Below are positions 1 through 64,000 of a stretch of 64,000 nt of DNA, in pieces. How positions within the stretch are numbered: the stretch's first letter is position 1; every line of letters begins with the position of its first letter. The DNA comes from Chloranthus sessilifolius. Its lineage: Eukaryota; Streptophyta; Magnoliopsida; Chloranthales; Chloranthaceae. The notes beneath the pieces were generated by a model. That model had not been told where the DNA came from and ran no database searches. It saw only the letters and a program-made list of their open reading frames with translations. The position numbers were made by a program, and so were the translations under genes. Location of the stretch: assembly GCA_021018995.1 (NCBI GenBank), contig CM037589.1, positions 61,702,101 to 61,766,100 of the forward strand, in the 5' to 3' direction.

Positions 1-1121
1 TTCAAAACCTAATGAATCCAATTTAGAAACTGAGATAAAGTTTCTAGTGATACTTGGAACGTAAATAGTATTAACTAAATTCAAAATGAAACCACTATCT
101 AAAATGAGACGGAGAGTCCCAATGGCCTCCACGTCTGCTTCTACTTCATTTCTGAGTTTGATGGTACGTTCGCCTTAACTTAGCTTCCTGCTGGATCGAA
201 ATCCCTGCATTGAATTACTTATGTGAATAGTTGCACCAGAATCTATCCACCAAGTATTGCGTGGAGCATCAACATAAAGTGATTCAAAACACACCAAGGC
301 TAGGTCATTACCTTTATTGACTAGCCAATCTCTGTATTTCTGACAATGCTTCTTAATGTGTCCCTTCTTTTACAGAAGTGACACTTAATGTCAGAAGTAG
401 ATGTGCTAGCTTCTCCTTATTTGGTTGTCGGTGGAGGAGCTTTCATGTTCTTTTCTTTATATTGGCCCTTCTTTCACTTGAAAGTTCATTTCGATGGTCC
501 AAGAGCCGCGTAATGGGCACTTTCAGGTTTTTCAGCCCGAAGTCTTTCTTCTTCTTGGACAAAGTGAGCGATTAGCTCGTTCATCTTTCACTTATCTTTC
601 TGCGTGTTATAATTGATCTTGAACGGGTCAAATTGTGCAGGAAGAAAAGTCATAATGAAGTGAACAAGATAACCCTCAGAAAAATTCATGTCCAGTTCTT
701 TCAATTGAGTTGCCATGCCACTCATTTTTATAATGTATTCCCGTACGCCGCTATGACCATCATATTTCATGGTTCCCATTTTAACAATTAGACTACTGAC
801 AAGTGCTTTAGAAGTCTCTTGAAATTGTTCCTTAATGGCTTGCATGTATTCCTTTGCATTGTGCGAGTTATGAATACTTTCCCGAATCGCATTAGTAATG
901 GAACTCTTTATGATCATGAGGCTCATACGATTTGATCTATTTCATTTTTCCAAATCCTTATTGTTCACTGCTAGATCCTCAGCTAAGGCATCAGCGGTGA
1001 GCACCTTGGGTTTATCAGATCGTATAGCATAGTCAAGATCCATGCAGCCTAGAACAATAGCAACTTGTTCCTTCTATTTGCCATAATTTGAGCCACTAAG
1101 AAGTTTAATTTCACCAATCAT
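1..1121 (-). pseudogene. copia gag and start of protease, broken
   Basis: The reading frame starts at the ATG complementary to 1119-1121 (MIGEIKLLSGSNYGK). It then has TAG where Trp is expected (1074-1076) and TGA where Trp is expected (942-944, before NRSNRMSLMIIKSS). The UBN2/gag core follows (MKYDGHSGVREYIIKM, LPAQFDPFKINYNTQ), complement of about 588-926. Further on is a CCHC zinc knuckle (CHFC..KGHIKKHC) near 345-385, which needs a one-base frameshift to read through. It ends in the protease-proximal motif WWIDSGATIHIS near 235-260. Family assignment rests on these motifs. Both stops are TGG to TAG/TGA changes, as cytosine methylation decay would give. It cannot make a full Gag. Confidence 0.85.
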
Positions 1122-1299
1122 ATTAGTTATAGAAGAAAGGTTCAATGTTGCATAATAATTAAGGGGTTTATTATGTCGACATACAATTGGTAACTAGCAA
1201 TTCCACAAGGTTATAATGATAGTAGGTTACGCAAGAGTTAAAATATGTCAAGGAATATAAAAATTAAAACCAATGTGGTTTTATTGAGAAATAATTTGT

Positions 1300-1430
1300 G
1301 TCATTATGACCCTCCGTTGGGTCGAGTCATAACACACTAGCCGCTTTCTCAATCTCTCTTAATGATTGTGGTACTAATTGCGTCGTTATGACCCTCCGTT
1401 GGGTCGAGTCACAACACGCTAGCAGTACCC
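1300..1430. repeat. imperfect duplication in the copia leader
   Basis: The phrase ATGACCCTCCGTTGGGTCGA occurs at about 1308 and again at about 1386, each followed by GTCAYAACACRCTAGC. The period is about 78 bp. A second pair, ACCGTTGGRCAGAAGAA, lies at about 1491 and 1618. Both are inside the untranslated leader between PBS and gag. Confidence 0.7.
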
Positions 1431-2159
1431 ACATACAAAAATGATGAATAGTGAAACACAACCATCATACAATATTAAGTGATTCATTACCGTTGGACAG
1501 AAGAACCCCTTATGTTGTGATACCAACGTTCACTATACACTTTCACTGAGTTGGTAACACGGTCTTGGACAAAATTAAACCTCACTATGAAAACCACGAT
1601 ACTAGGAAGGATCATCACCGTTGGGCAGAAGAATCTTTCCAAGCCATGCTGTCAAATTAAGTTTGATAATATTTTTAGATGATCACGAAAGTGATATTAA
1701 AAAATAAGCCAAGTCCAAACCGTGTTATCAGTAAGCGTCAAAATTGACAATAATTGAGTATTATAATGTGTAAGTACCAGCCATGGTGGTGGAGCACAAC
1801 CTCCACTACCCAACTCTAATTAATGGTACTCAAAATATTAATGATTACCCAATTAAAAAGTAAAAAAATAACATCAGGTCATGAATATTTTACAACAAAG
1901 AGCTCATTGTCAAAAATAGACTGAAAAAACAGATCCGAAATACTCGAGAAAGTTAAAATTCATATATAATGTCCGAAAATCAAACCTATAAATAGCCCAG
2001 AAAAGGCCCGAAAAGAATGAGAAATTTAATAGGCATTATGGGCCGGGTATCTCTGTCGGGCCATGGGCCTTAGTGGCCAAGTGAGCTATGGGCCCTGCGG
2101 GTCAGGGCCATGGGCCAAAAGGGTTGAGTGTCTCAGCTTGTGGATCGGGCTGCAACCAA

Positions 2160-2275
2160 ATAGTCCAGGTGGGCCAAATAGGCTAGCTAGGCTAGGTGGG
2201 CCAAGTAGGCCCAGGCGGGTCGGGTGGGCCAAATAGGCCCAGGCGGGTTGAGTGGGCCAAACGGCTAGACGGGTC
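2160..2275. repeat. GC-rich tandem repeat, unit about 34 bp
   Basis: At least three imperfect copies of GTGGGCCAAATAGGCCCAGG plus GCGGGTYGG. The surrounding 2040-2400 stretch is full of GGGCC/GGCC words and is far more GC-rich than the rest of the window. Small open frames here are low-complexity artefacts. Confidence 0.7.
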
Positions 2276-2407
2276 AGGTCATGGGCCAGGCGGGCTGGGT
2301 GCGCGGGTTAGGCCAATAGCCAAAAGGCCGAGTGAGCTGAAAGGGTCGAGCGGGCTGGGGCCGGACCCGATCCGGTCCCAAAAACCCTAAAACTCCCCCC
2401 CCTTCAC

Positions 2408-2910
2408 TGTTCATCGTCTTCAATTTTTTTTTTTTGACAAAGTTGCAGCAACCATAGGCGCAGCTCCTTAGGGGCTAATCCGCGCCTTCACCGTGACTCG
2501 CGGCCACGGTCCGGTGCGCTCCGGTCCTGACGCCCACGGCATCATGGCATAAACATGCCCACCGGCCACGGCCAATAGAACAATTTTTTTTTTTTTTTTG
2601 AAATTTGCAGGAACCCCCCCCCCTCCCCCCCTCTGTGTTCACTAGACCCGACAGTCCGGTGAGCCGTCCGGCTCGTCGTCACTGCCGAATCGATGCAGAC
2701 CGATGGCTGAAAGCCGGAATGAGTAGCCCAAATTTTATTATTTATTTATTTATTTATTTATTATTATTATTATTTTTTATTATGGTTGCAGGAATTGCAA
2801 TAGCCAGCCCGAAGACTTAAAACCGGGTGACTAGTCACGATGCTCACCGCCCGTCCGTGGTGGAAAACCCCATCGACCGTCCGGTCCCAAAGATTTTTTT
2901 TTTGCATTCC
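2408..2910. repeat. three poly(T)-led modules in the copia leader
   Basis: Three modules of about 160-190 bp each open with a T or TTA run (about 2408, 2585 and 2738). Each is followed closely by TTGCAG and then a CG-rich stretch with CCGGTC/GTCCGG words. The shared layout suggests amplification of one unit inside the leader. Function unknown. Confidence 0.5.
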
Positions 2911-2973
2911 AAAAAAAAAAAAAAAACACATCAAACGCAAGCATCGATGGTTCAATTGACCATGCACCGATTT

Positions 2974-2988
2974 GGCTCTGATACCAAT
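2974..2988 (-). other. primer-binding site (initiator Met-tRNA)
   Basis: On the minus strand the sequence ATTGGTATCAGAGCC follows the LTR end directly. TGGTATCAGAGC is the classic plant copia PBS, complementary to the 3' end of initiator Met-tRNA. It fixes the LTR/internal boundary and the orientation of the element. Confidence 0.85.
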
Positions 2989-3465
2989 TGATGGAAACTT
3001 GATATGGATCCATCGATCCATCCATCCAAATTAAGTCGTAAGATCTAGGCGCATGATCAATCAAAACCAATAAACCTATAATCCACAAAATAAATATGCG
3101 CACCTTGAGTGTGAGCCATTAATGGTCGGTTGCCGATCTTCAACGATCTTCTCGCCTTCAAAATCTCCTAGCACAATGGGGATGCTTTTGTCAATAGAGA
3201 GAATTAAATTGTGTCGAGCCATCGTTGGGACCAGACACCCCTTATATTTATAGCCAAAGAGTCCTTTCCCATTAAGGACTGAAAATACTAATTATATTCT
3301 GATTAGAAATCACAATCATACCTTAATTAAAAGACTCATTAATTAGTTACCTATTCTTTTCAAACTCATCAAAATAGCAACTGTACATCTGAAGACTGAT
3401 TTTATATTATTTAACGGTCAAAGATTTGACCATAGTAATAGCCACCAAAATAGAAACTTCTAACA
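2989..3465 (-). repeat. 5' LTR of the copia element
   Basis: This 477-bp block starts TGATGGAAACTT and ends AACTTCTAACA on the + strand, giving TG..CA termini; the inverted ends share GAAACTT/AAGTTTC. A TATA-like sequence (ATAAATATAAG read on the minus strand, about 3242-3254) is the likely LTR promoter and points into the gag region. The primer-binding site abuts its 3' end. Only one LTR is in the window, so its length is inferred from the termini and the PBS. Confidence 0.75.
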
Positions 3466-4480
3466 CATTTATCTTTGATGGCTCACGTGAGATTGAACCA
3501 CATTTAACAGAAGGAACCTAAAACTTAGCACCCGAGATTTGTACTCAAGCATATGCTTATCGCTAAAACGAAAGACTTTATTACTTTTGCAATCTGTGCC
3601 ACATGAGATGCTATTTCAGCTTGAAACATATTCGCTATCATTTGACTGAATACAGTCAAAAGCCATCATTTGATTCAATAGTTGACTATCATAAATTGAT
3701 TCAATAGACTTTATTTGCTTCAAAGATATTTATATCATATTCTTAAAATCAAACAAATTAGATACTATTAGATGTGTTAACGAATCCCGAAAATAATAAA
3801 ATCTCTTTTTTTAAACTTGTGTCATGATCCAAATCTCTTCCGCAAGTTTTAGCAACCTTAACAGACTATTTTTTTTTTATCGTTATTATTTTTTAATGGT
3901 GTCTTTTCAACTACACGATTAAAAAATTGTTTTAAACACATGTTTTTTAAACAAGGAAAACATATTTACTTGTTTTATATTGAATTTCATATATTATTTT
4001 AATTAACCCTAGTCACTGAAATGGCCTTCTTTTTGACAAAGTAGTTATTTTAACTCACATAATTTTTGTTTTCTAATAAAGCACGAATTAATCCCAATTT
4101 TTTAAAAACTAATCATAATATTTTGAAATTTTGCTAATTTCAGAATTAGTTCTCTAATTTTTCTATAATCACACCTTTTCATGATTTTTATAAATTTTCC
4201 TACTTTTTAATCTTATTTAAAAACCTCTTTTATTTTTTTGTCTGATTGACTTTTTCTTTACTCTTTCCAAAACTATCTGATTTTTTGCCTAAATTTCTGA
4301 AATTTCCTTATTCCAACTTATTCTCCAACCTTCACAATTGGCGATTATGATTTCAACTATGGAGAAAAGTGAATAGATATTGTTTTGTATAGATAGTAAA
4401 TAGTGTATCATTTTGCTTAATTAGTAGATAAATTGAATAGTTGATTGACTTTTTTAGCATAGAAAATCTGTGCATAGAGA
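3466..4480. mobile_element. AT-rich intergenic DNA with a MITE (family B) at about 3535-3800
   Basis: The stretch 3535-3800 carries the family-B words GATTTGTACT, GCCATCATTTGATTCAATAG and TTGACTAT, seen better preserved at 14461-14800. From 3800 to 4480 the DNA is AT-rich with poly(T) runs, and nothing coding was recognised. Confidence 0.4.
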
Positions 4481-4599
4481 TTGGACTGTTCTTCGATGCA
4501 CAGGGTCGGCACCTGGTGCCAAGTCTTACTTCGTAGCATTTGTCTTTCGTTCACAGGTGTCGCCCCTAATACTAAATCTTACCTTGTAGGCGATAAGGG

Positions 4600-4920
4600 G
4601 AGTCATTACTTGCACACAACAAGTTCACCTCACACATAATTTAAAGAAAGATTTGGACTATGTAAAAATACCATCTAAGTCATCCGATTTGAAGTCCATA
4701 ATCTCAAGATCTTAGGTGCAAAAAAGATTAGCAAGAAACGCGATCTTTATCATATGATTCAACGTAGTAAAAAAAAAAGCCATTATCTGCTTCAACAGTT
4801 GTCTATGTTTGGATCGTATAATAGAAATATATTTTTTTTGCCAATTCTTTGCATCAAAGGTCTTTAGATCATGACATTAAAATCAAACAATGTTTTCACA
4901 TAGCACAAGTCCTGAAGATA
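4600..4920. mobile_element. MITE-like foldback, family B
   Basis: Contains CTTTATCATATGATTCAACG, AGCCATTATCTGCTTCAACA and TTGCATCAAAGGTCTTTAGA, the same word order as the copy at 14461-14800. It has diverged and its exact ends are unclear. Confidence 0.45.
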
Positions 4921-5018
4921 CAAGTCTATTTTTTAAACTATGTGCTAGGGCCAACTTCTTGTTTGCCTGTTATAGCTCCCTTCTAATAAATCTAGATTGG
5001 GTACGTCTAATTCCGAGG

Positions 5019-5362
5019 GGCTTACTTCTGAAACCCATTGACTACTTGGAATTGCATGATGGAGATTGTTTTTCTCCCAAATCTTTCACACATTTGATCT
5101 TGAGACAACGAGCATGCCGTCAGACAATCAGTTTTTGATTTCATGTGGCATAATTCCCAAAAAAGCCCTAAAATCATATTTGAGTGTGAAGTGTGCCATG
5201 TGATTTTAGAGTCACTTTTTTGAGATTTGTGCCATGTAGAATAAAAATTTGACTGTCCGATGACCTGCTAATGATTTCAAGATCCATTTTGTAGAAGATC
5301 AGAGTAAAAAACAATCTCCATCATATGATTCCAAGAAGTCAATGGGTTTCAGAAGTAGGCAT
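5019..5362. mobile_element. foldback MITE, family A, well-preserved copy
   Basis: The two halves are reverse complements. The left arm has CTTACTTCTGAAACCCATTG and the right arm has CAATGGGTTTCAGAAGTAGG. Inner words such as GATGGAGATTGTTTTT, ATCTTGAGA and GTGGCA also mirror each other, so the whole 340 bp could form one long hairpin. No coding capacity. About a dozen relatives are spread over this window. Confidence 0.75.
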
Positions 5363-6025
5363 CCTCCATAATCCTGTAGGTGCTGACCAGAAATCCGACA
5401 GAAAGACCGCGAACAGAGGTACCCACCTATTTTCAGGGCTTCATATAGGTTCAAGGGCAATTGATTGAACTCCAAAAATCATGATTTTCAGGGCTTCCAG
5501 GTATCTATAGGCTGTTGTCAAAGTTCACGTTGACCTGAATATAGATAGCCCTTATTTTTAAGGGATAATGGCTCCTACGACATTTAAACACCAAATGGTA
5601 CTGTTTAAATGATCTCACACTATTAAAATGCCACCATTAAAGTATCATTTATCATTATGTATATAGTCAATTTAAATTGCCCAAGTGACAATTTATCATT
5701 GAAATGTATCTTAGTCCAATGAAACATGCCTATAATTAAGTGGATGTGAACCATCCAATTGACGGACTTTAATATTAAAGCTAAAGACAAGTATTGATTT
5801 TACAGTCAACAAATAAGATCGTTTAAATCTTCCTAAAATGTCATTTTTAGGCATGTTACACTTTAATTTATGATCTATCTCTTTGATGGTTTGAATTACC
5901 CACATCTTAAACCATTAATGGTATAAGAGCATTTAAATACCATTTTAGTGCTTAAATGAGAATAAGGAGAGACGGTCCCTAATCAGGTAGCTCTATTCCA
6001 CCTACCTATTTACTGAGGGGGTCTA
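5363..6025. other. intergenic, nothing recognised
   Basis: AT-rich unique-looking sequence. The minus-strand frame across 5711-5905 has no recognisable domain and is not called a gene. Confidence 0.5.
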
Positions 6026-6190
6026 GTTGGAAAGTCATTGACTATGTTGAATCAGAGGATGGAGATGAGCTTTCACCCTGATCTTTCACATGATGGATAT
6101 TGAGGCCATGGGGCATACTATCAAATTCTTCCCAAAAGATTAACTCAAAAATCAAAGTGGCATATATCATCAGAAAACATGACTTGGCAC
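6026..6190. mobile_element. half copy of MITE family A
   Basis: Carries the left-arm words ATTGACTATGTTGAATCAGA, GGATGGAGAT and CTTTCACATGATGGATATTG and then stops, with no mirrored right arm. Confidence 0.55.
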
Positions 6191-6195
6191 TTTTC

Positions 6196-6277
6196 GAGAT
6201 CTCTACCCACGTGAGAACAAAGAAGCATGTGAGATCTCTACCCACGTGAGAACAAAGAAGCATGTGAGATCTCTACC
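6196..6277. repeat. 35-bp tandem repeat, about 2.3 copies
   Basis: The unit begins GAGATCTCTACCCACGTGAG and ends AAGAAGCATGT. Two perfect copies are followed by a partial third. Each full unit contains CACGTG, a G-box core, about 0.5 kb upstream of the FAO start codon. Confidence 0.85.
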
Positions 6278-6526
6278 CTTTATAATTTAATTTAAGGGGA
6301 GTCGGTGGGTTTCATTGGAGATAGTTTCAGCCTTTGAGATGCACAAGGATGTTTCTGTCATAACATAAACATCGCATGTCTCAAAAGTCTTGGTGCTAAT
6401 TAGTAAGGTTCATATTTTCTTATATGGAATTAATTGATTTTTTTTTTCTTTTTCTTTTTTTTTTTTGATAATGAAAATTCATTGAATTTTTAACAAGTAT
6501 ATCTTCTTCAAATGTTTTTTCGTTTC

Positions 6527-6534
<8 letters not shown>

Positions 6535-6586
<52 letters not shown>
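6535..6586. repeat. (TA)n microsatellite
   Basis: An uninterrupted TA dinucleotide run about 200 bp upstream of the FAO TATA box. Length polymorphism is likely. Confidence 0.95.
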
Positions 6587-6588
<2 letters not shown>

Positions 6589-6767
6589 GTATGAGATTAA
6601 TCCACGTATAGTATAGTATATACAAAGAAGAGAGAAATTAATGGAGACAGTTGGCGGGGTTCCATATGTAGCGTTGAAACGCATTAAGTAAGCGTCCAGC
6701 GATGCATAATTCGGTTCGTCATCAATCCTTCGTGTGGCTTACCAAAATCATGATTTCACCATCCTAT

Positions 6768-6777
6768 TCTATATAAC
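6768..6777 (+). promoter_or_regulatory. TATA box of the FAO gene
   Basis: TCTATATAAC lies 78-87 bp upstream of the ATG at 6855, leaving room for a short 5' UTR that includes a CTTCTTCTTCTTCTTCT tract and a run of about 16 G just before the start codon. Position and context fit; no transcript evidence is available here. Confidence 0.55.
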
Positions 6778-6854
6778 TTGTTTAACTTTGCACTTCTTCT
6801 TCTTCTTCTAATAAATTGATTTCCTTTTGGGGGGGGGGGGGGCAACCATTAGCC

Positions 6855-7163
6855 ATGGAGCAAGAGTACTACCATAGCCACCCACAAAATGGGGTCACCA
6901 ACGCTGATTGTTTATTGAAACTTGAGCAGCTGGAAAGCGAGAGTAATTCAAAAAATGAGAAAATTGAGAATGGGAAGAGCCACAAGCTTCTGAGAGGAGC
7001 AAGAGCTCCTTACACCAACTTCCTTTCACCTCGCCAAATGGAATCTCTTACCACCATTTGCAACACCTTTTTGCCATCTATCGAAATTTCTCCTACTACT
7101 CCAAACGAGTCGCTGGCTTCCTTCTACAAAACCTCTGCGTCCATGGCTGAAACCCCGGATCAT
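6855..7163 (+). CDS. FAO: FAO exon 1 (codons 1-103)
   Basis: Encodes the hydrophilic, poorly conserved N-terminus followed by the family's first conserved block (LLRGARAPYTNFLSPRQMES and FLPS). The exon ends CAT/GTAAGT, a strong donor. A 134-bp intron follows. Confidence 0.85.
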
Positions 7164-10100
7164 GTAAGTTTATTATTCTTTCCCTATTAACTGACCCACC
7201 CAAGTAGGTAAAAATCTTCATCTATATATATTATATTATATTATGTGGTAAAATTAAGAAAGATAAATATATATTTGGTTTAATTTGTGGAGATCAGGTT
7301 GGGGGGTTTCTGTCTGTAAGATTGAGACACCCATCGTTAATATTGTTGAGGTTGGTGCTGTGGGGATTGTCGACATGGTATGGGACTTTTATGATATGTG
7401 GGAGTTTGAGCTTATCAACAAACTTTCCATACTTTCGAACCTTCTCTGAGGTGTCGCAGCAGAGGCGAGAAGAGATCCTCTTCTCTTGGTCCATCAGTTC
7501 CTTTTTCCTCTATCCAATGCTTTTCAAGGCTATGAAATTTCTCACCTTCCTCATTTTTTTCACTCAGGTAATTAATTACTACTAATTTTGAATTTAATTA
7601 TTCCTTTTAGGGCTGGCTGCATGAATTGCCCGCTAACAAAATTAGGCAAGACTAAATTCATAAAAAAAAAAAAAATTTCGCAAGACTGCTTAAAAGAGGC
7701 CCGGGTACCCTACAAATTTATATCCTGTGCGGACCTGCTGCATGCTAATTACAACTTGGGATTAATCCAGCTGTAATGTGGGCCTCCAATTAAATTTTCA
7801 TCATTAAGCACTGAGCATCGAGCAGTGAGGCAATAAGTGTTTTAATTCATTGGAACTAATGCGTGAATTTAATTCCCCATGCATATGTATCCATTTTAAA
7901 CTAGCATTTACTTAGCATACATAAAATTCATAACTTATCTTTCATCAAAAATAAAATAAAACAAGAATTTAAAAGTGATAAATTCGCCCATGCATCTACC
8001 CACCTCTTTCCACTTTTGGAGCTCACCATTATATTCCCCTAAAGATATCACAATCTCAACTTGTTTTTGGAACTCACCATTATATTCCCCTAAAGATATC
8101 ACAATCTCAAGTTGTAGATCATGGCCATGCTTAAGGATCATTGCGGAAACCTAAAGAAACAAAACTGGTTTAGACCACCAGAAATATTAGGGGAAAAAAG
8201 ATCATTTTTTTTTTATGCATCTACATCTTACCTATTGCTCAACGCCAAAGCATGCATACAGAAGTTTCATCCAAGGGTTAAGGGTACCTTTGTTTAATTT
8301 TTCTTTCTCAACTTGGGTTTCATCAGCTTAAATCGTTGATTGCGTTGAGATTTTTTTTTTTATTTGTCCCAATTATTGATATAATAGATCTTGAGATCAT
8401 AGTCCTACCATCAAACAATCATGTTTTGATTTGTGACACATTCTAAAAAGTAATCCGGTAATCACATTTGATATACGCCTATGATCATGTTCAATTCTTG
8501 ACGAGTGTGCCACATGAAATCAAAATATGACCTTCTAATGGTAACCACATGATCTCAAGGTCCCTTGTAACGAAGATTGGGAAGAAATACGATCTCCATT
8601 GCTATATTTAAAACAGCCAACAATTTCACGTGAAAGTTGAGTTGAAAAGGAAAGATCTTCCAACTACCCTTCAACCCGAAGATGGTGCATCTCAACAATT
8701 TATATGAAACACATTGACTGCATTGAATCAGGTAGTGGAGATTGTTTATCATCCTAATCTTTCATGTGATGGATCTTGAGATCATGGGTGTACCATCAGA
8801 CGGTCAATTTTTTATTTCATATTGTACACACCAAAAAACGTGACCATAAAATCAATTTTGAGCTTGCACTTGATGTTAAGTCACTTTTTTGAGATGTGTG
8901 CTGCGTGAAATAAAACACCAACTGTCTGATGGTATGCTCAGGATCTCAAGATCCATCGTGTGAAAGATTAATAGGATAAATGATCTCCACCATCTGATTT
9001 AATGCAGTTAATGTGTTTCACAGGGGTGAACGGAAAGATTTGGTAGGTAAACTTAAAGGTACTCTATATGGTTTGGATCTTTATGAGCTATAAAAAGAAA
9101 TAAAATTTATTATTATCAGTGTTTAATGAAATAGTGTGTAGATAGAAAAAGTTGGTGTGCGGTGCATGTAGCAGGCCTCTTAACATGTACAGCTTCAGCT
9201 GGCACGAATCATCTTTGGGTGTCACATCCTATATGATCAAAAAGGCACGGCCCTTTCTTTTTCCTTAAAAGTGACATGGAAGGATCTTTCTCTAAGCTTT
9301 TCTTTGTCCCACCAATCTATCGGTGGTAGCTCCATTAATTGCGGTCCTTGCGTCCTCACATGTTTCAACCATTCCAACTCATTGGTGGCCTTGTTCGGAA
9401 AAGAGGAGTTTTTCTGGAAACTATAGTTTTCGGCTGTTTGGGATCACAGTGGGTCCCACTTATATGTGAAAAGCTTTCACTAAAAAACCTCCTGAGAATC
9501 TTTTTAGCTCAGGTTTAGGGTTTAGGGACCCTCCCTCCATGTTGTTGCTAATATAGTTTGGTTGAGCTGATAAGTGGTATTTGGTGCAGAATACTTTTTA
9601 TACAAACGGAAGATAACCAAATATCAATTTTGCCCTTATCTTCAACCCGATCATAACATTTTTCAACTATTTATTGTGTTTTAATGAATTTCTCTACGAC
9701 TTTCAAAAAACTAAATGTAGCCATCTTTAATCGGATTTGACTCCAACACTTTATCCATTATTCCATCATCTTTAACCTTCATAAGATCAACTAGACCTGC
9801 GGGATTCCAACAGACTTAATTGTAATTTTAAGATAAATAGATGGATTTTGCAAAAATACATCAATTATGATCTTAAGGGTTTCATTGGTTTGTAGATGGA
9901 AGCCACGTGTAAAATGCCAAAGAGACTTGGGTAATGGGTTGGGCTTAGTGCCGCACCATCTATATGCAAGCGGAGTTAGTGATGTGCCATATCCAATTGG
10001 GTACACCTCTATTAGCACCTGCACAATCTCTGAAAGCGCCCACCTCAAAAAACCCTTCAAAATCATTGATTACTTTGAATCAGATGATGAAGATTGTGTT

Positions 10101-13100
10101 TGACTCCGATCTTCCACAAATGGATCTTGAGATAATGCCGCACATATCAGACGGTCTATTTTGGATTCCACATCTCACAGATTCCTAAAAAGGGCCCTAA
10201 AATCACGTTTGAGCGTGGTGTGTGCAATAAGATGCAAGGGGCATTTTATGGGGATCTGTGACATGTGAAATAAACAACTAATCGTCTGATAGGTGCAACA
10301 TGATCTCAAGATCCATTTTGTGGAAGATGGGTTGAAAAACGATCTCCATTTTCTGGTTCGAACCAATCAATGATTTTGATGTTTGCACACATGGGGCGCT
10401 TTTGGAGATTGAGTGGGCGCTAATAGAGGTAGGTACCCTATCAAATTCAAGCGGCGGATATGTATCGGGTTGGGCCCCATCCGATACTGATATATACTCC
10501 AATTGTATATGAGGTCAGATATTAGGTCATATATCAAACCATATCAAGTCATACCGGCTGATACCTATCGGGTATGACTTAAACAAAATACCAAAAATGT
10601 CATTTTTATATATTATTTATTGTTTTATAATTTAGAAAAGGTGTTTGAATATTGGCCAATTTGGCCGAAAGTATATGATATATCGGGATACAAATAGGCT
10701 TGGGACCTAGCTGATATATCAGACTTCAAAACCCTAGGTTTAACTTAATCAACGAGGATCATGGTTCAAAATTTCGATCAATAACTTAAGTTACCGGCCA
10801 AATCATTTCGGTCCCCACCGAAACGATAATTTGAGCCGAAATTTCGGTCCAAATATATATGGAGGGAAAATTATCAGCTGAAATTTCCGTCAAATTTTCG
10901 GTTTCGTTCATGCACGAATTCAAAAATGAAACCGCTATTTTGATCCTTGGCGAGGATATCATATGGATTTGGAGCGTCCTAAATTTTCGTCACCGTAATT
11001 TTGGCCTCCCATGCTTTATTATAAAGAAAAAAGTGGAGACTGCTTTACGAATTTTAGAAAAAATAATATTTTACTCATTTTGTAGCGAAACAATTAAAAA
11101 AAAAAAAATCACCATCTTTGAAAATTTCTAAAAAAAAAATTCTATGAATTTTTTTTTATAGAAACCCATGTAATGGAAAAAAAAAAAAAAAATCCTCCCC
11201 ATGAGTTATGCCAAATTAACAAGGCCATAATGTATTACTTTTCGATCCCTCGGCTTAAAAGTTTACTCATTGGTAGATCTAAGCAATTTGACTATCCATA
11301 GCAATAATTCTCATATTTTAATTGTCAAATTTTTTTTTGAAAAACTGTCATTCGGCCGAGACAGCCTCGAGAATCGAGGAGCAAACACGTATACACATGT
11401 GAGAGATGCGGAGCAGCAATCATAGTGACGAGGGTTAATTAAAAGAACTCAACCCTCACCTTATAAAGACAAGTGTGAAAAACAACATCAAAATTAAAGT
11501 AGACCAATTAAGTGATTTGAATTTTCTAATAAATATGGCTTTCTTGGCTGACCCCATTATTTTTCTTGGCTGACCCCATATTAATAATGGGCTACATGTG
11601 TGCCACTCCACTAAAAAGTGGACGGTCATGACACAATTTGTTTAAAGACAGTTATAGCGCAGTCGTACCCTTCTCATTGGAACATTGTGAAATCGTGTTC
11701 CCTTTTAAATGTGGGATATGTGAGCCATGCCTGGTGGTGCCAACTATGCACCGATATCGACTGGAAAATTGGCCCACAGGAAACGGACCGAAACTAATAG
11801 AAACCGATTCCTAATCCGGTTTCAATTTCATGTGGGTGAAACTGAAAACGGGTTAATGAGAAATCGGAAAAAATCGAAAAAAAGTTAAAAAAATTAAAAA
11901 ATAGAAACATAACCAAACCGACTTTTTCAAATTCCCTTCAGTTCCTATATATTTTGAAAAATCGGTTAACTGAAAAGAAAACACAAATCGTTGCAGTTTG
12001 ATTTAGACTGAACCAAATAGAAAACAGAAAATTTCAGTTTCAGTTCCCTTGGGTTAACCCATTCCGCACCCCTTCCCAGGGGCGTGGCCAAGAATTTTTG
12101 TTTGTGTGGACTACAAATGAAAATATAATGTTAGTAATTATTTTACCATCGATGTAGAGGCATCTACATCATAGGTTTGGAGGCTTAATGGCTTATATCA
12201 AACAAATGTTGTGTAAGAATCATACTTGATAGAAACTTGAGCCTATTTGGGGACTTCTACATCATAGATTTGGGGCCTTATATACAAACAAATGTTGTAA
12301 ATGAACCGTACTTAATAGAAACTCTAGAGTTAAATGGGGGCTTGAGCCCCCACACCCTTCTATGTAGCTACGCCGCCAGTGCCCCTTGTGATTACCATGC
12401 CTTTTAAAATAGGGGTGCCTTCTAAATGCCTTTTTAATTCTCCAAGTGACCTCTTATATTTTGACCTACTAAGACCTTTTAAACAAGGATTTGTCCACAA
12501 CGAGCAACTGCTATTGCGGACAATGAGCTGAGTCATATAAACAGACTGTATGGTAAATTGGCAAGTGAACCTGAGACACCCCAAACTTTATTTAAACTGT
12601 GGGTGTGCAACAGCTCTTTGTATAGGATGAGTCTACAATGAGCCATTGGCTTATCCTAGACAATTCTTCAGAAAGACTAAAGGGTGCAAGAGGTGATGAT
12701 CAAATCAATCATGTCCCTACGAGCGATGAGAAGTTGTTTGACATTATATGAAATCATATAGGGCACATTTGATTACTATTCCAAGTGAGTTTTCTTCCTC
12801 ATAACGGATACTGTTGACTGCTTTGAATTAGATGATGGAGATCTTTCGTCATCTCATTCTTCAATGCAATAGACATTGAGATCATGAGTCTACCTTTAGA
12901 GAGCCAAATTTTTATTCCACGTTACAAATGTCCCAAAAAATGAAGATGATCATGACATACATCAAACGTGGTTCTTGGCTCACTTTTCATGATGTTTGGG
13001 ACATGAAATCAACATTTGACCATATGATGGTAGTAGGAACGTGATCTCAAGATCTATTGTATCAAACTAGCTCTATCATTAAATGACTGAAAGGAGTCAA

Positions 13101-15260
13101 CAGTTTAATTAAGCAACTGCATGCGATTGTGAACCTGAAGGTAACCCCAAAAAAAAAAAAGTGATTAATTAAAAAAGAGGATTTGATTCAGGTGGATGAG
13201 AAGAACGAGAACCCCTCATGGAAAGCTATAGGCTACTGTGGACCCGACCCAGAATTAATGAATCAGAGAAGACATCCAAAGCAAGCAATGGATGAAACTA
13301 GTTTAGGACCTCTTTACAAATCCGTCATCAACATGGAAACTGCCCCAATCGAATATGTCTCCCCCACTCTCCTGCAAGCCGGATTCTCTGTATCACTTCC
13401 TCCTCCTCTGCCCCCTTCTGATCACAAATCTTCATGCCTGCCTTGTATGACAATCCGCTGTGATGCCGTGGTCATTGGCTCTGGATCTGGTGGCGGTGTC
13501 GTCGCGGGCGTTCTCGCCAAATCCGGCTACAAGGTACTCGTCTTAGAGAAGGGAAATTACTATGCAAGACACAATCTCTCTCTACTCGAAGGTCCGTCGA
13601 TGGATCAGATGTATGAAGGTGGTGGGTTGCTCGCCACAAACGATGTGGGCGTTGTGCTACTGGCTGGCTCCACTGTTGGAGGCGGCTCCGCCGTCAATTG
13701 GTCGGCTTCCATTCGGACTCCACCCCATGTGATGGATGAGTGGTGTAATGAGTTCCAACTCGAGCTCTTCAATAGCAAGGCTTATAGAGAGGCATTGGAT
13801 GTAGTGTGCGAGCGGATGGGAGTGCAAAATGGGGTGTTGGAAGAAGGCTTCAATAATGCTGTGCTAAGACGAGGGTGCTTGGAAATGGGTTACACGGTGA
13901 CCGACATTCCCCGCAATTCGCCTCCTGCTCATTACTGCGGATGGTGCTGTTTTGGTTGCAAAGATGGACGGAAGAAGGGGACCCAAGAGACGTGGCTCCT
14001 CGATATGGCCGATTCCGGTAACGGCCTAGTCCTTGCCGGATGCAAGGCCTTAAAGGTTTGTAAACACAACTTAAAAATAATATTACTAATATTACTAACA
14101 TTACCTATCAAAAAAAATAATAATAATAATAATATTACTAATATTGAGGCTTCTTTAGAAAAACATATATGCATTCTGAAAACAACAATTGCTTTGTGTT
14201 TCAGATAAACATGCTCATTGGTTAGGGGGCTTCATGTGGCACCCATCTAGGATCCGGTGCACCACAACTTGCCCAAATTCAAAGCACCAAGTCGGGTGGG
14301 CGTTACCCTTTGTTTGACGCATCAATTAAAGCGCTAAGAAGGTTTAAAACTTTTATATCTTTTTAAAATTCACGCTCCAAATGAAAAAATGCATACATAT
14401 TGTTTTCCTAAAATTGGTCGAAGTAAACATGTTTTCCTAAAATTGATTGAAAGCGGGCATGTTTTTCTAATGAGAGCTACAACTTGCACATAAGATTTGT
14501 ACTGTGGCACATGAGTTCAAATGAATGACTTGATATTTTTGGGATTTGTGCAAAGTAGAACACCATGTAAATCGTCCGATATGAAGGCTATAATGATCTC
14601 TATCATATGACTCACATAGTCAAAGGCTATCATCTGATTTAATGGTTGACTATGTTAAGCATCAATGATCTTTACATCATGGCCTTTAAATGAGATGGCT
14701 CAAATTGTGTTCCACGTCGCACAAGTCTTTCTTTTGAAGCACACTTGCCACAGTACAAATCTCGTGTGTAAGTTGTAGCTGTCTTTTCTCTAATATGAAT
14801 CTCAAATCAAATCTATCCTAATCTTAATATATTATTAATACATATTCTTAATAAAATTTGTAATATTAAGATTTGAAATTGTCAGGACCCAAAATTCACG
14901 CACCTAGATCTTGAGTCGTGACTTAGTCAGGTTAGAAGAAACCTGTAATAAAAATTGACCCTAACAAGGGATATAATACAAATATCTAAATAACCATATT
15001 TCAGGAAAACAAAAGAAATTTTCTCTTTCATTCAGCAAATAGAACTGGTCAGAACAACTTACTAAACTTTTATACACAACTTCCTTGAACAACGAAAGTC
15101 AGACGACTATATATACACTACAAAAAACAAGACTATTAGTGGCAGCTAAAAACTGCCGCTATTAACAAAATATTGCCACCAATAATCTTAATAGGTTTTT
15201 TATTAATAGCGGCAGTTTTTTGGGAGCAAAAAACTGCCGCTAATAGTCTTAGTTTTTGTA

Positions 15261-15326
<66 letters not shown>

Positions 15327-18300
15327 TTTTGACATTACTGCAACCAAATCACTCATGACTATTAACATACTTTATACCCATATAACCTTCCCAGACAAAA
15401 AAGCTTTCACCAAACAATGCTACCAAGAATTCCGTCTACTGCTCTTCCTACAATCTCTTTCTTAACATGCAGGATGGTTAAACCACCGTAAGAGCTAATC
15501 TACGTGATCTGTAAGTAATCCATTCTAATAAATATTGACTAAACCATAAACAATAAAATTTTAAATTTTGTTTACCAAGATACATTACAATCTGGCTTTT
15601 TTAGATGAAGTCAGGTTGGTATTAAAGTGACACAAAAAATAGTACTATAGCAAAACTCATTGCCCATACCATAAATCAGACAGATAAGTAATAAATCTCT
15701 CATTTAAACTAACAAAATAGATCTATCTCTGTTGGCGAATATTTTATAGCTAATAGAACGAATACCAAATGCTTTCCTCAAATAATCTTTTAGTTGAGAT
15801 CATATGATAAAGCAAATTGCAGATAACATAACAGATAATAAATTCATGACCTGACTAGGGCGTTAGAATTGTCCCATCAGGGCTCATAAGCACCATCTCA
15901 TTGCCTTTAAGAAATTAAGGGATTCAGATTTAATGCATAAATATCAGAAAACAAAGATTTATATTCTCAAAAGAATTCGCACTTGGAGAAGATACAAATA
16001 ACCCGTTAAAAATCTAAATTTCATATTTAATCAAGATTCAAAGATTGATATTTAGGTCAACCGAGTAATAATATTAAATACGATATTTTTGCAAATATTC
16101 ATATTCAACAAAATATATATGTAGAATTCAAATTGTAGGGTAGAGGTTTCAATATATGATCTGATATGATATTCATATTATTTCAAGCAAACATGACTAA
16201 AATTAAAAATAAACTTTATAATTCAAAACCTAAATTTACAGGGCTAAATAACATACCCATATAATTTTGTATCCAAAATTTAGATTTTAACATATTGTTT
16301 TTGGGAAAAATATTAAATTTTTGTCAATTAAATCAAATGCCAGTTAACAAAAGAAAATCCTAGTTAACAAAGAAAATTCTAATTTATTAATGTATTAGAT
16401 AAAAAAGGAACTCAAATTTCTTAGTAATTTTGAGAAAAATCACAAAATATATACAAGTTGCAGTACTTGGCTAAAAAAATTAGATTGAATCAAATATATT
16501 AGATTAGGGTACTTGCCTAAGAATTTCAAATTTATGGTTCTTTTTTCTCAAGTCTTCTTATTCACCAACTCTCTCTCTCTAGGTCTCTTTTTCTCTCACT
16601 ATCTGTGTCACGACCCGAAATTTTACCCCATCCCGACGGCCTAGAATTCCGAGTTATGACCCGTACATATCCCGGATATGCTAAGCGAACATACACCTAA
16701 TCAGAGTTCTCGCGCAATAATGGCTCCACGAAATCCGTGAAAGCCAACATACCATAGTGGAATATAAAATAATCATAAATGTTGAATAAATCTGATAAAA
16801 TACGATAAAATGCTATTAATCCACAGGTAACATATAAATCAAATCGGAGATAAATCCGATAAAAATGAAAGCATAGAGTCAATGATAATGATATAAGGCA
16901 AAATCCAATACCGAGTCTACTAAATCAATATCCGGTGCTCGGATCAAAATCAACACTGTAGTCCTCCTGATAACCGGTAATGTCACCCTCCAAAGGCTCT
17001 TGGTAATCAACGTCCACTGGGTCGACGTTCTCAGCACTAATCAGATCAGAGAAACTCACGTCCACACCGTCGGTATAGTCACCTGCAGCTGTTAAATTAT
17101 CGTGGGATGAGTTTACTCAGTCACGTAAACTCAGTGGGATACACCACCAATCCACCCCATACTAAGGTGCATTGTGGGTGCATCTTGTGAGTGATAAACA
17201 TAATATCTCAAAGCAGATAGCAAAAGGAAGACAAAATCACGTGCATATCGTAAAACTCATATCATATCATAAATGCAAGACTATGATTTAGACACTCGTA
17301 TCCTAACGTACCTTACCATATCTCATAACATATTATATCATGTCTTATTATCATTCTCGCACATACGTCTGTACATCGCATGAGCGTAACTAACATACTA
17401 GTGAAATCCTAAACGACTGCGGAAGTATTTCGAGCTACTATGGGAGGGTCAACATAGTATCATACCACCATATTATAACGCCCTCGTGTCATACTCATAC
17501 TCCACCATCCAGCCAATGGGGAGACATAATGGCCAAACTCACTCATAACATACTCATACTCATAATCTCTCCCAGAGATCCGTCTTGACTGAAAGACGTT
17601 GTTGCCCTTACGGTGGCTACGCAAGGAACGACACGTACAGAGACTTAAGTTCTTTATCTTTTGCTGGCCTACACAGCGATGTCTTATTATCGTACTCGTA
17701 TCATAACTTATCTTATTTCATACTCATATCTTATCATACTCTTATACTTAATCTTAGGACAAACTATAGTGAGACAACTTTCCTAATTCACGCTTCCTAA
17801 GAAAAAGGTTACGTAATGTCTGGATGTACCGTGTGATAGTTTATACTACCATAGAGGTGTTGCATCCGTACATAGGCATCAATATTTGAGTTTCACGTGA
17901 GTAAAGAAATCTCACCTGACTAAAGGCCCAATGCCCGATTCTCGTTTCATATCTCATATCTTATCCTCTCAGATTAAAACTTGGGATGATAAGATCATCA
18001 GATATGCCTGCATGAAGTTACACTGAATTCACACTCACCCGACTCGTCATGGGTCCCATTCCACCATGAGTTGTAAGGCGTGTGAATACGGTATATTCCT
18101 CGCTTCGATACCATCTCAGTGAGTCACCACACCCAAGCGTAGGCATGATCTCATACACTCTCGTACTCATGATCTAACATATTCTTAACTCGTATAAATT
18201 GATTAAGTTACAAATACAAAAATATCACACATATAGAACAGTTTATACTTAGATTTTGGTTAGGTTTATATTTATATTTATTTACATAACACACCAATAT

Positions 18301-21300
18301 AATTATAGAATAGGGTTATAAGTGTGATTTCGATAATCGTAAAGGTCAGAGTTCGATTTCATAAAGGCATCGAAGTTCTAGTACTTTGTGTTTTCGAAGT
18401 GATCGCGTTGAATCGATGAAATGATATTTTTATATATATATCTAGTATACTATAATTAAATGCTCAAATAAAAAGGGGCAATGCAATTTAAAGTGGAGTA
18501 CATCACGACCATCGATCGGAAATGCAAGTGATTAATGTGCACTAAATTTTTGGTCGTACAATAGTAAAATTTTGGTGTGAATCAGGTCGTCTATTCGGAT
18601 GAAAATCGATCGATCGAAAAATGAAAATCGATAGATTAGATTTAATGAGGTGTAAGTTGTCATTTAGTTCAAGATCGATTGATTGGTTTTAATCAGTCGA
18701 CCCATCTATGGAAAGGAAACTAATTGAACTCTGACAGGGGATACTATTACTCATGTACCTTATAAGATAATTTTATAATATTAAAATAAGGTAGTAACTA
18801 AGTACTTTTATTTTATATGAGAATAAAATAATACTAAAATATAAGTGTATAATATTTATTAATTTTATATTACTATCTAAAATCACTTTCTCTTTAAATA
18901 TATCATCATATATTGTAAGAGATACTTTAATTAATTTAATATCATCCTATGAAATAAAATCAGATGAGTTAGTCCACATCAGATAGGTCAAAGTCTAACA
19001 TCAGATGTGTCGAGATCCACATCAGGTGGGTCACGGTCTGATACATCAGATGGGTCACGGTCCAACATCAAATGAGTTAAGAAGGGTACGAATTCGAAAT
19101 AAGGAATGACACCTTGCATGTGTCTTATAAGACAAAATTTTATTGCTTTATTTTTACAATAAAGTAGGTACTTAAGTAGAACAATTAGATAAAAATATAT
19201 TATTATATAACTGTAAGTTGTATAACACTTTATTATGTAATATTTTAATAGATATTTAGTTTAAGTTATAAGTGTTTATAATATAATATATTCTTATAAA
19301 AGCACAAGTTCTAATTAAATATTCACCCATAAAAATAGAACTCGACCAAATAAAGTAAAATAGAATCAGGCGATAGGTTGGAAATGAAAGAAACCCACGA
19401 AGTGTACGAGTTTTTATGGGCAATTGTCATTTATAGAAATAAACAATAAGAAGACAGTCACTTTTCTAGACATGAATATATTACTATTCTTATAATGTAA
19501 AAGATGCCATATTATAGCGGTTAAAAGGCAACACACAGATTACCTTCTAAATTTTAAGGCAATGTAACCAATTGAGTGAAACTAGCAATACATATAATAT
19601 AATAAAATCACATCAGTTGAAATGACAATAATGAAGAAGACTAATATATATAATATTCAATATAAAATAGCTATGCACCATTCAACCAAGTTAACCGACC
19701 GAACGGCAATATTAATTGGGTTTCCTGTTTTTACTCCAATTAAAATAATTAAGTTAAAAATAAAACAAGTAAGGTTTCGAAATAAATTAAATATATAAAT
19801 AAATAAATAATATCAGAACAAAGATAAATAACATCTTTCAATCCTAAATTAATATTATTTAGAAAAGAAAATAGGTTCTTTTTATTTAACCCGTCGATAC
19901 ATGATCGAACCGTATCCTACGCGACGGGATCTGAGAGGACGAGATGGATGGATGGGTACCCACCTCTTGAAGCGTGCTCGGCGAATTGACGGCGGTTAGG
20001 GCAATAGAGATCGGCGTCCACACGATGGGCCGTCCACGATTACACCGTCTTCACCTCGATTTGATGATAGAAAAATACCACGGTGGTTCTTGTGGAAGAA
20101 CACACAAGAGATTTAAAAGAGATTAGGGTGTTTTTAGAAAATGGTGGCTATAGAAGAAGATGGAGTGACGGCTAGGGTTTTTAAGAAGAATTCTTATAAT
20201 AATGATTTAGGTTCTCCGTAGCTTTCTTATTTATAATATATGGGCATTAATTCGGTGTTAAGCGGTCGCACTAAATAAGGGTGTATAGGCTTTTATTTCA
20301 AGGTTTAAAAAATAGAGGTTTAAACTCACGTAGTAAGATTTGATCCTTAGACCTCTTGTTTATAAGCACAACTTGTGTCAAATAAGGATAATTTTAAATA
20401 TAAAACCTTTTTGAAAAATCAAAATGCGTACTTTTTCAACTAGGATAGGTTCCGGTATGGAGCACTAACACCACGCTCTGTGCAAAACAAATCTAACACC
20501 ACAAATTCAGTTTTAAATTTTTTTGGGTCGTTACAATCTGTCACTCGAGCTCTCTCTCTCTCTATCCCTAACTCTATAGCTCTGTCTCTTCTTTTGTCAT
20601 TTTTTTTCAACAAACCCCCGCAGGAGGACCTCAATCTTGCCCCATATATTCTTCTCAGAAACCCTCTTCTCAAACTCACGTATCATCTCCCCCTTTCTAG
20701 CAAGCTCTTTTAATTTTGGAAAATTTTCCAAATCGACCCTGGCAGATTCACCTTTTCCGTCAGAGACCCTATAGTTTCACCTTTCCCATAACTGACCAGC
20801 TTTAAGCCGAGCCAGTTCCAACTAGCAGGAAAAGTCTCAAAGACCCCTTCTTACTTTTTTATCATTCTACATAGTTTAAAATTTTAACAATTACACTTTT
20901 TTATATATACGCGATGCGAAGCAACATCTATGCCGTTTGATTTGAATAGACAATCATTTTCTTTTTTAGGTTAAAGAGGCGATATCACTTTTTTTTCATG
21001 CCAATCTTTGGCACCATCGATTTTTATATTGTGACCTTCAAATCAGACGACATAGATGTTGATTCACATCGCTTAAATATAAAAAGGTGCAATTTTTAAA
21101 ATTTTAAACTATGTAGAACGATAAAAAGGGGTATTTGAGACTTTTTGTACTAGCTGGTCAGTTTGGTGAAAGGTGAAACTATAGGATCTCTGACAGAAAA
21201 GGTGTATCTGACAGGGTCGATTTGGGAAATTTTCCTTTAATTTTTAACATAATAAAATATTAATTTAAATGAACTTTTACTTAAATGCCTAATAAGCCCT

Positions 21301-22622
21301 TGGTATTATTGAATTATGTAATAGACCCTAATATCAACCAAAATGTCTAAATTGCTCTTTTAATTATTGAATTACTAGTAAACCTTATTATTCATATAAT
21401 TGGCTATGGGAGCCTTTGATTTATTAAATTACTTTTATACCCATTACAATCACCTATATGCCTCGGAAGCCTTTTTATTAATTAAATTATCATACATCCC
21501 CCATTTGAACCACTTAAATGTCCCAAACCCTCTTCTATGCATGGAATTACCAAAAGACTCCTTAATATGAAATGTAAAATCTTATACAAATGTTACCTCT
21601 CTAAAACAACTTTGAACATTCTGTATTAGGTGTTACATGAGAAGAGGAGCAAGAGCAAGAGAGGAAGAAGTAAGGCAAGAGGGGTGGTTTTCGAATTGAG
21701 AGGAGGTGGAGTATGCGTAGTGGAATGTAAGGTGACGATCGTGGCTTGTGGAGCATTGGGTAGTCCTGGTCTATTGAAGAGAAGTGGATTGAGGAATCCT
21801 AATATTGGAAAGCATCTCCATCTCCATCCAACGGTAATGGCGTGGGGCTACTTCCCTGCTCGCAGGGGCGGCGGTGAGGAAGAGAAGAGGAGCTACGAAG
21901 GGGGTATAATGACTGCGATGTGCACTGCAGTGGCTAATTTTAATACGACGGGATACGGGGCAGTGATACAAACGCCGGCATTGCACCCTGGCATGTTCTC
22001 AGTACTCATGCCATGGGTTTCAAGCTTCGATATGAAGGAGAGGATGAGCAGGTTCTCACGAACTGCCCACATTTTCGCCCTCGCCAGGGACAAAGGGTCG
22101 GGGACAGTAAACCATCCCTCCAATTCTCTGAGTTATGAATTGGATACGAAGACGGATGAGGTGAACCTGCAGAGTGGTGTGGAGAAGATGCTTAGGATTT
22201 TGGTTGCCGCTGGGGCTGAGGAGATAGGAACGCATCACCGACAAGGGTTGAGATTAAACGTGAAGCAAGCCAGCTCCCACGAGTTCGAGAGCTTCGTCAA
22301 GAGAGCTTCTGGGAGAAGATTGAGGAACGGGTCCACCCCAATTTGCTCAGCACATCAGATGGGTAGTTGTAGGATGGGGGTCGATTCTGAGACGTCGGTT
22401 GTTGATCAAAGGGCTGAGACGTGGGAGGTAGAGGACCTCTTTGTTGCCGATTCCAGCGTTTTTCCCACTGCTCTTGGGGTCAATCCCATGGTCACAGTTC
22501 AGGCCATTGCTTACTGCACTGCACAGACTCTGGTTCAAGTCCTCACAAGGAAGAAAGAAAGAAAGATAGATGATTTATTAATGATGAGTACCTTTGAATC
22601 CACCCACGCTGAAACACATTGA
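6855..22622 (+). CDS. FAO: long-chain fatty alcohol oxidase (GMC family), four exons
   Basis: FAD-dependent oxidase converting long-chain fatty alcohols to aldehydes with H2O2 release, an omega-oxidation step; plant members are membrane-bound. Exons 6855-7163, 7298-7567, 13192-14055 and 21630-22622 join in phase 0 with GT..AG introns into 811 codons without a stop. Domains: N-terminal region with SPRQMESL; hydrophobic stretches in exon 2; FAD dinucleotide motif VVIGSGSGGG near residue 284; GGGSAVNWS; GMC signature 2 (GALGSPGLLKRSGL, about 522-535); catalytic-region histidine in SAHQMGSCRMG (about 721); GVNPM (about 764). Plant relatives are usually around 740-760 residues. The excess is at the N-terminus and in a MITE-derived C-terminal tail. 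The ATG at 6855 is chosen because it follows the TATA box and 5' UTR-like tract. Introns of 5.6 and 7.6 kb are filled with transposons. Likely functional, although splicing across such introns is untested. Confidence 0.88.
7298..7567 (+). CDS. FAO: FAO exon 2 (codons 104-193)
   Basis: Acceptor GATCAG at 7292-7297, donor GGTAATT after CAG at 7567. It encodes VGGFLSVRLRHPSLILLRLV, LSTWYGTFMICG, FSEVSQQRREEIL and the hydrophobic run ending FFTQ. The hydrophobic segments are the likely membrane-associated part. The protein continues as FFTQ-VDEKNENPSW in exon 3, matching the family. Confidence 0.85.
7695..7790 (+). mobile_element. SINE fragment (3' half)
   Basis: AGAGGCCCGGGTACCCTA and ATTTATATCCTGTGCGGACC match the body of the full SINE at 38682-38899 (ATTTATATCCTGTGCTGACC). 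The tRNA-like head is missing. Confidence 0.45.
8019..8118. repeat. 53-bp tandem duplication
   Basis: Two copies of a unit containing CTCACCATTATATTCCCCTA and AAGATATCACAATCTCAA, differing at a few bases. Lies in FAO intron 2. Confidence 0.85.
8330..8630. mobile_element. MITE, family A
   Basis: Mirrored halves: GATCTTGAGATCATAGTCCT on the left and ACATGATCTCAAGGTCCC on the right, with ACGATCTCCATTG near the right end. More diverged than neighbouring copies. Confidence 0.55.
8704..9061. mobile_element. MITE, family A
   Basis: The left arm reads GAAACACATTGACTGCATTG and the right arm TGCAGTTAATGTGTTTCACA. The right terminus extends to AAACTTAAAGGTACTC, the mirror of the GAGTACCTTTAA end that the FAO-tail copy also shows. 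It lies directly behind the copy at 8330. Confidence 0.7.
10045..10385. mobile_element. MITE, family A
   Basis: The left arm has ATCATTGATTACTTTGAATC, AGATGATGAAGATTG and GGATCTTGAGATAATG. The right arm has ATGATCTCAAGATCCATTTT, CGATCTCCATT and CCAATCAATGATTTTG. Several small open frames on both strands here are products of the palindrome and are not genes. Confidence 0.65.
11740..12073. mobile_element. CCGAAACCG-word repeat, probable hAT-type remnant
   Basis: The left half is rich in GGACCGAAAC and AAACCGATT, and the right half is rich in the complementary CAGTTTCAG and TCGGTTAAC words. It ends CCGCACCCCT. The copy at 49621-50038 has the same composition and clear hAT-like ends, so this is probably a diverged member. 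No target duplication was found here. Confidence 0.4.
12077..12381. mobile_element. non-autonomous hAT-like element
   Basis: Starts CAGGGGCGTGGCCAAG and ends GTAGCTACGCCGCCAGTG; the reverse complement of the end, CACTGGCGGCGTAGCTAC, aligns with the start. It is flanked by CCCCTTCC (12069-12076) and CCCCTTGT (12382-12389), an 8-bp duplication with six matches. An internal repeat of about 90 bp is present (ATCTACATCATAGGTTTGG and TTCTACATCATAGATTTGG). It abuts the preceding repeat. Confidence 0.5.
12808..13108. mobile_element. MITE, family A
   Basis: The left arm CTGTTGACTGCTTTGAATTA is mirrored by AAAGGAGTCAACAG on the right, with GACATTGAGATCATGAG and GTGATCTCAAGATC inside. It ends about 80 bp before the FAO exon 3 acceptor. 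Confidence 0.65.
13192..14055 (+). CDS. FAO: FAO exon 3 (codons 194-481), FAD-binding core
   Basis: Acceptor TTCAG at 13187-13191; donor AAG/GTTTGT. It holds the GxGxxG FAD motif, LVLEKG, the GMC block STVGGGSAVNWS and the cysteine-rich HYCGWCCFGC typical of plant FAOs. The frame reads on after the donor into low-complexity Asn codons (from AATAAT repeats), which is intron, not protein. Confidence 0.9.
14461..14800. mobile_element. foldback MITE, family B, best copy
   Basis: The left arm AGAGCTACAACTTGCACATA, AGATTTGTACTGTGGCA is mirrored by TGCCACAGTACAAATCTCG and TAAGTTGTAGCTGTC on the right. The centre holds AGTCAAAGGCTATCATCTGA. Non-coding. Confidence 0.7.
15116..15263. mobile_element. 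CACTA-type MITE, 148 bp
   Basis: Ends CACTACAAAAAACAAGACTA and TAGTCTTAGTTTTTGTAGTG are inverted repeats. Inner GCAGCTAAAAACTGCCGC and GCGGCAGTTTTTTGGGAGC also mirror each other. Flanked by ATA on both sides, the 3-bp duplication expected for CACTA elements, although the right flank is a (TA)n run. Confidence 0.8.
15264..15322. repeat. (TA)n microsatellite abutting the CACTA MITE
   Basis: A pure AT run starting at the last base of the MITE. Open frames reading IYIYIY here are artefacts. Confidence 0.95.
16606..20535 (+). mobile_element. solo LTR, 3.93 kb, Ty3-gypsy (Del/Tekay-like)
   Basis: Starts TGTCACGACCCGAAA and ends TTTTTTGGGTCGTTACA, with inverted ends TGTCACGACCC/GGGTCGTTACA. Flanked by a perfect 5-bp duplication, ATCTG, at 16601-16605 and 20536-20540. 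No gag/pol frame, no second copy and no internal domain are seen, so it is best read as a solo LTR left by recombination. Del/Tekay chromoviruses are known for LTRs this long; that assignment is inference. A related remnant lies at 27158-35547. Confidence 0.8.
20718..21235. mobile_element. Mutator-like foldback element, 518 bp
   Basis: Terminal arms of roughly 200 bp: GGAAAATTTTCCAAATCGAC at the left and GTCGATTTGGGAAATTTTCC at the right. The mirror continues through TATAGTTTCACC/GGTGAAACTATA and CATAGTTTAAAATTT/AAATTTTAAACTATG. Flanked by a perfect 9-bp duplication TTTAATTTT (20709-20717 and 21236-21244), the length typical of Mutator-like elements. No transposase. Confidence 0.85.
21630..22622 (+). 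CDS. FAO: FAO exon 4 (codons 482-811), C-terminal GMC domain
   Basis: Acceptor GTATTAG at 21623-21629. It begins VLHEKRSKSKRGRSKARG, which joins to GCKALK of exon 3. It includes GMC signature 2 and the SAHQMGSCRMG and GVNPM motifs. The last 11 codons (STFESTHAETH) and the TGA lie in the terminal repeat of a family-A MITE that starts at about 22587. The ancestral C-terminus probably ended shortly after QVLTRKKERK. Confidence 0.88.
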   Translation: MLHEKRSKSKRGRSKARGVVFELRGGGVCVVECKVTIVACGALGSPGLLKRSGLRNPNIGKHLHLHPTVMAWGYFPARRGGGEEEKRSYEGGIMTAMCTAVANFNTTGYGAVIQTPALHPGMFSVLMPWVSSFDMKERMSRFSRTAHIFALARDKGSGTVNHPSNSLSYELDTKTDEVNLQSGVEKMLRILVAAGAEEIGTHHRQGLRLNVKQASSHEFESFVKRASGRRLRNGSTPICSAHQMGSCRMGVDSETSVVDQRAETWEVEDLFVADSSVFPTALGVNPMVTVQAIAYCTAQTLVQVLTRKKERKIDDLLMMSTFESTHAETH

Positions 22623-22972
22623 CTTCATTGAATCAGATGATTGAAATCGTTTATCCTTCCAATCTTTTACACGATCAATCTTGAGATCATAGGCGTACCA
22701 TCAAAAGGTCTAATTTTTATTTCATTTGGCACACACCCAAAAAAGCAACCTTAAAATCAATTTTGAGCATAAACATAATGTTGAGGTCACTTTTCTTAGA
22801 TGTGTGTCACCTAAAATAAAACACTGACCATTTGATGATATGCTCGTGATCTCAAGATCCATCATGTGAAAGATTGGAAGGATAAAAGATTACCATCATC
22901 TAATCTAACGCAATCAACGTGTTTTAGCCTGGGTGAACTCAAAAGTGAGTGAATTTAAAGTTACTCTTGATT
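22587..22972. mobile_element. MITE, family A, forming the FAO 3' end
   Basis: The left end GAGTACCTTTGAATCCACCC and CTGAAACACATTGACTTCAT is mirrored by GTGAATTTAAAGTTACTC and CAATCAACGTGTTTTAGCC on the right. The element starts inside the last FAO codons and provides the stop codon and the start of the 3' UTR. Confidence 0.75.
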
Positions 22973-23177
22973 AATCAATTATGAATTTGTTTATATAGCG
23001 TGTTAGGCATGTTCACTCTTAGAAGTACACTACTCATTCTATTTGTACACATGTCCCTATTTTATCTTATCCTATCTTGTCTATGTCATGATTTCTTCAA
23101 TGCCTATCATGGTGTGCCCAAATATGTGCACACAAATATTACTATTATTTTTATTTTTTAATCGCCAATATTAAATG

Positions 23178-25330
23178 TCACCACCCCAAATCTATGCATC
23201 TGGATCTCGAGTCGCAATCCAGACAGATCAGAAGAAAACACTAAAGTTGAATATTTTTTTTTAATTAGGGATCAAAACCAGATATCCAAATAATCATATT
23301 TATGATAAAGAGAAGAAACTTTCCTTTTTTTTAATTAAACCGGGTCAAACTATCTTAATATATTAAACTAATTACTACGTACCCGACACCAAGATCTGCA
23401 CCAGATAATACTTTTGAAAACTCCGTCAACTGATCTTTTTCCGATCCCTTTCCTTAACTGCAGGGTGGCTAAACCACCGTAAGAGCTAATCCATATGCTC
23501 CGCAAGTAACCATTCTAATACATATTGACTAAACCACTAACATAGAGCTAGTTTAAAATTATCAAATGTCAGTCTTAACATCTCTTTTTTCTTATTCAAA
23601 CTAATTAAATAATTCAGTTACCATCATGACTATATGTGATTATAAATAAATCTCGTACACAAGTCAATATCACATATAGATAGGAATCCAGTATCGTCAA
23701 CTACAGAGTACTACAGGGTGCTTTTCTCAGAGACCAGATAACAAATTTAGAGCAATTACATAATTCTCAAAGCACGGATCACAGATTCAGATCAGATAAC
23801 GAAATTACCACTAATAATAACATTTCAGATTTTGGGTATCATTGTATTTTGCAGTCCGATGTTTTTACTGAACTTAGGTTGGTATTAACGTTTCCCAGAC
23901 CATATACCATACAGATAATTCAGACAAATAGTTTTAGACCAAACAAATAAATCTGACAGGTAATTCCATATCAGACAAATAACTTAAAAATTTATACTTA
24001 AACTACCACAGCAGACTTATCGCTGTTGGGGTTTATTTTATAGCCAACCACACGAATACCAAGTGTTTTCCTCAACTCAGCTGTTAGTTGAGATCAGATA
24101 ATAGATAACAGAGCCGATATCAGATTTATAACCTGGTCAGGATCTTACAATTGTCCACTACGGACTCGGAGATATCATTTCATTGCCTTTCAAAAATTAT
24201 GGTATTCAAATCTAGTACAGAAATATCAGAAAACGTCAGAGCATATAAATTTATGTTCCAAAACTCCATCGGTCTTAAAACAAATCTAACTACTCATAAC
24301 ACATGCAAGTCAACCACAGTACAGATTCAGTTAGCAAATGTTTACACAATCATGTGTACAAATATAATATATTTAGTTATCAAATGTTTACACAGATAGG
24401 TGTAACCGGTATCACATATTCAATCACTAAATTTTTACACAATCAAGTGTAATCGGTATGCAATATGTAATTACCACATTTGTATACAATCAAGTGTAAC
24501 CGATATAACATATTCAACCCCAAATTATTACACAAATAAGTGTAACCGGTATAACATATTCAGTTACCAAATTTTTACACAAATATGTATATTATGTATA
24601 ACAAATTCAGTTACCAAATTTTTGTACTATATTTTCAGGTGTCACAAATTCAGATAACAATTATTTACACTGTCAGGTGTAGCATACACAGATAATAACT
24701 GTTTACACTTTTAGATATTACCGATTCAGGTAACAAATATTTACACTTTTAAGTGTAACTGATTCGACTGTTTTTCGGTTATACAATGTTTATAAAACTA
24801 ACATATCATACTACATGAAGCTCTTCATATGCCCCAGAGGGTGCAACATTAATACATCAATTCAGCTATCAACAATAAATTCAGCATTTATACGTCAATA
24901 AATGAATAAATTATAATATTACACTAAAATACATACTACCTTATATAGGTATGATATGCAGTACATATATGTACAATTCAAAATACATACATACGACGTA
25001 ACAAAGTCCGATTTCTAACAAATGCCGATTGCGAATCGAGAAATTAATATAGATATCGCCTGCATCAGGGTTTAAATAAAATATATGAGAATAGGTACTT
25101 GCCTCACAAAAAACGAGCAGCTATAGAGTCTGCCGTCGTCGTGAACGGCCACTATCTCTCTCTCTCTCTTTCTCTCTCCTTTCTTTTTCTCTTTCTCTCT
25201 TTTTCTTTCTTTTCTGTTTCTCTCTCTATGGCTCTTTCTTTTCTCTTGCTCTCTTCGTCTTTCTTTTTTTCTTTTCTTTGTTTTGATTTTGGCACGTAGC
25301 TGCCACAGAGCCCACGCCCACAACACTCCA
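23178..25330 (+). repeat. LTR-like repeat, second copy of the 14880 family
   Basis: Starts TGTCACCACCCCAAATCTAT and follows the 14880 copy in order (GATCTCGAGTCG, GGCTAAACCACCGTAAGAGC, AACCATTCTAATACATATTG, GGTACTTGCCTCAC, then a CT-rich tract at 25150-25270). Includes the minisatellite at 24310-24780. Boundaries are approximate and no coding domain is present. K/E-rich or S/L-rich frames in the CT tract are artefacts. Confidence 0.5.
24310..24780. repeat. minisatellite, unit about 60 bp, about eight diverged copies
   Basis: The repeated unit contains CAGTTACCAAATTTTTACAC, AATCAAGTGTAACCGGTAT and AACATATTC. Unit length varies between about 45 and 62 bp. Each unit has the near-palindrome TTACACnATnAAGTGTAA. 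Confidence 0.75.
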
Positions 25331-25539
25331 ATTTTAGAAACGCCTAGAAATCTCTTCTTTTATTCTTATTATAATATATTAAATAAATGTTATTAGTATA
25401 GCATATGATTATTATATATTCTATCTATATTAGCTCAAGATCAAACAGTCCCTAGTATATCTTAACGCACCTTCATGTACAATGGGCCAATTGATGAGGT
25501 ACCTCTAATGGCGTCAACCAAACTACTGGTTGGAATCCA

Positions 25540-25770
25540 GGTCTAAAATATTGTGATTGCCTTGAATCACATGATGATCTAATTTCATTTCAATCTTTCA
25601 TACATTGGCTCTCCTAAGACCATCACCTTATCATCATATGGTTAGTTTGTGATTACCAATCCTATGGTCCAGAGCCCATCAAATGGGTCGTAGTGTCACG
25701 TAGCACACATGTCCAAGACTAATCTCCATGCTCAGATCAAACAACGTCAATGATTTTAACACTTTTTTTA
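25540..25770. mobile_element. diverged MITE fragment
   Basis: TTGTGATTGCCTTGAATCAC, ATGATGATCTAATTTC and CAATCTTTCATACATTG resemble the left arm of family A. The right part is not clearly mirrored. Confidence 0.35.
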
Positions 25771-25874
25771 TTCCCTATATGATGTCATGTTTATCAGTCG
25801 ATGTGAACTACCCGTTTATGTACTTTAATATCAGCCATTAAATAAACACATAAACAAATGATATTATATAGAAT

Positions 25875-25976
25875 CGGGTCGGATCGAGTTCTTACAAATT
25901 GGGTCCTTACAAATTAGGTCGGGTCCGTACTAAATTGGGTCGGGTCCTTACAAAGCGAGTCGGGTCCTTACATTAA
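25875..25976. repeat. tandem repeat of a GGGTCGGGTCCTTACAAA-type unit
   Basis: Four to five imperfect copies of a unit of about 23 bp (TCGGGTCCTTACAAATTGGG and variants). Confidence 0.75.
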
Positions 25977-26078
25977 AGATCCTTGATCGGATGATATACA
26001 ATTGATTAATAGGTGTGATTCTTTTACTACGACGTGTTCAAATCATGAATAACCACCTAGACTATTTAGATTGATCTC

Positions 26079-26082
<4 letters not shown>

Positions 26083-26132
<50 letters not shown>
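26083..26132. repeat. (TA)n microsatellite
   Basis: TA run between the GGGTCC repeat and the family-A MITE; nothing else is recognised in 26133-26520. Confidence 0.95.
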
Positions 26133-26134
<2 letters not shown>

Positions 26135-26527
26135 CATATGACATAATTGTAGATGGTGAAAGATCAAATGTCTATTTTAATGATATAAGATCATTCAAAA
26201 GATTATTTTTATTTCACACGATGTCACCGAGTTGTGAGACGCCTCGGTCGGTCTCAGCGCTGTCCGAGACAACTCGGAAATCAGAGACTTCAAATCATGT
26301 TGCAGACTCATGTATGACAATGTCATAAGAGGACCTCAGGACATAAACTGAGCTTTAAGGAGGGGAGAAGTCTGTGCACATCTAAAAGGCCAAAAAAATT
26401 GCACAGCTAAGAAGATGTCAGCTCATTGTCTTACATGAGTCGGCGATGAACTGTTTTCTCATTATAGACAAATTCTTAAAACATAGCTCAATTTGAACCC
26501 ACCAAAATTCTAAGAAAGCCAATGTCG

Positions 26528-26795
26528 AATACCATTGAATCTTTGAATCAGATTTTGGAGATATTTTTGTCCCAATCTTTCACACAATAAATCTTGAGAC
26601 TATAGGCGTACCATTAGACCATCAAATTTTGATTCCACAAAGCACACATCTAACTTTTGGGATGCGTGTCAAATGGAAGCAAATCTGACCATTTTATTGT
26701 AAGACTAAGACCTCAGTATAGAAGATTAGGACCACAAATGATCTTCATCGTCTGAGTACACCGATGATTTTTGTACTTGATGCCCTTAGGGTTTT
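26528..26795. mobile_element. MITE, family A
   Basis: ACCATTGAATCTTTGAATCA, CCAATCTTTCACACAATAAA and GATCTTCATCGTCTGAGTAC give the usual mirrored layout, somewhat shortened in the centre. Confidence 0.55.
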
Positions 26796-27246
26796 TGAGG
26801 GTGGGTGCAAATAGAGCAATCCATTCTTAAATTTTGAATAACTATAATGAGATGGTATTAGATACCAGACCTAAATGCCAATGGGACCTTGTAACTTTTG
26901 GGGATGTCTGGCACTTAAAAACACAATCTTAAATCCATGAGTTATACAGTTCAAGTTGTCATAAATTTTGGTGCAAAAAATTTGCCTGTACGATTCAGCT
27001 TGGTCAAAGGCCACTGAAACTTGATCCAATGGTAGTGCACTCATCAATCTATCTCAACCAAATTGGTCAGATCTCAGAAAGTGCACACATACTTCTAAGC
27101 ACACAAATAAGTGAAAAGGCTTTTGATTACTTTCATTCATTGTTTTGGTGCTCAAAGTGTCACGACCTAAACCCTGGCCGATCTCAAGGGCTTAGAATTT
27201 CTTGTTATGATACCGTAAGCTTGTTAAGGCGATAAGCGGACATATA

Positions 27247-28344
27247 TGATGTGCAGTGAAATATCATAGTGAAATATGATGATATTTCACCTTTAAAGAC
27301 CTACATTTAGCTACCCAAAGAAAGCTATTTAATATGTTTTATATAGTTTTAGTGATTTACAGGTCTGGAGATGTGTTGAGCATAAAATAACCCAAAAGTT
27401 CAGAATATAACATCAAATTCGTGCTACCTTGGATCATCCAGAACTTATCTCGACTTGGAGCTTAATTTTGACCTTTAAAAAATTGGATTCATGAAATGAT
27501 TAAAACACTAAAGTTGTAGAGCTCGTCGCCTTCTTTCCAATGCCACAAGAATCGCCTCAATCTGACTTCGGGATAAAAAGTTATTACCAAAATACTAAGG
27601 CTATATCTGTTAAAGAGTTGGGCCGAGTTTCACGAAAATCTGCGAAGGTCGATCGATCGACCTAAACCCTCGATCAATCGACTTTGGACCAAATCTTTAT
27701 GTTTTTAAAGCTCAAAATTGGGGGGAAAAGTAGGGTTTTGAAATTAGACCCTATATAAGGGAGAATTAGAATTAGGGTTAAAAATATCTCTCTTTGGGGA
27801 GCCTTTTATTTTTTCAAGCATTGTTCTTTCCATTTCTTAGTTTTAAGTTCTAGATTAGTTTAATTTCGACATTTGAAGAATGATTGTACCGAGTTAGATT
27901 AAAGCTTTCGTGGATTTTTGTAGATCATTCCTTATGGTATTTTAATATCGTTTTCAATTTCTGCATTTATTGAGTTATTCATTTCAATTATGTGTGGCTA
28001 GTTTTATTAGGGATGGGGATCTAATGAACCCCATCCGAGGGAGTCATTTATATTAATACAAATCTGTGATTGAGATGTCAGATGCTTTTAAAGGCCCTAA
28101 TATTATTATTAAAAATGGTAAAATCTGATTTCAATCTGAGATCTAGGAGTTAATCATGCCCTATGATTTCATATCTGCAATAATGATTTTATCCTAATTA
28201 TTACCCATCTCGGGGCAAAGCTTTATTGTCATCTGAGGTGAGAGTGCTAATCACACATTTATGGGGTGTTAATCATACATCTCCTTGATTTTGGATTGAT
28301 AGTATAACTTTATCCCAGTGGTGAGTTCCAATCACTATCTGAGG
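27247..28344 (+). repeat. 5' LTR (truncated and joined to inverted LTR end)
   Basis: Matches 32312-33384 closely (for example CAGGTCTGGAGATGTGTTGA and CGATCAATCGACTTTGGAC in both). At 28344/28345, after CACTATCTGAGG, it changes abruptly to TTGTTGTGTAAATTAAGTTC, the reverse complement of the LTR's 3' end as seen at 33870-33930. Confidence 0.75.
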
Positions 28345-28850
28345 TTGTTGTGTAAATTAAGTTCTACTCGCAAGTGCACGAATCGTGATGTACTTAGTGG
28401 GCGTAGAGTACGACTGGGATATAGCCTTAGTATAAAAAAAATTTGAAAAAAATAATAATAATAAAAAAAATAAAAAATAAATTTTTTTTTTGAAAATTTG
28501 AAATCTGAAATCCAAAAAAAAAAAAAAAAAAAAAAATCAAGAAATAAAAAAAATATATATTCAAAAATTTAAATTTTGAAATTCAAAAAAAAAAAAATGA
28601 ATAGATAAATAAAAAAAATTTAAAATTTAAAATTCAAAATTTGAAATCCTAAAAATAAAATAAATAATTCAATCAATCGACATGTGTTGTCGATCAATCG
28701 ATTAAAATAAATAAATAAATAAAATAAAATAAAAATAAAAATTCAAAGTTTCAAATTTTGAAAAAATTCGCGATTGATCGAGTGAACCATTCGATCAATC
28801 GAATCTGAAAAAAAAAATTAAAAAAAAAATGTTTTTATTGGTGAAATCAT
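28345..28850. other. inverted LTR end and A-rich leader
   Basis: 28345-28425 is an inverted piece of LTR end. From 28426 to 28850 is A/AAT-rich low-complexity DNA with scattered ATCGATTGATCGA words. No gene. Confidence 0.6.
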
Positions 28851-28854
28851 GTCA

Positions 28855-29262
28855 ATGCATGAATTCAATCTAGAATCATGTGCTATTTGTGAAAATTCGA
28901 TGCACATTACACCTATGTGTCCTTTGAACAACTCAAATTATTACCCTGAATAAGTCCAGCCAAATCCTGTTTAGAACACTCATGACTTGCAGAGTGAATC
29001 TAATGATATGTGGGGGTTTAATCAACCTTCAATGTGTGATATGATGTCTTACTCTGATCAAAGTTACTGGCGGAGTCAATCCAATGGCATGTGTGAGTTT
29101 AATCAACCTCTAATATGTGATATGATGCCTTATGATGATCAAAGTTATCGGCAATGTCAACCTAATGACATGTGTGGGTTTAATCAACCTCCAATCTATG
29201 ATATAATGCCTAACGATGATCAAAGTTTTTATCCCAACAACTTTTCTTATGACTTTTCATAG
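28855..29262 (+). pseudogene. gag-like frame with CCHC knuckle and triplicated 26-residue repeat
   Basis: From the ATG at 28855 the frame gives a perfect CCHC zinc knuckle, CAICENSMHITPMC (28879-28920). Two stops follow (28951 and 28972), then three copies of a repeat of about 26 residues with core MCxFNQPxICDMMPYDDQSY (28987-29240), and the stop at 29260-29262. CX2CX4HX4C knuckles are typical of retroelement Gag. The repeat itself is not a family I recognise. The stops indicate decay, but the three repeat units remain in frame. Confidence 0.6.
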
Positions 29263-29583
29263 TAAACTCAATACTTTTAAGATACAGAATCATATAAATC
29301 AGCTCAAAATTCTTCTTACTCCTTAGAATATTTAAAAGGTTTGGTGTACACCAACACTCAAAGAATTTCTAAGATACAATCTCAAGTTAGTTAAATGATC
29401 GAGTACTTACAAATAGAAGATAAAATAGAGGAGTCCCTTATCAGTCAGAAATATCAACAGGACGAATTGGTTACTACGCTTGAGAATGACATAACGAGCG
29501 TTGAGGTAGTGCAAGTGTAAGGAAAAGAGGAAATAGAATGGAACGATACTGATGTCGAGGAGGGAATTGAGAATCAAATTGAG

Positions 29584-29958
29584 ATGAGGGAGAAAGAAAA
29601 TGACACCCTTACAACACCTGATAAGGGAGACATAACTTTTTCCAATGAGTGTGAAATTAATTTAGGGGAGAAAGAGGAATTTCAAATCTGTTGTCCGTTC
29701 ATTGAATACATAAATAATCAACAGAATGCCGAAAAAAGATTAATGGGTTTGAATCTGGAGTGCGATTGTGGGAATGTCAAGTACAGGGTAGAGATTGATC
29801 ATAATGGTGGCACTTGGGCACATCATGGGAGTGTAACTAAGTCCTTGATAAGAGAAATGCCTGGACGATTAAATAAATCACTAATCCTACTTAGAAATTT
29901 TTTTATGAAGATTTGGGATCCTGGTGGATTCGGAATGAATTTACATCTTGTAGATTAA
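29584..29958 (+). pseudogene. second open frame of the nested LTR element, unknown
   Basis: A 124-codon frame, acidic at first (EKENDTLTTPDKGDITFSNE) and then VKYRVEIDHNGGTWAHHG. It lies on the same strand downstream of the knuckle frame, within the element's interior. No family recognised; probably a decayed Gag-region or accessory frame. It is followed by poly(A)-rich DNA. Confidence 0.35.
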
Positions 29959-29959
29959 T

Positions 29960-32300
29960 TTCACAATTTTCTTTTCAAAAAAAAAAAAAAAAAAAAAAAG
30001 GAATGAAGAAAAAAAAAATGGTGTCTCTGTTTGGATGGACACACGATTAATCGACCCACATTGTCGGTTAATCGAGGCACTATAAAGTCAACACATTTTG
30101 ACTTGAATGGGTCGATTGTTCAACCACTTAAGTCGATCAATTGACTAAAGAGTTTTCGAAAAAAAATAAAATAAAAAATTGCTTAGATACACTGGTTTTT
30201 ATGAATAATGATTATGATTTTGATAGTGTTATTCGAGTAAGTATTTTCTTAGTTATGAAAATCTCTTCACTATAGTTGAATTTTTTTTTTTTCGTGTGGT
30301 GAGGATACTTGGATATACTGGTATATTTTCATGCAGGTTTAGGGGTGGATTTTTCCTACCTCTCCCCTTTTCATGTGCTATCACGCGCCTCAAATCATTA
30401 CTCCAGGTATGTTTTCTCACTTTAATCCAATATTTTATTTATCGTCAACAATGAGGACATTGTTTTATTCAGGTTTGGGGGTGTAGTCTGTGTAATTTTA
30501 TTTTTTTATACCCCTAAAACCATAAAAAAAAAAAAAAAAGTTTAGAGCCATCACACATGTTATTTTGCAATAGTTTTCAAACTTTAGTTGATGATGTATG
30601 TGAATTTAATTTTGAAAATAGCGATGTCATATTTTGATTATTTCTATCTAGGATGATAAAATTTAGTGTGATAATTTGAGGATAGTCATAAAATTCATGC
30701 CTAGACATTTTGTGCACGTATACCATACTTCAGATCTAGAAATCGAGGAATTAATTTGAACTTTGAATCATAGGTTTTTAGCGGAGACTAAACCCGGAGA
30801 GCTTTAGAGCTAATTTCCTGTCCTTGATGAGAGTTTACATAAACTCGGAGTTGTCCTTAAATACGAATTATTTTTATATAATCTCATACATTTTATTTTG
30901 ATTTGTGACTTTGCATGACATTAAATTCATATCATTGTGCTAGAATGTATCATATGTTTGCTCAAGACAAATAGGCAAAGTCATCATCTTTTAAGGACAT
31001 GATTGAAGGTCATCTTTGGCTCGTTTGTGCTTAAAATACCCCACCTTATATAAATTTATCCTTCTAATACCCCTTCGAGCTTAATAAAAAATTTGCCTTT
31101 ATACATTCTTTGATAAGCCATGTTAACCTTTACCCTTTCACCATTTCTAAAAATTCAGCCTTACCCTTCTTATTTATGAGAAATTAGGAATGATGGATGA
31201 GAGTAAACGAAAAGAGAGTAAGTTGAGAGATACTAAGTTGTGGTATTTACTGAGAGTGTATGGCAAAAATATTAAAAAAAAAGGGAGAGAAAAAGAATAA
31301 GAAAATTTTGAAAAAGAATGAAAAATATGAGGTGCTTTAAGAAAATGAAATTCAAAAGAAAAAAGATGAGTGAAAAAGGAAAAGAAAGTTGAGAAAAATT
31401 GAAAAATATTGAGAAAGATAGTGAGAGATTAGAAAAGAAAAAAAAGAGAAATAGAAAAATCAAAAGTTAGTTTCTTTTCAAAATTCTCAAAAATTTTGAA
31501 TCCCAACTTCCCATTTCTTTCTTACCCTTACCTGAGATCCATTACAACCCTAAAAAAGACCTTAATGATCCGATCTTGCATTGGTAACTGCCTTGTAGAG
31601 AGTAAATATATGATACTTATGACACTTGATATGACATGCTTAGGATATACAAGTATCTTTCTATGAGATTTTCTTTTATTCATTGATTACATCGTGTTTC
31701 TTTTATCGTGTGAGACTTTTATTTGTTTAGTATTGATCTCTCACATGTGTGTCAAAATTTACCATCATTGGAGTGTTTGTATTTTCGAGAGTATACCTAA
31801 AGTGAGGATTGAGTTGAGACATGAGATCTGATGGTTTACTGTTTAGACTAGTTCCGAGATGGATGAATCTTGATTTTAGTATGCACACACTTTACGTTTA
31901 GGCATGAATGGATGAGTTATCTAACGATTTGAGCATAGGCTAATTTGAATGGATATTAGTATGATTAGTATAACATTGTTATTTGAAATTGAGAGTTTGC
32001 ATGTTAAATTGATTAATGATTTTGAGTTTTGAAGTTAAAGATATATGAAAACCATGTTTTGAAAATTTAATTTTATCGATGGTTTCAAAAATGTGTTGAA
32101 GTTTGTGGGTAACTTAACTGAAAACCCTCAGGAGACAAAACTCCTCCACTAGGGATCACCTAGCGGTTTAAAGGCTTGTTACATACGCTAAATGCAATCG
32201 TGCTCCCTACGAAAGTGACATTCTTTACTTTTCTTAGGTTGTTAGTTTATTTTTCAGTTTTGTTTATCTTCTTCTTTGCTCGAGGACTAGTAAAGTGTAG
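29960..32300. other. non-coding interior of the nested LTR element
   Basis: Includes a poly(A) tract (29978-30000), TCGATTAATCG-type words near 30050-30150, a purine-rich tract (31270-31460) and two polypurine motifs (30472 and 32301). No reverse transcriptase, RNase H or integrase motifs were seen in any frame. Confidence 0.6.
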
Positions 32301-32311
32301 ATTTGGGGGTA

Positions 32312-34501
32312 TGATGTGCAGTAAAATATGATGATATTTTACCCTTAAAGACCTACATTTAGCTACCCGATGAAATCTATTTAATATGTTTTATATAGTT
32401 TTAGTGATTTACAGGTCTGGAGATGTGTTGAGCATAAAATAACCCAAAAGTTCAGAATATAACGTCAAATTCATTCTACCTTGGATCATCCAGAACTTAT
32501 ATCGACTTGGAGCTTAATTTTGACGTTTAAAACATCGGATTCACAAAATGGTTAAAACACTAAAGTTGTAGAGCTCGTCGTCTTCTTTCCAATGCCATAA
32601 GAATCGCCTCAATCCGACTTCGGGATAAAAAGTTATGACTAAAATACTAAGATTGTATCTGTTGAAGAGTTAAGCCGAGTTTCACGAAAATCTGGGAAGG
32701 TCGATCGATCGACCTAAACCCTCGATCAATCGACTTTGGACAGAATCTTTATGTTTTTAAAGCTCAAAATTGGGGGGAAAAGTAGGGTTCGAAATTAGAC
32801 CCTAAATAAGGAAGAATTAGAATTAGGGATAGAAATATCTCCCTTTGGGGAGCCTTTTATTTTTTCAAGCATTGTTCTTTCTATTTCTTGGTTTTAGGTT
32901 CTAGATTAGTTTAATTTCGGCATTTGAAGAAGGATTGTACCGAGTTAGATTAAAGCTTTCGTGGATTTTTGTAGATCATTCCTTATGGTATTTTAATATC
33001 GTTTTCAATTTCTGCATTTATTGAGTTATTCATTTCAATTATGTGTGGCTAGTTTTATTTGGGATGGAGATCTAATGAACCCCATCCGAAGGAGTCATTT
33101 ATATTAATACAAATCTGTGATTTAGATGTCAGATGCTTTGAAAGGCCCTAATGTTGTTATTAAAAATGGTAAAATCTGATTTCAATCTGAGATCTAGGAG
33201 CTAATCATGCCCTATGATTTCAGATCTACAATAATAATTTTATCCTAATTATTACCTATCTTGGGGTGAAGCTTTACTGCTATCTGAGGTGTGAGTGTTA
33301 ATCACACACTCATGGGGTGTTAATCATACATCTCCTTAATCTCGGATTGATAGTATGACTTTATCCCAGTGGTGAGTTCCAATCACTATCTGAGGTATGA
33401 GTGTTAATCACACACTCATGGGGTGTTAATCATACATCTCCTTGATCTTAGATCGTACTTTGGAAATTACCTAGAGATTGAGTTCTGGGTATTGTCCGAG
33501 GTGTGAGTGTTAATCATACACTCATAAGATGTTAATAATACATCTTCATGATCTCAGATCTATACTTTAGAACTCACGTGTGTTTGGGGCGGTGTTTCTT
33601 TTTAGATATCTGTTAAAGATCTCACATCTTAATCTACAGATCTGTATTACACAAATGATAAACCTACGATGGGAGGATTTAGTATCCCAATCCTTACCTT
33701 TCATAATCTGTTTAAATTTAAATTAGTAGTTAGTGTTTATCTCATTTTCCAAGTTCTTAAATTTTTAATTTAGAAAATACTGTGATATATCTGTGGAAAT
33801 TCTTTTGGTTAATTATTATTTTTTATTTTAAATTTTCTAATCAATCCTCGTGGGAACGATCTCGTTCTTTGCACCTATTGACTACATCACGATTCGTGCA
33901 CTTGCGAGTAGAACTTAATTTACACAACAACCTCAGATAGTGATTGGAACTCACCACTGGGATAAAGTCATACTATCAGTCCGAGATCAAAGAGATGTAT
34001 GATTAACATCCCATGAGTGTGTGATTAACACTCACACCTCAGATGGCAGTAAAGCTTCACCCCGAAATGGGTAATAATTAGGATAAAATCATTATTGCAG
34101 ATTTGAAATCATAGGGCATGATTAGTTCCTAGATCTTATATTGAAATCAGATTTTACCATTTTTAATAACAACATTAGGGCCTTTAAAAGCATCTGACAT
34201 CTCAATCACAAATTTTTATTACACAAATAATAAACCTACGATGGGAGGATTTAGTATCTCAATCCTTACCTTTCATAATCTGTTTAAATTTCAATTAGTG
34301 GTTAGTGTTTATTTCATTTTTCAAGTTCTTAAATTTTTAATTTAGAAAATACTGTGATAGATCTGTGAAAATTCTTTTGGTTAATTATTATTTTTTATTT
34401 TAAATTTTCTAACCAATCCTCGTGAGAACGATCTCGTACTCTGCACCCACTAACTACATCACTATTCGTGCACTTGCGAGTATAACTTAATTTACACCAC
34501 A
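32312..34501 (+). repeat. 3' LTR with internal direct and inverted duplications
   Basis: 32312-33384 matches the 5' LTR. Then a TGAGTGTTAATCACACACTC / GGGGTGTTAATCATACATCT unit is repeated about every 105 bp (33285-33555). A block of about 290 bp ending in TGCACTTGCGAGTA..TTTACAC occurs twice in direct order (33640-33930 and 34212-34501). Between them, 33931-34211 is an inverted copy of the LTR's own 28065-28344 segment. Confidence 0.7.
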
Positions 34502-35547
34502 ATACATATCTTACTAGATCTTACATAAAATTTCGCTATCAAAAATCGTGAATCAAAACTTCTTCTCATATCAAAATTCTTTTCATTAAACTTACATTGA
34601 ATTTAAATCTATTATACAATAATCATAAATAAAAGTACGATCAACTACTAGAAAGTCTTTTTATGTATTTAATATATACATGATGTTGTCTAGCTGGTCC
34701 TCCACATCATCACCCTCATAAACCACATAGTCTACTAGCGCATCAAGTCCACCGTGCAGTGTAATTAATATCTTCACCTGCAGTTGTTAGTTTTTAGGAA
34801 GGAGGGTGAGTTGACTCAGTCACATAAACTCAGTGGGTTGCACAACCGATCCACCTCAATCTATCCAGGTGATCGTGAGTGCAACCTTATGAGTGATAGT
34901 GAAACCTTCACAGTTTCATAATAACTATTCTCATAAATATTTCATAACTATAAAACTATAAAACTGAAAGAACATAACATATTGCAGTGCATATGATGGT
35001 TCTAATTCTTATTACTTTTCTTACTTGTCTTGTCAACTTAACTTACGTAGCATATCGAAAGTCTTATTATTACTCCATACGCCTACACAATGTACTTCAT
35101 ATATTACTTACCTTGTTTAAATGATCTGTGTCAAGATCGCTGCTCGAGCCTATCACGCGAGGTTCACGTATAGATAAACACCTAACCTACATATCATAAC
35201 ATAAACCACCATCCAGCTCGATGAGATTATGCGCATAGTAATCATAAAGTTCTCTTAGTTAGAGACAAAGTTATGTCCTTAAGACTCGTCTTGACTGTAA
35301 ACGTTGAATCTTGAGGTGGCACACAAGACATGATTCATGTTTAGCTGGCCTTCACAGCATATCTTAACATATCATAATATTATTCGGTTCTGAGAGTTTC
35401 GACATGTGTCTAGGTGCTTACACCGATTTCAATAGGTGTTTTTGAGGCTATGTCAATCAAAAGTTTGACTAAAGTCAAATCAGTCAAGTGATCGCCTTTT
35501 CGTCAAAAGTTAACAATTCAATATTAGCAAAAACTAGGGTTGTTACA

Positions 35548-36656
35548 GAAAGATATGCGTCACTCTAAGTTGGTAAAGAGAGATTGAGTGCCCTTGGTGC
35601 GTGTGTGAGGCACCTAATATCAACTCTTGGATGATCTAAGAGAAGTTGACTTGTTATTTTTTTAAATGGTTGCATGGAGATTAGTAATTATTCTTTCAAT
35701 TATATAACAGATCAAAGTCAAGTCATCATATATCTTTGTGAATTATAGACGACGTCCCTAGCTAATTGGGAGAAAGTAATTACGGGCAAATCCAGTTTTA
35801 AGTTGATTTCATTGACTTTGGGACAGTTGACCCAGACTTAACACACAAGCTAGGTTACAAATCAATCTATTGAAATTCAAGTAAGCAACCCTATGCTTTG
35901 CTTTATTTATTTTTGATTCTGACGTAACTAATTAAGCAAGCAAGCAAGAGAGAGATTGGAGTTGGAAGGTCAACGCTAAAAGTAAAAAGTGGCTCCCACA
36001 CACCACATGGCGCTCTAGTCTTTGTCCACTTATTGGCTTTGAAATTTAGGCGTAGAGCAGCCCAGCCTTTACGGTTTATAAAGTAAAATGCTAAATGTTT
36101 TAGATCTCATCCATTCCGCAACACCTTACAAGTGGACTTAAAAATAGAGACTCAATATTAATACTGAACTAGTCAAGGGTTCCAAAATGACCAATTAATA
36201 AATGGATATTTGGTGAGTCAGTCCAAACCTCCACCAGTTAAGGAATTCAAATGTTAACCAACTCATGGGTCGTCTTCTACTTTCCCTACTGCCCACGAAA
36301 GGGAAGGCATCATTTTGATTCCTTTCCTTTCCTTCTTTTTCTCCTCCTTAAAAAATCTTCTTGGAATCTTGCAGCAGTTGACCATCTTCCACATCCTCCT
36401 AATTGGCCAAATACAGATGGAAGCTCTCTCTCTCTCTCTCTAAAGCAATAGCTAAAGCAAAAAAAGCAAAGGCAATCTGAAGAAAAACTTTAGAAGAAAG
36501 TTAGCAGAGCAAAACCCAACAAGGAGGTTACTAGGGGGAAAAACCCAACAAGAGAGTTACTACAACCAACACCCCTTTTAATTTGGTTGTTGAGGGGAGA
36601 GGAGGTCCAAAGATTAATTCAGCATTCCTTCCTCAGGACCAGGTTGGGAGTTTTCA
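35548..36656. other. upstream region and 5' UTR of the DUF1218 gene
   Basis: No coding. GCTCTCTCTCTCTCTCTC occurs at 36422-36440. An imperfect duplication, AAACCCAACAAGGAGGTTAC and AAACCCAACAAGAGAGTTAC, lies at about 36512-36560, just before the start codon. A TTTATAAAG at about 36075 is a possible TATA box but is far from the ATG. Confidence 0.45.
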
Positions 36657-36761
36657 ATGGAAAACCTCAGAAGTGGAGATATGGTGATATGCTCTCTCGC
36701 TTTGCTCCTCTGCCTCGCCGCCATCTCTGCTTGTATTGCTGCTGAATTCAAGAAAACAAAG
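36657..36761 (+). CDS. DUF1218 exon 1 (codons 1-35)
   Basis: Encodes the first hydrophobic segment (MVICSLALLLCLAAISACIA) and the basic EFKKTK end, which could be a cleavable signal or a signal anchor. Donor AAAG/GTGCCT; a 143-bp intron follows. Confidence 0.85.
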
Positions 36762-38165
36762 GTGCCTGACTGCTCTGATGCCTTGAATCTCTCTGTGGGA
36801 GGGGCAAGCAGCTCTATTTGATGATGCCTTGTCTGTTTATATATTAATGTTTGTGCCTCGATCCTGTACCATATATAAAAACATGCTACCGACTGAATTC
36901 ACAGGTGGAGGAGATGAAGTTGGACGGGAAGATGTGTTATTTGCCCAGGAGCGCAGCATTCGGGCTGGGAATTGCAGCTTCAATCTGCCTTTCTGCTGCT
37001 CAGCTTGTCGGAAATTCTGCATTTGTCAAACGAATTTGGTCAAGAGACAAAAAAAGCAGTAACGACAACGCCGGGATAAGTAGCATGGCCCTCGTTCTCT
37101 TGCTTCTCTCTTGGTATGTACTCAGCCTTATCTCCAATTTTAATTTTCTATTTGCACGCTGTTGGTATTAGGTCCTTGGCTAGGAGAGTGAGCGGATCAC
37201 TCTCTGAATGACAGTCCCACATCGCATGTGGGCTATACATAGCCTGATCAATCCTCACCTTACAAGCCGGTTGTGTGAGGTTGAGTTAGGCTCATAGAAT
37301 TCTACACTCTCACCCTACCAAAATGGTCAAAACTAAAGTGTAACTCATTGGTGTCCATAAATGACCTACCCCTGTTTTACGACTCTGTGCATCTAATACC
37401 AATTTTACATTACTATTAGGTACCTCACCCAGCAATGCTTGGGGTAATCTCCCTCCACCCTCCTTGGGAAATGCATAGATAATTTTTTGCATGCTTCAAC
37501 TGATTTGGAAAAGGAGATTATCTGAGCAGTGCAGTGGTGCTTAGAGTCAGTTACCTCAATTAAATATCTGGCAGGTCCACGAAAGAAACAAGTAAATCTC
37601 CATCACTTGATTTGAAATGCTCAATCCCCTTTAAAATAATGGGTGACCATTTAATCTTCAAAAATATGAGCTCCAACCCTCACCCAAGGAGGGCTTTTTT
37701 TATACATAAAACTCAAGACCAAAGCTTTATACACGAGTAGTCAGAGGTCATGGTGGGATTTCAACTATATGGAAAAGGTAGGGGTAGTACCCAAAACATA
37801 AAAAACTAAAAATTAAAAATAAAATCCAATTTTGCACATAAGCTGTGATTGTTTGTGTTGACTTTTTTGAACTAATAATGTACAATTGGTGACGGCGAAT
37901 CTGTCTCTAGGTTATGAGGTTATCCCATTTCCCTTACTACTATAGTTATTTGACTTTTACTTTGTATTATTGATGTTGTTTCGTAGGATCAGCTTTGGGT
38001 TTACAATTATTTTATTGGGCGTGGGGACAAGCATGAATCAGAGACAGCCCTATGGGAGGGGATGGTTAGATGGTGAATGCTATGTGGTCAAAGGTGGCGT
38101 GTACGTTGGGGCAGCCATTCTGGCCCTTGCTACACTAATTTTTTTAGTCGGCTTCATTTTCACAG

Positions 38166-38198
<33 letters not shown>

Positions 38199-38236
38199 GG
38201 CAGGGGCAGCAGGGGCGAATACATGCAGAAGAGTAG
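36657..38236 (+). CDS. DUF1218 family membrane protein, three exons
   Basis: Exons 36657-36761, 36905-37113 and 37987-38236 join (phase 0, then phase 2, completing a Trp codon) into 187 codons. Four hydrophobic segments are seen at about residues 9-29, 54-72, 93-121 and 139-164. The family's MCYLPRSAAFGLGIAA block and WISFGFTIILLGVGTSMN are present. DUF1218 proteins are plant-specific, predicted multi-pass membrane proteins; Arabidopsis members have been linked to wall lignin and vascular or leaf patterning, but the role of this one cannot be told. Length is normal. The C-terminal tail TATTTTTTSTTTRQG comes from an ACA repeat. Introns have good GT..AG borders. Confidence 0.88.
36905..37113 (+). 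CDS. DUF1218 exon 2 (codons 36-105)
   Basis: Acceptor TTCACAG. Encodes VEEMKLDGKMCYLPRSAAFG, second hydrophobic segment, charged loop (RIWSRDKKSSNDNAG) and start of the third. Donor TTG/GTATGT. Confidence 0.88.
37160..37320 (+). mobile_element. TRIM-like LTR fragment in the DUF1218 intron 2
   Basis: CAGTCCCACATCGCATGTGG, GCTATACATAGCC, CAATCCTCACCTTACAAG and GTGTGAGGTTGAGTTAGGC are all found, reverse-complemented, at 39970-40075. A short promoter-like repeat without coding capacity; family not identified. Confidence 0.5.
37987..38236 (+). CDS. DUF1218 exon 3 (codons 105-187)
   Basis: Acceptor TTCGTAG. Encodes the rest of the third and the fourth hydrophobic segments with conserved GWLDGECYVVKGGVYVGAA, then a Thr-rich tail from (ACA)n. 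Stop TAG at 38234-38236. Confidence 0.88.
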
Positions 38237-38472
38237 AGGGTGAGAAAAGAAAAGATGGTGGAAGAAGCACACATTTATTATATTGAAGACCAATGAGTTT
38301 GATGTCTTTTTTTTCCTCGTTGATTTTAGACTAGAGGGAACGAGTTTGATTGATCCGCTGCTTTTAGAGTACAGGGAACCTGCCTGAGTCAAATTTGTCA
38401 AATCGAAAACAACACATCAAACAAGAGTCAGCAAACAATTCAAAAAAAAAATCCATTTTAGTTTTGATGGTC

Positions 38473-38478
38473 AATAAA
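38473..38478 (+). terminator. possible polyadenylation signal of the DUF1218 gene
   Basis: AATAAA 237 bp after the stop codon, the first canonical hexamer downstream. Plant poly(A) signals are loose, so this is tentative. Confidence 0.35.
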
Positions 38479-38681
38479 GGAGTGCTGCTGTTTGGTTCTC
38501 ATCCTCGCAACATTATCAAATGAATAGGGAAGGAGGATATCGTTGTCATGTAACAATGTGATTTGGAATGTGGTCCTCTTTTTGTTTTTTCAAAGGAACA
38601 TTAACATAATACAAACTAAATATTTAATGCATGGAATCTTGGCCTTAATTGTCATCATCTGATCAACAATGACTTGAGTGA

Positions 38682-38899
38682 ACCTCAAGGGGTTAGATGA
38701 GCTGGCCAGGTACCTGCTTCCAAAGGCAAGAGACCTGAGTTCGAATCCCCTCCCCCCTTGAGGCCACCCTAGGGATTTATATCCTGTGCTGACCCGGCAT
38801 GTGCTGAATTTGGGGTGCGCATATGCCCCTGGGATTAGGTGGGTGCTCTAAGAGGCCCGGATACCCAGGTTATCAAAAAAATTAAAATTAAAAAAACTG
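38682..38899 (+). mobile_element. tRNA-derived SINE with perfect 13-bp target duplication
   Basis: The head has GGTTAGATGAGCTGG (degenerate box A) and GAGTTCGAATCCC (good box B), as in a pol III tRNA-like promoter. The body has ATTTATATCCTGTGCTGACC and the tail is A-rich (AAAAAAATTAAAATTAAAAA). Flanked by ATGACTTGAGTGA at 38669-38681 and 38900-38912, identical on both sides. A SINE moved by LINE machinery; recent by its perfect TSD. Confidence 0.85.
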
Positions 38900-38912
38900 A
38901 TGACTTGAGTGA

Positions 38913-39960
38913 TATCCCTTCTTCTCTCTTTTTTTTTCTTTTCTTTTCTATGGGTGGTGTTTAGATAAAGGATCCAAACTCTAATACTATGGTAGAACAT
39001 TAGGGCTGCACAACGCTGTTTTCAGGGCTCAAGTGCTGCAAAATGAACAGGGAAGCGGGCTGAATAGCAACTCTTTCCTCACCTTATCATCCGGGAAATA
39101 ATAGGGGAAACTTATAAAAATTGCGGTTTTCAAGATGCTGAATGCCCCAAAATTGAGGCCACCATTCCGAATGGCGTCCCCTTGGAAATACACTTAGACC
39201 ATCTCTCCGATTAAAGTTGCTCATCGAAATCTCAATCTATGGATTAGAAATCGACAGTAGCTCATAAAAATCGATGAATTTTCAAGACCATTTTTATAAC
39301 AACAGTTAAAATGAGATTTTTGGAAATTTTCTTTTTGTAATACCGATAACTCATCTTTCTTTTTTATCATATGATCATGATAGTTTACTATCTTTTAATC
39401 ACCATTCACGGAGAAAGTTTTACTATCACTTACTTCTTCATTCATTCTTGATCTCTATATTACTTATTTTTTGTTGAAACTGTCCATCATGTGGGTTTTT
39501 TTAGGTTTCAAGTTGCCAACTGTTTCCAAGTTCCATATCTTCAAATCATTGTATAGTTAGTTACCATTTGAGAGATATAGACTAAGTAGATCCCAGCACT
39601 TTGAGAGAATGGAGAATGATAAAGAGGAAGGAGTGCAAAAAATGAAAAGAAGGGGAAGCAATGGGGAAATCACGATTCACCTCTCCTATGGGGTTGGGGG
39701 AGTTAACATCATCGAAAACTGTTAGAGAATAAGCAATAACATGATTAGCCACTATAATTCTTTGCACTCATCCTATCATAAGAGGGGTCATTGCCTCCAA
39801 ATAATTCATCATCAGAAAGACAAGTAGACAAATAATTCATCATCTCATTCTATCACCCCCCCACCCTTCCCAAATAACAACATGGTATTGAGAGACTACC
39901 GACCTGACCCAGCCTTCAATTGGGTTGGGCATACAAGCGTTATCCCCCATCAACTCAAGC
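38913..39960. other. intergenic, nothing recognised
   Basis: Unique-looking DNA with a short CTTTTTTTTTCTTTTC tract. No supported gene; the minus frame at 39582-39767 has no domain. Confidence 0.5.
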
Positions 39961-40200
39961 TTATTCATGTAAAATTTCATGGGCCTAACTCAACCTCACA
40001 AAATCAACTTGTAAGGTGAGGATTGCCCAGCTTATATATAGCCCACAGGCGATGTGGGACTATCATTCATGCCCCCTCATGTGTAACATGTCTCTCTACA
40101 TCCCTGTGGTACCTCCTCTAATATGATGTAGAATTTCATGGGTCTAACTCAACCTCACAAGCCAATTTTGTGAGGTTCAATTAGCTATTGATCCATTGAT
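39960..40200 (-). mobile_element. TRIM-like repeat pieces
   Basis: 39970-40075 is the reverse complement of the repeat at 37205-37310 (CCTAACTCAACCTCACAAAA, TTGTAAGGTGAGGATTG, CGATGTGGGACTATCATTC, and a better TATA, CTTATATATAGCCC). A second partial copy of one end lies at 40128-40190 (GTAGAATTTCATGGGTCTAA). The spacing of about 160 bp would suit two ends of one short element. Confidence 0.45.
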
Positions 40201-40336
40201 GGCCTTACGTATTGATACACCTATCAATCCCTTTTTAAACATATGGGTTATTATCACCCCCTTTTATGTTACAACCGCATCACTTGAGCAATTATAAACA
40301 TAAATAAATAAACATGTATACCTTAAACAAAGAAAT

Positions 40337-40640
40337 AAATCGTTGGCTGCTTTGAATTAGATGATGGAGATCATTTTTTGTCCCACCCTTGCACGCAATA
40401 AATCTAGTGATCATGGGCCTACCATCAAATGGTCAGATATTTTCACGTGGCACACATCTTAAAAATTGAATGTAAACCACGTTTGATGATACATTGTGAT
40501 CACATTCACTTTTTGGGATGTGTACTACATGAAATCAGCATTTGACTCTCATAGCCGGCCCATGATATCATGATCTAAATATGTACAAGATTGGGATGGA
40601 AAAAATAATTTTCATCATCTAATTCAAAATAGTAATAATT
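40337..40640. mobile_element. MITE, family A
   Basis: GGCTGCTTTGAATTAGATGA and TGGAGATCATTTTTTGTCCC on the left, GTACAAGATTGGGATGG and TTTTCATCATCTAATTC on the right. Confidence 0.6.
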
Positions 40641-40739
40641 TTTTTTTGCTTAAGTAATGTGGCTATAATAATAAAAGGTGTGGGAATCACCCTTCGATTT
40701 TAAAATCTAAGTCCAACATATAAACTTAATCCAAGGATG

Positions 40740-40855
40740 AAGGTATCAAATATTGGCCGATATTGATACGTATCGTTTCTTCATAAAATCGATACATATC
40801 GGCGCCGATACGTATCGGGTTTCGGTCCTCTAGGGACCGATACCAATACCGATTT
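40740..40855. repeat. GATACGTATCGG-word repeat
   Basis: Dense overlapping copies of GATACGTATCG, TCGATACATATCGGCG and ACCGATACC. Similar patches lie at 10450-10740, 48680-48760 and 50965-51060. Confidence 0.6.
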
Positions 40856-40987
40856 TGTTACCTTGCCAAGAGGATCAACCTCGTCAATAGCCCAAAAGAT
40901 TAGGTCAACTTGGACTTTTGCAGGACCCGACTCAACCCAACCCATTGACAGCCCTAACTGGTAGTGATTACTTTTCAGGTTAAAATA

Positions 40988-41516
40988 CACTACAAAAATA
41001 GTAACCTACGCCAACGGCTCCTCATTGCGCCAGAGTATCAAAGCCGTTTAAGAAAACAAATCGCCGACGCTTATAATATCTACGCCACATGACGACATCG
41101 TTAAGATTATTCTCGTCGGGGAATCTAACCACCGACGAGAATAGTACCGCGAGCAGCAAAACAAAACACGCGAGCAGCAAAAGAAAGGCCTAAGTTACTT
41201 GAATCGCCTGAGATTAGATAAACTCTAGTCTTGGCAGGATTAGGGCTTAGTTTGGGGGTTTCGATGGGAGTGGCGGAGGAGGAGAGAAGCTAGCTAGGGT
41301 TTCAGAGGGGAGTTCGGGAAAAGGGAGAAGGGTTTGAGTTCGTGAGAAGGGAGGTCTTTTGAAGGAAAAAAAAATGATTTATATAGGGCCCGACAAAGTG
41401 GGTCATGGGCGTTAAGTGGAGTGGCCGGGTTGGCTCTCGGGGTATGGCCCAAATCTTCCCCTACACCGACGGCTTCTAAATTTCCGCCGTCGGCGTATGC
41501 TATATTTTTTGTAGTG
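40988..41516. mobile_element. CACTA-type MITE, 529 bp, with gene-like interior
   Basis: The left end CACTACAAAAATAGTAACCT mirrors ATTTTTTGTAGTG on the right, with TACGCCAACGGC and GCCGTCGGCGTA just inside. Flanked by ATA on both sides (40985-40987 and 41517-41519). The interior (41210-41390) has CTAGGGTTTCAGAGG, GGGAGTGGCGGAGGAGGAGA and TGATTTATATAGGGCC, which look like captured promoter/5' UTR sequence; that is inference. Confidence 0.75.
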
Positions 41517-42129
41517 ATAGCTTGGTGTCATGTCCAAATAGGGATGCAAGTTCGGTGTACCGAACCGAAACCGAATTTTTTGGTTCTTGGTTCGGTACAC
41601 CCCAAACCAATACCGAACTGAAAATATCGGTTTCGGTTTCGGTGCACCGAAATCCAAAACCCCCCAACCCGTTTCCGAACCAAAATCGATTATTTCGGTG
41701 CATTTCGGTGTTTGATTTGGTTCGGTCGGTTTGGGTTTAGTCTGGTCACTTCGTGTCAATGCATTTCGAAGTTCGGAAACAAGTAAGGGCTAAAAAAAAT
41801 TAAGTTAGTTAGAGTAAAAGTTAGTGTATATAATATTATATATAGACGATAGTTAGTATATAGACTATATAGGTAATTATATATATAATATTCTATATAG
41901 TTTCCGAACAACTAATTCCCTTTCATGCTCTCCATCTATTCTGGGCGCAGGTCGGGTCAGGTATCCTCAATTCTAGGCACGGGTATGGGGCGGGTAATGG
42001 GGTAATGTCGGTTCTAGCTAGGTGTGCAATGTAGCACCGGTTTGGTTTGGTTTGGTGTACCACCGGTTCGGGCTTGGTTTTTCTCGGATTGGATCGGTTA
42101 GGGCCATTGCTGTCAAGAGCGACCGCATA

Positions 42130-42275
42130 TGCGATCATGCGATCGTATATGTGGTCTTCAAACTAGAAATCGCATATGCCATGATGGCATATGTGATTTT
42201 GAGGGTATGCAATCGCATATATGTGTATGCGATCGCATACTGTCGCATATGCTACAGTATGCGATCGCATAACCC
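42130..42275. repeat. palindromic GCATATGCGATCG-word array in the hAT subterminal region
   Basis: Overlapping ATGCGATCGCATA, GCATATGCCATGATGGCATA and CGCATATGCTACAGTATGCG. The same words recur at the other end (55610-55665: ATCGCATATGCGATCC). Subterminal motif arrays are where hAT transposase binds in known elements; that role is inferred here. Confidence 0.75.
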
Positions 42276-43199
42276 TCCAACGGTCAGAAATATGACTGTT
42301 GGAGCTTATTTGAATTTATATATTTTTCTTTTAAGCCTCCCTAAAGCTTATAAATAAGGAGTTCCTCTTCCTAATCCATACCACATCCATCCAAGGTATG
42401 ATTTGTATCTCTTTGGTCTTTTCTTTTGTAGTTTTCAGTGCTCTCTCTTTTTTTTTTTTTTTTTCTCTCTTTCTTTCTCAAAGCTTTGTTGATATTTTCT
42501 TTTACTCTATTTTATAGTTAACTAAGCAAGGAACTTCAATCTTCATTGACATTCCATTATTCTTCAAGCAAAGAGGGAAGAAGTCACTTCAAGAATCAAG
42601 GATTCAAGGATTCAAGAGTTAGAAATTAATTTATAATTTCTATTAAATTTTGTTTGATTATTTTTCCTCCTTATTACACTTCATTTCTTTCATTTTTTTT
42701 TCTTTTTTTAGTGTGGTCTTCACTCACTTCTTCAAATTATGTTATCATTATGTATACGTCCTCCAACAACGCTCTTCGGCCGACAAATTCGATCGATTTG
42801 GATTGAAAATATAGACATTATAAGAGTATAACTGAAAAAAAATAAAGTCCAATATACTCTATGCCCCTATGTGAGCATAGGGGGAATAGGGAGACACAAG
42901 CAACATCTTGTTTAACAACCTGGATCAAATGTGAAGACATGTCCAAATGTATCGTTGAAGATTTAAAAAGAGATTATAGAATAGATGGATAAGACACTAC
43001 GTCAAAATGATAAAAATACCACTTTTGCAAATATTAAAAGAGCCACTGCCCAAGCAGTAATATGCTAATCCACTGCCAAAATCGATTGTTTATTATATCA
43101 ACACAGTGGTTTAAGTCGTTCGTTAACTTGATTCCACGCCAAAATATAAATAGTGAAACCATTCAATTTCATTTTGCCTTTTTAACTCATTTAGAAAGA

Positions 43200-44374
43200 A
43201 TGCTGAGACCGCTCCTCCCTTCTCTCGCTCCATCTCCCACACTACAAAATAAATAGCTTTCAGAGCGCAGCGCCTCTCTCGTCTTCCTCTCTCCAGAATC
43301 GGGATTTGGGAGCTTCTGTTGATTAAAACCCTAAAAAATTTGTCAAATTAGGGTTGATTTTGCTAAGAGAAGTTGCCGTTTCGAATCAGTGTTGCTAGGT
43401 TTTCGATATCAATCGGTCCTGGTTTGGTGTGGAGTGTTTGTTGTTCGATTGACTAGATTGTGAGCTCGTTTTCTACAAGACCGAGCCAGTTATGTTTCGG
43501 ATTGGATTTGATCGGTGCCGTTAGATGTTGAATCTATGTCAATGGAAGTGTTTGAGATAGGGCTTGGGATCTGGATGTAAGCAATGTATCGTTCCTCGTA
43601 TGTTGCAAGTGGTCTTAGATTTGAATCGTCAAGGTGGGTTTGCTTCAGATTAATCAATTTTAATGCAAGTTAGGGTTTGTAATTTTCTTATTTTCTGCTT
43701 CAGACCAATCTGCTTTATCAGTTCTTAAGATCAAGTTAATATATCTTCTTTGTTTTACTTGATTTTGTCCATGATTCAATCGTTGGAGGATTGAATCTAC
43801 TAAAGCTAGGTTTTGTAATTTCCTTGCTTCTTGCTTCAGTTCGATGAGTTTGATACGTTCCTGAGCTCAAATTTGGGGGTTGCTTGGTTTGGCTAAAGAA
43901 TCTCACGAAGGAAATCACGGTTACGATTCAGATCGGGCTCTTTCTGTCTCAACACAGTTCGAGGCAAAAACTGTAATCTCTCTCTCTCTCTCTCTCTCTC
44001 TTGTTTTTAAAATAGATCTCGTTCAATTTTTACCTATTTATTTACTTTAATCAAGGTCTGATCTGCTTATTTTAGTTGCCATTTGTTTCTTTTTCATTTT
44101 TGGTTTGATAAATTGGCACCCATTCTGATGAACTTGTTTGATCCGCTGAAGTTGCCTCTTTATAGCTTTATAATACTAAGGATATTTAAAAAAAAAAAAA
44201 ATTGACACTCATTTTGTTGAATACATTTGATCCGCTTATGTGGTTGCCATTTTACAGATCTATAATAGCTCTATAATACTTTTTTTCTTACATTATAGAA
44301 GTTTGTTTGTTTTTTGATAAATTGGCACTCATTCTGTTGAACTTGTTTGATCCGCTTATGTAGTTATTATTTTA

Positions 44375-44432
<58 letters not shown>

Positions 44433-44500
44433 ATTTTACTTTCTGTGCTTTCTTATAAAAGCATATTTATATATGTACCGCCAATTCACCCAGTTGCCGA
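43200..44500 (+). promoter_or_regulatory. captured promoter/5' UTR-like region, probably of the CHR4-like gene
   Basis: AAAATAAATAGC at about 43245 resembles a TATA box. It is followed by CTCTCTCGTCTTCCTCTCTC and TTAAAACCCTAAAAAATTTG, typical of plant 5' UTRs, and possible leader introns. (CT)n lies at 43978-44001 and (CT)n(TA)n at 44380-44429. A diverged repeat (AAATTGGCACYCATTCTGWT..TTGATCCGCT) recurs at about 44110, 44200 and 44325. Assignment to CHR4 rests on position only. Confidence 0.35.
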
Positions 44501-45417
44501 ATATGCCCGAATCGGACTGAATCGAATGACGAATTGGTTCACTTTGAACCAATTCTCCATTGCACGGTGGGGGAGCGAATTAATTAAGATAGGTCCGTTG
44601 TCCAAATCTGAGGAGTTTCCCCCCTGGTTCATGACCCCCCGTTTGTGGATATTAGTATAACCATGCATATATTTATGTAGAATGTATTCATTTTATTATA
44701 AAGCTTTAGTCGTCATGCATTTTTTCGAGTAAGGTTTTAATCTGCTTTTCTTTAGTGTTGAAAATTAAGTTAATGGGTGAAGGTTAAAATCTTGGTATTG
44801 GTTTCTGTTTCGGATTTACCAGGACCGAGACGTATTGTTTTGGTTATCACTGATACAAACTTTGTACCTACGATACCTAGGAGATATCCAAGACGACATA
44901 CTTCTAGTGGGGGGCTTCGATACCGAGCATTATTGGGAGATACGTGGGGTAGATGTTGTCTCTCAAGTTTTATCAGTAGCAGAAATTTGGAATGGATGTG
45001 ATTGAATTCTGAATATTGGATTTTGATGGTGGTACTCGATTATTTTGAAAGAATTCAGGTTTTAGATTGCCACTTTCTGTTTTTTTTTCTTCCCTAACCT
45101 GTCCATCCACAAACTGTTTAGAGAACCACTTAATTTGTATACTTCTGCTCTTTGATCTAATTTGGACATTGTTTTATTTTGTATCGTCTTTTTATTCTCT
45201 CTAAATCAGTTTCTTGATTTTTCTTTTTCAAACATGTTCATAGTTGCTCCATATCGTTAAAAACTAGTTGGTTCAAAGTTTTAATAAATGTAATTGCTTC
45301 CTATGTATAGGGACTATTACCTGGATGCCCTTTCAATGGCTTGGTTGCTTGCTAATGGAAACTTTGGATTCCTGGTCCAAGTAATTCATGGATGTCATGC
45401 TTTCAAGCATTGTTTGT

Positions 45418-45596
45418 CATGAGCGTAGGACCAGGGATTCAAAGATGAAGGAAAAGGAAAATGGCTTGGTTCACGAAAAAATGATTGACCAGAATTGGGT
45501 CTTGAAACGTAAGCGGAAACTACTTTCATCTGGATCCGAACCATAGAATGGAGCAACATGTCTTGATCAGCACACAAGAAGAAAGGAAATGATGGG
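45418..45596 (+). pseudogene. CHR4-like chromatin remodeller, first coding exon fragment
   Basis: From ATG 45445: MKEKENGLVHEKMIDQNWVL then KRKRKLLSSGSEP and a TAG stop at 45544-45546. The block MI(D/N)(R/Q)NWVLKRKRRKLP is characteristic of the N-terminus of plant CHD3-type remodeller CHROMATIN REMODELING 4. The frame continues after the stop as NGATCLDQHTRRKEMM and meets a donor (GGG/GTGAGC, 45596). No PHD, chromo or SNF2 exons are in the window, so this is a fragment, broken by a nonsense change. Confidence 0.65.
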
Positions 45597-46760
45597 GTGA
45601 GCTCTTTATTTCTTTATTTTTTTTCTATACGCAAGGATAATTTTAATTTAAAAAGTTAAAGTGCTAAACAAGTAGGAGCAAAACAATTTCGTTATTCTTT
45701 ATTGCTAACTTCTTATTGTTATTTTAACTATTTGCAATAACTGGTGCATGCAATCCAAACCTTTCATACAATTTGAGTTATCGTTCCTTTTAGCTAAGAT
45801 CAGGTGTAGTGGAGTTATCTAGCTGCTGAGTTTATTTATTTTCCCTGAAAAGTTATGAATAATTCTATAAACTCTATTTTTATGGTTATTAATTGGGTCT
45901 TCTAGTTGAATGAATGCCCATGAACTTTTTGAATTAAGAGCGTCTGATATATCCATACCCTTTTCCCTTCTTGGATTGTTGAATTGTACCACCCCTGTTC
46001 AGTATGTCCTGAATTTCATTAAGCAGTATGGAATCTGTTGATGACTGAAGCTTTAAACTGGGAATTGTATGTTAGAGGTATCTCTAATGTTTTTATGTTG
46101 CTTGTTGTTTCCCTTCAATACTTCTATATATATTTTTTACAGTTCTTTTTAGTAACTCCTTTTTTTTACAATTATTTTTATGGTTGTCTGAAAAGACTGA
46201 TTCGATCGCAGATTTAGTCTTCATTAACTATAGCAGTATGGTTGTCTGAAAAGACTAAGATCACAACATTAATAATAATCTCATAACCAGTCTGAAAAGA
46301 TTGAGATTCACGGTAGGGAAGGAGACTCAAAAGTCTCAATTTTCACTCAGAAAAAATAGGGAGTCTCGATCACCTTTCTCTTTCTCAGAACTCTTATTTT
46401 ATTTCTCATGAAAAAAATTCATGGTCACATAAATTTTCTATCATTCTTAATATATAAAGAAAATAAAACTAACCTTCTATTCTGCAGAGTGACAAATTTC
46501 ATTTTCTGGAATTTTTCGGTGGGGGGTCCTTTCGGTACATTTCGGATTAATTTCGATACCTTTCGGAATTAAAAGTTAGTATGGTTGAGAAGTATCGATG
46601 TCTTACTAAGGGTCCTTACCCAACTTATATTCTGTTAGTACAAGTAGTCCTTCATTTTGAAGGATCAAACTATCATAGATTAGTATGCTCAACACATGTA
46701 GCTCCATGCATCGTCTCTATGTAATGCCAGAAAGTCTCTATCTTATAAAGCTTGATAAGT

Positions 46761-46823
46761 TTATAAGAGCATGAGCATTCTGTCTTATAAAGCTTGATAG
46801 ACAGAATGTTCATGCTCTTATAA
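46761..46823. repeat. short hairpin, 24-bp arms
   Basis: TTATAAGAGCATGAGCATTC-TGTC pairs with GACAGAATGTTCATGCTC-TTATAA around a 15-base loop, with one mismatch. A third, shorter version (GAGAATGCTCATGCTCTC) follows at about 46870. Confidence 0.75.
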
Positions 46824-47390
46824 ATCCAATATTGGAGCTAATTCTCTTAGCTACTGCATACTGGTACAGAGAGAATGCTCATGCTCTCAATGATGACTCG
46901 TTGATTGCCTTGTAGTTACTAAAAAATGATTCAATGGGAGTATAAAGGACTTCCCATGGATAGGTGCAGCTATCATGGGTTAGATTTTGTACGCCTTTCA
47001 AAATTGACGTTAGCTTCGTTAATGAGTTCACTTTAGTTAACAACAATTTTGGAGTTGAGGGTACGAGTTTGAAAAGTACTTACCCCTCCTATGTTAGGTC
47101 TTTCTATAACTTGTCGGGGCTCTTCCTGTCCCCTTCAATATCCTATGAGATTTGGCTATTCTAGCTCCTCCATGGATCTCATCCTCATGTTGGATTACCT
47201 TCCTTGATAAAATGATAAAATACACATATTGTGATCATTTGAGTAATGGTGGGATGACGACTCTTAGTTGTGTGTAATGTGCAAAGTGCAGTCAAGATAA
47301 GGTAATCCATCTGAGCCTGCATTATATGACTAGAATTGTTTGGTGTTTTATCGTTGAATTGTTCTGACCCTTAGGGTGGTATGGACTTTT

Positions 47391-47840
47391 TCAAGCATGT
47401 TGATGATCCTTTGGCAATTTGGGCACTACGGCCATTCGTACAGAAAGAGCAGTATCCAGGAAGATGTGTCCCAATCTTGGAAGAACCACTTTCATAATTT
47501 CATGAGATTGCAGGTTATCAAGCAAATATAAGAATCCACTCAATGTTGCGATCCTGACCTCCTTGCATGTGTCCTTTGACATGTCATCAACAATTTTGGA
47601 AAATATTTTTGTAATTGTTGGAGAAGGAATAACTGCCCAAAACAGACAAAGAATGCGGCAAGAGCCTTCCACAGCAACGACCCTCACATCAGGACAATCA
47701 TCTAAAACCATTTTTTCCAATAAAAAGAACTGTTTATCGAGCAAGGTATCTTGAACCTCCTTGTTGGCATCTGGATCTTCAAGGGGGAACATGTCTAAGA
47801 GTAAATGCAATGCATTTTGACGAACTTTTGAGTTTGTGAC
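47391..47840 (-). pseudogene. condensin-II subunit CAP-G2-like exon fragment
   Basis: Minus-strand exon with acceptor GGTGGCAG (47841-47848). It encodes VTNSKVRQNALHLLLDMFPL, then EDPDANKEVQDTLLDKQFFL, LDDCPDVRVVAVEGSCRIL, DTCKEVRIATLSGFLYLLDN and RLGHIFLDTALSVRMAVV. These are HEAT-repeat segments of the plant condensin-2 G2 subunit, which compacts mitotic chromosomes in the full gene. After VRMAVV the frame degenerates (PKLPKDHQHA, stop). One exon of a large multi-exon gene, in reverse orientation to the other captured pieces; non-functional here. Confidence 0.75.
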
Positions 47841-48674
47841 CTGCCACCAAGATTAGAAACAGAAAAGGACATTGTCATTGTTTGAATCATACGATAAGTT
47901 AGTTTGCTAGTCAACCCATAGATAACAATCCACAGTTTCTGTAAATGCAAGTCACTTAGGCTTTCACTCGCGGAACATCAGTTTTGGAGTAACCAATTAA
48001 GCCAAATAGAGTCTGTTGAAACATAAATAGCATAAACTGCAAGGAGTATCCAACATTCTTATGATTATAGTAGGCAAGCATATGACCAATTATGAAATTT
48101 TTGAGAATAATATGCTTTCCAACTGATATGTGCTTCGAGAATCAAGCACTTCCTAACGCACACAGCCAAGTCACCGACGAACTTCACTTAGAAATGAAGA
48201 TCCCGACAAAAGACCAACAGCAAATTGGAACATTTTCTCTCCCCCTTCCCCAAGCTCTCCTCTCTTTTTTTGATGGGTTAATCACTCTGTTTTCATTTCA
48301 GAAATGATTAACGCATGTCATAAGACCAAAGATCAATGTCGCAAATGAAATGAAACCTACGTGAGTCTGTGTTAACCAGCAACTTTTTTTGGTTAACAGC
48401 TATTTTATTGATTAAAAGAAAGGAACATTGACCACCATTTTTGGGTCAATTATGCAATGCAATTTACTCACTAGGAAATCTCTTCTTCAGTGCACCAAAG
48501 CTACTACAATGGCCTGAGATTCTCCTTTGTATCTGATGTTTGAACGAACCACTAAACCATTTTAATATGAAGTAACTCCCATCAATCCCCTAAAAAACAT
48601 TGATGCTATCATGTGTCAAGTTTTGCACTGCAAGACAAACTCACAACCCAACATTTAACAGGACAGAGAATGGG

Positions 48675-48765
48675 TCAAAATCTCGGTTTTCCGGTACATA
48701 TCGTCCAGCTCCAAAACTGATACGTATTGTCCGATACGTATTGATTAAAATATGATGACGTAAAT
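48675..48765. repeat. GATACGTAT-word patch
   Basis: CGGTACATATCGTCC, TGATACGTATTGTCCGATAC; same word family as 40740-40855. Confidence 0.5.
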
Positions 48766-49204
48766 GATTTGACTCATGGATTTAGCCTATGGAGGACTGT
48801 TCGAGGCAATTATAGATTTATTTTTTAAAGGTTTTTTGTGTTTTTTCTAGTTTATTTGGAACCTTATCGAGCCTATCCTGTGGCTGCATGTTAGCCATCT
48901 GTTACTGGAATGCATAGCAGCTGTTTGTGAATTTGTCGGGGCGACATAGTGACCATGCGCCAATATGCTTGGGCTACATATTGTTTGTGATCTTTGGCTG
49001 GTTATGCCAATATCTGGTGGCCGTAGTGAGAGATTTTTGGTGCAAATTTTTTTAGTTATGTGTGTTGTTTGATAAAGCGAGAATCATTGTGTTGGAATCA
49101 GAATTTGTGCTATATTAGTTTGGTGGAACAGTTTTTTGAGAGCATTGATTGCAAAGATGTCTAGTACTGCCTTCTACTGTTATGTCTGCTTGTGCTACTA
49201 GAGC

Positions 49205-49545
49205 ATCACCACCTCCTTGACGTTGTTATTGATTTAGGGTCTACAAATCATATGATAACTTCAGGTTTATTCATTGTATACTCCACCATCCTCTTCTACG
49301 CAGATTCGCTTAGTTAATGGCTCTTCTACCTCTGCTGTCGGGGTGGGGATTATTCATGTGTCTTTCTCACATTCTTTATCACATATCTTACATGTTTCCC
49401 AGCTTAATCTTCTTTTAGTTAGTAGTATAGATAAAATATTGCATTGTTTTGTTACTTTTTATCCTTCTCATTGTGTTTAACAAGATCTCATTATAAAAAT
49501 TACTATTGTTCATCCATCTTTCTCACGTGTTCAGCCTTCTTTATA
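49205..49545 (+). pseudogene. copia protease/GAG-pre-integrase fragment
   Basis: Translation IDLGSTNHMITSGLFIVYSP then TQIRLVNGSSTSAVGVGIIH, SLSHILHVSQLNLLLVSSID and CFVTFYPSHCV*QDLIIK matches the copia region from the protease active site (here DLGST for DSGAT) to the pre-integrase domain. It has an in-frame stop and a mutated active site and is cut at both ends. Same strand as most of the captured pieces. Confidence 0.7.
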
Positions 49546-49620
49546 GCAGCAACAACTCAACAAGTCATTTTCTTATTGTAATAATGAGAACTAATTACAT
49601 GAAAACAAATCAAGTGTGAT

Positions 49621-50038
49621 TAGGCGTGTAAGTTTTGAACCGAAAATTGATATCGACCGAAAAATTGGCCTAACTGAACCAAATTGAAACTGGACTGAAA
49701 CCGATTCCAATTGGTTTGGTTTCGGTTTTGAGTGGCCAAACTGAAAACTGGTTAAATAGGCTTGGAAAATCGACCCAAAAACTGAAAACCCGTAAAATAG
49801 AAGAAAAAACCTCAAAACCAAAAGTGAACTGATCTATTTGGGTTTCGATTCTTTTGAGAAAATGGTTAATTGAAACTGAAACTGAATCATTTTGGTTCGT
49901 TTTTTGGGTTTTGGTTCTTTTGAGAACAAGGTTAATTGATACTGAAATCGAATCATTTCAGTTCGATTTCAGTTTAGGCTTAACCGAACTGACAATTCCG
50001 ATTTCTATTTGGTTCAGTTAACGGAATCTGCACCCCTA
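49621..50038. mobile_element. hAT-like MITE (CCGAAACC family), 418 bp
   Basis: Ends TAGGCGTGTAAG and CTGCACCCCTA. Flanked by AGTGTGAT (49613-49620) and AGTGGGAT (50039-50046), an 8-bp duplication with one mismatch. The interior is a mirror of AAACCGATTCC, AACTGAAACTGAA and CGGTTTTGAG words. Best-defined member of the CCGAACC word family in the window. Confidence 0.75.
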
Positions 50039-50107
50039 AGTGGGATGCAGGATGATTGTTAATTATCAACAAGCAATGTGCATTTGTACGGCCTTTTTAT
50101 AGAGAGT

Positions 50108-50200
50108 ACATTTAATTTCACCCACCGAATCTTTGAGTTCACCCACGCTGAAACTCATTGACTGATTTGGTGGGTGTGGGGTGGATTTAAAGGTACTTAC
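50108..50200. mobile_element. family-A MITE reduced to its two ends
   Basis: TTTGAGTTCACCCACGCTGA and ACTCATTGACT (left end) run straight into GGTGGATTTAAAGGTACT (right end). The rest of the 320-bp hairpin is missing. Its left end matches the copy that supplies the FAO tail. Confidence 0.6.
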
Positions 50201-50387
50201 ATTTATTAAGAATCTCCATCTGAGATGAAAATGCCTTGAGTATCTTTATTAAGAATCTCCAAACTTAATTAAAATTTTGGAAAAACTTTCGGATCTAATA
50301 GCTAATCTATTGAACTTTTGGACGAATATTATGTTGATCAGATTCCTCTGTAATGTTGAAATCGTCATTTTGTGATTTGATAGTTTA

Positions 50388-50390
<3 letters not shown>

Positions 50391-50448
<58 letters not shown>
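50391..50448. repeat. (TA)n microsatellite
   Basis: Uninterrupted TA run, just before the DUF639-like exons. Confidence 0.95.
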
Positions 50449-50452
<4 letters not shown>

Positions 50453-50550
50453 TCCAGGTATTGCTAGCTTCCCCTCCTTCACCAGCCTACCCATGACATG
50501 CTTCCAGCTTGTTTTCTTCTGAAAGTGGCTTACTTTGTCTGCTTTATCAG

Positions 50551-50746
50551 GAAGGCTATGATTCAGGACGGAGGGCTTTGGCCTGTAGCACAATGGAAGG
50601 TTTGACAAAATTGCATCGGGTGCTCGTAAGTTTTTCTGTAGTTTTCATTTTTAAAATTGCTTTAGTACTTATGTTACTTTTAATGTGGCAGGAAGACAAA
50701 CTACTGAGAAATCTGATATTGCTAAAAAGAAGGCAAAGCTACAAAG
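50551..50746 (+). pseudogene. two candidate exons of a DUF639-like gene
   Basis: Exon a, 50551-50625: acceptor TTTATCAG, donor GTAAGT; reads EGYDSGRRALACSTMEGLTK-LHRVL. Exon b, 50692-50746: acceptor GTGGCAG, donor GTGAGT; in one frame reads GRQTTEKSDIAKKKAKLQR. Splice borders are good and both fit the C-terminal half of plant DUF639 proteins as I remember them. The phases of a and b do not obviously agree, so one may be wrong. Confidence 0.35.
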
Positions 50747-50964
50747 GTGAGTTTACACATTATTATATTAAGAATTAATAGTGATGTAAACTACTTACAA
50801 TTGAAGAAACAATCATTATTTTAAGAATTAATAGTGATGTTTCCGTCCAAGAATTTTGATTCCTGCAATAGCCGAATCCTGAAGGCTGAAGCAGGTTTTG
50901 CAGCTTCTGGATGTTGCCCTTTTTTTAAAGGGCAGGAAGCAGGTGGGAACATGGTATCAAGTAC

Positions 50965-51065
50965 TGTCTGATACCGCTATGTATCGGCGATACATATTAG
51001 TTTCTTGCCAAATCAATACCGATACCGATACCATATCGACACTAGTATTGGCAGGACAGTATCAA
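50965..51065. repeat. GATACCGATACC-word patch
   Basis: TGATACCGCTATGTATCGGC and CCGATACCGATACCATATCG. Same word family as 40740-40855. Confidence 0.55.
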
Positions 51066-51519
51066 CCAATACTGTCATTTATTTAGTTATGTATAGTTTT
51101 TCTTCGTCACAAAAAAGAAGTATCAACCAATACTGTCATTTATTTTGTTACTTGGAGTCTATGTTACACTATGACTCTTTTTAGAACTTATTCTATTTAG
51201 GATTAACAGCTGCCGAGACAGTTTATGTGGTTTGAATTTTATGTTTGAAAGACCAGTTCAATTTTTTTACAGGAATATAGAAGTTTTTTTTCTCTCTCTT
51301 GCTGCTCCTTAGCTGTGACATGCTGCTCCTTAGCTGGGACATGAGATATCAATCTCACCCATTGAAGCCCTCGGGTTTCTCCGGGATTCTGAACCCCCTA
51401 GTTCTCTGTGAAAATTGCTGCTGCTGCCATATTGTTTTATGTTGCTGATCTTCTTTTATATTCTATTTATCTGTTGCTGCTATCTATCTCCGGTATGAGG
51501 AGTGTTATTATTCGTAAAG

Positions 51520-52017
51520 ACCCTCTACTGGAACTGCAAGGAGCCTGGGCATATGGCTAGTCAGTGTACTAATGATCCCATTTGCCACACCTGTGGCAAG
51601 ACAGGTCACCTGGCCCGTGAGTGCTCTGATTCGGGTGACACCCGACTCTGCAACAACTGCTACAAGCAAGGCCACATCGCAGCCGACTGCACCAATGACA
51701 GGGCATGCAACAACTGTCGCAAGACTGGCCACATTGCCCATGACTGCCCCAATGACCCTGTCTGCAACATATGCAATGTCTCAGGCCACGTGGCCCGCCA
51801 GTGCCCCAAGACTTCATCTGGCATTGGATTTGGTCTGGCATCAGAGATTGCTGGTGGACCCTTCCGTGACGTTGTGTGCCGCATGTGCAACCAGCCAGGC
51901 CACATCAGCCGAGACTGCGTTGGCATTGTCATCTGCAACAACTGTGGCGGGCGTGGACACTTGGCTTACGAGTGCCCCTCAGGCCGTATGGTTGACCATG
52001 GGCCCCGCAGGTTTTGA
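51520..52017 (+). CDS. CCHC zinc-knuckle protein (GIS2/HEXBP/CNBP-like), 5'-truncated
   Basis: An open frame of 165 codons after acceptor CGTAAAG at 51513-51519. Seven CX2CX4HX4C knuckles: CHTCGKTGHLAREC, CNNCYKQGHIAADC, CNNCRKTGHIAHDC, CNICNVSGHVARQC, CRMCNQPGHISRDC and CNNCGGRGHLAYEC are intact. The first, YWNCKEPGHMASQC, has Tyr in place of its first Cys. The C-terminus ...YECPSGRMVDHGPRRF is the family's normal end. Plant relatives bind single-stranded nucleic acid and have one or two more knuckles and an RS-rich N-terminus in upstream exons. I find neither those nor an ATG. It lies between DUF639-like exons inside the CACTA element. The frame is uninterrupted, so the capture is recent or still constrained. 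Confidence 0.7.
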   Translation, partial: TLYWNCKEPGHMASQCTNDPICHTCGKTGHLARECSDSGDTRLCNNCYKQGHIAADCTNDRACNNCRKTGHIAHDCPNDPVCNICNVSGHVARQCPKTSSGIGFGLASEIAGGPFRDVVCRMCNQPGHISRDCVGIVICNNCGGRGHLAYECPSGRMVDHGPRRF

Positions 52018-52021
52018 TTTT

Positions 52022-52919
52022 TGGATCTCACCTTTGAGTATAATATTTGGCTTTTAGAAATGGTAAGTTTACATTGGCGATTTCTTTTTGAATCATGCAT
52101 TTAGATTGACGCCTCAGATGATTGAATCAATGGTGGAGTTATCATTTTGCTGTTTATCTATTGGCAGAGCCAGGATTTTCTTCCAAAGGAGGGAAGGATA
52201 TGATTGATAGGGCAAATGAGTTAGTATGAGGCAAGTGGCACAAGCTCTAGTGACTCAATTCCTTTGAAGTGAGCTCTAATAATACAATCTGAGCCCTAAT
52301 TCCTTCATATTGTTAGAGATAACATTGCCACATTCGAATAACACTACATTGTTCAAATTTAACCACACAACAATTGGGCTGGGTTTATTTGGAGGTGTGA
52401 AGCTGACAAGTGTCAACAGGCATGAGCAAGAGGTGTAGACTAGTGTGTTTAATTGGACAACAAGTGTGTGGTGTGAAGCTGACCTGTGCTTTCTACAAAA
52501 CTGCTCCAAGTCAGGAGACTCATTTCTAACAGTTTAATCTACAGCAACACTTATCTTCACCATTGACCATTCTTGAGTTGGAAGTTCATTTGCACTGTCA
52601 TTTTTTTATACCGAGGGGACTTGAGATCGCTCTCCTCTTCTTCTTAAGGTAAATTGTATACTTGGATTTCTTACTTTATATTATTTTATTTAATAACAGT
52701 GACAAAATTAAAGAAAATAGCACCCTCAACAATGGGGTCAAAATGGCTATCTTATTGGCATATTTTTTTTCCCTACAAATGAAGGACATCAATGGGGTCA
52801 AAAGGTACAGTTTTCACTGATGTATAAAGTGATGGCTGATGTATAAAGTGATGGCTATCTTATTGGCATATTTTTCCCTTCTGCTTGTAGTATATGTTGT
52901 GTTTGACTGATATCTTGAA

Positions 52920-52920
<1 letters not shown>
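52022..52920. other. 3' flank of the zinc-knuckle ORF; nothing else recognised
   Basis: AATGGTAAGTTTAC at about 52058 could be a 3' UTR intron donor. A duplicated phrase, AATGGGGTCAAAATGGCTAT and ATCTTATTGGCATATTTTT, recurs around 52730-52875. Minus frames here have no domain. Confidence 0.4.

Positions 52921-52921
<1 letters not shown>

Positions 52922-52989
<68 letters not shown>
52922..52989. repeat. (TA)n microsatellite
   Basis: Long TA run 90 bp before the DUF639-like exon at 53079. Confidence 0.95.
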
Positions 52990-52995
<6 letters not shown>

Positions 52996-53078
52996 TCTTT
53001 GCTGCATTCATTATATTCAAATCTTATATATTTTGATGGGTAAATTAATTGAATACTGTCTATTTTGTCACCTCACAG

Positions 53079-53632
53079 GAACTTATGCTTCCTTTTACTG
53101 TTATTGCCAAGAAATTTGACAAACTTCGGTACTGGGAGGAGCCCCAATGGACTCCCTCTTTTCTTGCATTTTCCTATAATGTGATCTTCAGGTAAGCGTA
53201 GTCAATACTTTCATGATAAAGTTAGAGCCGTTGAACATAATTTAAAAGAAAAACTTGGCATTTTGGTAGTGGTGGACGAAGGATTTTCTTGAAACGCGGC
53301 ACCCTATAGTCGATAGATGTTAAATTATTTTATCATATTTATTTTTATTAATAATTCTAAGATAAATGAAAAGCAATTTTTACTAAAATGTTTTGCTCGT
53401 AAAGCGAGGGTAACACCATTTAGCACCACTTGATACATTCGAGTGAGATATACTTGACAATGGAGATCATTTTTTTCCATTCCAATCTTCCACAATGCAG
53501 AGCACATGTGGCTCCTACACTGAGTAGCTCCTTAGCCTAGACACTCACACAACTTGTCGAATTACTTTTATTTTTATTTATACAGGGATTTATTTTGTAT
53601 ATTTTCTCTAATGATATGCTGTTATCTATACA
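53079..53632 (+). pseudogene. DUF639-like C-terminal exons
   Basis: Exon c, 53079-53191: acceptor CCTCACAG, donor CAG/GTAAGC; reads ELMLPFTVIAKKFDKLRYWE then EPQWTPSFLAFSYNVIFR. Exon d, from 53586: acceptor TATACAG; completes the Arg codon and reads DLFCIFSLMICCYLYR before a stop (TGA at 53638). The WEEP motif followed by a hydrophobic F(L/A)xFxYxxIFR segment matches the membrane-proximal end of plant DUF639 proteins. The join is in phase. The family end normally continues well past this point, so the fragment is truncated. Confidence 0.5.
53450..53525. mobile_element. family-A MITE fragment
   Basis: TTGACAATGGAGATCATTTT and CCAATCTTCCACAATG only; no mirrored arm. Confidence 0.35.
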
Positions 53633-54127
53633 GAATTTGAGCAAGGATACTAAGGACATGTTTCAAATGATTTTTCAAATAAGGATCTTATTATTGTTTT
53701 TTCTCTTTGCCGAACCTTGCCAAATCATTGCCAAACTCCAAAAGTTGGTCCTAGATGTTGTATGGTCTATACTATTCAATATTCTACTCAAACTGTTGTC
53801 GTCATTTCATTTAGAAATCTCATGATTCCCTGGAAGCTTCGTGATAGAGAGCTTAATAGTCTGATTTTTTTATGCTGATCGTATGAGCTCTCTTGCATCT
53901 TGCTGGTTTTGGAAACTAACATCTTGAACAAAATTGTAAGGCTCTGTCAGTTTAGAATCCCTATAATCAGGTTTATTAGATTCATATGGTGTTATTGTCC
54001 TGTTTGTATCTGTTGAAATCTCTAATTTTGAATATTTTATCTCGTGTCATAATTGCAAGCATCCCTATTGCCAAAAATGCATTAGAATAGTTTATCTGAG
54101 AATTTCTCCTACAGGCTCACAGTGTAA

Positions 54128-54400
54128 TTGCTGCCCTCAACTGTACAGAGGTATGATAAGAAACTAGCCACATGTCATGGTAGCATGCTATTATTGAATG
54201 GGAGAAAATCGCTCATGCACTCATCATTCCCTAACTTGCTGGCTTACTTTATGTTAATGTTCCATTGCCCATTAAATGTGATAAAGAGTTTTGAGACACT
54301 TGGAAGGCAATTTCTATGGAGTGGAGGAAGGCCTACAAGGAAGTATCATCTAGTAAAATGGATGTATTGAGATTCCTAAGAAGAATGGAGGCTTCTAAGC
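54128..54400 (+). pseudogene. LINE (L1-type) reverse transcriptase C-terminal fragment
   Basis: LPSTVQRYDKKLATCHGSML then LLNGRKSLMHSSFPNLLAYF, FHCPLNVIKSFETLGRQFLW and RPTRKYHLVKW fit the plant L1 region after the RT core. The frame shifts and then reads CIEIPKKNGGF, also LINE-like. Cut at both ends and frameshifted. Confidence 0.7.
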
Positions 54401-54554
54401 ACAGACTTTCGGAAACAAGTAGACGGGGTTGAATTATTACAAAAGGTGGTTTTACTATTTCAATTCTCGTATGTAAGAGACACTTCAAATTTCTGAAGGC
54501 CATTATTAACTTAGATATATAATTGTTTAATATCATAAATATTTAATTACGTTC

Positions 54555-55035
54555 TCCTTTTGATTTCAGGCAAAACTTTTCGATTTGAAGCCCACTTCAA
54601 ACGGATCACTAGGGGACGGGGATATTTGGCAGGAGAGGCGAAGCATATATATATATTTTTAATTATGAAACTAGGTCATGGGGTCCTTAGATTGTTAACT
54701 CTTTTTTTTTTTTTTGGAATAAAAGGATTGAGCATGTAAAGTTTAAAATATTTGGTTGATTTGAAAGGTTGGATCATAGGTTGAAATGCAATATTTTGTT
54801 TGAATAAAAGAATTTGGCATTTATTTTATTTATGGATGTGCTTGAATATGAGATTAATAGCTTTTTTTCTTTATATATATTTTTTTAAAGCATTAAAAAT
54901 TACATTAAAAAAAAGTATTACAAAAAGCATAAAAAATATTGCATTAAAAAAAAGCATAAAAAAAATATTATTTTAAAAAAATTTGCATAAAAAATTGTCG
55001 ACGTAATTTTTTTTAAAAAAAATTTTGCATAAAAA
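54555..55035. other. AT-rich DNA near the right end of the CACTA element
   Basis: Poly(T) tract at 54702-54714 and a stretch of GCATAAAAAA / ATTAAAAAAA words (54885-55030) that may be degenerate subterminal repeats. No gene. Confidence 0.4.
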
Positions 55036-55165
55036 ATCGCCTAAGCAGTTGTAAAAAGGAGGTGGTTTTTTACCACTATACAAGATGCTGGTTTATGAAC
55101 TTCATAAACCAGCATGCGTATAGTGGTAAAAAACCACTCCTTTTTACAATTGTTTAGGCGAGTTT
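55036..55165. repeat. 130-bp hairpin in the CACTA subterminal region
   Basis: GTTGTAAAAAGGAGGTGGTT and TTTTACCACTATAC pair with GTATAGTGGTAAAA and AACCACTCCTTTTTACAA; the apex is ATGCTGGTTTATGAACTTCA-TAAACCAGCAT. Nearly perfect stem of about 60 bp. Confidence 0.85.
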
Positions 55166-55228
55166 TTGAAAAACCAACCAAAGAACCACTATTTAAGGCA
55201 GTGGTTTTTTGGGCTTTTTCACGTAGTG

Positions 55229-55425
55229 AGATTTGAAAGTCGAAACATAACGACGAAGTGATTTTACAACAATACTATGATGTTGATGAAGATGAAGAAC
55301 ATGATAAATCTACTCCCTCCACGGCTCGTAGTGGTGCAAGACCACCACCCTCTAAAAGAACACATTGTGGAAATTTATATTTTCCCTTTTACTTAAATAA
55401 TATTTTTCTTCTTTAGCTTTTCCTT
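55229..55425 (+). pseudogene. possible hAT transposase C-terminal tail
   Basis: The frame EVILQQYYDVDEDEEHDKST then PSTARSGARPPPSKRTH ends at a TAG near 55416, followed by AATAAAATTTACATTTTCC (55473), which could be a poly(A) signal. Acidic tails like this occur in plant hAT transposases, and the position at the 3' end of the second hAT fits. The catalytic and dimerisation domains are absent. Confidence 0.35.
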
Positions 55426-57449
55426 TTTTTTTGTATGTTTTATGTTCATTTTTGTACTATTTTGTTTGACATCAATAAAATTTACATTTTCCTTCTAAAC
55501 ACTACAAAATTAATAAAAATTAACACAAAACATATATTATATACTTTTGGAATTTTTTTTGAGAAATTTAGGGTTTTTTTGAAAAAAAAAAAAAAAAGTA
55601 ATGCCATCACGCAATCGCATATGCGATCCGCATATGAGATGGCACTATGTCATTGCATATGCGGTTTGACAACATTGGTTAAGGCCCATTTAAAGTTCGG
55701 TTTACTCAACCTACCAAGTCGGGAATCGGTTTCGAAGAACCCAAACCGAAAACCAAATCGAATTGAATTCAGTTCGGTTCAGTCTATGTCGGTTTTCGGT
55801 GTAGTTCAGGTTGGTTCGAGTGTAACACCTGCCCCTCAAATTCCATGTCAATCAACAAGTTGACTGAGGCCTGATGAGACCTAATGGCATCCATAGGGCA
55901 CTCCTTGTATTCAATTGAATGTGTTAGTAATTAAGTAAAATACACATTACAAGAGAAGCCCGAAATTGCTACTGATTGACCATGATCCAAGAATTGACCC
56001 AAATTAGAACTAAGCCTTGGTGATGATGTGGATTTCATCATCAATGGTTTATATTTTGATGATCATTTCGATAGTGATCGATAATTTAGGTCAAACATAG
56101 ACCCCTAAATCCTAGAAGACTAGATGCACTAAGATTTTAAACATAATGTGTGTACCTCATATAAAATAGTGGTAATTCTTGTAAATAGTTATAAAGCCCA
56201 ATGACTATTCCAATTAATTTCCTTAATTTCTTTAATTAGAAAATATAATTTTACAAAGTTCTAGCACATACTAGCCACACATCTACTTGACCAACTTTGA
56301 CCTCATCGTAGACCATTGAAAAACTTTAGAGAAATCAAAGGTGTTAGATTGGGGTGAGTACATACGCCACAGGATTGGGTTGAAAGATATACACACATAA
56401 ATTGAGGGCATAGAAGAAAAAAAATGACAAGATGAGACAAATTGGGTGGTAGAAAATGGAACCCAAGTGGGTCCCATTTATTCCTTGCGCATGTGATAAG
56501 GAAGAGAAAAAGATGCTTGGAATAGAAAAAAAGGGACACTTAACAAGATTCTAGAAAGCCTTGTCTCCCCACTCAATGCAAGAATCAAATTCCTCTTGTC
56601 CCTCCTCATTCCATCTTCTTCCTCTATTTTCTCCATTTTCACTATTAGAGCTCCTACTTTAGTATTTATCCACCCAATCTAGCCATTAAAACTATGATCC
56701 AACACCATCACTCTACTCCATGTCACTCCTAGAACCACATATATAAGATTGAACCTCATCTCAACCCTTTCCACCATAAAAATTTGATTAAAATAGTAAG
56801 GGATAGCTTGGAGATCAATGTAAAGTATCAATTTAGAATTGTTTTTACAAATCCTAGTGAATTTTTGCAATTAGTCCTATTTTGTTCTTTTTAATATTCT
56901 TTTGAAATATTATGAGTAGATCTTTTGCATGAGTTAAAGGTTATTTAAATTTCATAAATCATAGTGTATTTGATGTTATTTTTATGATTGATTTGAATGG
57001 TGATAGATGTTACATGATGAATATAGTCACTCTTCTAAAAATACAAAATCTATCTAGGCTTAGAAAATTTCTATAAAAATTCATAGACGTGCATATAAAA
57101 GTATATATCATCTTTGTAAAAGATTAGGCTTTGATTCACTGTGATTTGATAGGAACATATTCCGAGGTGAAATTGTATAGATTTGCCTGGTATAGTGTAC
57201 CAAATTTTGGTTGAGAGTGAGCCTGTAAATCTCTTGATATAAAATTGTCTAAAAGATCTGCAAAAAAATTGAAGAGGATTTTTATCAGTGTATCATCACT
57301 ATATAAAATTTCAAATCTTGATTACATTTCGTTTGACCGGTAAAAATTTCAAAATCCTAGAATGCAGAAATCCATTCTATGTGGCACATCTAGGAACCAC
57401 TATCGAACAGTCAATCAGATGGCTCTGTTTCTATCATGATCCAAATAAA

Positions 57450-58630
57450 TTCAGCATTTTTGATACATAGACACATTGTAGATAAATTTGAGAGCTTTCC
57501 AACGAGCTCTAACCTGCCCGATTCGGACATCGGCAATGAAAGTTGTGGCCGATTATCCAGGGCGTTAAAATCTAGTATGATGATCAGTTGAATTAAAAAT
57601 ACATTTTGTAAATCAATCGCCCTTATAAATTATGATCTAAATTTTGAGTGTCGTCACTTGTGGAAGATGAAGCCATCAGTCATCTTCCACTTGATTTTTG
57701 AATCACTCAGAAATTCAATCATGATAGAAAATGGCACCTCGATTATCGGCAAGGGTTCGATACCCTTACCTGAAATTTATAAAATGAATGAGGTAAGTCA
57801 AAATCTTGACTGTCTCCCTAAATCCCGTGATAGTTTGACCATTCAAGATCACAAATAAGGTTTTATGGCCACTGATGACCTGTAATCAACATGATAGACC
57901 TTAGTTGATCGAGTCAAAAATTGACTCTTAGAAGGCTCAAAGGCCGATATGGCCGGAAAATGACGCTTGGAGCTAGCACATCATAGGCCAAGATGACCCC
58001 AAGAAATCTATAAAATTTTGGGAAGGTAAAATTATAAATATATTGACTTCATTTAAAGATTCAGCCTCTGACTCGATTGGTTTAGACGAATAGAAAACCC
58101 GAAAATCCATGGTATGAGACTATGTCAAGTGGCACACGCCATAACCAATGTTGGACATCCAATCTGATGGCCATGATCCCATCATGATCCTGACATTTCT
58201 AGTATAAGAAATACACTAAGATATCGTAGATAACTTGAAGAGCTTTCCAACAAGCTTTAATTTGCTTCATTTTGATATCGAAAATGAAAGTTACGATCGG
58301 ATTACCAGAGACCTGGAAATATGGCTTGATATACGAATTGATCAAAAACCCGTTTGGTAAATTGTTGGTCACGATCACGTTTGATCGTATTTTTTAGTGC
58401 CATTACTTTTAAAAGATGAGGCTCCCAGTCCTCTTTCACTGAGTTTTTGAATCACCGAAAAACTTGATCAGAGTTAAAAATTGTGACCCGATTACTGACC
58501 AAGGGTTCGAAACCCTTAGTGAAATATCTAGCATTGAAGGGATACAGTCAAAATCTTCACTTTCCCTCGAGTTCTGTGGCACAGAGATCACCCATGATCA
58601 CTTTTTTGGTCCTAGTAATCACTGGTGACC
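57450..58630. repeat. diverged tandem duplication inside the solo LTR
   Basis: Matched blocks in order: AGAGCTTTCCAACGAGCTCT with AGAGCTTTCCAACAAGCTTT; GGCAATGAAAGTTGTGGCCG with GAAAATGAAAGTTACGATCG; GGTTCGATACCCTTACCTGA with GGTTCGAAACCCTTAGTGAA. Spacing is about 750 bp. Confidence 0.65.
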
Positions 58631-59834
58631 ATTGATTAAAATATCAGATAATTGATCACAAGTTTGACCAATCAACTTAGAGGCCCAAGAACCAGATTTC
58701 TTGAAATTAGACCAATTAGGGTCTAGAAACCCGATACGACCCGACCCATGGGCCTAAGAAAATTGTTCAAGATAACTTATAGGACCTGATGTCCTTGTTT
58801 AGAAGTTGAGTGGTCCACTGCTATTGGCACCCCTCAAAATTTGGTAGCAACTATAATTAAAATATGTATTTTCCTAGGAAACCAGACCCCTTCCGATGTA
58901 GGACCCGGAATGACCCGACATATGAGGTCTAAAGAAATTAATGAAATTGTTGGGACCTGATGTCCCTATTTGAAAGTCTCGTGGGCAATTACTAATGGCA
59001 CCCACGAAAACTAAAAGCACCCACACAAAAAATGTGGAGACATCTTAAAGACCTAAACTGATTGTAAATCAGATCCTATTTGGCCTAATATGAGGACCAA
59101 ATGGATGATGATGAATGGGAGAAGGATACGATATCCTCGTTAATCAGGTGATTCATTGGTTATGGACAACTGTAAAAATATTGGAGAGTTCTATACTATA
59201 CTCGCTCGAAATCTTAATATTAATTTGGACATGAGATTCAAATTGATCCAACCAATGGACCCAACAAGGGATCCAACATAAGTAATGAACTATTGAGACT
59301 TACTGCCCCTGATTATTAAACTGGTGTGCCCCAACTAATGACACCCAATCAAAATTAAATGGACACCCACCTGAATTAGTACTTTAATATGATAAATTAA
59401 GGAAAATTACTAAATATGAGGTAAGAGAATGAATTTTGTAATATCAAAGTCCCGATCAAAGCTTGACCAATTCTAAGGTAGATGACCTTAGATAGACCAC
59501 CAATAACCCACATTGGTGGAAGACATAATTATGCACTATTTATGACCAACTAGTAACTGGCATTGACTCTGCCTTAATGATGTTGTTTGAAACAATTAGA
59601 GATATAGACTTCTTCTATAACACTACTGAATTATTGATGAAATATAAGTCTCCGATGGACTCTAAATTATGGCAGCACTAAGTATAGTGTAAATTGATTA
59701 AGGAAATCAGTATGCCTAGTGATCCTATTATGTATATACATGAGATCAGAATATTTACAGTGATTAATGTGATAGATCCTAGGATTCAGACTAATTGAAT
59801 TAGACTTGGAACTTGACTAAATTGTTGAATTATA

Positions 59835-60035
59835 GTGTATTTGATTTGAAACCGATGTTTGATGGAATTCGTATTTGAATCCGAACCCGATATTGATTGA
59901 AACTCGTATTTGATTTGAAACCGATGTTTTATGGAACTCGTATTTGAATCTGAACCTGATATTGTTTGAAACTTGTATTTGATTTGAAATTAATATATTT
60001 GATTTGAAACCAATATTCTATGGAACTAATTATTT
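59835..60035. repeat. minisatellite of TTTGATTTGAAACC-type units
   Basis: Repeats of GTATTTGATTTGAAACCGAT, GGAACTCGTATTTGAATC and GAACCYGATATTGnTTGAAAC with a period near 75-80 bp, about 2.5 copies, the last decayed. Confidence 0.7.
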
Positions 60036-60344
60036 GAAGGAGGAATTTTCAAGGATTGGGAGCGAAAGAGCCGCCCAGCGTGCGTGGCAAGGGGTTGGGG
60101 GCGTGACATCGGGATCCTCGATTTTCGGTTTAGAGTTTGCATCCCTATGTCCAGTCCACTTTTCAAAGCATTGGTAGGCAATTTTTTTGTTTCATGTTGG
60201 TCTTACTATTATGGTTTTTTGCATTTACTCCCATGAGATCTCTTATTTACACTCTATCTCCTGTGTTTAATTTACACAGTGATCGTTTCTTTTACCTATT
60301 ATCCTGTATAATGATAGATCGCCCATTGATTATTACAAAATGAA

Positions 60345-60655
60345 ACTTTGACTGCTTTGAATCAGACGATGGATATCATTTTATCACTACAATTTTCCAC
60401 CCAATGAACCTTGAGATCAAAATCCTACCATCATATGGTCAAATTTTGATTTCACATGACAGACAACCCAAAAAGCAAATATATGATCATGGGTGAACAT
60501 CGAACGTGGTTCTTGGATCACTTTTTGAGATGTGTGTATCAATCCAAATATGACCATTTGATTGTACACCCATGATCCCAAGATCCATTAGGTCAAAGAC
60601 CGGGACAAAAAACAATCTCCATCGTCTGATTCAAAGCAGTCAAACGTTATTTTGT
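60345..60655. mobile_element. MITE, family A
   Basis: CTTTGACTGCTTTGAATCAG at the left and CTGATTCAAAGCAGTCAAAC at the right are mirror images; GGTTCTTGGATCACTTTTTG near the centre. Confidence 0.75.
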
Positions 60656-60845
60656 CTGAGAGTTCGTTGTGGTAAGAGGTATATAATAAGTAAAGGAAAC
60701 ACAAAAGTACGGGGCCACTTGTAAATGGTGTAAATATATAGGAGAAACACCACCAGCGGAGTGTACATAGGACATATCTCGGGGTAAATACAAAAAGGGT
60801 ACCATTCTCACCCCATGCCTTCTCACCCCATCTCCTCCACCCGGC
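60656..60845. other. spacer between two MITEs
   Basis: Unique-looking DNA. Minus frames spanning 60588-60851 partly read through the MITE arm and show no domain. Confidence 0.4.
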
Positions 60846-60846
60846 A

Positions 60847-61162
60847 TGCATTGATCGCGTTTGAATCAGATGGTGGAGATTTTTTCATTTCATTCTTCCA
60901 CACAACGAATATTGAGATCTTGGTCATTCAATTAGACGGTCAGTTCTTAATTACATGTGGCATACATCCCAAAAAGTGATCTAAAATCATGTGATACACA
61001 TCACGCTGAAGCATGATTTTAGGATAACTTTCTGAGATGTGTGTTATGTATAATAAAAAATGATTATTTGATTGAAGGGCCATGATCTATAGATCCGTTG
61101 TGTGGAAGATTGAGACAAAAAACAATCTCCATCATTTGATTCAAAGATTGTCAATGCATGCC
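60847..61162. mobile_element. MITE, family A
   Basis: GCATTGATCGCGTTTGAATC and AGATGGTGGAGATTT on the left, AACAATCTCCATCATTTGAT and TTGTCAATGCAT on the right. Central words ATCATGTGATACACATCACG and GAAGCATGATTTTAGG. Confidence 0.7.
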
Positions 61163-63567
61163 CATTGAAGCAGATGGAGTTGAGAAAGCAGTCTGGTGGC
61201 GTGAGACCCATGCAAAAACCCTCACAATTAGGTTGTCAATCTTGATCCCTTAGGTTGAGCTTGAGAACCAAATTAGTGAAAGGTTTACATATTAATAAAA
61301 TAGTTGTGGAGATAGTTGTAGAGATGGTGAGGCCCGCTTGAGCATTGGGAGAATTAGGAGAATTAGGAGATTGATAGGGCAGCTCCAAGATCTATTTATT
61401 ATAGTATGAGTTGGTATTGCAAGTAAGTTCAAACCAAGTAGGTAGCACACATTGGCTAAGTGGGTATCTGAGTATACGTCTACTATTGTTGTCAAATAAT
61501 AATATAATATAATAGATAGGTAGAGGAGGGATACAATATAATAGGGGAGTCTATGTATATATGTACAAGCTACGCAGGCACACGCACATTTTCCTTTTCT
61601 GAATCAAACCGCATGCATGGATGGATCATGGATTATGCATGGATGCATGGTGGTGGGCTATTAAATATGCATATTATAAACTAATAACTAGTAAATTGTA
61701 GTGTGAAGAGAGAGTGAGAGACTACTACTTAATAGACATGTTGGAATTATATGTCCAATATTTGATATATATATATATATATATATGAATCTAAAGAGGT
61801 TCGACATTGGTGATGGATGGGGCACCTAATAGTAATACCAACTAATTAATTCCACTGTTTATAAAAAAGAAGGGTTTAACAAAAAAAAGTTGAGAGTTTT
61901 AATTGTCGTCCAAGGCAGCATTAATTACAATTGGGAACAGCACCACCTTAACTGTAAAGCCAAATTAAAGAATGACTCGGATCTCAAACTAAAATATATG
62001 CTACCTTATTATAAGCTTCATCTGTTACATCATCACGTGGATGGAGTAGTTGGTATGCCACATGTATGAAAGAATCACTCAAAAGGATCAGAGTAGTTAA
62101 GTGGAGAACACATGTATGGACTATGGAGATATGCGTACTAATTAAGAAAGAGAATTATTTTAGTGGAGAGAATGACTTGTTTGGACTCTAACCTTATATA
62201 CTTGGGTTTTTAGCATGAGATTATTTATCAAATGATTTGTAATACTGAATAAGTTTAAGGAATTTGAGTAATTTGGAAAATAATTTAATTGGATCATCAT
62301 TAAAAAAGACTAATATTTGATAAAGAATTGGGTTCATCATGGATCATTGATGGAAGGGAAATCAAATAAGAAGATGGGCTTCTAAAAATCTGCATTATAA
62401 TGTCATGTTCCCAACACTGCTGTGAACCATTTAGGGATATGCGCATTATTTTGTGAGAAGATTTAGGGGAGGGGGGATTTAGTTTTGGCGACAGACATGT
62501 AAAGGGAGTAGCTGATTTTGTTGGGGACCAAAAAGTAGGTGATGTCATAGCTTAAATGCCACGGTTGCCCATTTCATCTAATAAAGCAACTTTTCAAGAT
62601 CATCATCTATTAATTAAAAGTGAGCCCCCTTTGACGCGTTTAGGTATGATGATTAAAGTGGGTGTCCCACTTGAAATGTCTAAGATTGGTAAAGAGTAGA
62701 GAGGACCAAGACCCTTAGAAGCAACAGAAAACATTTTCTCCTAATTGGTGAGCCCGGGAAGACATAGGATATAGCTGGAACCAAGTATCCTCTCTAAAGA
62801 AATAGAAAAAGGTAAAAGCAAAAGCAATCATCATTTAATAAACCCAAACCAATTGAGCAGCTATAAGACATCTTCTGCACCCCTGTATTCCATTCCACCT
62901 CAACTACCAAGCAGTTTTATGTTTTGTTTTGAAATAAACATGGCCCATGCATCACATCAATTTGGCATTTTTGCCCTGCCCCCACCCACTATCAATGACC
63001 CAAGGGTTTTTAAAACTTGTTAATTACAGTGCTTTTACATCCAAATTCGTAGCCATTGAGCATTAGATTCGAGTAGATTGGTTCAGAAACATTGTGGGCA
63101 TAGATGTAGCAGTTTATTAGTCCAACAGTTGTATAATTAACCAATAACCAGATACTTAATTTGAGGTCACCATCTCTGAGATGTACTTGTTACCTTTATC
63201 AAATGACAGCTCAATGCTTTAGCATAATCCAAATCTCGCCGATTACCTTACAATAAGCCTTCAAGTCTAATAGATCCTACAAACTAGGATGGTTTTCTTT
63301 TAATTTTCTCTCTCTCTCTTCTTTTTTATATATAAAATAAGTTAATAAAGTACATTGATATAGCAGGTTGCTTAGCAGCATCTAACTTGATGCTTCACCC
63401 ATCTCTATATCCCTTTGACCAGTGTGTGTATACTGTATAATGATGAGGACAGTCTGAAAAATTGGCGACTTCTTGGATGGTCGATGGTCCGCATTTGCAT
63501 GTATTTAGTGACCATCCAAAATTACGTAATGGATCAGAATAGGTGGCAGGCGTTTCAAGCCTGGCAC

Positions 63568-63570
<3 letters not shown>
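61163..63570. other. intergenic, no gene recognised
   Basis: Mostly AT-rich, unique-looking DNA with a short (TA)n at about 61769-61786 and a CTCTCTCTCTC tract near 63308. Frames on both strands (61292-61495, 62300-62548) lack domains and are not called. Confidence 0.5.

Positions 63571-63629
<59 letters not shown>
63571..63629. repeat. (TA)n microsatellite
   Basis: Pure TA run; the open frame passing through it is an artefact. Confidence 0.95.
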
Positions 63630-63631
<2 letters not shown>

Positions 63632-63913
63632 ATAATTATCCTTGCATATAGCTAGAGAGAGGGCTGGGATTATGCGGTCCGAGCGTAGAGATATTTATGC
63701 GCCTATTGATATGGATGTGACGCATAACGCTTTTTTGTGAAGTGATCAGTATTATTTTATAATCATTTAATTACATTTTTGTGATATGGATGTGACACAT
63801 AATTAGGACTACCTTTCTTTTCAAAAAAGTAGATAACATTTTTTAATTACCTTGCACCTGTCAATGTGAGTTGTCAGAATCCCACCAACTCACCTCTTTT
63901 TCACTAAATTTTA

Positions 63914-64000
63914 TGGCGCTTCATTACCAGGGTGCCAATGCTTCTCTATCAGGTGTAGCGTCTTGTTATATGAGGTGTCAGCATCTCGCTATCGAGGTGT
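63914..64000. repeat. start of a minisatellite, unit 22 bp, cut by the window edge
   Basis: Units GGTGCCAATGCTTCTCTATC-A (63931), GGTGTAGCGTCTTGTTATAT-GA (63952), GGTGTCAGCATCTCGCTATC-GA (63974) and then GGTGT at the edge; a half unit, GGCGCTTCATTACCA, precedes them. The array probably continues to the right. Confidence 0.65.

Follow-up and report, generated by a model that had tools for sequence, protein, structure and literature searches.

Pieces of several host genes lie together within a single transposable element of Chloranthus sessilifolius, and the question raised by this locus is how they came to be combined. There is still debate over how gene pieces enter DNA transposons and come to be combined there, fusion of neighbouring elements being set against repair-linked copying. 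The 64-kb stretch of DNA analysed (the window) contains one inserted CACTA-type unit of 12,234 bp at positions 42995-55228. Since several of its blocks have counterparts in other elements, two have likely parent genes, its junctions can be read at base level, and a foreign CACTA terminus has been kept, the competing models can be tested here within one genome, which makes the element a clear case for the study of gene shuffling by such elements. We consider it probable (about 0.8) that the element is a non-autonomous Pack-CACTA in which gene-carrying elements became joined, after which the outer ends, belonging to a family that we call A, were mobile as one unit.

The element begins with CACTACGTC at 42995 and ends with CACGTAGTG at 55228, and the flanks, together with empty-site matches, reveal an AGA target-site duplication on both sides (42992-42994 and 55229-55231). 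Within the window, CACTACGT and ACGTAGTG occur once each. The matching terminal inverted repeats span just 8 bp, and 1 of 300 first-order Markov sequences contains two such ends no more than 25 kb apart whose 3-bp flanks agree; boundaries found at these same bases across the genome are stronger evidence for the ends than this test. For the 5' end, all 40 scored loci matched, the window included (best 40 of 582 first-look candidates, not a census); 38 of them begin at query positions 1-6, where 42995 is query 6, and 37 stop at 43224-43240. For the 3' end, 38 of the 40 main matches (best 40 of 1857 candidates, likewise no census) stop at query positions 299-305, where 55228 is query 300. Both ends are those of a large family, A, with a 5' terminal region at 42995-43239 on the plus strand (CACTACGTCAAAATG.., with subterminal CCACT/AGTGG repeats) and a 3' terminal region at 54517-55228, also on the plus strand. 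When the flanks were joined without the element and searched against the 2.17-Gb genome, each of the 40 scored loci (best 40 of 533 candidates) matched from query 1 to at least 257, spanning the junction at 155. These end matches and empty sites bear out the 12.2-kb unit delimited by the sequence-only reading, an earlier annotation of this DNA. The host sequence around the insertion is a repeat family, as the empty-site matches reveal, and the element inserted, with its 3-bp duplication, into a copy of this other repeat. Nesting in a hAT had been proposed; the nesting in a repeat holds, but the hAT label was not confirmed, all seven TIR/TSD pairs that a script found around the insertion when seeking hAT ends having at least 3 mismatches.

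Several features place the element in the CACTA superfamily: a terminus starting with CACTA and its inverted copy at the opposite end, the 3-bp target-site duplication (AGA here, with 3-bp duplications of their own in all five siblings read at both ends), and clustered subterminal repeats, CCACT/AGTGG being present 9 times across both 250-bp ends versus 16 times in the 11.7-kb interior. Pfam, run on 29 of 76 stop-to-stop ORFs measuring at least 50 aa and on one 38-aa exon, matched no transposase model, and by that scan the element is non-autonomous; the sequence-only reading had likewise noted no recognisable CACTA transposase. In the manner of a Pack-CACTA, it carries host gene pieces with donors elsewhere (CAP-G2 on C1, GIS2 on C2, a 'CHR4-like' candidate on C9), and its family includes members with the same kind of ends and differing cargo. 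Rfam models matched nothing in the window at gathering thresholds.

A search of the genome for the same ends around different cargo, which the sequence-only reading had called for, did find such elements. The siblings read at both ends are c6b (11,050 bp, duplication CCT), c4 (9,273 bp, TCT), c2 (4,608 bp, CCA), c12 (8,454 bp, TGG, with one substitution in its 5' end, CACTATGT) and an element on C9 (8,480 bp, AGA); three more (c11, c1 and c7), whose 3' end was not reached, stand outside this count. Sister c6b has its first half in common with the window element and carries TPI and B-box-like pieces as cargo instead. Copy identities taken at face value were rejected, as lesions at CHG sites make the copies look more divergent than they are. 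Between the window copy and c6b (43263-48157), 42 of 75 difference events lie near CAG/CTG of the window copy, where 19% would be expected at random places, and CAG/CTG sites number 107 versus 77, with ATG/CAT at 191 versus 195; at the 3' end merely 2 of 20 events lie near CAG/CTG. The lesions are probably assembly errors, which we attribute to miscalled bases where CHG sites are methylated and the repeats were left unpolished, a pattern for which we recognised no direct precedent in literature listings. With CHG neighbourhoods masked, the window element and c6b are 99.4-99.6% identical up to 48157.

From the left, the blocks are the family-A 5' end, part of a family-B element with the 'CHR4-like' exon, and the CAP-G2 piece; a GIS2-type family-A interior and the 3' part of a DUF639-type family-A element follow. 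Directly behind the family-A end lies a remnant of the 5' terminus of the second CACTA family, B (CACTACAAAATAAATAGCTTTCAG, 43240-43263, plus strand). Two loci elsewhere (L037 and L038) begin at this same family-B start and adjoin unrelated flanks, and the 164 bp that follow the terminus in c6b are missing from the window element. Then comes a multi-copy, UTR/intron-like family-B 5' region with tandem and CT/TA repeats (43264-45419, plus strand), followed by a gene piece with a first coding exon (45420-46475, plus strand; ATG at 45445, stop at 45544-45546; candidate donor at C9:88.245 Mb), here labelled 'CHR4-like' for convenience. The stop is a Ser codon in the candidate donor. This exon block is also found in family-B elements, separately from the other blocks of the window element. 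A stretch at 46476-47106 is absent from the donor, through insertion here or loss there, and is present as far as 47102 in a family-B element; a second stretch of the donor follows at 47107-47308 on the plus strand (98% of aligned sites). The name CHR4 had come with the sequence-only reading. Because a protein search covering residues 160-216 of a 1500-residue frame gave no match at E≤10 among 36 candidates, and ORF lists of the donor locus and 8 kb downstream, inspected by eye, contained no CHD, PHD or helicase exon, the name stays unproven.

The next piece derives from a gene for CAP-G2, the condensin II subunit G2, and comprises a partial exon (47428-47852) and its upstream intron (47428-48739, minus strand). 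A CAP-G2-like exon on the reverse strand had been recognised from the letters, and its match to PDB 9f5w_G (E 2.5e-17) agrees. The piece is 95.4% identical to its likely parent at C1:16.94 Mb, a locus that we name CAP-G2 because of this 95% match and the piece's own PDB match; a further exon of that locus matched no PDB entry at 0.01. Apart from the parent, we saw the CAP-G2 piece in just two places, the window element and c6b, so it may be a direct capture. Its homology stops at 48739 and that to GIS2-type elements starts at 48738.

The interior of the GIS2-type family-A element extends over 48738-51518 on the plus strand, with the C9 element as its match, and includes a Copia-like fragment at about 49259-49477 (Pol_BBD, E 0.001, below the cut-off). 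It leads into a GIS2/HEXBP-like gene piece at 51516-52165 (plus strand; ORF 51499-52017) that runs from mid-exon to 3' flank. The seven-knuckle CCHC ORF reported earlier was recovered by Pfam as seven stretches (E 1.4e-38). Sequence common to GIS2-type elements follows at 52166-52488 (plus strand, 100% CHG-masked identity to C9); CHG-masked identity to the C9 element over 48738-52488 is 98.9-100%, and for GIS2 it rises from 90.0% at all sites to 99.5% when masked. Compared with its likely parent gene at C2:159.75 Mb, the piece is 99.4% identical, and three of the four differences (two of them adjacent) are common to all six aligned element copies, which points to one capture followed by inheritance.

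The DUF639-type interior (52611-54516, plus strand) is gapped, and DUF639-type elements are collinear with the window element only with gaps. Its exon at 53079-53192 matches PF04842 over 38 aa (E 6.3e-8; 32.8 bits, below the cut-off of 37.1), in line with the DUF639-like content first proposed. CHG-masked identity to a DUF639-type element on C8 is 98.6-99.3% over 52872-53223 and 53732-54516; the C8 element has about 1.5 kb in place of 53224-53495, and 53200-53495, absent from DUF639-type elements, matches five other loci independently. Retention of splice borders had been claimed for the cargo as a whole; both borders are kept in the DUF639 exon and partly in CAP-G2, but by eye the CCHC piece starts mid-exon. 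The suggested search for parents yielded likely ones for CAP-G2 and GIS2 and a candidate for the 'CHR4-like' piece. For DUF639, 18 other loci match the exon block at 92-99% (best 40 of 133 candidates scored), and the donor gene may be among them.

Most of the element interior can be found, block by block, in separate other elements (c6b, family-B elements, the GIS2-type C9 element and DUF639-type elements), which argues that the window element is a mosaic of earlier gene-carrying elements. The GIS2 and DUF639 blocks sit in other elements bearing the family-A 3' end. Gene-carrying elements would have landed inside or beside one another, bringing the blocks together; inner ends would then have been lost through deletion, and the outermost A ends would finally have moved as one unit with transposase supplied from elsewhere in the genome. 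Through such joining, exons enter new combinations and no separate capture of every gene is needed. More tentatively, gene-carrying CACTA elements of this genome may exchange cargo blocks across families, A ends repeatedly taking gene-loaded interiors from B and from each other. If so, a small set of captured exons would be recombined into many new exon orders with no new capture, and the window element, whose blocks come from three or more other types of element and from two CACTA families, would be one product of ongoing cassette exchange.

A possible but doubtful alternative is that interrupted gap repair joined the blocks, synthesis after excision copying one template, whether donor gene or sister element, and switching to another at short matches. 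Junction overlaps of 11 nt (47428-47438), 2 nt (48738-48739) and 3 nt (51516-51518), the non-splice positions at which the GIS2 piece begins and ends, and the single swapped interior of c6b between flanks shared with the window element speak for it. However, insertion explains the family-B terminus directly behind the family-A end better than copying does, and mobile elements, not random DNA, are the source of most blocks. That one element took four genes successively from the genes themselves is very unlikely: the closeness of the GIS2 piece to its gene and the restricted occurrence of the CAP-G2 piece would suit it, but the shared GIS2 differences do not, and GIS2, DUF639 and 'CHR4-like' blocks are each present in other elements without the rest. 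The four-gene capture originally envisaged therefore survives as DNA-level pieces of several host genes, not with the element itself as captor. Given the genome-wide boundaries and the continuous empty sites, a chance pairing of eight-base repeats around ordinary nested repeats with gene debris is hardly credible; the same goes for ancestral synteny, which is excluded by the likely parents and candidate donor lying on other chromosomes.

Pack-CACTA elements that carry several genes, and the fusion of neighbours, are already in the literature, and the window element is an unusually traceable further example. No description of this exact combination may exist, as had been supposed, but the kind is described, in the reports on Tgm-Express1 (PMC1947982) and on maize Pack-CACTAs, which carry many loci (PMC8903248). 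Like Tgm-Express1, a soybean CACTA with five gene fragments, the window element holds unrelated host gene fragments with exons and introns partly kept; unlike Tgm-Express1, which is described there as 5.7 kb long, within an F3H intron and with known transcripts, the window element measures 12.2 kb, lies in a repeat and has blocks traceable to several other elements from two CACTA families. Shared ends and diverse multi-locus cargo also characterise the Pack-CACTA and Pack-TYPE elements of Arabidopsis, rice and maize (PMC8903248; Catoni 2019, via PMC8903248 and PMC13317346), in which larger elements hold more loci and neighbouring insertions show evidence of fusion. The fusions detailed in the available text of PMC8903248 involve PIF and Mariner elements that are short and belong to one family, with CACTA examples in the supplement, whereas here long gene-bearing elements are joined, one of a different CACTA family with its terminus preserved. 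Chenopodium CACTA elements likewise hold gene fragments within CACTA ends, but in the available account these lie upstream of a transposase-associated domain (PMC8978399), and no such domain was recognised in the scanned ORFs of the window element.

At the very 3' end, CHG-masked identity to c6b, to the C9 element and to the DUF639-type element on C8 reaches just 94-96%, so no donor is pinned for it. The family-A 3' terminal region includes an imperfect 137-bp palindrome (55031-55167), which accounts for 40 additional matches on the opposite strand in the 3'-end search. In sibling c4, another stretch resembling the 3' end occurs further along, at 11584, and its flanks do not match.

The window element (42995-55228) starts with CACTACGTC, finishes with CACGTAGTG and is flanked on either side by AGA. 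Its 8-base ends occur once each within the 64-kb window, CCACT/AGTGG is concentrated at its ends (9 per 500 bp compared to 16 in the 11.7-kb interior), and among 300 Markov control sequences one showed a similar pair of ends with flanks that match. We searched the genome (2.17 Gb, 32 contigs), in which the window spans C6:61702101-61766100, with the first 301 bases of the element and scored the best 40 of 582 candidates. All 40 match, the window itself included; matches start at query positions 1-6 in 38 and end at 235-251 in 37, common limits that indicate that members of the CACTA family owning the outer ends, hereafter family A, have roughly 246 bp in common at the 5′ end. With the last 305 bases as query, the main matches end at positions 299-305 in 38 of the best 40 of 1857 candidates. 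An imperfect 137-bp palindrome lies close to the 3′ end (55031-55167), and similar inverted matches occur in most scored 3′ ends. Both flanks joined with a single AGA gave 533 candidates; judged by alignment extents, each of the best 40 aligns from query position 1 to at least 257, spanning the junction at 155, with 85-88% identity. Since the joined flanks match straight over the junction, the 12,234 bp were inserted into a single member of a repeat family, and this duplicated the AGA target. The CACTA-type unit claimed by the sequence-only reading is thus borne out by common end positions and continuous joined flanks, and copies with the same ends and different cargo, which it had proposed to look for, were also found.

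Eight places bearing the 5′ end, the window's included, were cut out, and 10-20 kb was fetched for the other seven. Both ends were read in four siblings: c6b (C6:91794307-91805356, 11,050 bp, duplication CCT), c4 (9,273 bp, TCT), c2 (4,608 bp, CCA) and c12 (8,454 bp, TGG); c11, c1 and c7 were read short of the 3′ end. Another complete sibling, the C9 element (C9:70950495-70958974, 8,480 bp, duplication AGA), was found through a search with the GIS2-like piece. Cargo varies among these family-A elements. An ORF starting MAQPLMKKDDDRDD, which we take to be the first exon (start) of coatomer gamma, is found in c4, c12 and c11 and in variant form in c1, in each case just inside the 5′ end (M(A/S)QPL(M/V)KKDDDRD..; L011, L019, L013 and L017, respectively). 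The block with the CHR4-like exon is likewise near the 5′ end, and first exons in this position may be a habit of family A. c6b carries a triosephosphate isomerase (TPI) exon (PDB 6cg9, E 6.9e-13; Pfam TIM, E 6e-4, slightly under cut-off) together with an exon resembling a B-box (E 0.006, below cut-off). Seven of nine further sibling ORFs scanned gave no credible Pfam match; the remaining two are the c6b copy of the CAP-G2 piece and, in c1, a Vps35-like stretch whose E of 1.5e-3 falls short of the Pfam cut-off.

The window element is an inserted unit with family ends, most of whose blocks are found separately and whose likely donors lie on several chromosomes. Directly behind the family-A 5′ end, at 43240, stands CACTACAAAATAAATAG, a near-identical copy of which begins two elements with unrelated flanks (L037 and L038), followed there by window sequence from 43261 onwards. 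L038, with L043, extends to 47102 and includes the CHR4-like exon, CAP-G2 being absent. The 43240 stretch and these elements represent a second CACTA family, B. Two family-A copies without B (L005 and L008) diverge beyond the 43240 point. c6b has 42995-48157 in common with the window (99.4-99.6% once CHG neighbourhoods are masked), then carries different cargo and the family-A 3′ end. CAP-G2 homology stops at 48739 and C9-element homology runs over 48738-51518; the C9 element continues with about 2.5 kb, for the most part matching GIS2-gene introns, that is absent from the window, and then with 51528-52488. The 52611-55228 stretch is collinear, with gaps, with elements on C8, C5, C14 and at C6:142 Mb (52611-53223 was compared in the C8 element only), all four lacking 53200-53495, which has its own matches at five other loci. 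Around 49622-50038 we noticed by eye what looks like a hAT-type miniature element nested there, its 8-bp flanks nearly matching (AGTGTGAT/AGTGGGAT).

Parents elsewhere in the genome, as the sequence-only reading proposed, are likely on C1 and C2, with a further match on C9. The seven-knuckle CCHC ORF (99 protein hits; best 73% identical and unnamed, best named Vitis vinifera, 70%) has its likely GIS2 parent at C2:159753170-159753819, 99.4% identical over 51516-52165. In the 3.65 kb read there, the rest of the exon extends upstream to a splice acceptor, so capture ran from mid-exon to beyond the stop codon. The GIS2 piece has an identical 3′ junction in six loci, all of which agree with the window at three of the four differences from the parent. 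The CAP-G2 piece, matching condensin-2 subunit G2, has six candidates genome-wide; the likely parent at C1:16.94 Mb (95.4% over 47428-48739) has long same-strand open frames next to it. As the piece was seen only in the window element, c6b and this parent, it may have been captured directly. For the 45445-45546 exon, the match is at C9:88.245 Mb (96.6% of aligned sites), the frame being open there and stopped in the window; its naming as CHR4 was not confirmed. The DUF639 exon block recurs at 18 other loci (92-99%); three of these, on C8, C5 and C14, are parts of elements that also have the family-A 3′ region, arranged as in the window; a fourth locus, C6:142 Mb, has 53499-55228 in common.

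This arrangement most likely arose when elements inserted into or next to one another, their inner ends were lost and the outer family-A ends were mobilised in trans. Template switching during repair could instead have made the joins other than 43240, and junction overlaps of 11, 2 and 3 nt suit end joining or switching; the family-B terminus at 43240 is best accounted for by insertion of B into A.

Small indels and substitutions that distinguish the copies are clustered at CAG/CTG sites, in a pattern that changes from one copy to the next (L023-L028 and, for c6b, L009/L010 against window 43263-52165). Masking CHG neighbourhoods raises GIS2 identity between the window and the C9 element from 90.0% to 99.5%. 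Between the window copy and the GIS2 gene, identity is 99.4%. Nanopore base-calling errors where unpolished repeats are CHG-methylated are the probable source of these lesions; if so, the copies are probably much younger than raw identities imply, and the window copy would be either little methylated or well polished.

Published studies describe Tgm-Express1 as a multi-gene CACTA element with five fragments (PMC1947982), credit maize Pack-CACTAs with the highest number of distinct loci per element (PMC8903248) and report that neighbouring Pack elements can fuse (PMC8903248; PMC13317346). In the portions of the open-licence literature covered, we noticed no described Pack-CACTA joined across two CACTA families. 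The window element belongs to an already-described kind and is unusually well traceable. Elsewhere in the window, a separate 529-bp CACTA-like miniature element (40988-41516) has CACTACAAAAATAG.. ends and ATA on either side, and two long ORFs within 13165-22622 resemble, by eye, exons of long-chain alcohol oxidase (GMC oxidoreductase).
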